This document shows positions 1-64,000 of a DNA stretch of 64,000 bases, piece by piece. Origin of the DNA: Dictyophora rubrovolvata (taxonomy: Eukaryota > Basidiomycota > Agaricomycetes > Phallales > Phallaceae); the NCBI GenBank assembly GCA_029959195.1, contig CP114127.1, forward strand, positions 124,001 to 188,000. The letters are read 5' to 3'. The position numbers and the translations under genes are program-made. Each line of letters opens with the position of its first letter. Within the stretch, counting starts at the first letter, position 1. The notes under the pieces were generated by a model. The model saw only the letters and a program-made list of their open reading frames with translations. It had not been told where the DNA came from and made no database searches.

Positions 1-1398
1 CTTGGTCATATCGCCGTATAGGAACAATTGCGACAGAACTGGCGAAGCGCTATACAAAGTCTCCACTCTTTCAAGGGCCACGAATTCGCCTTGCGTGAGT
101 TTGATGATGTTCTGTAAATGAAAGGGAAACCACCAGCTTTTTGGTTTTTGACTTTTGGTACATACCTTTCGACGATCGATAATCCTAAACCTTCCACACT
201 CATCCAACTCCGCAATGTCGGCTGTATGAATCCATTGTTCGGAGTCAAACGTATACCTCGTACTTTCTCGATCTATCGGTAAAATAGCATGGAAAAAGTA
301 AGAGCATCATCAACCTCGGCCCAGTAGAAAACAATAAACCTTTATAATACCCCGCACACCTTCCACCAGGCGCAGCCCGTAAGCACAATTCACCACGAGG
401 TCGGAATGTGCTCGAGTCTTCTTCGGTAGAACGGGTGATACTTGATTTCTTTTGAGGTTGCACAAAATATCCCAGCTCTGGAGCATCAATCAACTTGGCT
501 TCGGAAAATGGTACTACTGGTCCTATGCTAAACGATCCGCTAGGATCGTACGGTAACACCCGGCACGAAAGTGCGAATGTTTCCGTCAAGCCATACCTGT
601 ATATTTTCGAATTAAGAAACTTTCCCTACGTATCTGAACCACAGTTCAAACATACCCTAAGAAACATGGTAACATAAATGAAACACATGGATTTAAATTA
701 AAGACACACCGTTGTACACTCGACATCCCAGCACAACTTGAGCAAAATCAAGTATATCTGGAGACGTGGCTGCAGAACCACACAACATTGTGTCAAGGTT
801 TCCGCCCACGGATAATTTTATCTGCGAGAAAGAGTGAAAAATGCGCCACGGTCAAAACAAAGACGAATAAGAGATGCTTTTACAAGGTAGAGGAATACCC
901 TAGACAGAGTGAAGACAAACAAAATATAATATACTGACTTTATTGAACACAATCCTATCCCAGAAGGGGTGATCTAGTTTCCCAGTAGAACGAAGCGTGT
1001 CTATTTTTGTCCTAACGGCATAGTTAAATAATTTGGCTTAGAAAAAGTTATAAGCAAATTCAAGCTCCTACGCGATGAGAGTGAATAAATACCTTTAACG
1101 CTGCCACTCGGACCAGCAATACGCCCTGTAATACCTTGATATATCTTATTCATCAGGCGGGGAACGGTAGCGAGTACAGTGGGCTTGACTAGTTGTACAT
1201 CTTGTAAAAACAAAGTAGGATCGGGGTTTGGAAAACCTATCGCCCCACCTCGATTGATGCCGCCTAAATTGATCAAACGCTATAGCAGAATCAAAGAGTC
1301 TCCACGGTCAGCGCATAGAAAAAGTAAGAAGACCCAGGAAAAGACACTCGTTTTAACCACCTTTTGGCCAAGATGCATCAGAAGGCACGTTGATCGGC
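1..1398 (-). pseudogene. partial long-chain acyl-CoA synthetase copy (left arm of inverted duplication)
   Basis: Reverse-strand copy of the C-terminal two thirds of the LACS gene at 13144-16536, continuing past the window edge. A 91-codon stretch (1001-1276) differs from its partner (14848-15123) at only three residues, and introns are shared, so the copy is recent and was made at DNA level. Seen here: the region around INLGGINRGGAIGF, the GYGLTE-containing exon and the IIDRRK region. The piece homologous to about 14503-14751, which carries the AMP-binding TSGTTG loop, is absent: sequence matching 14480-14502 (VPSDA) is joined directly to sequence matching 14752 onward. At about 1398 the copy is fused to a FunK1 fragment in the same orientation. 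It cannot encode a working synthetase. Confidence 0.85.
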
Positions 1399-2600
1399 AC
1401 CTCTGGGAGCTCTAGGGTATCATTGATGATGTTCAGAATGTAATTGTGCACGAGGTAATACTCGTAGGCCTTGAAAGTATAACCGAGTACGAGTACATTC
1501 CGCCAACGTCGTAAGAGGTCCTTGAAGGAGTGGAAATAATCGTGGATGTGATTGAGTAAATCTTCAAAAGGTTCATCTGAGTCTGGGTCGAAATAATTTG
1601 CCTTTTTTGCGCCAATGGATGTCTGATCAGAATGAAAGAGGTCTGCGATATAGGTTTTCCGCTGTTTTATCTTTCTACGCTCCTTTTCACGTCTTTCACG
1701 TTCTTCTCGCTTTTTACGCTCTTCAGGCGTTTCCGGTTCCTTAGGCGTTCCAGGAGGCGTTTTAGGTTCTTCAGGCGTTTCAGGTTCCTCAGGAGGATCT
1801 TTCGGTCGATGCCCCCCTCCACACTCTCTAACAAGGCATATGTGAATAAGAACCCAAAAGAGTGATTCCATGTCATGGATGACATTATGCGTATCTGGTC
1901 TTGTCCTACGCATTATCAACCGATGGCTTATGAAAGGAATCGTGCCCTAAGGAGACAATATAAGTGTTTTGTCGATATGGAATATGGAAGGAGATTACCG
2001 TCCGTTTTACAACGTCAAGAGTATGTGAGTCAAAATCCGGTTGTAGACCCTGTATGTGATTAGTTGATGAATATCCGGAGGACATTTTTCATACCACAGC
2101 ATTCCATCCGAGAGGAAGTCCAGTCACCTTCATCTGACTTTGACATCGTAACATTAAACCGTATACCTTTGCGACAATAACTTGTTATGTTCTCGACGTC
2201 CGCGAACTTGAAGGCTTTTGCCACAGCATCTTCCGTGACTTGAGTGTTATGCGTCCTGAGAACATGGGTATGAAGTTGGACAATGTCCGGGGAAGGACCC
2301 GAGCAATTAACGGTCTTCTTCGTTTCAGTCCCTTTTGCGTGGTCGAGGTCGATCAATCCTCTAACAGTCGTTTGAGAAATCAAGGCGTAGACATCGACTC
2401 CTCTCGCTGGCTGCCACATGATGATATCCCCATCGCTCAGATCTCGATGCAAGGCACCAGATTCAAGCATTAAATGATCTACAGTCATAGTTAGTTTGTT
2501 AAAAATCTTAACGGAGTTGAACAATGAAGCTGACCTTGAATCGTGTTTGCAACATTCCAACTCGCCTCTGCGCGTGCCTATATTGTGACGTCGCGTGACA
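1399..2600 (-). pseudogene. FunK1-family kinase, 3' portion (copy A), fused to LACS fragment
   Basis: Translation matches the FunK1 gene at 17841-21419 from just before the catalytic loop to shortly after the KAYEYYLVHNY helix. Visible kinase marks are HRDLSDG (catalytic loop), LIDLDHAKGT (DFG equivalent) and HDMESLFWVLIHI (typical FunK1 C-lobe helix). It also carries the Glu/Pro/Lys repeat insert found in copy B. The 5' end stops near 2590, in the codons matching CREELLQN; upstream sequence is unrelated. The 3' end is cut after NDTLELPEV and runs straight into LACS sequence, so one open frame (1353-1919) is a chimera of the two. Truncated at both ends and presumed non-functional, though the chimeric frame is open. 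Confidence 0.85.
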
Positions 2601-5600
2601 CGGGTGCCGATCAGCCGGTCAACAACCACCGGCACGTGTGGTCACAAGCTCAGACAGGGGAGAAAGTCATGCACTCGAAAAAAAAGAAGTCAGTTTTCCA
2701 CTTCGTCTCCGGGGAACCATTCTTAAAACTGTTAAGTATTAGAATTTAGATAACGCACCTGACGTCATGATTCATTTAATTCATGACGAGTTGGACTGAC
2801 AATCCTAGATATTTTCTTAGTACAAGGATGTAATGTCCAGCCGTAATCGAAAATGACTTATGCGTGAGACAACGGATGAAAAATAAACCACGCCCCCCAG
2901 TGAACATGAACGACATGTTGAGCTCAGTGCCAGCGGAAGCAAGGAAGATTCTCAGGCCAAATCCGAGTCATATGAGCTCGGATGGCACTGTAATTAGTGT
3001 TTGGAATTCGGCACTTGTCTAAACCATGCGCAGCTTCTTCTTGGCACATTAAAAGGAGTACCTCCCGGGCTAGTGATCTTGGCTTATAGTCCTCAGTGGT
3101 TAGTATAACTCAATCACCTATCCGTTTGATTTTCACCCCTAGATTCAGTCAACGACCACGAGGTCTGGGCGATAAAATGGGGTACATACTAGCATTTGAG
3201 GTGGCATTGCATTCTGTTTCTGAAGAATAATGTTCCTATCGGGGAACACGATTGCCCAGGACCCGGTCTTGCAATAGAAGTCCAGAGAAATCCTAGTTGA
3301 GCCTAAAAGGAGAAAAGGAGAATGAGCCCGGATCCTTTTTGGGGAATGAGGCTGGTTGTCGTAGATGATTTATTCCGGCAATCATTATTCGAAGAAGGGT
3401 TAAGGGAACCAGAAATATTAATGCCTTCTGTGCATGTGGCGGGGGTTATAATAACTTCATGGATCAATTAACAAACGTTGAGGCAAGAATTAGCTTTGGT
3501 TAGGGCTGTTATATACTTTATTTTTCATAAAACCGTAATTATCGTGAAATTTTGTTGACTTTTGGATGATTTCTTTAAAACAATGACAGGAAAACATCAC
3601 CTATGTTTTTCTTTCGTATGGCATAATCTGCCACAACTGAGATGAGTGGTAAAACGTGTATGAGGGTATTTCGAAACACCAACCAGACACCGGATGTACA
3701 TACGCATCAGCTTCTTCACTGATGAGATCTGCAGTAGTGATATATTTAATAGTGCTCGTTGAACGGTCTAATTAAACCAATCAAAAAATATCAAACCAGC
3801 TTGACAAATCGTGCGATGCGAGGAAGTTCGGATCTCAATTTGTTCACTTGGTTGCCATTTGTTTAAATTTCTCATCAAATTGCTCATCTGCTGAAACGTT
3901 TTAAAATATTCTTTTCTGAGCTTTGCGCCCGCTCTTGGACTTGGTTGGCCGAGTCGGACTATCTCGGTAGTTAAATTGGCATGCATTGATTCGTTGGTTT
4001 ATCGCGTTCCAAGCGAGATAGAATATAGAGTTCTGCGCTCGTCCAATGTTAGCATTTACGTATGGGGAATATCATCACGTCGAATACATACCCCATATAA
4101 ACAGCCCCTGATGATGTCATTCCAACCTTGTGCCAGTGAGTGAGCCTGAGTGGGACACCAATTCAATGACGAACAGTATTTCTGGGGGATTGTAGCTTTT
4201 TAAACTAAGTCTAGTGCCACAAAGTTTATAACGAATTGAAGGGCGTAAACTTTATCAGATATCTCAGGTGATCCGAAGGATGACGGATTTCAGCGAAATG
4301 TTGCCACGATACCATATACGCCGTGGTATATTGAATAGAGTTTGATGCATGATGCTTAGAAGTGCCTATAAAGATCCCACTAAAAAGATTTCAGATGTCA
4401 GAATAACATAAACGACATGGTTTGGTTGCATAGACTTTTTTGGTGTTTTTGAAGGGCGTAAGCTGTAGCTCTCAATCAGAAATGATAGTCGATGCAGCTT
4501 TGAACTTTATAGTTTGATATGTCGCAGGCACCTATTTACCTGCCTGGTGCACTTTTGAAAACGTCGTATTTCAAACTGTAATTCCCTCAAATGGAAAAAT
4601 CTCGGATTAGCTCATAAGCTCCAAAACAGATTTGCCCACAGGAAGAGACGTAATAGTCTAATTATAGGAAAAGAAGCAATGCAATGTATGTGCCCACTGC
4701 CCCCACAGTGGATGATGGTGTGAAAACGATGTCATATTACAGATGTAGGTCTGTGCGTGTCTACAGCTGGGAGAAGACTGGGGTCTGTGAGGTTTGAGTT
4801 AAGATTCAAGGACGAAAGGAAACCTCGTGCATGCTCAAGAAACGTCTGAGGTGCGAGGATCGGAGCCTAATTCGATGCTTCGACGTAAACTCTTTGCCTC
4901 GATTTTACTCCAGAATGTTCGACTTCTTTTTCAAAATTGAATTCTAAAATGGAAGATATGAAATTACACACAAAATTGGGTGACGATCTTCGTTGCATTG
5001 AATTTCATTCGTAGGAAAGGTGATGGTTGGTGACTAGTGTTCGAGTTATTGTATTGGAGGGATATTGGAGGAAGTGTGGGGTCCAGGAAAAGATGAGATC
5101 AAGAAAATGGAGCGATCTTCCAAATACAGCTCTTTCTTCTATCCTTAGAATTCAAGAATTTATAGTATAGACTATAATAAGACTATTGTCTTGGGTTGAG
5201 TTCGAATTCTGAAAGTTGATTAGATTTAATGAAATACAAATGTAAAGTCACGTCAAGGATAGTACCCATATTAAGCAAACCCGCCCCAATCGCAAGCTCA
5301 AAATACGCTCAAACCTTCATGTCGTATTTGGCATTTGAATGGAGAAGTCATGTTTACACACACAGAGAAACATGCGGCAAAGGTTATCTTGATGATAGAT
5401 AAGACCGTGCTGATCTGGCTGAGGTGCCGCCATATATGGCAAGACACGGAGGCGGGGAATTGAACACCGATGGTGCCCTCGGATAGCTCGGGCCTGAATC
5501 TGGTCCTGGCGTATAAGAAGTCTGTTCATCCATTTTGGGTGGGTGAGAGGACGGGATAGTGTTGAATGTATTATGTCGATTGTATTCCCTGCTTCGACAT

Positions 5601-6585
5601 ATGTAGGACGTATGTAGTGAATAAATAAATAAGCATGTGTATATCTCCAAGCCAGATGCTTTACTTACACCATTGCAAAAATTGGATAGAACAACAATGC
5701 ACTACGGAGGACTATCCAATAGGAGCAGCAGGTTACCAATTTTGCCCTTGGCCTAGACTGACCAAGTCGAAAAGCCTTTCACCATGCCCTCACCCTCAAC
5801 TAATCTTGAAAGTAAAATGGCGTTTATTTGCAGGGTTGAGAGCATAATTTCCGAATGCCCTTGAAGAGTCAAGTCCCTAGTCAGTGACAAGTTCGAGGTT
5901 GACGTTGACCGGGGAATTGCGAGCACCGAGCATCGCGCAGCTCTCGCCTTGTGCATGCACACCGCCACGCTCGACGTACCGGTACGGCTGCAAGTTATTC
6001 CGAGCTCATGGCCTTAAACGGTCTCGAGTCCAATAGGGACGAAGCCCCTTATTTAGTCCCACATACAAGTCTTAATAATTTTTCATCTTCATAATTCTCG
6101 CCAGCTCGGAAATTACGTAATACAAATGTGATATTTTTAATCAACTTTTTCCTGTCAAGGACAAGAATATGTGGGTACTTGGTTGACTTCGACGGATACA
6201 TACGTACTCGAATTTACGGTTCACAAATGTGTTACGGCAAAAAAATCACCCGTGAAGCATCTTTGACTTAAACTTTAATTGACCGGCTCCCCCTGTCGCT
6301 TGGGCCCTCTTCCTTCTTCCCCCCATCCTCCCACCCTCAGCCTTTACTTTTTGTCTTGATCTCCCGACAATATTTATCCTTGATTCTCAAAGATATAACG
6401 GCATCTTCGAAATAGTAGCTTTTTGTATACGCCATCCGTACGATTTTGTTCAATTTGTCACCCTGCTCATCGCCACCAAACGCGGTGATACACTCCTGGC
6501 TATAGCCAACACATACTAGACAGACCCGTCGGGTCATTCGACATCATACAATATCATCTGCTGGGCGCAGGACGGGATCCGCAGG
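2601..6585. other. intergenic, no supported gene
   Basis: About 4 kb with only short random-looking frames. A frame at 5384-5650 (minus) is Pro/Ser-rich and unrecognised. The last few hundred bases, with CT-rich stretches near 6300, presumably hold the promoter and 5' leader of the transcription factor that follows. Confidence 0.6.
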
Positions 6586-9500
6586 ATGGTGTACCAAACC
6601 TATCTCAACAATCGCACTCACAAGCCCACTATACCAGATCGGTTCTTCTCTTTCTTATCAACAAATACAACGACCAAGCCCTCATCTTCATCTATACCGC
6701 CATCACCAGACGATATTGCATCGTCCCTAACGTCTTCCGACTCGGGAACAGACTCGACGTTTTCCTTTCCGACGCCGATTGGGTAGGTAGTCCATATGGC
6801 CTCATAGCTTCCAATATCTTAGCACGCGATATGTAGGTTTGTTTCAGATTCTCAAGAGTCTGATATGCCTTGTACGACAACCTTTGGGGACTTGGGCGGT
6901 TTCGACATGGAACGGAAAGATGATTGTCGGAATGGAAGCGTAGGCGGAAACGCATGGAACCGTGGGTTTCATTTCTATTAGTTGGCCAGTTTTTATTGAC
7001 TTAAATCGTGTCTCAAACTCAGTCCCCGGCCAGGATATACACATCCCCAGTAGCGAAAACCCTATCAGTCCGGGCGCCAATGCAACATCACAACCACTAA
7101 CGACGCAGAGCTTCGGTTGCAGCTACGTATATGATTCAGATATCGGCCCCGGTAAATCAAATAGCCGCACTCTACCTGATCAACCAGTTTTTGTATCGGC
7201 CCCGTCATCTGCATCGACCGCCTCGGTAGCATCCCCCCCAACTTCGACCCCGACACCTCCAGCGTCATCATCTCCCTCGACTTTTCAATTTTCCTTCCAC
7301 ATGTCAAATCCCTATATCAACAACGCGCAGACTCAGGACCAGCAGCCCCATAGAGAAGGTGGTGGTCGCAAAAAGACGCACTCCCCTAGTCGGACTTTCC
7401 CCGGTTCAGCGTCTACAAGTATTTTCCCCAGCGATGCGACCTCAAAGCCGCTTACGCTGCAATTCAATACCAGGAATGGTCAGTCTGTACTTTCTCTTTC
7501 CACACCTGCCCGCGAAGCTGCTGCTTTGAAGGAGAAAATGAAAAAGGAAAAGCGGGGGAGGAGCACCAGTACTAATGGAGATCCTAGTGATGGTACGGGT
7601 GAGAATGGGCCGATGGGATTTAAAGGGAAGGAAAGGAGTGAAATGCACGCACGAGAAGAAAGCTTAACTTGGAGAAACATTAAACCGGCGCCCGCTCCTC
7701 GTACGGCGAACCCTTATCCGTCCCCCCCAGCTCTTCCGTCCACGTCCGGACAGACTTTGGACCCGCAACAAACTTTAGCTCAAACTCACGGTCAACCGCC
7801 AAGTTTACAACAATATCATGACACTTACGTACCTTACGACATGTATGAAGAATTGATCCATGATTCCATTGGCTCTCAGATGGTCGGGCAACATCAGTCA
7901 GTGAATCAGAATCAGGTTGCTGCGAAGCCAGAACGTGTGCAAGCACAAGGACAAAGGCAATCGCAACCCCAGGCTCCAAGTTCTTCGCAAGACCTCCACA
8001 ATGCCCAAGCTTCTCAGCACTTCATATCGCATTTTCAACTGAGAAACGCATATCCCGCTCAGCCTTCGCCAGCTTCCACCTATACAACCACTCCAACTTT
8101 TAGCGTCCATCCTAATCCAGGCGCTCACGTGGGTAGCTCTATGGCGATGTCGAGTTCACAACCAGGCAATGCGTATCCTAATATCGTCCAATCTGGCTCT
8201 GAAGCTCAGACGAGTATGGAAGACAGTCGACCTGTGAATGTCGCGAATGGAGAACTGGAGCAACAAGCGCAAAACTTTTCGCTAGGCCATTCTGCTCCTC
8301 CACAAGATCAGTACCCAACATCACAAAGTGCCCAATTGATGCGACCAAGCCATATAGATAGCATCTCAACCTCTACTTACCCACGCTACCAACAGGAGGG
8401 TTCGGCTTCAGTCCCCGTTCAACCTTCAACTTCTTTTTTTCGGAGACCAAATGGCGCGTGTACAAGATGCAAACGGATGAAAATGAAGTGCACTTTCCCC
8501 CCAATTCCATCTGGTGCCGCTGGGGGATTACATACTATCCCAGAAGCCGAAGTTGAACTTAACCTTGGACCATCGCCTCATCCGTTACCACCTTCGTTGG
8601 CCTGTGTACGTTGCGCCGCGGCTAACCACGCGTGCATCGTTGAAGGACGGAAACCACGCACACCCAGCCAAAGAGAGGCCTTATTGGCTTCTGTAAGTGT
8701 CCCGTGTCTTTTATGCCACACGCATGATTCTCAAACGTTTAAATCTAGCTGCGCCAAAAAGATGCTATTATTGCTACGCTTCTAGCACCGTTTCAACCAT
8801 CGGAGCAGAATGCTAATATAGTGCTAAATGGTGCTAAAGTCATTGAAGCTATTGATAAGGGCAAGGAGAAGGCATTCAATGATATAGGAGATGATATTTC
8901 GTCTCCGGTTCCGGATGCTGTTTCGGCGTTAGGTAATGCCAAGTTTGTTATGTCAGGTTGGAAACTTTAATCTTAATGATGACTTGCTTGTGTAGGTGGC
9001 GCAATTGGTCCGGTTGAGCGAGCTGCTCTCCTCGCTAATGACAAAGGAGGTTCATCCAAAGAAGGACGACTAGGTTTGGGATACGGGAAGAACAAGTTTA
9101 CTTCTCAAAAGCGGTTGGCCGTTAGTATTCAAAACGCTAATGCGAATTCGAGCGACGAAGATAGTCTTTCCAGTGACAATTCTGATTACCATGATAGCGA
9201 TGAGGATGATTTTTGGGACAATGAGGTAGAGAGGGCCGTTCTTGATTCATCGCGCTCTAGAAAGACGTTTAGTCCGTCTCGAGCTTCTGTGGAAACTACT
9301 GCGCAAGGATCGGGAGGACATGAACGTGAAGCTTCTGCATCGAGTGCTACCCCGCAACCGCAATCCGTTCCGCGACACCGTGCCCATGCTCTCGAGTCCC
9401 AGCTGAAAATGCATCTGCACACCCTTCCTCCGTTGTCCACGCCCTTAGGTATCATTGCCAGGTTGAGCCTTGAAGGATCGGGAGAGAAGCTCAAACGAAA

Positions 9501-12500
9501 AACAAAAGCCGCAAGGCGACAGCATCCTAAAGTCAAGGTCGAGGGCGACTCGGAGTTTACTTTCTCACTTGCTGGGCAGAAGAGACAAAGGGATATTGGT
9601 GATGCGGGCGATGAGGAACGGGATGGTGTCTTGGAAGACGCGGACATGTCCGAAGAGGATGCGGTTTCTTCGGCTACTGGCCAGGATGGCGGGGATGACC
9701 CCGGAGAGGACAGTGATGAAGAGACAGCGGAAAGGAACGGGGTCATTTCATCGTCAGCCAATGCTCGATCCATAACACTTGGCGACGCCCAGACTCTTTC
9801 TCTGTCAGGCCTGGTTATAACTGAGTCGGATGGACCCGCACATCGCGCTTATTTTGCTCCGGGGCTGGTTAGCAATCTCCCTCTTCGTCGGATTATCAAC
9901 GCTCGAGCTCCAGCGCCACCCATTCTTAGTAGTGGACTCGTCACTTGGGAAGAGTGTGAAGACCTGTTTGAAATGTAAGTTCTAACGCAGCCGTTTAATA
10001 ATCGCGACAGTTCTAAGCACTTGCTATTATTCAGATATTACGAATATGTTCATGTATGATCTACCTCGTGTTTCGTAGTTTGACTAGTTTGTACTGATTC
10101 TTTTGTCTCCATAGCCATACTGCTCTGTTCTTGATCCTGTTCTACATACCGTTCAAGCAGTCTACGAGCGAGACCCATTCCTTTTCACCGTTGTCTTGGC
10201 CGTCTCGTCACGATACCATACTGAACGTCCTGGACTCTACAAGGTCGCAATGCACTACGCCAAAGCCGCCGCGGCAACTGCATTCGTCAACGGCATCAAA
10301 AGTGTTGAGATGGTGCAAGCCTATCTTATCATGTGCACCTACAGTCTTCCAGCCCGGCGCTGGGAAGAAGACCGTAGTTGGTTTTATGGAGGTCTGGCGT
10401 TCCGCATTGCCACTGATTTGAACCTGGACAAATCGTTTGATGACTTTAAGGTCAATATGAAGATGGGTTCATTGACTGGCTCGACGAACTCGCTCTCGGA
10501 ACGACAAGAACGAGAGAAGTTGAATAGGATGAGGACATGGTTGAATTGCTTTAATGTCGATAGATCTTCGTCGACTCAGTGGGGTAAACCTGCCACTTTG
10601 ATTGAGGGCGAACCGATCAGGAAAGCTAGGGAATGGTGGAGGTGCAGCTTGTAAGGCATATTATTAACCATTCCATGTCGAATACTCAATTTTATCATCT
10701 CAAGATATAATCATCCTTATGACCTTCATCTGGTCGCGTACACCGACCTTTTACGCATCGTGTCTAGATTCCACGATCAAGTCTATTCAGATCCTATGAG
10801 CAAGACAGGTTTGAACAAGGTTAGGTCGAATTAGGTTTTTTTACTGTTATCTCTGACATTTTCGGTATATAGAACGCCAACTTTCAAATGATTACAGAAC
10901 AAATTGAAGCGGACATTAAAGATTGGCATGATAATACTCGATGGCATTACGACAGTTCAACTGCAAAGCCCACAAATTCTTCAGGCCGTTCACCCACCGC
11001 CTCATCACCCTCTCCAGCCCCTACGCTTCATTCTTCCAGTAGAGCACGGGCATCATACTCGCCGACTATTTCATCTAGACGATCACCTCCAATGGGTGAT
11101 TTGGAGTCCGATCCAGCCCTCATAGTTCGTATAGAAGGTGTTCCAGTGTTTGAGAATTATATGAGACTGGTCATGTATTCCTTTGGATTCGAGCAAGCTT
11201 GGAGAAAATGGAAGGCACGAAGGTCGAAAAGTAACAAAGTGGATGCTAGCAAGAATATGATGCTAACTATGGACATGGACCTTGATTTGGATGGAGGTGA
11301 CATGTTTTTTATGAAGGTACGTTGTACTCAAGTCTGCAATACTCTTTTTTGTTGATTTTTTTTTTGCTTTATAGTGTCTTCATGCTGCTTCCGCTGTTGT
11401 ACGTCACTTGTCAGACGTGTATGGTCCTAGTGGATATCTCAAATACGCACCCGATTGTTTCTTCGTCATGGGCGGATTTTGTGGTGCATTCTTGTTGAAG
11501 GTATATACCATGTTCTTCTGTTATATCCTCCACACTATACATTTGGTTCATTGCAGATGCTTCGTCCCGCTTTTGCGCCTCTTCTGGACAGCACACAAAG
11601 AGAACGGATCATTCAAGTCGTAACGCGCTTCGTGGATACGCTCGACTCGCCTACTTCTTCCATTGACGCAACTCATACACCACGATTATATGCCAAGTTC
11701 TTAAGAGGAGCTATGAGAGATGTTATTGGAGCTGTTTCCTCTGTTGACGCTGAGAAGAGTTCCAATCTCGCTGAGGCTGCTGCTACCAAAGCTACTGCTC
11801 AAAGGCAACCAATTCAGACCTCAGTTTGTTCCTCTTCTGCCTCAGTTGATTCGTCAGCACCAGCCTCATCGGTGGCTGCATCATCGTTTGAACCGCCATC
11901 CTTGTCATATTCTCACTCGCAGACGCCGAGAAGCTTGAACGACGAATGTAGGACGCCTAATAACACTGTCAATCGAAGTGCTATCCGGATGGAACGCGAT
12001 ACAGGAATTAGCATTGATCCCTACCTGACTATCTCTGGGCCCTCGAAAGAGCAGGAGAAGAGCGGCAACAGCGGAGCGTCGACGCCTTTGGCGTCTTCTA
12101 CACCTACGCCGTCGAATGCACGGTTTTCGTCTGCATCGGGATTGAACCCGGATCTCAATGCGACAAGTAGTGATGCGTTTGATACACAGTCTAGATGGAC
12201 AACTCGACCTCAGAGTCAAGGGCTCGTCCAGCAAGAAAACGGCTCGGTAGGATATTTAAATCAAACCCATGTTTCATCACGACATCTTGAACATCAAAAC
12301 TGGCCTCAAAATGGGATACGTAGTACATCCGCCGATGATCTCGGTGTTGGTCTTGGGGCGGCTGTTATGGCTCACGGCGCCGATGTCAACCCGAACAACG
12401 GGGTTGGCAAAGCCTATTCTTATAACGAATATATGCAATCCCAGCCACAAGACCAGGCACACATCGGGTCTTATTATTCCCAGACTGGATTGCTTTCATG

Positions 12501-12717
12501 GGCTAATCAACAATTCGTGCCGTATGGCGCCCTCCAGCAAAGCATTTCTAGTCAGAGCTTACCGCCACCGGCGTTGACATACAATGCAATGGACTTGTCA
12601 GAAGACGAAATTTTGGCCACAATGCGCGCTGTTTCAAGTGATAATTGGAATAGCAGTGTTATTATGCCGGGATATGGCTGGGGTCCTGATGAGGATGTTG
12701 GAATGACAGATATTTAA
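6586..12717 (+). CDS. Zn2Cys6 fungal-specific transcription factor (PriB-like)
   Basis: Nuclear DNA-binding regulator of roughly 1,850 residues in about ten exons. The first joins keep phase: 6586-6782, 6837-6961, 7023-8692, 8749-8932, 8996-9974. The N-terminal third is Ser/Pro/Gln-rich and low complexity. A Zn2Cys6 cluster lies near residues 586-640: CTRCKRMKMKC, a 37-residue loop, then CVRCAAANHAC and the basic GRKPRTP linker. A short LRQKDAIIATLL helix, read after the intron, may help dimerise. An acidic stretch (DSDEDDFWDNE) follows, then the fungal-specific transcription factor domain from about 9950: YYEYVHPY, LDPVLHTV, AYLIMCTY and RSWFYGGLAFRIATDL. The C terminus is Ser/Gly/Gln-rich and ends MTDI. 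The linker resembles the PriB group of mushrooms; that family assignment is from memory. Target genes are unknown. No in-frame break was seen across the joins checked. Confidence 0.9.
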
Positions 12718-13143
12718 GGTTTTTTGTCTTTTTCTCTTTCATGTGTGGTTTCTGTCAGTGTCTATCGTTTTTCTCTCCTACTCTTCTATCTGTCTATCGT
12801 CATGTAAAATATCAAGTGGAAATGTACATATATACCTCGTATAAATCATATGGAGGACTAGACGGGGCTGAAACTTGAGACCGACCAACCAGCTCGGAGC
12901 CGGCCCGCTTCAGACTTTTCACATGTTTTTCCGCCAGTTTTCCAAGCTTATGTAATGCAAAATTTCTGTCCCTGCTCCTGTGTTTTGCTCAAGGTCAATT
13001 TTCGCTCAGAAAATTCATTACATTATTGAACTTTTGTTCATTTCTAATTAGATCAGCTATTTATAGAACGACGAGCTCTCTGTCTTGAAGCCCTTTGAAC
13101 TTACCCTGACAACCCTGGTCCCTCAACTGTCCGAATTTGAATA
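12718..13143. other. 3' flank of the regulator and 5' flank of LACS
   Basis: T-rich sequence just after the stop codon is the likely 3' UTR of the regulator. The remainder should hold the LACS promoter. No convincing TATA box or other motif stands out. Confidence 0.5.
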
Positions 13144-16100
13144 ATGTCACCGGCCCTTCAATCAGGACCTCTTTCTCGAAAATATCCCGAATGCACACCA
13201 TGGGCCGTGCCACCTTTGGATTTCACAAACTTGTCTTACGCTAAGCAGGCGATTGTTGAGCCAAGTACGAAGGATGGCGAGACTGGTACGTTAAAACTGT
13301 CACTTCTGAATATTCAAAGTAAAAGCTTGTCTCATTGTTTGAACCGAATGTCTAGGAGCTATTCGAAACGGTACATCTTTCCACTTTGAAGTTAAAAGGC
13401 ATTCATTTACAGATTCAAATAAGCCTGGTCGGAGCTCATGGATATAAGTCATCCGATGGCTCGCAAAAACATTGCACGACTCTTCGAGTCTGGATATCAA
13501 GGAGCGCGTTCAACAGCACATTCCTCTTTCACCTCAAGCTATAAAACATCCAGCTACTCTCCTGGCGATCGACCACCGCTTCATCCGGCCGACGAGGATA
13601 GCGGTTCAAAACCCTGTTTGGGTCACCGACCACTCGTATCTCTCAATCCTCTCAAGTTTGCACCTGATTATGTGTGGATGAGCTATGAAGATGTCGACTG
13701 CAGACGGAGGGACGTTGGGTCTGCTTTAATGTGGTTCTTCTCACAACTGAAAAATAAAACGAAGGGTAGAGATATTGAGGTCGTAGGAGAAGCTAAGGAT
13801 GAAAGGGGACTAGTTATTGATACAGTTTGCTTATGGTCGGGAAACACCGTTGGTACGGCTGTTTCTGTCCTTTAACGGTTGTCAAATTTCACTTTCTCGC
13901 TTCTTCATATTTCTAGAATGGCAAATTATAGACCTGGCATGTCAAGCATATGGAAAGGTAGTAGCGGCATTGTATGATTCATCGTCTGATGACATAGCAC
14001 GTACGTTCAGCCGTACGGTGTTCCAACTGTTTCTTTATTACCAAAACACTTTCTTCGACAGAATTCGTGTATGTGATATCTTTTTATCTTCGCGCGCTTC
14101 GTCATTGATTTATCGAGTCTTTCATAGTACAAACCACGCTGAAGCCCCTATAATGTTCCTCACACTCAGTCACTTGCCTTCGGTCCTTCGGCTTTACAAT
14201 AAATTAAAATACCTCCGAAGCGTTGTTTTGATGCATTCTAACGAAGAGTTGGCGATATATGATGTCAGTATCTCCGCTCTGGATTCAAAGTGAGAAATTT
14301 CGAATTATTCGTTGCAGGCACATGGTCAGATCCTGCAATTAGCCAAAGCATGGGCCACCTCTTTAGGTCTTGAAATTTGGGGATTCGAGGAATGTAAGCT
14401 ATCCTTTCTGATATTTCTTATCCGTTGTTTATCCTCTTATAGTTGAAAAGATTGGAAGGCAGCACCCCTCGGAGCCGATCGACGTGCCTTCTGATGCGGT
14501 GTACTCACTATGCTACACTTCTGTAGGTTGTCTATTGCCAGTTCCTCCATAAGATTGTTATACACTGTCATAGGGGACAACAGGACAACCAAAGGCGGTC
14601 ATTTTGACCCACGGTCAAATAGGCCTCACTGTAGGTTGTGGATGCTGGGGAATGGTGGATATGGATAAGAACGCGGGCATTACGCTTTCAGTGCTGCCGT
14701 TAGTTCATTCGTATCAGGTGAGCAAAGCAATTCGAAAGGAATATTGACGAACTTGGCCAAAACGTGGTTAAAACGAGTGTCTTTTCCTGGGTCTTCTTAC
14801 TTTTTCTATGCGCTGACCGTGGAGACTCTTTGATTCTGCTATAGCGTTTGATCAATTTAGGCGGCATCAATCGAGGTGGGGCGATAGGTTTTCCAAACCC
14901 CGATCCTACTTTGTTTTTACAAGATGCACAACTAGTCAAGCCCACTGTACTCGCTACCGTTCCCCGCCTGATGAATAAGATATATCAAGGTATTACAGGG
15001 CGTATTGCTGGTCCGAGTGACAGCGTTAAAGGTATTTATTCACTCTCATCGCGTAGGAGCTTGCATTTGCTTATAACTTTTTCTAAGCCAAATTATTTAA
15101 CTATGCCGTTAGGACAAAAATAGACACGCTTCGTTCTACTGGGAAACTAGATCACCCCTTCTGGGATAGGATTGTGTTCAATAAAGTCAGTATATTATAT
15201 TTTGTTTGTCTTCACTCTGTCTAGGGTATTCCTCTACCTTTTAAAAGCGTCTCTTATTCGTCTTCGTTTTGACCGTGGCGCATTTTTCACTCTTTCTCGC
15301 AGATAAAATTATCCGTGGGCGGAAACCTTGACACAATGTTGTGTGGTTCTGCAGCCACGTCTCCAGATATACTTGATTTTGCTCAAGTTGTGCTGGGATG
15401 TCGAGTGTACAACGGTGTGTCTTTAATTTAAATCCATGTGTTTCATTTATGTTACCATGTTTCTTAGGGTATGTTTGAACTCTGGTTCAGATACGTAGGG
15501 AAAGTTTCTTAATTCGAAAATATACAGGTATGGCTTGACGGAAACATTCGCACTTTCGTGCCGGGTGTTACCGTACGATCCTAGCGGATCGTTTAGCATA
15601 GGACCAGTAGTACCATTTTCCGAAGCCAAGTTGATTGATGCTCCAGAGCTGGGATATTTTGTGCAACCTCAAAAGAAATCAAGTATCACCCGTTCTACCG
15701 AAGAAGACTCGAGCACATTCCGACCTCGCGGTGAATTGTGCTTACGGGCTGCGCCTGGTGGAAGGTGTGCGGGGTATTATAAAGGTTTATTGTTTTCTAC
15801 TGGGCCGAGGTTGATGATGCTCTTACTTTTTCCATGCTATTTTACCGATAGACCGAGAAAGTACGAAGTATACGTTTGACTCCGAACAATGGATTCATAC
15901 AGCCGACATTGCGGAGTTGGATGAGTGTGGAAGGTTTAGGATTATCGATCGTCGAAAGGTATGTACCAAAAGTCAAAAAAAACAAAAAGCTGGTGGTTTC
16001 CCTTTCATTTATAGAACATCATCAAACTCACGCAAGGCGAATTCGTGGCCCTTGAAAGAGTGGAGACTTTGTATAGCGCTTCGCCAGTTCTGTCGCAATT

Positions 16101-16536
16101 GTTCCTATACGGCGATATGACCAAGGACTATCTGGTAGCTGTTGTTGTTCCTGCTGAAGAATTAGGGAGTATCGCGGGTGAAGTGAAGCTAGGTTCAGAT
16201 CCGAACGCTCACGCTCCGCTCAAAATGTACATTCTTGAAGCGCTAGAAGTGCAAGCTGTAGCGTTGGAATTGAAGGGGTACGAAAAGATTCGGAACATCT
16301 ATCTGACGTATGATGTTTTCAGCGTCGAAAATGGAACTTTGACGCCTACTCTTAAGATAAAAAGGTAAATAGATGGGTGTATTAGGAGATTGATTGATTG
16401 ATTGATAATTTGTTTTCTTTCGTTTTACAGGAAAGAAGCGTATGAAAAGTACAAAACTGTCATCGAGGAATTGTATAAGCAGCCCGTTCCAGTGCTTCCC
16501 TCTGTCGGATCTAAGGAAGTTAAGACGAAATTATGA
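13144..16536 (+). CDS. long-chain fatty acid--CoA ligase (acyl-CoA synthetase)
   Basis: Activates long-chain fatty acids to acyl-CoA through an acyl-AMP intermediate; the family acts at ER, peroxisome or lipid-droplet membranes. Start: MSPALQSGPLSRKYPECTPW. Recognisable in order: EWQIIDLACQAYGKV, NHAEAPIMFLTLSH, CYTS/GTTGQPKAVILTH (AMP-binding loop split by an intron near 14525-14573), INLGGINRGGAIGF, QLVKPTVLATVPRLMNKIYQ, GYGLTETFA, GELCLRA, WIHTADIAELDECGRF, IIDRRKNIIKLTQGEFVALE and the C-terminal TPTLKIKRKEAYEKYK, ending VKTKL. About 12 exons. The usual TGD of the hinge motif reads TAD. The splicing of 13370-13620 is uncertain because no frame there gives a clean family match, so the N terminus may be damaged. 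An inverted partial copy lies at 1-1398. Confidence 0.82.
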
Positions 16537-17840
16537 GAAGGATTGTTGCGGAAAAATAGATGTTCTTTTGGATGTGTTGAAATAGACGTATTACGTAGAC
16601 TATCGTTATTGCATAAACATGTTTGAATTAGACGTTTTAGGAATGACGAATGACATTGTGGTGTACACGAGACGTATAAGGCACCACTTTAGAAGCTCCC
16701 GGTACTGCGAAAGGTTTATTTAAACGATATGGCATTGAAGAACACATGTATATGGAAGCATACTATAAATCAATTAAACGTGGTATACTCGTAGGCGTGT
16801 GTACAATCATCAGCCCACCTGACAGGTAGATGGATTGATAACGATAACAATATTTGAGTCCAAGGTATCAGAGAATGCACGGTATTGGGGAGATATCCTG
16901 ACTTGGAAATATGATTCGCACATATATCTTTAAATGACGTGACAGACTAGTGGACAGAACTTGAATGTCCAACCTCGCGAAAATCATGCTCTCTACTTCG
17001 CATTACACCGTAGTTTTCCCAACATTGCTTGTCGGAATATATTGTGCTATCGATATTCTCAATCCGACGGAGAAATAATATTCTTACGAAGGAATTATCC
17101 TTGAATTTGCTTCATACCAGTCACGATCAAGAGGACATGACACTTGGGAAGTGGATTCTCAGGCGAAAAAATCTCATAACATAGAACAAAAGACGTATAT
17201 TTTGATATACCATACTTCTTGAGGCCATGTCACTGATCACCTCATGTTGATGAACATCGCTGCGCACGTCGGGTTTCGTCCCCGGGCACAAAAAAAAACC
17301 TGGTAGTCAATTGAAAAAGATAGAAGAGACAAGAATATCGGATAAGGTCCCTGGCGTGTTCTTCGAATGAACCTGGATTACCCACAACCTCCACTATTGT
17401 TGTCACTTCGCGTCCAGCTGCCTTACACGCGGATATGGCATAGCACCAGGCACACGGTGTTTTCTTGGGTGTAAAGTCTGAAAATATATTTGAGACAAAA
17501 AAAAATATGCATCTATATTCCGAATGGAAAACGACCCTAAATAACCTTTTCAGCATGATATGCCAGGCTGACAATTGTACGTGGAGTAATCTCTTATCAT
17601 CACAAAAAATTAGCCTGAAAGAAGGTTCTTATTGTTCTCATCGATATCGATGTTGACAAAAACCCGTCCCCAATTTTATTGTTCGGTGCCATATCACCTT
17701 CCGAGCTTCGTTTCTGGTCAGAGAGACGTTACGACGCGTGACGCACGTGACATCAACTTGCGCTCACTCCTCGTTCATCCCAAGTTCATCCTCAAGGTAT
17801 AAAACCCACGACTTTGCACAAGTAAGTTCCCCAGTTAACC
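16537..17840. other. intergenic block between LACS and FunK1, duplicated at 48.3-49.5 kb
   Basis: No gene. About 16640-17840 recurs in inverted orientation at about 48306-49540; shared landmarks include the hexamer-rich stretch around CACCTGACAGGTAGATG (16818-16834 here, reversed near 49343). It holds the LACS 3' flank and the FunK1 promoter, so the copying event took the LACS tail with FunK1. Short minus-strand frames here, such as 17242-17574, are not supported as genes. Confidence 0.7.
17798..17804 (+). promoter_or_regulatory. TATA box of FunK1 copy B
   Basis: TATAAAA 43 bases before the ATG at 17841. The same box and the following leader (CAGTTAACCATG) are kept in the split copy F at 48342-48348, which supports it as a real core promoter element. 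Confidence 0.55.
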
Positions 17841-20800
17841 ATGTCTATTACAATCAAAGACACTCCGCCTAAAACTCCCTCCCATTCCATAAATCCTAGC
17901 TCTAGAGCAACCGCAAAGGACGTCATGCAGGCCGTAAAGCAAGACTTAGATGGCTCTGTAGTTCTAACATCTAGTGATTTTTTCTTGCGCAACATCCTTG
18001 ACATAAATGACAGGCCTGAGGATCCTTTGCCACATTTGTTGGAAGCCGTAATTGAAAAGAATTACTCCGAGAGACGGTGCCGATGGCGTGACTTTCCTAC
18101 AAACGACCCGGGCCAGTTGGAGAACACTTTCTATGGGCCATTTGTCCGCTTGGCCAATGAAATCGCTGAGAAAACTGTCCAAGTCTTTCCAAAAGACAAG
18201 CACACAGTCAGAGGCAAGTGGATAGATTGCCATTCCATTTCCCCAACGAAGACTGCCGACTCAGTGGCCGATATACGGCCGGATTGCGCTTTTGTTCCAA
18301 ATGCAGATTTAGCAATGGGTCTGGGGAAACAGTATTTCTCTTTGAAAGGAGATGTTTGTCATTCTTTCTCTTTCTCTTTCACCAGGTGACTGATAACACG
18401 AACAGATAGCAGCCGGCTCGGATGACGAGAAGGTATGTGGCCATTCCCCCTTATCTCTCCTAGCACACAGCTGAATCGTGCTTAATCTTTACCTTCCCCT
18501 TGTTTACATCTATTGAACATCATAACGCAACAGGAGCAAGTTGAAAAGGTAGATTCCGTTTATTGCGTTGTTGAAGACCGTTAATTGAGATGTTCATGCC
18601 TATTAGGCTCGTAAGCTTTGGTGGAGCCAGATCGTCGTTGCGGTCGAAATAAAGAGAGCCAAGAAGGAAAACCCATCGGATCAGGATGCTCAATACCGCG
18701 GAGCCTTACCTCAACTTTGCGGGTACATTCGACAAGTCTTTCGGCAGCAGCTAGATAGACGGTTTGCCTTAGGCATCACCGTCTCTTTCGAGAACATCGC
18801 CGTCTGGCTCTGTGACAGATCTGGAGCACTTGGGATGTCCGAAGTTTGTAATATCCACAACGTCAGTGCATAGTTTGTCATTCTCTCAACTATTCCTTCT
18901 AATTAGTGCAACAGGAACCAAGGAATTTTGTTCGCATAATTAGTGCCGTGTCTCGTCTTCCAAGTTATCGGCTGGGATATGATCCTACTATGCAATTGTA
19001 TGACTTGTCTCTCAAAAAATTCCAGTTTTCACACCAAATCCAACGGTCGCAATCCAATCCTCCGCCGCAATTATCCGAAAGCAAATGGTCGTTGACTGTA
19101 ACGGATAACCGGGATTCAAACAACCTGGGCCAACCCGTCATTCATCAAGTCATTCTTGACGGACCACCATTGTTAGCCCGTAGTGCCGAGGTGATGAACG
19201 GTCGGGCTGTTCAAGTGCACCAAGGTTATTTGAAAGAAGATTCGGAGAAATATTACAGGGTGAGCATCCAGGTTTATTTATCTCGGAAAATAACATTCAT
19301 GGGTTGCAGTCTCCGTTAGTGGTAAAGACGTCCTGGCAGCCATTAACGAAGATCAAAAACGAAGGATGCCCGGTTTCTTTTGAAGCCCATTTTTATAGTT
19401 TGATTTCCGGGTTCAAAGACCGAGTTCTTGCTGCATCTGTCATAATGACTAACCATGGCTGGGGTACTCATGACGGCGCCAGTGATGCTATTGCTGTTTC
19501 AACGATGAGTTATGTTCGCAAATGTGCTCAAGCGGACATCAATAAAGCTAAAGAAATTAACCGTAAGATCAAGGAGTCGTTGATTAGGAAAGAAGACTTG
19601 GATGAGAGAAAAGAACCCTTGGCGTTCTTGGCGTTTGGCAATGCTACGACTGTTTCAAGTGATCATTTATATTTTGCGCAGGACCCTTCGGGATTGGCCG
19701 ACCGACTTCAAACAAGGATCGTTTTGAATGTTTGGGGCTATCCGTTGAAATTCTTTACGTGTAGGGAGGAGTTGCTTCAGAATATTAGAGACACGATTCA
19801 AGGTCAGCTTTATTAATTTTGTTGAAGTTCAACAAGATAACGATAACTGTAGATCATTTGAAAATGCTTGAATCTGGTGTCTTGCATAGAGATCTAAGTG
19901 ATGGGAACATCATCATGCAACCGATGAACCCAGAAAGCGGAGTTGATATCTATCACTTGGTTTCTCGAACGACCGGAAGATTGATCGACTTGGACCACGC
20001 GAAAGGAACTGAAAACAAGAAGACCGTTGGAGAGATTCCGTCGTCAGACCTGGTTAAATTTGAAACGCAAGTTCTCAGGTCCCGGTTTCGTAACACTCCA
20101 GTCACGGAAGATGCGGTAGCGCGGGGACTGACGTTTCTACGACCTATGGAACTGGGTATATATTGTGATGCAGCAATACGGTTCGACGTTATGAAGTCAA
20201 AGTCAGATGAAGGTGACTGGACCGCGGAGGATCTCGGATGGAATGCTGTGGTATGAAAGGGTGTCCTCCAAATGTTCATCAACTAATCACATACAGGGTC
20301 TGCAACCGGATTTTGACTCACATACTCCTGACGTTGTAAAACGGACGGTAATCTCCTTCCATATCCCATATCGACACAACGTTTATATTGTCTCCTTAGG
20401 GCACGATTCCTTTTATAAGCCATCGGTTGATAATGCATCGGACAAGACCAGATACGCATAATGCCATCCATGACATGGAATCACTCTTTTGGGTTCTTAT
20501 TCACATATGCCTTGTTAGAGAGTCCGGAGGGGGGCATCGACCGAAAGATCCTCCTGAGGAACCTGAAACGCCTGAAGAACCTAAAACGCCTCCTGGAACG
20601 CCTAAGGAACCGGAAACGCCTGAAGAGCGTAAAAAGCGAGAAGAACGTGAAAGACGTGAAAAGGAGCGTAGAAAGATAAAACAGCGGAAAACCTATATCG
20701 CAGAACTCTTTCATTCTGATCAGACATCCATTGGCGCAAAAAAGGCAAATTATTTCGACCCAGATTCAGATGAACCTTTTGAAGATTTACTCAATCACAT

Positions 20801-21419
20801 CCACGATTATTTCCACTCTTTCAAGGACCTCTTACGACGTTGGCGAAATGTACTCGTACTCGGTTATACTTTCAAAGCCTACGAGTATTACCTCGTACAC
20901 AATTACATTCTGAACATCATTAATGACACCCTAGCGCTCCCAGAGGTCCAAAATGAAGACAAGAATACACAAGTCATTCGGCAGGAGCTGGCTCGGCGGG
21001 CTAAAGATTATAAATTCATCTGCAAGATTCCCGATACTCATGGCGGCAATCCCTCTTCTTCTATTAATTCTCTTCCCCTAGCGTCTCCTCCTTCCCTTTC
21101 GTCCCCAGCCAGTCGGGCCCAGGCACCCCAATCAGCTCTCCGGGTCCCTCAGGCCGCTCCAAACCGTGCTTCAGCCCCTTCGTCGACCGTGCTTGTTGCG
21201 AACCGTCCTTATCCCTCCGTTCCTACTCCCGGACCCACTCCGAATCGTCTTCCTACTTCATTTCCTTCCTCAGCCTCCTCGTCAAGTCGCCCGTCAAATG
21301 TCGTGCCAGGTTCCGTCCCGACAACTCCTAATCCCGGTCGCGCGAATCCTTCCACAGCTCCTCGACAAACCCAAACTTCGCCAAAGATGCCTCTTCCCAA
21401 GAAGGCTCGAAAAGAATGA
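17841..21419 (+). CDS. FunK1-family protein kinase (copy B, most complete)
   Basis: Fungal-specific kinase (FunK1, Pfam Pkinase_fungal), a family expanded in multicellular basidiomycetes; substrate unknown. About eight exons, from MSITIKDTPPKTPSH to KKARKE. N-terminal region: KWIDCHSISPTK, RPDCAF, VAVEIKRAKKENPSD and LPQLCGYIRQVFRQQLDRRFALGI. Middle: LAFGNATTVSSDHLYFAQDPSG. Catalytic part: HRDLSDGNIIMQP (catalytic loop), LIDLDHAKGT (metal-binding DFG equivalent), GTIPFISHRL (P+1 loop, joined by an intron near 20345-20398) and HDMESLFWVLIHICL. A Glu/Pro/Lys-rich insert (EEPETPEEPKTPP and a KKREERERREKERRK run) follows at 20530-20690. The tail is Ser/Pro-rich with a basic end (MPLPKKARKE), possibly a nuclear signal. 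No disabling change was seen, but splicing between 18355 and 18610, where two tiny exons occur, is uncertain. Confidence 0.85.
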
Positions 21420-21873
21420 GACGTCATGGGTTTAAATCGGTATATCTGATTAAGTTGGAAAGTTTACATCGCCGCCTATATTATATGTACTCTTCTGTAA
21501 ATAAATGAATAAGGAGGTTTTTTTTCATACGTCATAATTTTGCATTCGAGATGAAATTTTCTACTAAAGCGGTTGACCTGGTTCATGTGACATATGGTTG
21601 ACCTTAACAGAAAAGACTATCGAGGAAAATCAGGAAGCAATTGGAAGCTATACTTGATGGCACCGGTATCTGTTTGATGGGCTCATGGCTTCTTGAGCCA
21701 GAGTTTCAAAATAAAATGTCTGTATTGGCTACATCTCAAAGATAATTATGCGACTAAACTGAATATAAAGATCAGATAGCTCAATAAATAATTTACGTTG
21801 TCTTATAGGTTCGGATCCGTTCGACTCGAATCGTAGGTCAGAGACTGTCAATGGAGTACAGTCAGCGACACCC
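21420..21873. other. intergenic, duplicated near 28240-28520
   Basis: 3' flank shared by convergent FunK1 B and the expansin-like gene. A block around GATGGCACCGGTAT (21656-21669) and the nearby GAGCCAGAG recurs inverted at about 28400-28450, in the matching place of the second module. No gene. Confidence 0.6.
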
Positions 21874-22916
21874 CTAATCCTCAAAAACCCAATTCACTAA
21901 TTTTTAGAGAAAAACTTGTCAGATTTCTTTTCGAGAATAGTCCGATCCCTCTTGATATGCGCCGCTCAGGAGTACGCAGAGATCCAGGGAACCAGTGTTT
22001 ATGTGTGTCGAGGGAAAATAAGGGATTTTTTAGATAGATAGAGAGAATTGTATAATATAATCCATGGATAGAAGATATATTTCTTAAGGCTCAAACTGAG
22101 GGAAAAGTTGCGAAAAATGGGGGGAAACTCTCTCTCTGATGATATTTTTGTTTAACTATTGGTTATTATATACATGGTTTATGAGTAAGCAGGAACGAGG
22201 GACTTAAGTGTCTAATAAGTATGAAGGAAAGGCGAGAAACTGCACTCAATACGAATCAAATACTAATTGCAATATAGTCAAATGCTGACCAAACGCGCCA
22301 TTGCTAATTAGTCTATTTCCACGTGATCTCCGTGTAAGCCGTTCCGGTCCTCAACACTCTGAAAACACACCATTGATAACGCCTACGCTAAGACTGTCGA
22401 GTTTTTGAAATACTCCAGATGTAAGGTCGATGCTCTTGTTGCCGTCTCTGCCTTGACATCCTGGGCAAAGATCTTGAATAACTACACCGCTCACACTCCG
22501 CCCGTTGGATGTATCTGTCACAGTTATCTTCTTTCCGCATAGACTTCCTCCTTGAAATTCACCCGTACCTGGAGAATAGAGAATAACGCATGAGATATGT
22601 TGTCGACGTCGTGGACAATATTAATTATGACCTAATACTGACTCAAGGCAACTGCGTTGTCAGAGTTTTGAATCGGTGAGCCACAAGCTCCAGTTCCTCC
22701 GTTAGGAGTATAAAATGTAGCACTAAAACCAGGTCAGATTCGTTGATGTTAATACAGATAATTTCGCAGTTTATTTACACGCCATGGTGATCTACACTTG
22801 TTCGCGCTACCAAACCGTCTGTAGAGGTTGACATTGTGGGGGTGGCTGAAGCGACCATGACGGAGAAGAACAGAGTAAATAAAGAGACGACTCGGGGGGA
22901 GAACATGTTTACAGTC
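21874..22916 (-). CDS. expansin-like / RlpA-like double-psi beta-barrel secreted protein (copy 1)
   Basis: Small secreted protein. The start MFSPRVVSLFTLFFSVMVASATP is a clear signal peptide. After an intron come YTPNGGTGACGSPIQNSDNAV and, after a second intron, LCGKKITVTD, VVIQDLCPGC and IDLTSGVFQKLDSLSVG; a last short exon encodes VNWVFED. This is the compact DPBB domain of fungal expansin-like/RlpA-like proteins, thought to bind or loosen cell-wall polysaccharide without a known hydrolytic centre. It ends convergently with FunK1 B. Its last intron is enlarged to about 450 bp by a solo LTR (21953-22356); the splice sites and last exon are intact by comparison with the paralogue at 27624-28238. 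Promoter sequence just upstream of the ATG is also shared with that paralogue. Confidence 0.82.
21953..22356 (-). mobile_element. solo LTR (404 bp) in the last intron of the expansin-like gene
   Basis: On the minus strand it begins TGTTGAGGAC and ends GCGCATATCA, with TG...CA ends. It is flanked by a 4-bp direct repeat, CTCT (21949-21952 and 22357-22360). A near-identical 403-bp copy at 55059-55461 has a different 4-bp repeat, GTTT. The paralogous intron at 28157-28214 lacks it. No coding sequence inside; read as a solo LTR of an unidentified retrotransposon. Near identity of the two copies suggests recent insertion. Confidence 0.75.
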
Positions 22917-22953
22917 AACTTGATGGTGTTGGATAGATAGAAGAGTAGAGAAA

Positions 22954-23279
22954 ATGTCAAAGCAGGAGTTAGACGAGTGGGTTTCACTCAACGACGTCGA
23001 TGCCAAAACACATCTCTGTGCAGGTAACCTAAACCCTTTGTCTCAACTTGACACTGCCCTCCACTAACACTCCTCTACTCTCAAGGCTTCTGGCTAACCC
23101 TCGTTGCGTTCATCCTCACATTCCTCGGAGGTTCCACAGTCTGCTTTGGAAGACACCGCGCACGCAAAGCACGTGCTGCAGCTGATGCCGATAAAAAAAT
23201 GATCGAGACGACTGTTACACCCGATGACGACACCTCTCCCTTCTGGAAGAGACCCTTTAACAGATTCAGGAAAAACTAA
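22954..23279 (+). CDS. small single-pass membrane protein (87 aa), divergent from the expansin-like gene
   Basis: Two-exon model: 22954-23023, a 62-bp intron GTAACC...TCAAG (23024-23085), then 23086-23279; 264 coding bases in phase. Protein MSKQELDEWVSLNDVDAK...; one membrane segment, GFWLTLVAFILTFLGGSTVCF; then a basic stretch, RHRARKARAAADADKK; end NRFRKN. It may be a short independent protein or the 3' end of a longer tetraspan (SUR7/PalI-like) gene cut by duplication; the latter is only a resemblance. Its ATG is 37 bases from the divergent expansin ATG, so the leaders must overlap or share a promoter. Confidence 0.5.
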
Positions 23280-24036
23280 AATAAAAAAAAAGGCGTACCA
23301 TTTTTTCTTGTTGAACACCCAGCGTGCTTCGCCTCGCTTTTTCTTGATCCCTCATCTAATTCTTGTCGTTTATGCCATTGCAACGTCGAAAACATCTATG
23401 ACACCTCCACTTCCTTTCGAACATTTTTTTTTAGAATCGTACACAAGTTTTTGTACTCTACTTGCTCATTTAATAATCTGATATGATACCTTTTGCTACA
23501 TTCATCTATTTGATCTCAAGTCGCATAATACAATACCCAGTACCACGACTTCCAAATAGTTCCTATAGGTGAAGCCCCTTCACTACCACCCACGTTTCCT
23601 TTCCTTATCACCTTTGTTCGCACCTTACAACCTCAATTTCCTCACTTGGCTCCTTCATCATCTCAAATCGCCCGTTATCGTTAAAACATTGCGCCAGCTC
23701 TCCGTCCAGACGCAAAGAGTATTGTTGTAACAGTATCATTAACAATTTTTTCAGACTATAACGATGGCACGATATATGTAATAACTGAAGATAACATCCA
23801 AATTGATTCCTGATTTTCATTGATAGTTCTGTCGGTCAACCATCCGTTAGATTTAGTAAGCGCTTTTACAGTACATACACATTTCTTTACATTTCATCTC
23901 GGATGTTGAATGGAGGAATGATGACGTAGAAAGGTTTTTTTATTTATTGACATAAAAATGTATATTATAATATTCACAGCAAGTATAAACTTTGCAACAT
24001 AATCAGGAAATACCGACCTAAACCCACGACGGCGTT
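23280..24036. other. intergenic, no supported gene
   Basis: Pyrimidine-rich stretches after the small membrane gene. A 70-codon minus frame at 23608-23820 is unrecognised and unsupported. Confidence 0.5.
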
Positions 24037-25490
24037 TCATTGTTTCCGAGCCTTCTTGGGAAGAGGCATCTTTGGTGGGGTGTGGGTCTGGCGAGAAACT
24101 GCTAAAATAGGATTTAAGACAACGACACGCAGCTGGAGGCCCTGAGGAGTCGTTGGGACGGTGGGCTTGAGTAGAAGAAGTAGCATAGCAGAAGAAGAGG
24201 TATGTATCACTGCCTTGGGCATCCAGGATTCTCTCGCAAATGATTTTTATAACCTTCAGCCTGTCGAGCCGGTGCGGGCCAGGGTATCGTCGATGATGTC
24301 CAAAATGTACTGGTGCACGAGGTAATATTCATAGGCCTGGAAAGTATAACCGAGTACGAGTACATTTCGCCAACGTCGTAACAGGTCCTTCAACGGCCCG
24401 AAATACTCGTAGACGTATCCGAGCAAATATTCAAAAAAGCATCCGAGACTAGGCTAAAACAACGTTCCTTTACCGAGCGCATCATTTTCTGATCATAGTC
24501 AAAAAAATCTGCAATAAGGATGTTGCGCTCTTCCTCGCACTCTTCAGGCTCTTCACTGACATCTTGCCGTTGACGCCCACCTCTGGATTCCCTAATGAGG
24601 CATATGTGAATAAGAACCCAAAATAATGACTCCATGTCATGGATGGCATTATGCGCTTCTGGCAATCCTGCGATCAACCGATGGTTTATAAAAAGGACCG
24701 TGTCTTGGGGATATGATTTAAACATCTCTTTCATACAGAATGGATCATCGTCAGGAAAATGCGAGTCGAAATCTGGTTGTGGCTCCTAATGTACTATTAG
24801 TCGATGAACACTCGGAGGACGTTTTTTTTTTTCCATACCACATCATTCCATCCGAGATCCTTTGCAGTCCAATCCTCTTTCTTATCCGACCGTAATCTCA
24901 AAACATCAAACCGTATCCCATCGATACAATATCTTATCCCTCAGAAAATCCGAAATTTCAAGTGCTTGTGCCATAACATCTTCTGCGGATTGCGTTTCAA
25001 ACACGTTGAGAATTTGGGCGTAAAGTCGAACCTCGTCTGATGACAGAACAAAGTTTCCGACGTGCTTCATATGCTCAGTTGCTTTCACACGGTCCAAGTC
25101 GATTAAATTTCCAGTCGTTCGAGAAACCAAGTCGTAAATATCAATTTTCACTCGCTGCCAGCATCCGAGGCTGCACGATGACATTCCCATCACTCAAATC
25201 TCTATGAAAAACACGAGAATCAAGCATGGCTGAATGATCTACCATCCGTTACTTCATTAATCAAAAACTCAACGAAATCAAACAATAACTTGAAAACTGA
25301 CCTTGACCGCGTGCAACATTTTTAAGCAACTCCCCCCCTGCACGTAAAGAACTTCACCGGCACGCCACAACCATTCAAGACGATACTTGTCTGAAGTATG
25401 TCGGCCAATCTTAAAGAATTCTGCACGAAATATAGATGATCACTCGGGGAGTGTCGTAGCATTGCCAAATGCCATGAACGCCAGGTGTAA
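24037..25490 (-). pseudogene. FunK1-family kinase relic (copy C)
   Basis: Diverged copy of the catalytic and C-terminal half. Recognisable pieces in order: PSDHLYFVQNSLRLADILQT, VKFFTCR, DLVSRTTGNLIDLDRVKAT, AHNAIHDMESLFWVLIHICL, FKAYEYY-like sequence near 24330, and the conserved tail KMPLPKKARKQ. The pieces are in different frames, the Glu/Pro/Lys insert is missing, and the N-terminal half is absent beyond about 25490. It is more diverged than copies A, B and F, so probably an older relic. Confidence 0.8.
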
Positions 25491-27521
25491 GCCTCAACTT
25501 TTAACTCCTTAGACGTGACCCAAGTCCGTGACCGCGTGCCCCCCATCTCACCATTTTCCCTGACTATGTCCTCATCCTTCCTTTCATCATGTTTTTCGCC
25601 CATAAGTCTTGGATGCCCTGAATGACGCCCGCAACACTGACTCATATTGAAAGAGTAGCCAAAATACCAATCAGAAGGCGTTTGTGATTGGTTTGTGATC
25701 CCTGTAATCATCAACATTGTAATTACTCAATTTGCCTTTTTGAACGATGGGGTGTTCTTCAACTAGGATTACGTTGTATCTGGGGAGCCAATCTGAATAC
25801 AGTTTGAAAATATTAAAAAAAAGAAGTCGGGAATATTGGAAAATAGGGACGTACGGAGAGAACTACGAGGAGAATGTCTTGCGCCAATTATGCTGAAGAT
25901 TATGGCTGTTCCTGATTTCACGAGGAAGATGTACTTGATTGGAGAATAAGTTTTTGTGAGGATAGTAAGTGAGAAAGTGGGCGCACTGGGATGGCTTGAG
26001 CTGACATTACATATAATACTGTCAGCTGATTTTTTTCTCCCCATTCGACTTCTCGAATATTTCTGCCTGTCCGTCACGCGAAGGAGAAGATACGGGCTAT
26101 ACCCCATTCTGAAATTGATAAACTGAAATTTCAGTCGAATTTTGAATTCCGGTCTGACTTTCCAATTATCTTTCTCAACGAATACTGCCACTTGACCTGA
26201 AGTGGAATGCCATTGTGAAAAAAACAATTAAGGAGACTTGCCTATTTTTGTGTGCACATCTGCTAGTGATATGATTGAAAGAATGATGAAGCCAAAAGTT
26301 CAATTTCATCATTTTTATATTACGCTTTCAATCATCTCATCGCGATTTTTTTTCTTTCTTTGAACCAAGTTTGTTGTCATTTAGGCACTTCACCATGTGA
26401 AAAAGATCGTGTAGTGAAGAATGGATCTGGTACTTCCTTTGCGCTTTTTGGTTTTTTTTCCGGTATCGGAAAGCCCAACAGGTTTCGGCGACTCGGACCA
26501 AACTATTGTGGGGAAAGCCGAAATCGAACTAGGCTGCTTCTCATCCCGACTATAGAGTTCTCACTGAAGACTATGTAGTGAACGTAAATGTATAGGACAT
26601 AATGAAGTGCGCACCACTCAACTGTGTCGTGATCAAGTCGTGGTTTGGGATGTATATGCCGGTTTACCCTAGTGTTAGGGCTGGGAAACCTCGAGATTAA
26701 GATATCAACTTGTATGGGCGTGTAGTTGATTTTCAAATAAAGCCAATTTAAATGGGCCACCATAAACACCTGATCTAGCAGAGCGCGCGTCTGCTCACAT
26801 AGTTCTTTGGTGATTTGAGACATGGTCCAGATGCGCAAAACCATCTTATTTCTGAGATGTTTGGGATTCAACTTGAGTTGAACACTGCGGAGCCCACGAT
26901 TTGATTGTAAACTCTTCTGATAGCCATCGGATATATTATGGAGACAACATAATTTAAGTTCCGGAATGCAAGAAATCGTTAGTGAACGTTGAACGTTGAG
27001 CATTGAGCTGGCACGTCCATGTGTGATGCTAGGGTAAAGGCTAAAGGGGGAATTTAGCGCAGCATATCAATTGATCAAAAACACGATATCCAATTTCATA
27101 CGATCCTCAAGGTGGTTAGGTCCAAACTCAATGCGCTGATGTGTAAATTTATGCTCTGACCACCAGACGGTTGGTGATAAACTAAATTCCTTCCACGAAA
27201 TTACCGATCAATGATGTTCAAGACTAATACTCAAAGAATGAAGTATGAGCATACTGCAGCTGTACGATACAATTATTGTATGCGTTAAAAGAAAGACATA
27301 CTGTGATTTGATTTGATTTAAAGTTGTCGGTTTTGTTGGTCGGAGAGGAGAAAAAAAAAAGCCAGACATTTTCGAAATCCGTTTGCCAACTTATTTCACA
27401 GCAACTCATTTTCCTTGATGCCGGCATGGAGCTGGCTATGGAATCTGAAGCCTAATGAGAAATTATACGTAACTTCAACGTTGACCAATGAATGCACTGG
27501 TCATCGATTCTCAATGAAGCG
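25491..27521. other. intergenic, no supported gene
   Basis: Frames at 25769-26227 and 26503-27003 (minus) show no recognisable family, splice structure or conserved partner in this window. The last hundred bases are the promoter of the expansin-like gene. Confidence 0.5.
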
Positions 27522-27528
27522 TATAAAA
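27522..27528 (+). promoter_or_regulatory. TATA box of expansin-like gene copy 2
   Basis: TATAAAA about 100 bases before the ATG at 27624, a usual spacing for fungal promoters. Confidence 0.45.
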
Positions 27529-27623
27529 GCACTTACCTTCTGTCTCAATACACCCCAGACAACAGTGAACTCTACTCGTCTAACTCCTGCTTTGACATCT
27601 TCTCTACTCTTCCATCTATCAAC

Positions 27624-28238
27624 ATGTTCTCCCCCCAAGTCGTCTCTTTAGTTACTTTGTTCTTTTCCGTCATGGTCGCTTCAGCCACGCCCGTGTCACC
27701 ATCCACAAACAATTTGGCAGCACGAGCAAGTGGTGATCACCATGGGATGTAAGTGAACTGCGAAATTGACGATAGTGGTGATGACGATTCTAAACCTGAT
27801 TTAGTGCTACATTCTTTACTCCTAATGGAGCACTTGGAGCTTGCGGCTCACCGATTCAAAACTCTGACAATGCAGTTGCCTTGAGTGAGTAACTTATAAT
27901 AGTGAGATAACCACGATGTAGACAACATAATTTGATACGTTACTCTCTACATAGGTACCGGTGAATTTCAAGGAGGGAATCTATGCGGAAAGAAAATAAC
28001 GGTGACCGATACATCCAATGGCAAAAGTGTCAGCGGTGTAGTTGTTCAAGATCTTTGCGAAGGATGTGAAGCCATAGACGGTAACAAGAACAACATCGAC
28101 CTTACGTCTGGAGTTTTCCAACAACTCGACAGTCTCAGCGTAGGCGAAATCAATGGTGTGTTTTCATTATATAAACCCTACTTGAAATAATCTAACAACT
28201 GATCTCCAATGATAGTTAATTGGGTATTTGAGGATTAA
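27624..28238 (+). CDS. expansin-like / RlpA-like double-psi beta-barrel secreted protein (copy 2)
   Basis: Paralogue of the gene at 21874-22916, same exon plan in four exons. Signal peptide MFSPQVVSLVTLFFSVMVASATP; a short spacer; then ATFFTPNGALGACGSPIQN, SDNAVALS, EFQGGNLCGKKITVTDTSNG, VVVQDLCEGCEAIDGNKN, IDLTSGVFQQLDSLSVGEIN and, after an intron ending CAATGATAG, VNWVFED. Four Cys in GACGSP, LCGKK and DLCEGC fit the disulfide pattern of small DPBB proteins. Predicted secreted, acting at cell-wall polysaccharide; no enzymatic activity is known for the family. It lies convergent to a FunK1 3' relic (28524-28763), mirroring copy 1 next to FunK1 B. The introns are of normal length, so this copy shows what copy 1 looked like before the LTR entered. 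No damage seen. Confidence 0.87.
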
Positions 28239-28523
28239 AGAGGGTTAACTTACAGAAATGACAGCACTCTTTCATTGCTGATTTACGGTCCGAAGTGAAA
28301 TATCAAATTTGATGTATTTATTGGGCTAATTGGGCTTGGCATTCATTTAAGACGCGTATTGTTTTTGATCCTTAGCCAATAGAACCTAATTATTTAAATC
28401 TCTGGCTCATAGAGCAAATACCGGTGCCATCTACCAACTGCCACTGATATCAATTCGGTTCCTGGTAGTCTTCTCTTCCCTTCCGGTCAATCATCTGTCA
28501 TACATGAAACGAAATAAGTCCTC

Positions 28524-28763
28524 TCATGCCATTTCTCTGTATTTTGTTTTGAGTGGAGGGTCTCGAAGGACGATGAGGTAGAACGAGAGGGTTATTATTA
28601 ATAGAAGGGTACATACATATAATATTTGTTTCACCCAGCATAACTTTGCAGCATAATCAGGAATACCGACCCAAACCCATGGCGTCTCATTTTTCTGAGC
28701 CTTGGATTTTGGAAGAGGCATCTTTTGGCGAAGTGTGAGTTTGGCGAGGGACTGCCGCAGCAC
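28524..28763 (-). pseudogene. FunK1 C-terminal relic (copy H)
   Basis: About 240 bp matching the 3' end of FunK1: LAKLTLRQKMPLPKSKAQK is the counterpart of the conserved QTSPKMPLPKKARKE tail, followed by the shared 3' flank. Nothing of the catalytic domain remains upstream. It marks the edge of the expansin/FunK1 inverted duplication. Confidence 0.65.
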
Positions 28764-30642
28764 GGTCTCAGCACCACGCCGGCCTCAGGTAGGACCTGGC
28801 CTGAGCAGTTAGGACGGTCAACGGAATCAACTCCGTCATCGACAACTAGGTGAACGGAAAATTGGGTATTCACTTGCGTTTGTTGCACCCTCGATGATAC
28901 CTATTATGACTGTCGGTGATATAATTTCTATGTCTATCGTACAGACCCTGGTGATAGTTTCATATGCTGTGTTGGCAGTGCCAAATTGCGGTGACCAGCT
29001 GACGACTGCTACCTTCTGGTCATTCGTTTTTAGGATGATGCTGTGACCTGTGGATAATGCGAGCGGCGGGCAACTAAGAGTTGTTGGACATTTGAACCGG
29101 AAGCACTGGATAATGTGCGGAAACAGTCTTAATATAGACAAGGTATCTTGAGCGTAATTAAGCTTGTTATAGTGTGGAATGATCAGCCAACCTAGTGCGG
29201 AGAGCAATATGGGTCAAGCGGGTGAAAATATAACTACAGATGCTGGCTGAGCTCGCTGCTTCTGTGATCGTCGACCCCTCTCATGGCAATGGCACGGTAG
29301 CTCGTGTAACGTCCTCCCATGTAAAATCCTCCACTCGATCTGAATGAATCTACTAAGGTTGCTGGTTGCGCTTGGAGCTGGTGGAATGTTGAAAGAAAAG
29401 GGAAATCCAAAGGTGTAAAACGTGATTGTGAGCGATAATATTATCAGGAATTTGAACGAAGACTTGGAAAAATGGATTGATGGGCGTCTCGTTCGTTCGA
29501 GCGCGATGGTGGTGAGAGCGGCGGGACGATGATGAAAGGCGCCCGTGAGCTCGACAGGGCGTATGCCGGCGCCTGCCTATCATCTCACCATTTTCTTGTC
29601 TCTTCCTTTTTTCTCCATGCTCTTCGCCTCATTTCATGCCAAAAGCCTCACTCTTGTATTTACCTTACATTTAGTTTAATAGATCCATCATTTATTTTAC
29701 CCTCTTTGTCCAAGAGGTTCAATCTTTCATTACGTCTGGAAACGATGAGTTATCGAGACCGTATCATTATTCTGATTTAGGGAATGATTCAGACTCTGAT
29801 GAATGAAGTATTCTCTAATGATGGTTTTGAAATGCAGTTTTCTACCAAAGAACACCATCTCTCTTTTCCATAAGACATGTCGTCCGCGTATTAATTATTT
29901 CGTTTTCTCGTAACTTAAGTCAAATACCTCGCTTTGTTGTCAGAAAACTTGGAAGTGAGATAAAACAAAAGGATCATCTCGATCAGAGGTACAAATAACT
30001 CTTCAAATTTTACGGTTTGAGACGATGATTCGGACTGGCACAACCTTTATAATGCAAGTTAGAGCCTTGATAATACGTTCGCTTGACAAAAATTTTTAAT
30101 TTCGATTTTTGCGACAGGAGCATAAACTGTAACTGCCCGTCAAAATTCATTGACAAGTAAAACGTGGTGGGGAAGAACTGCAAAAGATAGGGAGGAGCTC
30201 GAGACACGGGAAGACAGGACAAGACAGACCGCAATCCCAACCAGTGGTTGGGTTACACGCAAGTGCCTTCCATGAAAGACTCGGAGTAATGTACATAAGC
30301 GGACACCAACGCAGCTGAATTAATCAATCGCGCGATCAAAAATCAATGAGTCAGAAAGAGGACTTAAACGAGACAATTTAAAAAGAACCGCTGAGTGTCT
30401 GATATAGTAGGTAGATCAGGTATTAAAGCTCTTGGCGATAGATAAAGGTTTTCACGAGTGAAATTGACAGCTGAAAGCTCGCAGTATACTACTTCATTGG
30501 AAATACATAAACACTGTGTTAGTATTATATTTCTTCACAAAAAGAATTGTGTATCAAGACTATCGATCAATAATCAGTAGCGCCAATTCGATTACAAAAA
30601 CGTGGTACGGAGAAGTAGTATCAAAGAACTAGCCTGGCAAGT
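28764..30642. other. intergenic, no supported gene
   Basis: Several short frames only. A stretch around AATTTTGACGGGCAGTT (complement near 30135-30155) also occurs at 50490-50510, and the strings near 29650-29700 resemble 50240-50300, so part of this is a low-copy repeat tied to FunK1 flanks. Confidence 0.5.
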
Positions 30643-33048
30643 TCACAATTGTTGATATTGATCAAGTTGACGGAGCCCCGAGATCCCTTGATCTAATATA
30701 CTGAATAGGCCGTCATAAGTAGCTCGGCCAAATGGGTGAGCTTTGGATTTGCTCGTCTGCCTAGTCTTAATCACATAGTCCTGGAGGTCATCAAAAAACT
30801 GGACTAGTGGAGCATTGAACAACTCAAGTAACGGCCTTCCGAACAATCGTACTGGGCTCCTGGCGAACTCTCGTGCATCACATATCTTGTCCAAATCGAC
30901 GTAGCCGAATAGGCCTTTGAAACTTGTCTTAAGCTTCTTGATTATCGCTTCATCGGGGATGATGATATCCTGAAGGGGCCGCTTAACATATGCTAAACGT
31001 CGGAGCGTTGCATAGTAAATAACCCAAACGAATGATTCAACGTCGTGGTAGACTTCATGTTTTATGGCTCGGTTATCAGTCATAGCCTCAACAAGTTCGC
31101 AAGCCATAAATTGAACAGTTCCCTGTACTAATATATAAGCACAGATACAGTAATTAGAGCCTCCACATACCGTCATAGGAGCTCCACGCTGAACGGATGA
31201 CCAGGCTGTGTGGGTCCTTGTCGTTGGAGACATCATATATCCACCAGGCGTAGGAATCGGAGGGACAGCTATTGTCCTCTGTGCTTCCAATTGCTCATCT
31301 TCTATTCTAGCAAATTCTAAATCGGTCAGAAATCCTCTTCGCTCATCAGGCACGTCAGAATTTAAAGATAGTAAGAGGTTGCCAGCGCTGACGTCACGGT
31401 GCAGGATCTTTGCATCAACGAGGAATTTATGTCCTATAATTCATGATCAGAAGCGTATGATAGTGAAAATTGAAAAATCATACCAGCCAGCGCAGCTCTT
31501 ATACCAAGAAAGAGTTCCAAAAAATTATCGAATTCCCATAACGGACGTCCTATCGTCTTGAAAAAAACGCGGTGTAGGATGGTCGTATCATTCTCCTGGT
31601 TTCCTGACATATCCCGTAGATTCGCTGCAGTCAGTTTACGACTATCCGGAAATGAAACATCTCCCCCAATGGAGTGTTCAACTAATCCCTCAGGTCTTCC
31701 AAACGACCCTTGCTGCTGTTCCCGTGATTCTAGTTCAAAACGACTCTTCACGGTCCTCACATGCTCATAAATAAGCGATTCTTGCGTTCGACCGCTTCTC
31801 CTCCAAGCAGATTTCATAATTAAGAGCGACGCCGCAACACTCTGTGATGAATTCGGTGAACTCGTGACTGTCCAGACATTCGTACCGCGACCCATCAGAG
31901 ACAGCGACATCCAAATGGGAAGTCCAATTGTGTAATACGTGGTACCGTAAAATTTGATTGAATATGTAGGGTACTTGGCAAGTTTTTCAACTTCTTCTTT
32001 GCGAGAGCGATGACTAGATGAGATGCTGTTCTGCGAATAAAGCCGGCATGCTTTGGAGAACGAATTGTCGAGAGGAAGTTGCTTGACATTAGGGTCCATC
32101 CCCAATTCGTACGGAGTCATGTCACAGGATAGACGTCTGATAACACGAATAAAGAGTTCGAAGTTCCCCCACATGTCTTCAATCTCGGAAAACTCGACCC
32201 CGTCCCTATCAAAAATAGCCACACAGAATTTCCTGCCAAAGATGAGCAGACCAATGGAGAAAATTTGGAATGGTCTTGCAGACATATGAAGTCGAGCATA
32301 ATCTGCAGCTTGAGCAGTAAAGTCCGTCGGTGTGGGTTGCCGTGCACCGACAACTTGGAGACCTTGGTTTGACGATGCTTTCAGCTCAACAAACGCCAGT
32401 CGACGACGCCATAAGCGTTTGCCACCGTTAACTTCGTACGTCGGGTTCCTTGGACCCACCACTTCGCAGACAGTGAAATCCAGGATAATTTGGGGGAAAG
32501 AGAATGTATCACCCTCGGATGTAAGCTTAGAATCTTTAATAAAAACCCACTCTCTTTCGAATGTGGCGGGTCCAGACGCCCTGATCATTTCAAAGATGGA
32601 ATACTATAGTAGTTTTCAGAAAATGGTCAATCGATTAATAAAAGACGGTAAGACTAACAAGAGGCTCCATCATCAATTTTTCTCGTCTTTTATTAACCTC
32701 CTTATAGTTTGTCCTTTCCATTTTGGCCTCGGCGTATATGTTGGCTTCCTCCTCATCCACTTCTTTGGGCGATCTACGGTCGGCAATGGCAACGAGTTTC
32801 AAAAGAGTTTCTTTAGACTCGGCCACCTTGGGGTTGGTTTTCAAAGAATTGATGCAATTCTCGACTAGATTGTCATCAACTGTATTGATACCCAGACGTT
32901 GAAGAACATTGGGACTGTTGAAATGCATACTCCCCTTCAGTTCTTCCTTCAAAAACTGACGAACGTCTTTCGCATTGTATGAGGCGATACCGGGAGCACT
33001 GGCGAAACTTTGAGTAGCTGCACCAGGTCTCTGAGGAGAGAGTTCCAT
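30643..33048 (-). CDS. FunK1-family protein kinase, second subfamily (copy D)
   Basis: Apparently intact four-exon gene, about 720 residues. Exon 1 starts MELSPQRPGAATQSF and ends EKLMMEPL; an intron GTTAGT...CTATAG leads to YSIFEMIRASGPATFEREW. N-terminal domain: LWRRRLAFVELKASSNQG, FQIFSIGLLIFGRKFCVAI. Catalytic part after an intron near 31440-31485: KILHRDVSAGNLLL (catalytic loop), FLTDLEFARI (DFG equivalent), then after another intron GTVQFMACEL (P+1 loop) and HDVESFVWVIYYA. It differs clearly from the copies around 17841-21419, so belongs to another branch of the family. The first in-frame codon of the long frame is GTG at 33054; the ATG at 33048 is preferred. A broken paralogue begins at 63530. 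Confidence 0.88.
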
Positions 33049-34089
33049 CGTCACAATTAGTCAAATTTCATCCCAAATGGCCTGTTTAAATACACGTACC
33101 TCTCCATATAGATATCCACCTTCGGGGTCACTAGTCATGCAAGAGGTTGTTTGACCAATGTTCGACTTCTCCGGAAAAACAAGGGCTTTGAAACCCGATA
33201 CAATCCGAATGTACATATGTAATTGCGCGATTATGAGTCTATATTAGATCTTTGGCCAAAAAAAAGGAAGAGAGACGAAAAGAGTAACGGAAGGGTGAGG
33301 CGTGCAATGTTGGCGTAATGGCCAAAATGCACGGGATCAATTCTTTACGTAATTCGGCCAACCGCAAAACACCATTGTCCAATCACGGGCTTTTGCCACC
33401 AACAACTCAACATGCCATTTTTTGCAAAAGTAAGTCATCCGCATTGAGCTCGCCTTTGCTTTCCTCTTCGGTAACGGATGCCAAATTTTGTATCTCGGTA
33501 CGGAGGGGAGGCTATCGTCGAAATCCTTGAGAGGGACATCGTGGATAAGACATAACGTGTACGCAAGACACACGCGTAGCTGTGTTATCTATGTTATGTA
33601 ATAAGTCTTTTGGTGAACATGGATATAAAGGAAATAGAAGCGGTGATGAATTCACGTTCATGTAGGAATGTATGCCAAATTTCGTGTCGCTTAGTGATGT
33701 AGCATCCTAACTAGAGCTGTGTGCCAATGAACAGACGAGCTGTTGCTTCTCCGGGTGCATGGCTATACATAGATCTGCTTATGTCTGCTCCCTGTTTTTT
33801 TGCTGGTTATTATCGAGAAGCTTTTATGTACATAGTCACCTTGCAATAGTCACTCGGACGATTGCGATCGATGAACATTTTGACAACTGGACAAAAAGTG
33901 GTACAGGCCAGGAATATCAGATCCGCGGGGTTCAATATTTTGGAAGCTCTATGAGTCATAAGAAGGAAGATTGTCCAATTATCGCTTCTGTGTCCATTTG
34001 CGGCCTTCGTATCCAGAGACTTTTCGGATCTCCGATTCGCGAGATAGCCTGTTGTGCAGAGATACGCCCATGTACGAGATATGAATTAG
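33049..34089. other. intergenic, no supported gene
   Basis: Promoter side of copy D, then unassigned sequence. About 33842-33960 is similar to 54841-54947, sharing GATTGCGATCGATGAACA and a following block; the nature of this repeat is unknown. Confidence 0.5.
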
Positions 34090-34335
34090 GGTAAAAAAAT
34101 TTTTTTTAGTCTGGCAGTTCGAAATCAGAATTTTGAAAAAACTCTCGTAGCATTGCCAAATGTCAAGAACGCTAAGTGACAAGTCGTCCGAGTCTTCTTT
34201 CACACTCAATGACTCCCTGATCTTCAATACAGTTACTTCAGCTGTGTCGATGTCCTCTTGAGAATGTTTGCGAATATATTCCATCGTTGAAACAGCATCA
34301 TCGTCACTCATGAGTTTTGGCCTACCACTGTTCAA
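34090..34335 (-). pseudogene. FunK1 middle-domain relic (copy E')
   Basis: DDDAVSTMEYIRKHSQEDID and the following IRESLSVKEDSDD match the AIAVSTMSYVRKCAQADIN...IKESLIRKEDLDE segment of copy B (19480-19620), then YFQ-type homology fades. A stray exon fragment just downstream of copy E on the same strand; probably split from it by rearrangement. Confidence 0.65.
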
Positions 34336-34503
34336 GTCCTCTTGACATGTGATTGCCTATACTTATGCAGTAGCATTCGTGTGGATTGTACCCGTTCCTA
34401 ACTTCGAATGAAGGAAGGACTGTGATATAGATAAAAAAAACTTTATTGACAGAAGAGTACATGTAATATTCACAGCAGCATAAACTTTGCAACAATATAT
34501 TGA

Positions 34504-36245
34504 TCAAATCCCATGACGTCTCATTCTTTGCGAGCTTTCTTGGGAATAGGCATCTTTGGCGAAGTGTGGGTTTGCCGAGGAACTGCGAACTGCGGAAGGA
34601 TTCGCGCGACCGGGGCTGGGAGTCGTTGGGACGGAACCTGATACAACATTTGACACTGGACGATTTGATGAGGAAGGTGAGGGAGGGAATGAAGTAGGAA
34701 GACAATTTGGAGTGGGCGCGGGGGTAGGAACGGAGGGATAAGGATGGTTTGTAGCGGCCGTGGGTGTAGTGTTCGACGAAGGAGCTGAAACACGGTTCGG
34801 AGCAGCTTGACGGAATCGGGGAGTTGGTTGCGGGACCTGCACCCGACTCGCCGGGGACAAAAGGGAAGGAGGAGGCACTGGGGGAACAGCATTAATGGAA
34901 GAGGTATTGCCGTCTTGGGTATCCGGAATCTTGCAGATAAATTTATAATCTTTAGCCCGACGAGCCAATTCTTGCTGAATGACTGGTGTGTCCCTATCTT
35001 CATTTTGAACTGCTGAGAGCCTTAGGGTATCATCTATAATCTTAAGGATGTAATGGTGCACTCGGTAATACTCATAGGCCTTGAAAGTATAACTGAGTAT
35101 GAGTACATTTCGCCAACGTCGCAACAAGTCCTTGAAAGAGTCGAAATAATCGTGGACGTAAGTGAGCAAATCTTCGAAACGTTCACCCGAGTCTATGTCG
35201 AAATAAATTTGCTTGCTTGGGCCAATGAGATCCTGATTAGAGTAGAAGAGCCTTGTGATAAGATTGTTATACTCCTTGCGCTTTTTAGACCCTTCACTAA
35301 GATCGGTCCGTCGATTTCTTCCTCCAGACTCTCTGATGAGACATATGTGAATAAGAACCCAAAATAGTGACTCCATGTCATGGATGCCGTTATGCGCTTC
35401 GGGATATATTCTCATCAACCGATGGCTTATGAAAGGAATCGTGCCCTGAGGATGATGAGTGTTTGTCGATATTCCATATGGAAGATAATTACCGTTCGTT
35501 TTACAACGTCAGGAGTATGTGAATCAAAATCCGGTTGTGGTTTCTGTATGTGATTAGTTGACGAATAAAGTTTGGAGGACATTTTTTCATACCACATCTT
35601 CCCATCCGAGATCCTCCACAGTCCAGTCACTTTCATCTGACTTTGACTTCCCAACATCAAACCGTATAGCTTTGCGACAATAACTTGTTATGTTCCCGAT
35701 GTCCGCAAACTTGAAGGCTTGTGCCACAGCTTCTTCCGTGATTTGAGTGTTATACACCTGAGCACAGGCGTAATATGAAGTTGGACAATGTCCGGGGACA
35801 GACCCGAGCAACCAACGGTCTTCTTTTCTTCAGTCCCTTTTGCGTGGTCGAGGTCAATCAATCTTCCGGTCGTTCGAGAAACCAAGTCGTAGACATCAAC
35901 TCCGCTTTCCGGCTTCATCGGCTGCATGATGATGTATCCATCGCTCAGATCTCTATGCAAGACACAAGCTTTAAGCATCCCCAAATGATCTACAGTCATC
36001 GTTATTTTGGTAAAAACCTCAACAAAATTAATAAAGCTGACCTCGAATCGTGTCTCTAATATTCTGAAGCAACTCCTCCCTGCACGTAAAGAATTTCAAC
36101 AGATAGCCCCAAACATTCAGAACAATCCTTGTTTGAAGTCGGTCGGCCAATCCCGAAGGGTCCTGCGCAAAATATAAATGATCACTTGAAGCAGTCGTAG
36201 CATTGCCAAAGGCCAAGAATGCCAAGGGTTCTTTTCTCTCGTCTC
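34504..36245 (-). pseudogene. FunK1-family kinase, 5'-truncated (copy E)
   Basis: Matches copy B from LAFLAFGNATTASSDHLYFA to the C terminus: VNVWGYLLKFFTCREELL, VLHRDLSDGYIIMQP, RLIDLDHAKGTEEKKT, HDMESLFWVLIHICL, FKAYEYYRVHHYIL and a Ser/Pro-rich tail. It lacks the Glu/Pro/Lys insert of copies A and B, having instead a short SEGSKKRKEYNN segment, so the insert is a variable feature of the family. Homology stops abruptly upstream near 36245. Exon 3' ends and the tail are shifted in frame relative to B. Confidence 0.82.
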
Positions 36246-36766
36246 GTGTGTAGATACACTTTAATAATAGATATGAGTTTCTTGGGTGTGAACAAAAAGA
36301 TAATGGTAGTGGACTGCCTGTTGGTGCGAAAAAAAAATAGACATAGAGAAGAAGTCGAGCCCTCGCACAGTCCCAACAACTCGCCTAGGCTGTCAAACAC
36401 TGAAGAATAAATAATAGACCTAGGCCGTGAAGAAGTGTTGATAAACCAAATACACATATTCAATTAAATAGCTAATTGCACATGATACACATTTTTTTAC
36501 TTTCTTTTACCAAAACAAACCCTTAAAAAAATCAATTGAACTCTGTGTACTGCATTCCGATAGACTGAACATGCGAACTGGTCTCAAAACTGGTCTCAAA
36601 TTCTTTCAAAACGTTAGTGAGCCATACCCAATTTTTCACATTTTAATTTTAACATGAACGATATGAACAATAAAACGACTAAAGATATGTACTCTCATGT
36701 CCTTGGGAAGTCATTTCAAAATGTATTATTTTGAGGAGTCCCATATGGAGTTCCATGCCTGAGCGG
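36246..36766. other. intergenic, no supported gene
   Basis: AT-rich. Contains a short direct repeat of AACTGGTCTCAAA around 36578-36602. No gene. Confidence 0.5.
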
Positions 36767-37248
36767 TGTAACGATCCGAAGATAATAGCTAAATGTCATA
36801 GCTATATATACAATCGGAAAAACTACGAAGATATTTTGTTTGAGGCCGTCTAGTCTCCGTGGAGCGGGTCCTGGTGCTGATTTCGTAAGGAGGAGGGTGG
36901 GGGAATAATATGATATTTAGTGAGTGTGTGTGTGTCGATATAAAACCAACAACAACAAAAAAATGATGATCCTAAGATCGTGTGTGTGTGAGGGGGACGA
37001 TAAATGTGAGTTGTGATAAAATGGTGAGTCAATATGCCATCGATAATACAGTGATGATAATCTGTTTAAAGTTAGTAAGGCTTCAATGACAATACGAATC
37101 GTTGAGTTTATACTCCGAGGCCTCACTCAGAGTAATCCAAAGAAATAGACGTGAGTGTAGAAATAGACTAGAGACGAAACTTGACTTGAACTTGACTTAA
37201 ACTGAACTAAACTTGAGACAACCATTCCGGTAGATTGCTGCTGTTACA
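36767..37248 (-). repeat. 485-bp LTR-like repeat, uninterrupted copy
   Basis: On the minus strand it reads TGTAACAGCAGC... to ...TCGTTACA. The same unit lies at 62470-63366 on the plus strand with a 406-bp element inserted. Inverted ends TGTAACA/TGTTACA suggest an LTR, but no target duplication is visible and weak homology continues about 20 bp beyond the TG end, so the class is uncertain. The single CTAGA at 37168-37172 is the empty site of the insertion seen at 62552-62958. Confidence 0.55.
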
Positions 37249-37589
37249 ATTATTTACATGCAGTATATATACCATTTGGAAATATAAAGGAAAGCAGAAT
37301 GATCACTCATCATTCACCATGATAACAAAAGGAAACAAAAAGAGAACAAAGAAACAAAAGAAAAAGGAGAAAACGATGGAGGATACAATTACAGAAAAAG
37401 GGGAATCGCATATGTGGTTAGGGGGAATAGGAGAAATATGTTGAAACAAAAGAGAAACAAAAGAGAAACAAAAAAAAATCAAAAGAAAACAATGAAACTG
37501 GATTCCCAGCATAGCTTTACCAAGATCACCATCTGGCACTTCTCGCGCTACCTCTTACCCAAAACTATAATCTTACCATCCCAAACTTC
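37249..37589. other. purine-rich low-complexity intergenic stretch
   Basis: A-rich simple sequence (repeated GAAACAAAA units around 37310-37495). The frames it creates are compositional. Confidence 0.6.
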
Positions 37590-38168
37590 TTACTGATCTG
37601 GTTCTTGTTGATGAGATCTTCTTCTTCGTGGCTGTGGCACAATAATAATGGCTATGGCAATGCTTAACAATACCAGATCTTGAACGAGATTGGATTGGAG
37701 ATTGGAATAGGAAGGGAGGGTTTGATTTCCAACAGAGTAGTCGGGAGGGGATGGGATGGCAGATAGGGGTGCGTCTATGAATAAGAATTGAGTATAACTT
37801 CGAAATTGATGACGAAAGACCAGTCTCCAGATTGATTCTTCTTGACGATTTGTTGAAAGGAATTCGACAAACTCATACGATTCGTCCATGACATTGACGT
37901 TGGTTCATTCGTACAGGGTTAAAGCTCGTGGATATCCTATCTCCAGATCGTCATAAGGAATAGTAATCTCCATTAGTGGCTGTGGAGTAATCGGAAGCAT
38001 TGTGGAGGGGTCGACATCAATTTCAGAAACAAGAGTATTGTAAACGTGAAGTTGTGAGAGGAAATTAGGGTTGGGTCCGAATCTGAGAGAAGAACGATAT
38101 TCAAAAGGGAAGAAAGGGAGTTGAAAAAGGGGAATAGGGGAAGTAGGAGTATCGTTATTGTCCGACAT
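37590..38168 (-). pseudogene. unrecognised protein, paralogue of the 38275-38907 gene, with one in-frame stop
   Basis: One frame, from MSDNNDTPTSPIPLFQLPF to RRRSHQQEPDQ, about 192 codons, broken once by TGA at 37905-37907. The two halves are in the same frame and together align with the upstream gene: VYNTLVSEIDVDPSTMLP matches IYSSQYASLDIDEETYLP, and the stop falls about where that gene has the Trp of RLDWFTIINVY, so TGG to TGA is likely. A hydrophobic segment near the C terminus (LVLLSIAIAIIIV) followed by RRRR may be a membrane anchor. No known family recognised. Confidence 0.6.
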
Positions 38169-38274
38169 GATGATATGAGTTAACCAAAAATTTTTAAGCG
38201 CTAATGAAATGTCCAAAAAGAAAGAAGGAGATGAAATACAAATCTAATTGCTTATCCTAATCAAGCCTTTTGTC

Positions 38275-38907
38275 CTAATTTTGTCCAAGAAGGTTTGAGC
38301 AAATGCGTCGGATCTTTCGGAAGGATTGTTTGGATGGAGAAGAGGGGAGAGATATTGGTTCTGGCGAATGGGGTGAAAAACGAGACATTTGAGGATCTAC
38401 AGGAACAAGATTGGCTGGTCTATATGGGCTATGTTTTTGCGTTTTTATGTTTTTCATGACAACCCAATGACTTGGCACATCTAGAACCAAGAATGTAAAT
38501 TTGAACCCTTCTTGTGTCACTAACCAAATCCGATATGAGTCTTTAATGGCTGATTTGGGTGTAGAATAAACGTTGATAATTGTAAACCAGTCTAATCGTT
38601 CCTCAATATAAACCTTTTCTCCAAACATGAGACCAGGGTGAACCAAATCTGAACTTCTGCATTGATGAATAATAAGAGGTGGAGGGAACTTCGGGAGGTA
38701 TGTTTCTTCATCGATGTCGAGACTCGCATATTGGGAACTATAGATATAAAGAGTCGTATGCAGATCCAAATTGTATGTCCTTGGACTGGAAGGCGAAAAA
38801 TGAAAAGGTGATAGAGATTCATCGTCGGAGGGGGGTAATGACTCGGTGGGAGATGCTGGAATGGGCAAAGAGATTGATGATGTATAGTGAAATGAAAATG
38901 CGGCCAT
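38275..38907 (-). CDS. unrecognised protein (210 aa), first of a tandem paralogous pair
   Basis: Single open frame MAAFSFHYTSSISLPIPA to CSNLLGQN. Ser/Pro-rich first 45 residues, then a compact region with many beta-prone residues (TLYIYSSQYASLDIDEETYL, PPLIIHQC, RIWLVTQEGFKFTFLVLD), then a Ser/Pro-rich basic tail. The paralogue downstream on the same strand, about 107 bp away, supports this as a real coding sequence rather than a chance frame. No family recognised; no signal peptide or membrane segment. Confidence 0.6.
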   Translation of the reverse strand: MAAFSFHYTSSISLPIPASPTESLPPSDDESLSPFHFSPSSPRTYNLDLHTTLYIYSSQYASLDIDEETYLPKFPPPLIIHQCRSSDLVHPGLMFGEKVYIEERLDWFTIINVYSTPKSAIKDSYRIWLVTQEGFKFTFLVLDVPSHWVVMKNIKTQKHSPYRPANLVPVDPQMSRFSPHSPEPISLPSSPSKQSFRKIRRICSNLLGQN

Positions 38908-39354
38908 TTTTTTTGTAAGGGTTTTGATTTCGAGAGGCTGTGGTGTATCAGTTAAGTTTTTGGTAGTTTGAAACTCTGCTTTGAACCAAAAATCAGAACG
39001 TTTCCTTATTAGGAAGATTTTGGTGCGCGACAGCGGTTAGTATCTTTGCTTTTGTTTTGCCGCAATGCGATGGTTCGATTCCTCTCTTTGTCGATCTTTT
39101 TTTTTTGGAACCTCGCACGTGACCACGTGACCCGAGACCTTCATTTTTCTTCAGGTTCAAACCCCCATCCCAATCATGTTTGTTTCTCCAAGATACTATA
39201 TTATTAATCTGTAAATTACGCTATATACATAACATATCCTGTTACTGGGGTCCACTGTCCCAATTAGGCCCGTGCCTTAACGAATCTGCGATCGGTTTGC
39301 CAAGTCGGATATATCAACTAGAAACACTAAAAATAGGCTTCAAAAGAAACCAGG
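38908..39354. other. intergenic with a degenerate tRNA-like stretch
   Basis: Around 39028-39110 there is a GGTTAGTATC...GGTTCGATTCC pattern followed by a T run, but the stems do not pair well enough to call a tRNA gene. Nothing else is supported. Confidence 0.4.
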
Positions 39355-40728
39355 GGTCCTTTAGTTTTGATCTTCGTTAATGGTTGCCACGACGTCTTTA
39401 TCACTAACGGAGACTGCAGCCCATGAATGTAAGTGTGTTATTCCATGAGAAAAACCTTGATGCTTACCCTGTAGAATTTCTCTGGATCCTCTTTCAAATA
39501 ACCTTGGTGTACTTGGACAGCATGACCGTTCATCACCTCGGCACTACGGGCTAACAACGGTGGTCCATCAAGAATGACTTGGCGAATCACTGGTTGGTGC
39601 AGGTTGTTTGAATCCCGGTTATCCGTTACAGTCAACATCCATTTGCTTTCAGTTAATTGTGGTGGAGCTTGTCGGATTTGGTGTGAGAATTGAAATTTTC
39701 TGAGGGACACCTCATACAATTGCATAGTGGGATCATATCCCAGCCGATAACTTGGAAGACGAGATATGGCACTGATTATGCGAACAAACGTCCTTGGCTC
39801 CTTTTGCACTAATTAGAAGGAATGATGGATAGAATAACAGAATATGCACTAACACTGTGGATATTACTAACTTGGGTCATTCCAAGCACTCCAGATCTGT
39901 CACAGAGCCATACGGCGATGTTATTGAAAGAGAGGGTGATCCCTAAGGCAAACCGTCTGTCTAACTGCTGCCGAAACACTTGTCGAATATACCTGCAGAG
40001 TTGGGGTAAGGCTCTGCGGTATTGGGCATTCTGATCAGACGGGTTTGCCTTCTTAGCCCTCTTCATTTGACAGCGACGACAATCTGGCTCCACCAAAGTT
40101 GACGAACCTAACAGGGATGAAGATCTCAATTAATCTTCAACAACACAATAAATGGTATCTACCTTTTCGACTTGCTTCTGTTATGTTATCATGTTCAATG
40201 GTTGTAAACAAGAGGAAGGTAAAGATTAAGCAAAGTTCAACCGTCTACAGAAGAAGTAGCCATATACCTTGTCATCGTCTAAACCAGCTGCCATCTATTC
40301 ATGTTATCAGTCGCCTGGTGAAAGAGAAAGAAAAAAATGACAAACATTTTCTTTCAAAGAGGAATACTCTTGTCTTAGACGCAATGCTACATCTGCATTT
40401 GGAATGAAAGCGCAATCCGGTTGTATATCAGCCACCGAATCGGTAGTCTTCGTCGGGGAGATGGAATGGCAATCAAGCCACTTGCCTCTAATTGTGTGCT
40501 TATCATGAGGGAAAGCTTGCACAGTTTTGTCGGCAATTTCATTGGCCAAGTGGACGGATGGCTCATAGAATTTGCTTTCCACATTCTCATCTGTAGGAAG
40601 GTCACGCCATCGGCGCCGTCACTCAGTAGTTCTGGGAGATCATGTCTTCCAACGGGTGCAGCAAATCCTTGCTGTCGTTTATACCAAGAATGTGTTGCAA
40701 GAAAAATTCGCTGGATGTCAGAACAACG

Positions 40729-40732
40729 GAAC
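40729..40732. repeat. target-site duplication, left (GAAC)
   Basis: GAAC directly before the left TIR, matching GAAC after the right TIR at 48190-48193; copy B shows a single unit at the corresponding place. Confidence 0.75.
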
Positions 40733-40764
40733 CTATGGTGTACATTTCTGGTCAGCTCCAATTT
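40733..40764 (+). repeat. left terminal inverted repeat (32 bp)
   Basis: Begins CTATGGTGTAC and ends GCTCCAATTT; identical over 32 bases to the reverse complement of 48158-48189. Confidence 0.9.
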
Positions 40765-41366
40765 TGTGCCGGCCGATGACCGGCACAGGGTCTGGAGTAT
40801 CCAGGATAGTTACCTATCACATCTGGTAGATCACACTGTATTTGTAGTTTAAAGTTTATGTATTTCTGTTGGCGCTATAGCCTAGTTAACTACCCTTGCA
40901 TGTGAGTGGTTGTCTAACTGATGTGTGCCGCTAGTTCGATCTGTGCTATATGCAATTTTTTTTACTTTTATTGGCATATTATACATACACATACTTTTTC
41001 TTTAGCTAAACACCTATAGAAAAAAGCCGCCCCCCCCCCCAATCCAAACAGATCCCAGCACACCCTTCCATCACCCTACTGGTCACCAGATTAGGTGCAG
41101 GGGAATCCACCCATCAAAGGCCATCAGGCCCCTCCATTGTGTGTGGCCACAGATCCCTAACAAGCCCCACACAGGATCAGGTTTCAGCCCTGCAGACTCC
41201 GGGTGGTTTTTAGGTGAGGTTGGGGGGTGCTGGGCATGGTGGTAGTTGGGGGATGTGTACGCGGGCGAAGTGCCCAAAATTTCAAACTCCGCTGCTGTTG
41301 CATATCGCGCGTGCGTGGGGAAATTCAAACTCTGCCACTGTTGCACTTCACACGCACACCTTTCCA

Positions 41367-43056
41367 ATGCCTAGGGCCACCAGAAAGTCAGACACACAGA
41401 AAAGAAGGATGAGGCAATGTAAGTACTATACCATATACTGTATGCCTTGCTCAAAATCTGGTAGTTTTGAAGCAGTTGTGCTGTGAAACCAACCTGGTTA
41501 CAGAGCTACTTCAGGGAGAGATTAGTGAAGCTACCTTGGAGAAGTCGAAGGTATTAATTAGCAAGTATGAGCATGGGATGCCCAAAATTCACAAGGTAAT
41601 GTCTGCATTTTCCAGGTTATTTTCCATACTTCCTTTCTATCTAGCTCCCTGATCTCCTTGGGCTCATTTCGGAGCTTCCAACTTCCGAAGGCCAGCATGC
41701 CTATAATGTCTACCAGAACACTAAGACCCAAGCTAAGCGAAAGCTATATGACACTCGCCGGCATTTCGTAAGCTATTCCTGCTCTTTAATGTGGTTTCTG
41801 ACTATTTGGTTTCTGACTATTTTTCAGCATAGGGGCTTAGGTCTGGGCAAGGCCCCTGTAGATACTGCAATGATGTATTCAGAACTTGGAATTGAAGTTT
41901 GGGTGCGTGAGTGAATAAATAAGCCATGCATCAAACGCGGTGTTTTTTTGCATGACCCAGGTCTGGAATATTTAGAAGCTGATGTCAGGAGCCGTGCACC
42001 TCCAAAATATACAACTGTCGGGAATAGCCCAAATTGGCTCCGAATTCCTGCTGAGAAGAGTGCTATTATCCGGAACCAAGAAGGTGAGTAAGCTGCTATT
42101 GCAAATTAATACAGTACTCAGCTTTTATTAGGTTCAATCCAGCTGGTGGTATTGCACAACCTTTGTAGCAATACCGACATCCTTAAGTCAGTGAATTCTA
42201 CAATTGATGAGGCTGTATATGACCGTAACAATGTCCGAGTAAGCAGTTACTATTATATTTATCACTTATTTTTGAGAATATTACAGCCTCAGCATCCAGA
42301 CTCTTTAATTCAGGCTGGCTATAATGCTGGCTCACAAGATCCTCCAAGGTTTTTTAGACTTGTCAATAACCTTCAGAATAAAGTAAAAAAACTGCCAGAC
42401 GATGTTAGAAGAGATAAAGACTTAGATATTATTAGTGCCTTTTCACTCTTTTGGCATCTTGTTCATGCGCATGTTCCAGCTGAAATTATCCAGCATATCG
42501 AGGCGAAGTTAGAAGAGTCAGGAATGCCAGAGATGGCTGGGAAAGACAGCGAAGGTATATCTGTTATTTTTTATTCCTGCCAGCTATATCTTTATTTCAG
42601 GTACATCTGGATATCAAATCACTGTAGCTGGTCAGGACTATATATTTCCCTTTGTTTATCGGGCACCATCTGAGGGATATCTTGCTAAGGGATATATCTC
42701 GTAAGTCTAATTGTAAATTTATTTACTTTGGCTGAAGAATTTATCAGTTCAACACATACTGATCGTTGCTGGGCAGACTTTGCTTTTGCCTGGCAAACTG
42801 GTCACACTCAACTCACAAGCAAGCTACCAACTGGAGGTAACTTCGTAGATGTGACACTTCAAATTATTGTTGATTCTAGTCCTGATACACTTTTAATTTT
42901 TGAACCCGAATATCTTCATAGTACTACAATATCAGTACCTGAGATTTCTTGACATGGACTAGTTATAGCTTTTTCAACTTGTATCAAAGAAGCTTATAAC
43001 CTTGCTGTAGAGAAACATAGGGCTGGTGAATCCCCACTCCTTTATCCATATAATTA
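41367..43056 (+). pseudogene. transposon-borne protein with 2OG-Fe(II) dioxygenase-like C-terminal region
   Basis: Multi-exon gene starting MPRATRKSDTQKRRMRQ. Exons read KVLISKYEHGMPKIHK, GLGLGKAPVDTAMMYSELGI, RAPPKYTTVGNSPNWLRIPA, VVLHNLCSNTDILKSVN, HPDSLIQAGYNAGSQDPPRF, DKDLDIISAFSLFWHLVHAH and EESGMPEMAGKDSE. The C-terminal part reads FPFVYRAPSEGYLAKGYIS, then STHTDRCWADFAFAWQTG, GGNFVDVTLQII, DTLLIFEPEYLHSTT and IAFSTCIKEAYN. HTD followed at about 58 residues by a His in a beta-rich setting fits the HxD...H metal triad of the double-stranded beta-helix dioxygenases (TET/JBP or similar), but this is inference from pattern. I recall the overall sequence type from uncharacterised basidiomycete proteins. 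One in-frame TGA (about 42951) lies near the C terminus. Confidence 0.6.
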
Positions 43057-43076
43057 ATTCTATGTAATATAATATA

Positions 43077-44990
43077 TTAGTTATCTTCATCATCAGTAAA
43101 AGAAGCAATGAGACGACTTTGTTCTGTTGTTTCTGAGATATCATCATTAGTTTCATCCAGATAAGCCAACCCAAAATCTAGCTCTGTATCACTATCACTA
43201 TCCAAGTTTGCCACACCTTCATTCCTGCCTCTGTTCCTATTCCTACTTCTGTTTTCATTCACATTCTTGTTCACATTCTCATTCGCATTTTCGTTCCTGT
43301 TCCCGTTATCGAATAAATCATCGTACATAGGAATAGGTCGCATATGAACTACTTCACCATTGTATACAGTTTCTGACTGCATGGCTAGAGTGATACTGGG
43401 TAATAAGGCCATTTCAGAATCTTCTGGCTCATATGAAAGCAGTGGAAGAGGAAGTGCGAATTGTAAGTTGATAAAAGACTCGGACATTCCAGTAAATATT
43501 TGCCAAAAATTGGATATTGATATAGGTTCGTAATTTTGATGATGGAATAATTGATCAGTATGTAAGGCAAATTCAGATGGAACTAACGATTGGACTGGAT
43601 GATCAGGTGGGGCCCAAAGTTGGGCAGCTCTATCAATAAGATTATCAGAAACAGTAACCTATTAAAGCTAGTTGAAAATTTTAAGAAATATAATATAAAA
43701 ATATTCCCACCCGAAAATCCATTGAATTATCATAATTCTGAGGCTCATAGAAGATTAAATCTGGAATGCCATGGGGGAGGACTTTATTGGGATCTTTCCG
43801 ACATTTGGATCGGTTTCTTCGATCTCGGTAAATATTGAGCTCAGCTTGCAACCATGGAATTATAAGCCATCGCCAAAGTAATCTAGGCTAATAAATAATT
43901 TACCTTTGTTTCAGATTTCATAGTATTACTCACGTTTGTAAGTCATTGAGTGGATTATACATATCTTGATTCAAACCATAGTCTAGAGCATCCTCAAACC
44001 CTGGACTCCAGTGCCGATGAATCTGACTCCACTGGATCTCAGCTTTGATATTTGTCTTTTTAGGTTTGAAGCGATGCTGTAGAGTGCCTTCTAAAGTAGG
44101 ATTGAGTATCTGTCGTAAGGTAGTTTGGGCATTTGCAATACCAAAGTTTTCTGTTCCTCCATCACTTTGAGTAAGAAGAGGTACAGCTTTAAAAATATTA
44201 GAAATTGTGGGCCCAGTAGAATTAAAAAGCAACCTACCCTGTAACTCGCATACTACCTCTAAATAGTAGTTGCAAATCAACCATGGGTTTTTATTAGTCC
44301 ACCATATCTTGGTCCAAAGTAATCGCCCACTAAAGACTTCAGTTCCTAAATGCAACCATAGTCCAAATCGCTTCCATTTATCATGCTGATCGACTGCCCA
44401 TATATGATTAACTCCAGCTGCCAGAAAAGTCTGCTGCTTGAATCGTCGCATTTTTCGTTCTTTTACTAATTCAGGTGCATAATTGTGAAACCACTCCCAA
44501 ATTTGTTCTCTAATGAATTTGGTCATAAAAACTATTTGTAAGGGAGAAGCTAAAGACAAGCCTGGGTATACGAATATTTTTCTCAACACGAATGTGATCC
44601 TTGAGAGCTCTGATACCAATGTATGGATATCATACAAGAATACTCTGAATAATATCATTGAGTTCACCATTATTTATTATTTTTCTTGTTTGTTTAGCTG
44701 AAAATAAACCCCACTCTTTTCGTCAGCGATGATAGGTTTCTATACTATGGAGAGTTATAGCCTAGTATCTCAGAATAAAAGTATAGCAGCTCTACCTGAT
44801 TGTATAGTTAGTGTCTTTGATCTTGTCCTTAATATAATGAACACCCTCTTCATTGCTTAATCCCAATTTCCATACATAAATAAGATGTTGCTGTAAGATA
44901 TTATCAGGAACTGGTAAAAGAGATTAGTAAAACTTCGCTACAGTAGGTATTCTCCTTACCAGTGTTATGCTGATTTCGTTGTCGTGGCAT
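43077..44990 (-). pseudogene. DDE integrase-like transposase
   Basis: Multi-exon gene from MPRQRNQHNT to SFTDDEDN. N-terminal helices (ILQQHLIYVWKLGLSNEEG), then the integrase core: VNHIWAVDQHDKWKRFGL (first Asp), EVFSGRLLWTKIWWTNKNP, LLTQSDGGTENFGIANAQTT (second Asp) and TNIKAEIQWSQIHRHW, where a Glu 41 residues after the second Asp sits in the place of the NxxxEExxW motif, giving a DD40E arrangement. Downstream: VLPHGIPDLIFYEPQNYDN, then VSDNLIDRAAQLWAPPDHPV, and a C-terminal Asn/Arg/Glu repeat (NENANENVNKNVNEN) with an acidic end. This is the rve-like integrase core found in many basidiomycete proteins. It is the only transposase candidate in the element and lies between inverted repeats, so it most likely mobilises it. 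Some exons contain stops, so this copy may be inactive. Confidence 0.75.
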
Positions 44991-45091
44991 TGAAACAAGT
45001 ATTATAATGGAGATAGAAATCCTCGGCCAATATTGACCGAACTACAATCGTTGACACCTGTCTCTCACAGTATCATCCCTCTTAGATCACT

Positions 45092-47910
45092 ATGCCTCTC
45101 CCAGTTGAATTTACAGAACAAACTGAAACTGTACCCTGTGGCCGTGCAAGTTGCCGTAAACTTGTTCCAAGATTTCAGTTACAGGAAGTTATAAGTGAGG
45201 CAAATGGAATGGTTAGTCACTTTGTGTGTCCTGCATGCTATAAGTATTATAATGGAAAAACTGCTGCTGGTATGTCCATAAGTCTTTATAATTGGGTAAA
45301 ACAACTTATTGCTATTTAAATATAGTAAGAAATGCAGGGGCTATAGGAAGCTCTGTAACTTTGTTCGAGCCAAGGCAAGATATTCATGTAGGGGCAAATC
45401 TCACTCAAAGAAGTTGTAGGTTCTGAGTCTTTTACTACTATTCTGATTAAATAAACTTTTTTTATAGATGAAGCTACACCTCCAGTTCATGCAGTTGGGG
45501 CTGGAATATCAAACTTCCAGCAATCTTTCTCCGAACCATCTATTCATCGGAGCCCCCCTCTTGCTATCCAAAGCAATCAGTTGCAATATTCTGGAGAGTC
45601 TCAGCCACAAGTACTCGGATACAGTCTTGTCCATAGTCAGCTATCTCAGCAATTTAGTAGATATGAAGCCCGTAGCCAACAAATTCATCGTTCATAAGAT
45701 ACATTCCCTCTTACTGTCAAACTTGCTTATTGGAGTGATAGTGAAGGAAAAGTCATCGTTATCAATGTAAGATTTATCTTATTATTAGCTTTCTAAGTAT
45801 TTAGGATTATCCAGCCTGTTACCGAAACCTGTGGCCAAGTTGATATGCATATTGACTATACTGAGCTTCGGTCCCTTACAATTACGACGATTACTCCACG
45901 ACTTGGGACTTGGTTATCGGGATTCAGCTTGAATCTAGCATTACTTGAGTTACGAGACAAGGACTATATTGCTATCAAACTCTTACCTCATGACTGTATC
46001 CAGCATTATTTCCTCACAAGCTCTACCTCTAAAGGGATTGTAAAACTCAAGTCTAAAAAACTAGAGTTACAACTTATTATGCCTTATATGACTTTCCTTG
46101 CAATCGAGGAGCATTTGGAGCATTTGGATTCATCTATTTAGAATGTGCACTCTTTTTCTATTGCATCCACCTCGCAGACTCAGAACTCGCAATCTCAGGA
46201 GTATTCAGAAATACAATCATATGAAGGCAATGAAAAGGGAAAGGGAAAGGGAAAGGGAAGGAAGAAGGAGAAGGGGAAGGGGAAGGGGAAGGGAAAAGAA
46301 AAGCAGAAATCTCAGAGTGAAAGTAAAGGCAAAAGTTCAGAGAAATCATTAGTATTATATACTCCTAAAAAGGTAAGGACGATACTAGCTAAGATTAGTA
46401 TTGAAGTTTAAGGTCTTTATTTCAGATAACATCTATACGAAGTACCCACCCTGAGACTAGATCAGCATCTGGTCAAACTATACTCGATATTGTAGACACT
46501 CATGAATCTCAGTCAGCAGTAATTATATCAGAAATGCAAGGACTTTCTCCTTTTAAATCTGGAACTAAGTGAAAGGTATTTTAATTCTAAGAAATATCAT
46601 TGCTAAAACTATAGCTAATTTTTGAGTATAAGGCAGCAGACTTAGATGAAAGTGATAAAAATAATAAAACTCCTTGAGGAAGAACAGCAGTTATATTTGG
46701 ATCTCCTGACTTCTCGCTGCTGGATAATGCTCTAAAACAGCAAGCTGAATCCAGTGAAGCATCTATTTAAGCTGCTCGTAAGTTGAAATAGTATTGCAAT
46801 TACTTAAATCTCAAATCTCATCTATATACTTAGTACCAATCGGAACTCTGTACCTTGTGAATGTATTTCTCATTCTAAGGCAATCATTAACCGAACTCCT
46901 TTCTAATCCCACCTTACTTAATCCTGGCCAGTTCAAAGAAGGAGGTATCTTCGGTACTCTTGATATCAATTTCAAGAAAATGATCGGAGATATGTCAGGC
47001 TCATTCAAAACTACACATATGGGATGCCTTCAACCAAATGAAACAGGGGTCAAAGGAGGTTTTCCTTGGAAGATAAACATTGCTATAAAATGACCTTATA
47101 ATTCCAAATCTAACAATGATCCTAGATCTATATTAAGCTATAAAAAAGGCCGACGAGGAAAGCCTACAACTCAGCGATATGTTTTTGGGACTGAATTGCA
47201 TGAAATAATCTAGGAAATTCGATGTCTTATTTGGGGCGATGCTTTAATGGATCTTGTTTATAAATTCATAGAACAGCAGGTAAAGCAGCAAGGCCAACCC
47301 CCTTTCTTGATTCCTACCATGCAATTTGTTTGTTTTGCTGTTATCGTAGCAAGATCTTCTAAAAATATAGCTCTTCTTGCCGAAGAATTTATCGAAGGGG
47401 ACTATCTGAAGTATATGGACAATCGTCTTCCAGTTCCTCTCAAGGATATAACTGATCCTGATGAATTATATCGTGCAAATTTCTTGGCTTTTTCCCAGCA
47501 TGTTCAGTGGAAGAAAACAAAAGAAAGAGTTTTTGTAACTGATTTTCAAGGTATGTTTACCTATAATTTATTACTATACAATATTTTAAATAGCTTGCTA
47601 GGGAACAATACTTTATTGACAGATCCTCAAATTCTTACCCATCCGTAAGTTCTACAGCTAGTATTAACTAGAAAGGCAATTTTCTAAATGTATTGGATTT
47701 AGCGATCTTGGTGGAAATCTTTTTGGGCATGGAAATATTGCAGGAAGCTTTGTTAATTTTCCGAAGGAACATATCTGCAATCAATTCTGTCAATTTTTTA
47801 ATTTAGGCCCACCTGAAGAGCTGGATGGAAACAAGTCATTGACAGCAGGTGCTGGAGATAGTGAGGATGTTCCTATTCCTGTTCCAGAAGAAGAATGCGA
47901 AACAATATGA
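45092..47910 (+). pseudogene. alpha-kinase domain protein with Cys-rich N terminus, carried by the transposon
   Basis: Starts MPLPVEFTEQTETVPCGRAS. N-terminal Cys pattern CGRASC...CPAC suggests a zinc-binding module. A Gln/Ser-rich region, a beta-rich region (LRSLTITTITPRLGTWLSGF) and a Lys/Gly-rich linker (46200-46330) follow. The C-terminal part matches alpha-kinases (eEF2K/myosin heavy chain kinase type): LAEEFIEGDYLKYMDN, AFSQHVQW, VFVTDFQG, then after a small intron NNTLLTDPQILTHP, FGHGNIAGSFVNF and EHICNQFCQFFNL. The TDFQG...DPQI and GNxxxxF...CNxxC motifs are the nucleotide/metal and zinc-binding signatures of the fold (family knowledge: eEF2K has DIQG, DPQIHT, CNxIC). Several in-frame stops, some of TAG/TGA type reachable by C-to-T from Gln or Arg codons, show decay. 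Confidence 0.78.
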
Positions 47911-48157
47911 TGTGTTTATTTGTTAATAATAACTCTATACTTTCGATAATTTTCCTGTAGCAAAGTTTAAAAAAATTGAGATCATTTTACAAGATATCTT
48001 GTGCCTATTATTAATATTTATTTAACATATGGTGGTATATATAATCTAACTTATTGTATCGAAACTTGTTTGTTGGGACTCTAAAAAATCGGAAAATCCT
48101 ATAGGTAGCTTAAAGTATCTATCAAGCCGAAGTATCCCGAGCTTAAGCAAAAGTGCC

Positions 48158-48189
48158 AAATTGGAGCTGACCAGAAATGTACACCATAG
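48158..48189 (-). repeat. right terminal inverted repeat (32 bp)
   Basis: Ends GTACACCATAG at 48189; reverse complement is identical to 40733-40764. Followed by GAAC. Confidence 0.9.
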
Positions 48190-48193
48190 GAAC
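48190..48193. repeat. target-site duplication, right (GAAC)
   Basis: Matches GAAC at 40729-40732. Confidence 0.75.
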
Positions 48194-48305
48194 TGTCCAG
48201 GTCTTGCTTCATGGCCTGCATGACGTCCTTCGCTGTTGCTTTTGAACTGGCAATGATAGATTGAGAGGGAGGCTTAAGTGGAGTGTCATTGACTGGAACC
48301 AACAT

Positions 48306-49540
48306 GGTTAACTGGAGAACTTACATGTGCAAAGGTGTGTCTTTTATACCTTGAGGACGAGTTTGGGAGGAAATGAGCGCAAGTTGATGATGCATGTCAC
48401 ATATGTACGTCACGCATCTTACTCTGACCAGGAACGAAGCCCGGAAGGTGATATGTTACCGAACAATAAATTGAAAACAATCAAAAGCTTATAAAATCAA
48501 TATCGATAAGAACAATAAGGAACCTCTTAGTTACAGGGTAAATTTTTGTGAGGACACTAAGGGATTACTGCACAATTGTAAGCCCGTATCATGCTGAAAA
48601 GGTTACTGAGGGTTGTTTTCCATTCAGAACATAATAGATACAATTTTTTGTCCCAAATACATTTTCAGACTTTATGCCCAGGAAACTCCGTGTGCCTGGT
48701 GCCATGCCGTATCCGCATGTAACTTGGCAGTTGGACCCAAAGTGACAACAATTATGTTATTGGAGGTTGTGGACAGTCCAGGTTCATCCGAAGAACACAC
48801 CAGGGACCTTACCTGATATTCTTTCCTCTTCTATCTTTTGTTGTTTCAATTGACTAAAGATTTATTTTTTTGCGCCTGGGGACTAAACCAATGCGCGGCA
48901 ACACGAGGTGATCAGCATGGCCTCAAGAAGTTCGCTTGCTCTGATATGGTATGTATATCAAAATGTACGTCTTTTGTTCTATTGGACGACCCTGTTATGA
49001 GATTTTTCGCCTGAGAACCCACTTCACAAGTGTCATGACTTGTTTGAGGCAAATTCAAGGATAATTTCTTTGCAAAAATATTATTCCCCCTTTGGCTTGG
49101 GAAGATGATTGATAGCACAATTTATTCCAACTGCCAATTTTGGGACCCGAAACTACGGTGTAATATCGATGGAAACGAAGTAGAGAGCGAGATTCTCGCG
49201 AGTCTCAACATTCAAGTCTGTCCAGTTTCCATTCTTGTCACGTCAAAGATATATGCAAGAATTATATTTCCGAGCCAGGCTCCCCAATAAATAATGTCTG
49301 ATACCTTGGACTCAAATATTGCTATTGTTGTCAACCCATCTACCTGTCAGGTGGGCTGACGATTGTACCACTGCGCACACCTACTAGTAATGCTTCCATA
49401 TTATGCAGATCAATCATCAACATGTGTTCTTCAATATCAAACCATTGAGCAATTGTTCAGAAAGACCTTTCGCCGTGCCTGGAGGCTGGAGCCTCTGAAG
49501 TGGTGGCTTATATGTCTCATGTACATGTCTTACCCAAATT
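48306..49540. other. duplicated LACS 3' flank / FunK1 promoter block
   Basis: Inverted copy of about 16640-17840, upstream of FunK1 copy F. Includes the TATA box at 48342-48348 (minus) and continues to the LACS 3' flank equivalent (49440-49540). The LACS coding end itself is not present. Frames here, such as 48613-48816, mirror non-coding frames in the partner. Confidence 0.7.
48342..48348 (-). promoter_or_regulatory. TATA box of FunK1 copy F
   Basis: TATAAAA on the minus strand 37 bases before the ATG at 48305, conserved with 17798-17804. Confidence 0.5.
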
Positions 49541-49589
49541 TGCTAAAGCTTGGAAGACATCTTTACACCTCTAGGGCCCCAAATTGAGT

Positions 49590-50160
49590 TTGATCGATAT
49601 GAGATGCATGAAACGAAATAAGACCCCCCATGACATTTCTCCATATTTCGCGTCGAGTGAAGGACTTGGAGGGTGATGATGTAGAACAGAAAAATTATTA
49701 TTATTCGCAGAAGGGTACATACATTTTGCAGCCAGCACAACTTTGAAACATAATCAGGGATATCGATCCAAACTCATGACATCTCATTTTTCCGAGCCTT
49801 AATTTGAAAGAGGCATCTTAGATGAAATGTAGGTTTGGCCGGGAGCTGCGGAATTCTAGGCTTAGAACTTGACGCGTGTGCGTGACTGGGGGCCAAGGGT
49901 CCTCGAAATGGAAGCTGGCATAATTCTTGACGGGAGATTTAGTGAGGGAGCCTAGGGAGGAAATGAGGTTGGAAGATGAATTGGTGTGGGTGTGAGATTA
50001 GGAATGGAGGGACACGGATGGTTCATGGCAAGCATACGTGGGTGTAACACTCAACAAAAGAGCTGCAAGAGTGAAACATGGGAAGCTGATGGGGTACTTG
50101 GGCTCAGGCTCGACTTGCTAGGCACTGAGAGAGGACAATACCAGAAGAAGGGTTATTGAT
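49590..50160 (-). pseudogene. FunK1 C-terminal relic (copy I)
   Basis: Similar to the 28500-28763 relic and to the 3' end and flank of copies B, C and E: the complement of CATAATCAGGGATATCGATC (49747 on) and the Ser/Pro-tail region follow in the same order. Frames are lost, so it is recognised at the nucleotide level. No catalytic domain. Confidence 0.6.
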
Positions 50161-50685
50161 CCTCCAAGTCGCCATTTCCTTTGTTGACTATGTCCTCAAT
50201 TTTTTTCCACGTTCTTTATTTAACGCCTAAATTTAAAATCTCACCTTTGTATTTGTGCTTACATTCTGTTGAATAAATCCATCATCCGTTTTACCCTCTT
50301 AGTTTTGAGTCTTAAGCTCACCTTTAGACCTTCAGCTGATTTCGACCTTTATCTATTCTCAACATTGTCTATCTATATCAGACACACAGTTGTTCTTTTA
50401 TCTCGTTTAAGTCATCCTTCTGACTCAACTCGAGCTCTTCCGGGCTCCTGACCTTTTGTAGTTCTTTGCTACCAAGTTTTTCTACTTGAATTTTGACGGG
50501 CAGTTTATGCTGCGACTTGTTTGTGATCGTAAAATCTCCTGAAACCAACAAATGAATTCCTGAAATTGCAACAAAAGTAAAAACACGGCTCTCGGTTACT
50601 AAAGTCTTGTGAGAGAGTTGAGGTTGGGTTTGAATCTGGGTTTAAATCCCAATTTTTTTACTCTCTGTTTGACGAAAAATCTCAA
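50161..50685. other. intergenic, repeat-like
   Basis: Shares short blocks with 29650-30155 (such as AATTTTGACGGGCAGTT). May include the former promoter of the adenylosuccinate lyase pseudogene. No gene. Confidence 0.45.
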
Positions 50686-52781
50686 GATGGCAAACTTAAC
50701 ATCAATAACGCCAGATCTTCTGCAACAGCAGACTTACCAGACACCACTAGCTAGGTACACAGTTTCTTCATGAGTAATCAATCCCGCTAATATCGAAACA
50801 CGAGTTTTATAGTCGATATGCCAGCAAAGAGATGGCTCATCTTTTCTCTCCTGCGGTGAGTAACATAAACATAATGTTTATGCATGCTGCTCATTTGGAT
50901 TCTATTTTTTTCTCTTTTGTAGATGCGGTTCCACGTGGAGAAAACTTTGGTTATACCTCGCCATTGCAGAAAAGGAGCTATGTTTGCCGATCTCAGACGA
51001 AGCTATAAAAGAAATGGAAGCGAATCTTGTGAGTGGGATATCTTATTTTTCGACTACAGGACTTCGATTTAATGTTTCTATTATAGCACTTGGATGCCGC
51101 ACAATTCACATTAGCTAAGAAAGAAGAGAAGAAAAGACGTCATGATGTTATAGCTCATATTCACACTTTTGGAACAGTCACACCAAGTGCAGCGGGTATT
51201 ATACAGTAAGACTTGGCGTCGTTACCTTGCGAAGTTCATCTAACGTTGGTGCTATAGTTTAGGCGCAACATCGTGTTACGTTACAGAGTAGTAGCACTTC
51301 TTTTTTTTTCTTTCAACCTCTCAAGTCTGCTCTGACTCCTGCTTTTCAAGTAACGCCGACCTAATCTTTTTACGATCCCCGTTGGACCTCTTAATCCCAA
51401 AACTTGTAATTGTCATTTCTCGCTTATCTGATTTTGCCAAAGAGTACCAAGATTTGCCAACCTTAGGTTTTACACATTTTCAGCCTGCTCAACTCACAAC
51501 CATTGGCAAGCATGCTACTTTATGGATCCAGGTGAGTCTTTTATACATGTTGAAGACCAAGTCAGTGCAATTAACATGTTTTTTTCCAAGGAATTGATAT
51601 GGGATTTGAGAAATCTGAAGTGTGCACGAGATGATTTAGGGTTTCGGGGTGTCAAAGGTACTACGGGAACCCAAGCTTCATTCCTTTCCTTGTTTGATGG
51701 GGACCATGAGAATGTACGCTCGTCTTCTTGCCAAGCTGATAGTATTTGCACACAATTCAATAATCTTTTTCTTTCTTCTCATTTAGGTTTTGGCGTTAGA
51801 TAAACGGGTGACCGAGCTTGCCGGTTTCCCATTCGCCTATCCTGTCTCTTCCCAGACCTATTCACACAAGATCGACATAGATGTTCTGGCTCCTTTATCC
51901 AGTTTCGGGGCGACTGCGCATAAAATAGCAACTGATATCCGACTTTTGGCGCATTTGAAGGCATGTCACTGTTTGGGGTTGAGCCGCTTTAACAACAACA
52001 ATAATATATTTCATTGCTTCAGGAAATAGAAGAACCCTTTGAGAAAGATCAAATCGGAAGTTCCGCTATGGCGTATAAATGCAATCCCATGTGTAGCAAG
52101 CGAGTGTGTAGTCTGGCGCGACACCTCATGGTGCTTCATCAAAATGCATTGATGACAGCGGCTGGTCAATGGTTTGAACGAACGCTGGACGACAGGTATG
52201 GCATACGACATGTTGCTTTTTGTTCAGAAGAAAGTCAATTATAGTTTTATTTGTTTAGCGCCAACCGGAGAGTGACACTTCCAGAAGCATTCCTCACGGC
52301 TGATATCATTTTGACCACATTGCAAAATATTAGTGAAGGACTGGTTGTTTATCCGCAAGTCACGCATTGCACGCAGAATCTCAGAAGAATTACCGTTCAT
52401 GGCGACTGAAAATATTATTATGGCAGTTGTGAGAGATGGAGGTGACAGGCAGGAAGCACATGAACAGATCTGGGTATGGTCATTAAAAATATCATCCCAC
52501 ACGTAGTCTTCTAATCTTGGGGGGACATACAGGTGCTGTCCCACGAAGCAGCCGCAGTGGTAAAGCAAGAAGGAAAGCCCAATGACTTGATAACTCGTAT
52601 CAAAGCGAGTTCCTATTTCTCAAAATACAATATTTCAATCGATGAACTCCTAGAATCCCGTCAGTACGTGGGGCGGGCACCTGAGCAGGTTGACGAGTTC
52701 TTAGCGGGCTCCGTAATCCCTGCGATAGAACCATGGAAGGCACAGATAGAAGGGTCTCAGAAAGCCAAATTAAATGTATAA
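50686..52781 (+). pseudogene. adenylosuccinate lyase pseudogene (purine biosynthesis)
   Basis: All main blocks of the enzyme that cleaves SAICAR and adenylosuccinate are present across about nine exons: [50 protein letters not shown] (catalytic His region), [86 protein letters not shown] and LITRIKASSYF. Damage: two bases missing around 50935-50950 before TWRKLW, a 4-base insertion near 52355, and the signature loop reads [11 protein letters not shown] where the family has YKRNPMRSERV. The two Arg-to-Cys and the Glu-to-Lys changes are transitions, the first two C-to-T. The window holds no intact copy, so a functional gene must be elsewhere if the organism makes purines. Confidence 0.88.
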
Positions 52782-53042
52782 AATATTAAGGAAAATATGT
52801 TACTATTGTCTATTTTACAATGTATCTCATCGCGAATCAAATGATTGCATATGGCACCCATTCTACTGAATCACGTGAATTTGCTTTGCTTATCAAATCT
52901 AAGGGCTTCTCTTCCGAATCTCTCCCCCACGAAAAACGGGCCCCGAAAGTTTCTCTTGGAACATGTCTACTCCAGATATATTTAAAGGCAGACATCGAAA
53001 GCTAATATTGGCCTTTCCTCTTCCTGAACCTTTTCCACGAGA

Positions 53043-54350
53043 ATGCGTGTATACCAGCCACTGTGTCGAGCTTACAGCTTCACCTCCACCGCCTCAGTGC
53101 CTTCGGCGTTGCTCAAAGAATGAGTGCGCAGACCTGCTTTGCTGCAAAAGCTTGTGTGTGCGGAAGATTTGGTGCCCTTGTTTAAAGATGATGATTGGAT
53201 GGGTTGGTCTGGTTTTACGGGTATGTTATTTATCATCGTCTATCCATTTTCTGATAAGATCAGAGACTGCCGACACCACTAATTCTTTTTCTTTTTTTGA
53301 AGGTGTTGGGTAAGAGAACTCTCTTGTTATGATGTGGCTGAATGTGATAGTTATCCCAAACTCGTACCTACCGCTTTGGCTGACCACATTGAAAAGAAGA
53401 ACCTTCAAGGGCAAATGAGATTTAATTTATTTGTTGGAGCATCGGTGGGTGCCTTGTTCTGAGTTTCAGATTATTTGCGGGCATGCTCAGACTTTTTATG
53501 TCGCGTGCGTCTCTTGTGCATATCTAGGTCGGACCGGAGACGGAGAGCCGATGGGCGACACTGAACATGTCCGCGTTTTAAGACACGTTCACACCGATTA
53601 GAAGAACTAAAGCGTTGTCGTCTGATTTTTCTAGGATCAATCGTCGAGCTCCCCATCAAGTTGGAAAACCAATTGCTTAGGGGATTAATGAAGGGGTATG
53701 ATTGTCCGCTTGACTGTTAACTTTGGTGGCTTGGACTGATACTTTTCACAACAGCGCATCAAATTCTGTATGTCTTTAATCCATTTCTGTGTTACTTTCC
53801 GTTGATTTGTATTCTTCAGTTGACAAGCATCTGTCAAGTATGTACTTTTCCTATCTTTGAATCTTGTGCAGTGTTTGAGCCCAATTCCCACTTTAGTGTT
53901 CGCCCAAGACTTGACATACGGCTTCTACACCAAACATAAAGTAGAATCTTAATGCATTATCTTCATATCTGAACCAGTTTTTGATGTCCCTCTTTTCGTT
54001 TGACTTATTTAGGCTCACCCACCGCATGACAAGCTCGACTGGGCGTTAGTTGAGGCCACTGCCATTACAGAGGAAGGTTACATTGTTCCAGGCGCTTCCG
54101 TTGGAGCCACTCCCGAAATCCTCCAAACCACGGAGAAAATAGTTGTGGAGGTCAATACGCGTATACCCAGTTTCGAAGGATTGCATGATATTAATGAGAG
54201 TCATCTTCCACCATATAGAAGACCCTACATAAGTAAATTAAAATTCACAATGCAGGAAAGGTTATTCTATGCCTTTTTTTTCTTCCAATAGCTAATCACT
54301 CATCCATCCGCTCGTATTGGCATGAGCGCCATTCCCATTGATCCCGATTG
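53043..54350 (+). pseudogene. acetyl-CoA hydrolase/transferase pseudogene (ACH1-like)
   Basis: Pieces in order: MRVYQPLCRAYSFTSTAS (mitochondrial-presequence-like), VRRPALLQKLV, EDLVPLFKDDDWMGWSGFT, an intron, [94 protein letters not shown] and IPSFEGLHDI. These match the ACH1/CoA-transferase family of mitochondrial acetyl-CoA hydrolases acting on acetate and succinyl-CoA. Breaks include TGA in ALLKE*VRR, where Arg (CGA) is expected, and a stop after GKPIA. Homology ends at HPSARIGMSAIPIDPD; the C-terminal third is missing. Lies about 260 bp after the adenylosuccinate lyase relic, same strand. Confidence 0.8.
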
Positions 54351-55058
54351 TAGGTGCACATCGTGCATGCATGCATGACCATGGTATTATTTACACTAAT
54401 ATATTTATGCAATATCCACACGTTTTTTTCGTAAGCCTTCGGATGAGCTTGTTGGATTCTTAGGCAGGCTGAAGAAAATTTGTAGCCAATGAAATGCACC
54501 AATTACAGTTTGTAGAATCCCAGGATCACTTGTACAAGGTGTTTCGTTTAAAAAAGGCCGCAAGAGGAGACGAAACATTGTCAAGAATTTAACTAACCGA
54601 TAGCGCACGGATTTGGGTAATCCAAAGACTTGCCGCTTGGACCAAGGAGATGTCTTCTACGCTCAACTCAGCAGCATACACATGGCACTGTATTCTGTCA
54701 GTGCCAATCAGAAGCCGCTCTGCAGAGGGATCGATGAATCTACATATATGTAAGCTAAGAATAAGTACAAAGGGATTTCGAGCCCATATTTGTATATTTG
54801 TCTCGCTAGGTTTTCGTATGTCGCACCTTGTGGCAGCCACTCTGAGTCGGATGATTGCGATCGATGAACATACAATAGCTGGTACAAAAAAATCATGAAC
54901 CAGAATCATAAAATTGGGCTTCAATTATTTCGAAGCCCTGTGAGCCATGTTTGTCCAACAATTGCTTGTGTTGTTGACGTGTGATGCTCCCGTCACACGT
55001 AGTGTACATACAGTAGCTAGATCTGATACAGACACTCTTCTTGCCCTCTCCCCCGTTT
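54351..55058. other. intergenic, no supported gene
   Basis: A 111-codon minus frame (54589-54924) is unrecognised. 54841-54947 repeats 33842-33960. Confidence 0.45.
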
Positions 55059-55461
55059 TGTTGAGGACTGGAACGGCTTACACGGAGATCACGTGGAAAT
55101 AGACTAATTAGCAATGGCGTGTTTGGTCAGCATTTGACTATATTGCAATTAGTATTTGATTCGTATTGAGTGCAGTTTCTCGCCTTTCCTTCATACTTAT
55201 TAGACACTTAAGTCCCTCGTTCCTGCTTACTCATAAACCATGTATATAATAACCAATAGTTAAACAAAAATATCATCAGAGAGAGAGTTTCCCCCCATTT
55301 TTCGCAACTTTTCCCTCAGTTTGAGCCTTAAGAAATATATCTTCTATCCATGGATTATATTATACAATTCTCTCTATCTATCTAAAAATCCCTTATTTTC
55401 CCTCGACACACATAAACACTGGTTCCCTGGATCTCTGCGTACTCCTGAGCGGCGCATATCA
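55059..55461 (+). mobile_element. solo LTR (403 bp), second copy
   Basis: Begins TGTTGAGGAC, ends GCGCATATCA, flanked by GTTT on both sides (55055-55058, 55462-55465). Near identical to 21953-22356. No internal coding region of the same element follows. Recent. Confidence 0.75.
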
Positions 55462-58400
55462 GTTTCATGGTGGCATCGGTGAGATCGTTTTCCAAAAAAA
55501 TTTCCACAAGACCCCACACATACAGTTGTCAAAATCGTTCCCAACAACTCTAATTGTGATTGTATTCGACTTGTCTTGTCGCGTTCTGGGTCTTCAGGTT
55601 TTACCGCGCTAACCCCATCTTTCCTCTGAATTGCTATTTCGGTTGCTTTGTTAGTTCGTTGGTTTCGTTGATTTGTGGTTCGTTGTTGGTTTTGTTGGTT
55701 CGTTTGTTGGTCTCGTTGGTTCGTTTGTGGTTTATTTGTTGAGTCATTGGTTCGGTTTGTTGGTTCGTTTGGCTCGTATCATCATATCGTGTCGTTATTG
55801 GTATCGTGGTTTTCTGTGGCTCCATGCCGATCCCTTGTGCGGCCTGCTATTGGTTTTCTTTGGTCCCTTGCTCTGGACCTAGCCTTGTTATCTGGTTTGC
55901 ACTAGCTCCATGAGCAAACCTTTGGAATTCTTTTGTGCCACAACTCCATCCCACATTATTAGCTTCCACCCACAAGCGGTCCACTCTCATCAACCGTTCT
56001 CACATTTCCTGAAAGAAGAACTATTTTACCGCACTTCCCTCCTTAATATTGATCAAACCGTTCGCCTAAAGATCTGTTGGGTTGAATCAATTTGCTTTTC
56101 TTCATCTGGTATTTTCTCTGAAAGGGTAGATATCGATTTAGACTCACCTCTCATGCTGGATATTTTCTTGGCGGGATTTGAGAACCTACAACGCTTACAG
56201 TTACATTTCGCATCATCAGTCGATCCAACCGTCGGTTTCGTCGAATATTTCCAGAAGGATCCCCTACATATTCTTGTCTGGTACCTTCAACTTCCCGACC
56301 AGAAAGAATCTTCCGTGCCTCTTAGCTCTTGGCTTTCATGCAAACCCGTTCTAAATATCATTCAATGATGAATCCAAACTCCAGTTCATCGAACGACATG
56401 CAAGACGGCCCCACGCACAACGACTATATGACCATAATGCAAGAACTTCGTGCCGAATTAGCCTTTCACCGTAACAACCGTCCTCAAGAAGCTGTCCCTG
56501 TTTTAGGTAGTTCCATATCTCTCTTTCGCGGGGACATACAGGAAGATGGTTTTGAATGGGTTTTGATCACAGACAAATCTTTCACGGAGTGGGGATGGAA
56601 TAATGATAGAATATGCAACTATATTAAACATTGCTTAAGGGATGATGCCTTGGTGAAGTACAATGAGATTGATCCGGTTACCCGTGCAAGTTGGCCTGCT
56701 TTCATGGAATGTTGGAAGCATTTATACCCTCCTTCCCCCAAATCCAACTCCTTGATGAATGCTCTCAACAAGTTCCAATCACAAAAAATCGATGCTTCCC
56801 AACTTTTAAACCCTTCCCTTTCACCTGCTGGTAAAACCTTCTGGGAGCTCCACAAATTTGTGAAGAGGCTTTTGCTATTGGGTTCGCGGGTTACTGGAAT
56901 GAATGATGTTTCAAAGGGAATGCTGGTGTACAGGAATTTACCCGCTGTCATTCAAGACCGTTTGCCTCATTATGACTTATCAACAGAACCATCTTTGTCT
57001 CGATTATGCGGTGACCTGATGAATATTGATGGTCAACAATTGGCTGATAGAGCAAAAACTGTTGGTTTACTGGAGAAACTGGATGCCCAAACCATGAAAT
57101 TATCAGCTCTTCAAAATCAAGTGGATGTGCTCAGGTCCTCTCGATCTCTCCAGCGCCAAGGGGAGAACTCTGCATCTCCATCAAACTCACTCACTTTTCA
57201 AACACCCTTATCTCAAACCCCTTCTATCATCGCTCGAGCCCCTCCAACCTTTCCTCACAATGCAGAGGGCAAACAAACTTACGCACTTGCAGTAAAGAAG
57301 TGGCATGCGGATAACGGCGATAACCCTCCCAGATGGGACAACCCTTACCCATTAACTCCAGGTTCGCCGATGGCCGGTTCACTCGAATGCTGGAAATGCG
57401 GGAGCTTAACGCATCGTAGTGGTCAACGGACACTTTGCAAGGAAGCGGAGGCTTTACCTCTTAAAGAATACAAATATCACTGATTTGTGGGGATGAACAA
57501 AATAAGTTTTCCGAATGATGCTAAGATGATGAACACTCTACCAGATACTACCCGCACCAGTTTACCTCTCCCTCAAAACAGCAATTTTTTGAACAAGGCT
57601 CTGCAGGCGATCCCAGTCAATTTATTAGCCAATAGTATGGATCCTACATGTAACTATATTGCACATAGCCCCGACTTTTCCCTTTTCACTCCTTACGGCA
57701 ACAATCTCATTTTTTCAGGTGATGTGGATTTTTCCTCTTTCAAATCTACTGGTTGTGCTGGCGGAGGATATGGCAGTGAAATCTTTTTTGAAGCAGGAGG
57801 TGGATACGGCTGCAACTCCACCATAGAACAGGGAAACAACTTGGAGGGAGTGTGATGCGTGGGGCACATCTCTCTCCACCTGTTTTGTGTCAACCCTATA
57901 CAACTTTTGTCCTCCAACCTCAAAACTCGAATCATCAACCTCTTTCTCATAGATCTTCTCCTGTAAACAATCAATCAAACCAAGAACCCAATAGAATTTC
58001 TTTACCCTCGTACTTGTGTCATGACCCTGTCAAAGTTCCACCATCCACTTTTTGGATCCAACCCCCTGGCAAGCTATTGAACCAAGGCAACCAATACCAT
58101 GTTGTAGAGTTATTCAGTCCTCGCAAAGACAACACTAGATTCTTACAGCCCTTCACCACAAAAGTAGACATCATGCACAAAGCAGCTGTGTGTTTCAAAG
58201 CTTTGATAGATGATGGAAGTGGCTGTATTGCTATGGACTCATTAGTGTGGGCTAAATGGGAATGGGCATTGGGACCCTTGTGCCCATCACCAGTCGTCGC
58301 ACGTGCTGCAAATGGAGCTTTAGTAAAGTCTAGAGGAAGGATCAATGTCAGATTAAACGTCGCGGGAATCACTACTTTCTGTTGGATGGAGGTCTTAGAC

Positions 58401-58726
58401 ACTAATAACAGTTTTGAGGTAATCCTTGGAAGGCCATGGTTAGGTCGCGTGAAGGCTATCCACGACTACAGTAAAGATGTCATTTACTTTGAAGATTTCA
58501 ATCATATTGTCCTACAGAATTTATCCCCTCCAATAGCACCCCCGAACCCCTCAGCCATCAAACATCCTACTATGAAGTCTTCATTGTCATCAGCAGAGAT
58601 CCCAAGGGAAGAACCTTCAAGTTCATCACTGATGTCTATTCAAAACTGCTTGACCTCACAAAATGAAGAATTTATAGGCAGAGGAGATCCCGATTTTGAT
58701 AGTGCCACAATTAAAGATAGGGAGAG

Positions 58727-59132
58727 TGTCAGGGTACGCTAGCATTGTCCCCTTATTTTTCTACATTTATCTTCAGTTCTGGTCTATTTTATTTATTTCC
58801 ATATTTCTCGTATTCTATCCCATCTCTTGCATTTCCCTTTCCTTCTGTATTCCCATTTTTCCTTCAACAGGCGCTGAGCGCCTGTTCTCATCAGAGCCAT
58901 GGCCTAGGCCCCAGCTAAAAGTCCGGGACCAGTGCGTATCCGCGCCCAGTCCATGAACCAAAGGCCGCATATGGCCTTCACTGTTTTTCATAGTATATAG
59001 TTAGTAGCTCTAGAGGAGGGATCCCTAAGTTTGTTCTCTTAGGATCCCCTCCCTCTAGGTGAGTTAGTATTATTCCTAGAATATATCTTGCTTAGGATCC
59101 CCTCCCTCTAGTCTGAGAGAGTAGCCCTGACA
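58727..59132 (+). mobile_element. 406-bp LTR-like element, copy 1
   Basis: Starts TGTCAGGGTACGC, ends GTAGCCCTGACA: 8-bp inverted ends with TG...CA. Flanked by GAGAG/AAGAG, one mismatch in five. Inserted in the gypsy fossil between protease and reverse transcriptase parts. Non-coding; the frame inside recurs in other copies because the copies are homologous. Confidence 0.75.
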
Positions 59133-60824
59133 AAGAGGACATTCGATCTTATCCAATCGCTGTGAAAGAATGGTAGTTCGTATGACAGGTTCCACCCTGA
59201 TAGAATTACTCGTATCCAAGAGTTGGTTACCATTGGAGAACAGAATTCCCCTGATCAACGTATAAAATTATTAGAACTGGTAGCTGAATATGCAGATATT
59301 TTTGCATTGACACTCTCGGAAGTCGCACCAGTGAAATTTATTGAACACCGAATCGACGTACAACCAGGAGCTAAGCTACTGACAACCATCTCAAAAGCTG
59401 GACTTTTGACAACTGCTCAATGTGACGCTATACATATCACAGTGGACAAGTTACTCAAAGCGGGTGTTATAATCCCCATCCAGATCCCAGATATTCACTG
59501 CATCAGCCCAATAGTGCTTGCCCCAAAGAAAGTACAGAAACCTCGATGCACTGTCGAACAACTTCGTATACTATCGAACACTGCTTGCTTGGATGCTGGT
59601 ATTGAGCTTCCTCACCCGGAATCACCCTCTGACCGTTTGTTAGTCCCCATGGACTCTAACAATGATGAGAGTTGGAGAATGTGTCATAATTTCCGGGCAT
59701 TAAACAAGGTCACCTTAGTACCCAGTTTTCCCATTGCTGATCTACAGGTGAAACAGAATAGGTTGGCTGGGCATCAATGGTATGTTGGTCTTGACCTCGC
59801 CTCTGCATACCATGCTATTCCAATAAGACGATCCGATTGGGGCCTTACTGCATTTGATGTCCCAGACAAGGGCTATTTTTGCTATACTTGCATGCCATTT
59901 GGGCTTACTGGTGCTGGTGCAACTTGTCAAGAGATGATTCTGAATGTTTTCGAAGCTGATATTGGCAAGTTTATAGAGACACTCATGGATGATGTATGTC
60001 TTGCAGACGATTTATGGGACGTATTATTTCAGAGGTTGCAGGATGTTTTTAGAAAATGCCACTTGAAAGATCTCTCGTTATCTCCATTGAAAACTGAACT
60101 TTTCATGAACAAGATCACTTGGGCAGGTACCGTTTTATCCCATGAAGGCGTATCCCTTGATCTTAATAAAGTCGGGAACATTCTCTCTTGGCCCGTTCCT
60201 GAAAATACACACCAATTATTAGGCTTCCTGAGTTCAATGTCATATTTTCGCAATGCTATCCCTCATTTCGCTGAAATAGCTGAACCACTCTACACTCCAC
60301 TCCAGTCTATAAGGTCTTCTTCTGCACAAAAATGCGGTGTTTACAAATCAACATTATTATCTACAGATATATCCCATTTATGGACACCTGTGCTTCAGTC
60401 AGCCTTCGCCCTACTGAAAACATCGCTAACCTCCGCCCCGACATTGAAACCTTTCATTAGGGGCTTACAAACTATTGTTGGAACCGATGCTCCAAAAGTT
60501 GGCATGGCAGCCTTTTTAGCCCAGTGGCATCCGGGAGACGATGGAGGACAATGTACCTTATTTCCAAACATGTTCACATCTCGTTTGAACACTAAAACTG
60601 AACGAAAATCTCACTCCTTCATCCTGGAACTCGCTGCTGTCAAGTTTGCATTGGATCGCTTTCAAAAGTTCATCTGGGGAGAACCTATCATTATAATGAC
60701 AGACTGTTTAGCCATCAAGCGCTTACTTACAAACGACAAATTACCTCCTCAGCATGCAGTGTGGAAGCAAGCAATCCTCGGTCACAACATTATTGATATT
60801 GTTCACTGACCGGGCAAAGGAAAC

Positions 60825-61185
60825 TGTCAGGGTACGCTAGCATCGTCCCCTTCTTTTCCTTCATTTATCTTCGGTTCTGGTTTATCTTATTCATTTCCTT
60901 ATTTCTCGTATTTTATTCCATTTCCTGCATTCCCCCTTCCTTCCGTATTCCCTTCTTTCCCTCCAACGGGCACTGAGCGCCCATTCCCATCAGAGCCATG
61001 GCTAAAAGTCCAGGACCAGTGCGTATCCACGCCCAGTCCATGAACCAAAGGCCGCTTGTGGCCTTCGCCGTTTTTCATAGTATATAGTTAGTAGCCCTAG
61101 AGGAGGGATCCCTAAGTTTGTTCTCTTAGGATCCCCTCCCTCTAGGTGAGTTAGTATTTCTACCAAATATATTTTACTTAGGATG
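60825..61185 (+). mobile_element. 406-bp LTR-like element, copy 2 (partial)
   Basis: Plus orientation, starts TGTCAGGGTACGCTAGC; its right end is missing and abuts copy 3. Confidence 0.7.
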
Positions 61186-61591
61186 TGTCAGGGCTACTCT
61201 CTCAGACTAGAGGGAGGGGATCCTAAGCAAGATATATTCTAGGAATAATACTAACTCACCTAGAGGGAGGGGATCCTAAGAGAACAAACTTAGGGATCCC
61301 TCCTCTAGAGCTACTAACTATATACTATGAAAAATGGCGAAGGCCACACGCGGCCTTCGGTTCATGGACTGGGTGCGGATATGCACTGGTCCCAGACTTT
61401 TAGCTGGGGCCTAGGCCATGGCTCTGATGAGAACAGGCACTCAGCACCCATTGAAGGGAAAATGGGAATACGGAAGGAGAGAGAAACACAAGAGATGGGA
61501 TAGAATATGAGAAATATGGAAATAAATAAAATAGACCAGAACTGAAGATAAATGTAGGAAAATAAAGGGACGGTGCTAGCATACCCTGACA
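61186..61591 (-). mobile_element. 406-bp LTR-like element, copy 3 (inverted)
   Basis: Minus orientation, full length, starting TGTCAGGGCTACTC on the plus strand and ending ACCCTGACA. Together with copy 2 it forms an inverted pair of about 770 bp. No target duplication around either or both. Confidence 0.72.
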
Positions 61592-62110
61592 GTATCAACA
61601 ATACGGATCTACCACATCTCTGGCACAAACATTGAGGTAGATGAAAGTACATTATGGCCGCCTTCTCTGGTCCCTATCCAGGAATACCAGGTACCCTATG
61701 AGAAACTGGAATTCCCTGAAAATCCAAAAATCAACGAAACACTCCATATCAATATACTGGCACGTTCATATGAATTGGTTTGGATTCATCAGTTTCTTCA
61801 TAGTGAACAATCTGTTTGGATTCATCAGTTTCTTCATAGTGAACAATCTGTTTGGCGGTTCATATTCCATTGACCACTTTTATATCATGATGAATTCCTT
61901 TTCATGGATGCGCCCACAAACGTGATCAACAATCACCCTGCCCCTACCTATTGTCCACTAGAGGTCGATACGTCCCAACCACTTCCCGAGTATCTTGAAC
62001 ATAGACCTCTAGTTCCATACGATTGGAGCCCTTTAACGAGAGTTCAACAACAAAACACACATATACATATGGCAGTGGCAAATGCACATCGTTTCCAAGG
62101 TTAGAGGAAG

Positions 62111-62469
62111 AGAATAAAAATTGATCTTGAGGCTGTGTAGCGCTTATCGATGGTGATGTCTAATTTTGGGATAATTAGTAAGGATATTACCTCCTATTTT
62201 CATTGTTCCATCCTCTTTTGCCTTTTTGATCCTAATTCTCTTCAATTGTATCATGCTGTTCGTTCTTTTTGTCATCTCTTTAAATCCATTTGTTTTTCCC
62301 TCTGTATAGTTGTATAGCTTCGCTGACTCGTCCATTCCCCTATTTATCCATCCAATTCTTTATTTCCTTCTTTTACAAATCTGGCATACAATTACTAATT
62401 GTGTTGCCACTCAAACTCCAAAAATATTTCTTTTTATTCAGAACGGTATAAATACTGCATGTAAATATG
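62111..62469. other. AT-rich unassigned sequence before the LTR-like repeat
   Basis: No gene. May be the 3' internal end of the gypsy fossil. A short block just before the TG end, GGTATAAATACTGCATGTAA, is also present beside the 37 kb copy. Confidence 0.4.
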
Positions 62470-63366
62470 TGTAACAGCAGCAATCTACCGGAACGGTTGT
62501 CTCAAGTTTTAGTTCAGTTTAAGTCAAGTTCAAGTCAAGTTTCGTCTCTAGTGTCAGGGCTACTCACTCAGACTAGAGGGAGGGGATCCTAAGTAAAATG
62601 TATTTTGGTAGAAATACTAACTCACCTAGAGGGAGGGGATCCTAAGAGAACAACTTAGGGATCCCTCCTCTAGGGCTACTAACTATATACTATGAAAAAA
62701 CGGCGAAGGCCATACGCAGCCTTCGGTTCATGGACTGGGCGCGGATATGCGCTGGTCCCGGACTTTTAGCCGGGGCCTAGGCCATGGCTCTGATGGGAAC
62801 GGGTGCTCAGCGCCCATTGGAGGGAAAGAAGGGAATACAGAAGGAAGGGGGAATGCAGGAAATGGGATAAAATACGAGAAATAAGGAAATAAATAAGATA
62901 AACCAGAACTGAAGATAAATGAAGGAAAATAAGGGGACAACGCTAGCGTACCCTGACATCTAGTCTATTTCTACGCTCATGTCTATTTCTTTGGATTACT
63001 CTGAGTGAGGCCTTGGAGTATAAACTCAATGATTCATATTGTCGTTGAAGCCTTACTAACTTTAACAGTTTAATATCGCTGTATTATCAACGGCATATTG
63101 TCATACCATTTTTATTGCAAATTCATATTCATCGTCCCCTTCACACACACAAGATCTTAGGATCATTATTTTTTTGTTGTTGTTGTTGGTTTAATATCAA
63201 CACTCACTCACTCGTTACATCATATTACCTCCCACCACTTCCTCTTCACAAAATCAGCACCAGGACCCACTCCACGGAGACTAGACGACCTCAAACAAAT
63301 ATCTTCGTAGTTTTTCTGATTGTATATATAGCTACGACATTTAGCTATTATCTTTGGATTGTTACA
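62470..63366 (+). repeat. 485-bp LTR-like repeat with a 406-bp element inside
   Basis: Plus-strand copy of 36767-37248 (TGTAACAGCAGC... to ...TTGTTACA), enlarged by the insertion 62552-62958. Could be the 3' LTR of the gypsy fossil; no second copy lies on the fossil's 5' side in this window. Confidence 0.55.
62552..62958 (-). mobile_element. 406-bp LTR-like element, copy 4, with target duplication
   Basis: Minus orientation, 407 bp, flanked by TCTAG on both sides (62547-62551, 62959-62963). The uninterrupted repeat at 36767-37248 has one unit at 37168-37172, so start, end and the 5-bp duplication are firmly set. TG...CA ends and 5-bp duplications fit a solo LTR; a MITE is the alternative. 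Confidence 0.85.
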
Positions 63367-63529
63367 GCACGTATCAGAAGATGAGGCCAAACATAAGGGG
63401 ACAAACAATAAGCAGCCCAGCAAAAGGCTTGAGAAGCAGATGATGGGATCTCTCGTGTGTTTTTCTGTCTTTCATGACTTAACTGGATGTTTAACTAAAA
63501 TGTTTAATTAAAAACACACTATAGCACTT

Positions 63530-64000
63530 GATTTTTGAAATGATCAGGGTGTCTGGGCCTGCCACATATGAAAGAGAGTGGGTTTATTTGGACGATGTCA
63601 AGCTCATATCGGAGGGTGATACATTTTCTTTCCCGCAAATTTCCCCCGATTTCACTGTTTGCGATGTGTTAGACTCGAGAAACCCCACGTACCAAGTCAC
63701 CAATGGCAAACGTCTATGGCGTCGTTGACTAGCATTTGTCGAACTGAAAGCATCTTCGAACCAAGGGGTTGTCGGCACCTAGAAGGCCCCAGTAACAGAT
63801 ACTGTTGCTCAGGCCGCAGATTATGCTCGACTTCATATGTCTGCGAAGCCATTCCAAATTTTCTCAGTTGGATTGCTCATTTTCGGGAGGAAGTTTTGTG
63901 TGGGAATATTCGATAGGGACGGTATCGAGTTTTCCAAAGTCGAAGACATGTGGGAAAATCTCGAGCTTTTTATTCACGTTGCGAGACGTCTTTGTTGCGA
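63530..64000 (+). pseudogene. FunK1 second-subfamily relic (copy J), continues past the window
   Basis: Close paralogue of exon 2 of copy D: FEMIRVSGPATYEREWVYLD, SEGDTFSFPQISPDFTVCDV, GKRLWRR, then LAFVELKASSNQG after a stop, and DYARLHMSAKPFQIFSVGL in a shifted frame. The stop is TGA where copy D has CGA, a C-to-T change, and later indels shift the frame. Exon 1 was not found in the window upstream. Confidence 0.8.

Follow-up and report, generated by a model that had tools for sequence, protein, structure and literature searches.

A decayed DNA transposon of probable IS3EU kind with an alpha-kinase gene and a putative oxygenase gene in Dictyophora rubrovolvata

Introduction

DNA transposons of the IS3EU kind generally have TA..TA ends and a target duplication that is usually 6 bp long, according to the accessible part of PMC10045372. 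For fungal IS3EU, the accessible part of PMC12730594 gives a 6-bp target duplication, terminal inverted repeats (TIRs) of over 30 bp and ends of the form TAYGG..CCRTA. The same text reports that fungal DNA transposons of 11 lineages carry TET/JBP genes, and proposes that these genes serve escape from methylation-based silencing. All TET-bearing IS3EU families described there share one plan, in which the TET/JBP gene lies between oppositely oriented transposase and alpha-kinase genes (Kojima 2025, PMC12730594). Within that portion of the paper, such families are reported only for Tuber indicum and seven species of rust, and IS3EU is absent from its list of five TET-bearing lineages in Agaricomycotina.

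Here we analyse an element within a stretch of 64,000 bases (42.9% GC), referred to throughout as the window. A preliminary description of this DNA had presented the element as its best candidate for an undescribed system and had tied oxygenases to KDZ elements only. Its central observation, a DNA transposon with an alpha-kinase gene beside a DDE-like transposase gene, stands. The claim of novelty for the plan does not, since both the transposase/alpha-kinase arrangement and TET/JBP genes in IS3EU are already in print in the accessible text of PMC12730594.

Results

Ends of the element and its insertion site

The element is bounded by a perfect inverted repeat of 33 bp (40732-40764 and 48158-48190), of which the preliminary description had recognised 32 bp; counted from TATGG, the repeat is 31 bp long. 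With up to three mismatches allowed, the 32-bp core is found nowhere else in the 64-kb window, and 100 shuffles gave an expectation of none. The features that define the ends and the insertion are as follows.

40728..40733, no strand: left target duplication, GGAACC (from the sequence)
40734..40764, + strand: left TIR, with TATGG as the end of the element (the perfect repeat spans 40732-40764)
48158..48188, - strand: right TIR, with CCATA as the end of the element (the perfect repeat spans 48158-48190)
48189..48194, no strand: right target duplication, GGAACT, with one mismatch to the left copy (from the sequence)
16662..19401, - strand: the empty site, a paralogue of the disrupted host gene that lacks the insertion (from flank alignments)

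The first point to note is that the window itself contains the empty site. The host sequence on either side of the element aligns to the paralogue on the opposite strand, 39322-40733 with 19401-17952 at 81% identity and 48201-49525 with 17945-16662 at 73%, and when the flanks are joined with a single copy of the duplication the alignment is gap-free at the junction. This paralogous site demonstrates the insertion independently of the inverted repeats, and the sequence between the TIRs is a real DNA transposon insertion. The frame interrupted by the element is homologous to the open frame 17826-18389, itself without a Pfam match. A FunK1-like label for the interrupted host gene is a weak one, drawn from the neighbouring frame 19184-19816, whose Pfam row is below the cut-off.

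The target duplication can be read in two ways. GAAC, reported in the preliminary description, is indeed a perfect 4-bp duplication; GGAACC and GGAACT form a 6-bp duplication identical at five of six positions, which places the ends TATGG..CCATA at 40734 and 48188. Agreement at five or more positions was seen in 0.54% of 200,000 random 6-mer pairs drawn from the window. Ginger elements have duplications of about 4 bp, and the perfect GAAC would suit Ginger or another integrase-type superfamily that duplicates 4 bp; the empty site is equally long whichever reading is taken, and is compatible with either. We nevertheless favour the 6-bp reading, because it yields exactly the ends and duplication length given for fungal IS3EU in the accessible text of PMC12730594, as well as the TA..TA ends given for IS3EU generally in that of PMC10045372. 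Its cost is a single mismatch at a CpG-type position: a G follows the mismatched base in the right copy, and loss of a methylated CpG would produce the observed letter. In addition, an alpha-kinase neighbour is reported for IS3EU in the available part of PMC12730594. We regard membership of Ginger or another such 4-bp superfamily as very improbable, and use the 6-bp reading with TATGG..CCATA ends in what follows.

Several other features of the window were recorded. Of ten long frames compared with Pfam, five matched nothing; three matched Pkinase_fungal, and the other two matched a fungal transcription-factor domain and a reverse transcriptase, respectively. The Pkinase_fungal matches lie at 30643-31440 (E 1.3e-17), 34504-35508 (E 5e-7) and 19184-19816 (E 1.6e-4, below the curated cut-off). 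Together with further repeats of this kind, both direct and inverted, at 1.4-2.6, 20-21, 24-25 and 35-36 kb, these three frames appear to form a group of FunK1-type kinase genes that arose by duplication. Such an expansion is in keeping with an agaricomycete host. Inverted duplications pair 138-1372 with 14752-15986 (99% over 1235 nt) and 1399-2084 with 20262-20947 (97% over 686 nt); to judge from these 99% and 97% pairs, the left part of the window contains a recent inverted segmental duplication. A further inverted pair, 22013-22356 and 55059-55402, is 98% alike over 344 nt at a distance of 33 kb. Gypsy-like retrotransposon frames (reverse transcriptase, RNase H) occupy 56326-60809, with repeats nearby at 58.7-63 kb.

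Genes of the element

All three multi-exon genes claimed for the element were located wholly between the repeats. Their order is TIR, third gene (+), transposase (-), alpha-kinase (+), TIR, with the following coordinates.

41367..43057, + strand: third gene, nine exons (exon model by eye; HxD...H motif; TGA at 42950, with the frame open beyond it to 43055)
43077..44990, - strand: DDE/integrase-like transposase gene, six exons (D134, D210 and E251; in-frame TGA at 44632; some exon junctions provisional)
44991..45091, no strand: interval of 101 bp between the divergent start codons of the transposase and kinase genes (coordinates of gene models)
45092..47910, + strand: alpha-kinase gene (Pfam and PDB matches; seven in-frame stops; exon limits provisional)

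The 101-bp interval is presumed to be a shared promoter of the transposase and kinase genes. The third gene and the transposase gene are convergent, with 19 bp between their ends. Ahead of the third gene, the left end of the element (40765-41366) has a GC content of 0.49 against 0.385 for the whole element, and holds an imperfect (76%) direct repeat of 34 nt. Short tandem repeats code at 43218-43289 for an Asn/Arg-rich segment of the transposase tail, and at 46234-46296 for a Lys/Gly-rich segment within the kinase gene. Comparison of the three element proteins with the window by tblastn gave, outside the element, only rows at E 0.54 or worse.

The transposase model has 536 codons. It contains a D, D, E series in exon 4, with spacings of 75 and 40 residues and in a plausible context, which bears out the integrase-type character claimed for it to that extent; a family match was absent in Pfam, PHROGs, NCBIfam and PDB. 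One junction of the model uses an AAG acceptor, and an alternative choice of intron might bypass the TGA, though a stretch that looks conserved would then be lost. PDB rows at E 0.18 and worse, for this protein and for the third gene product, were dismissed as chance. Searching the transposase core against a plasmid collection returned nothing at E 1 or better, and a profile of two bacterial IS3 proteins gave no alignment with it. The AlphaFold model of the core, made without an alignment, had a mean pLDDT of 39.

The identity of the alpha-kinase, on the other hand, was confirmed by its profile and database matches. One uninterrupted frame matched Pfam PF02816 with E 9.3e-11 (42.6 bits), and the C-terminal part, with X at the stops, did so with E 2.7e-15 (57.4 bits), both above the cut-off of 21.3 bits. 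The best PDB match was eEF2 kinase (E 3e-6). Weak zinc-binding Pfam rows in the first exon were both below cut-off. The seven in-frame stops are at 45695, 46139, 46570, 46675, 46768, 47091 and 47211; those at 47091 and 47211 fall within one long, otherwise open frame leading into the Pfam match, and exon limits near several of the others are provisional.

The third gene has eight introns, all GT..AG and 46-60 nt long, and 395 open codons up to the TGA at 42950, followed by 34 further open codons. Because the frame stays open past this TGA, a premature stop is more likely than a natural end. The preliminary description had called the gene dioxygenase-like. None of the Pfam, PHROGs, NCBIfam, PDB and fold searches supported this, and what speaks for it is an HxD...H motif, noticed before testing, formed by H331 (42755), D333 (42761) and H385 (42917), with HTD at residues 331-333. 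AlphaFold models of the last exon, made without an alignment, had a mean pLDDT of 69 for the best and 44-52 for the other four, and a Foldseek search with this poor single-sequence model gave no meaningful fold match (best E 0.68).

These results would be expected if the third gene were a gene of the element with some other function and the motif were accidental, the more so as the pattern was composed after the sequence had been seen. Against this, the H, the D, a GG, a hydrophobic strand and the distal H follow the order of the oxygenase class, and the pattern occurred in only 4 of 200,000 shuffles. The TGA falls 11 residues past the distal H385, and in such oxygenases 2-oxoglutarate binding usually lies near that point after the distal His. 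Moreover, published PE-type TET/JBP proteins are likewise too diverged for ordinary searches, with HHpred E values of 1.4 and 19 in the accessible part of PMC12730594. On balance, an accidental motif seems unlikely, and the third gene most likely encodes an oxygenase of the Fe(II)/2-oxoglutarate type, an activity suggested by the motif.

Of the PE, AG and PU types of TET/JBP, the first two do not describe this putative oxygenase. It has HTD in place of the HxE of the PE type, and by an ungapped count Trp at H+5 and Ala at H+11 in place of the Gly/Ser and Asp of the AG type; in CcTET, the positions following HxD are Gly at +5 and Asp at +11, as given in the available text of PMC12730594. On these residues, and on the ends of the element, a Kyakuja-like identity was rejected.

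A further question is whether the third gene belongs to the element at all. The element might be an IS3EU into which a host gene was captured once, as a passenger that does nothing for the transposon. The position of the gene is unlike that in the TET-bearing IS3EU described in the accessible part of PMC12730594, and a recurring association was seen in no relative, although the collections searched were of viruses, bacteria and archaea and are hence uninformative for fungi. However, the intron-rich structure and low GC3 of the third gene (0.36) resemble those of the other element genes (kinase 0.29; transposase 0.33, an approximate value computed on an earlier exon model that was later corrected) and not the three host transcription-factor frames (0.43-0.44). 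Codon-usage correlations of the third gene (0.60 and 0.67, against 0.60) gave no clear separation from host genes. We consider capture of a passenger to be possible, if somewhat doubtful, and continue to treat the third gene as a gene of the element.

Decay and CpG loss

The kinase gene is clearly broken by stops, the transposase gene is probably broken and the third gene probably shortened. As modelled, this copy lacks a full-length kinase and probably also a full-length transposase, and moving it would need transposase from an intact relative.

In 42 overlapping tiles of equal length from the rest of the window, the observed/expected CpG ratio ranges from 0.57 to 1.04; in the element it is 0.47. 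The interrupted host flanks have ratios of 0.69 and 0.61, the paralogue 0.96 and the Gypsy region 0.55. At sites where one host copy has CpG and the other TpG or CpA, the loss is in the interrupted copy in 49 of 77 cases (left flank 28/46, right flank 21/31; p 0.022). The controls were unbiased, both for GpC (24/43, p 0.54) and for other transitions (78/173, p 0.22), the latter running in the opposite direction in the right flank taken alone (28/77). No smooth trend of CpG with distance from the element was found. The CpG depletion of the element and its surroundings is thus consistent with past CpG methylation, without being proof of it, and the element may be natively low in CpG. The TpA/ApT ratio is also raised in the element (0.89, against 0.68-0.76 in the 42 tiles); a RIP-like cause was considered, for which the direction of the changes could be counted only with an intact relative.

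Search for relatives

Relatives were sought in collections of viral, bacterial and archaeal sequence by six scans with the proteins or the TIR, and none was confirmed there. Viral contigs were scanned with the third gene, the transposase, the kinase and a 23-base core of the TIR, and bacterial and archaeal genome contigs with the transposase and the third gene. In the five protein scans, 2, 4, 6, 18 and 27 stretches fitted the peptide pattern, of which none passed tblastn. In the literature searched, we found no paper with this gene arrangement.

Discussion

Taken together, we think it probable that the element is a decayed cut-and-paste DNA transposon of the IS3EU kind, with an accessory kinase and a third gene that is probably an anti-silencing oxygenase. 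Since the transposase matches no family model, the assignment to IS3EU rests on the ends, the duplication and the gene neighbour. The ends, TATGG..CCATA, conform both to the general TA..TA and to the fungal TAYGG..CCRTA; the perfect repeat of 33 bp is longer than 30 bp, like those of TET-bearing fungal IS3EU; and the alpha-kinase gene is opposite in orientation to the transposase gene.

How such an element might work can be sketched from these parts. The DDE/integrase-like transposase would bind the long TIRs ending in TATGG..CCATA, its catalytic role being suggested by the D, D, E series, and the insertion demonstrated by the empty site would have been made by cut-and-paste with a stagger of 6 bp, the preferred length. 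The alpha-kinase gene points away from the transposase gene, here over 101 bp, like its counterparts in the fungal IS3EU described so far; it probably belongs to the element as an accessory gene, the target of its product being perhaps the transposase or chromatin proteins. The putative oxygenase of the third gene would act on methylated DNA, against methylation-based silencing. Phosphorylation combined with oxidation against silencing, the function put forward in the preliminary description, may thus still apply, its oxidation half having already been published for relatives.

More tentatively, a probable agaricomycete IS3EU lineage might have acquired an oxygenase of HxD form that is of neither AG nor PE type, independently of the lineages in rusts and truffle and at a different place within the transposon, where it would pair with the resident alpha-kinase against silencing, and expansions of fungal alpha-kinases might largely be transposon cargo. 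The alpha-kinase family is highly expanded in rusts and absent in Microbotryomycetes, according to the accessible text of PMC4469406. We hold this wider proposal to be possible rather than likely. Should the third gene prove to be an oxygenase, IS3EU would have acquired such genes at more than one place, apparently in mushrooms too, and this would support the idea that escape from silencing has been selected for repeatedly among DNA transposons of fungi. The divergent transposase/alpha-kinase unit also raises the question whether alpha-kinase annotations in basidiomycetes denote transposon genes and not host signalling genes.

The comparison with described systems may be drawn as follows, within the accessible parts of the papers cited. 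The TET-bearing IS3EU of rusts and Tuber indicum (PMC12730594) share with this element the ends, the long TIR, the opposite transposase and alpha-kinase genes and the presence of an accessory gene. Their duplication is of 6 bp, whereas that found here is identical at five of six positions and has a perfect 4-bp reading as well; and their TET/JBP gene lies between the transposase and the kinase, whereas the putative oxygenase gene lies beyond the transposase. Styx of Zymoseptoria (PMC10853768) is a comparable element of ∼7.9 kb, with a 36-bp TIR, 6-bp duplications, an IS3EU-like transposase and degenerate copies that are mobile. An IS3EU origin has been suggested for it, but the others of its four genes have GATA, CCHC and DUF3577 domains, and the text available from that paper does not mention an alpha-kinase. 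Kyakuja elements with an AG-type TET (PMC12730594) are, like this one, mushroom DNA transposons bearing an oxygenase gene (putative in our case), but have 7-bp duplications, CA..TG ends and no TIR. Thus, the kind of element is itself known, and the novelty lies in where the third gene sits, in its class and perhaps in the host.
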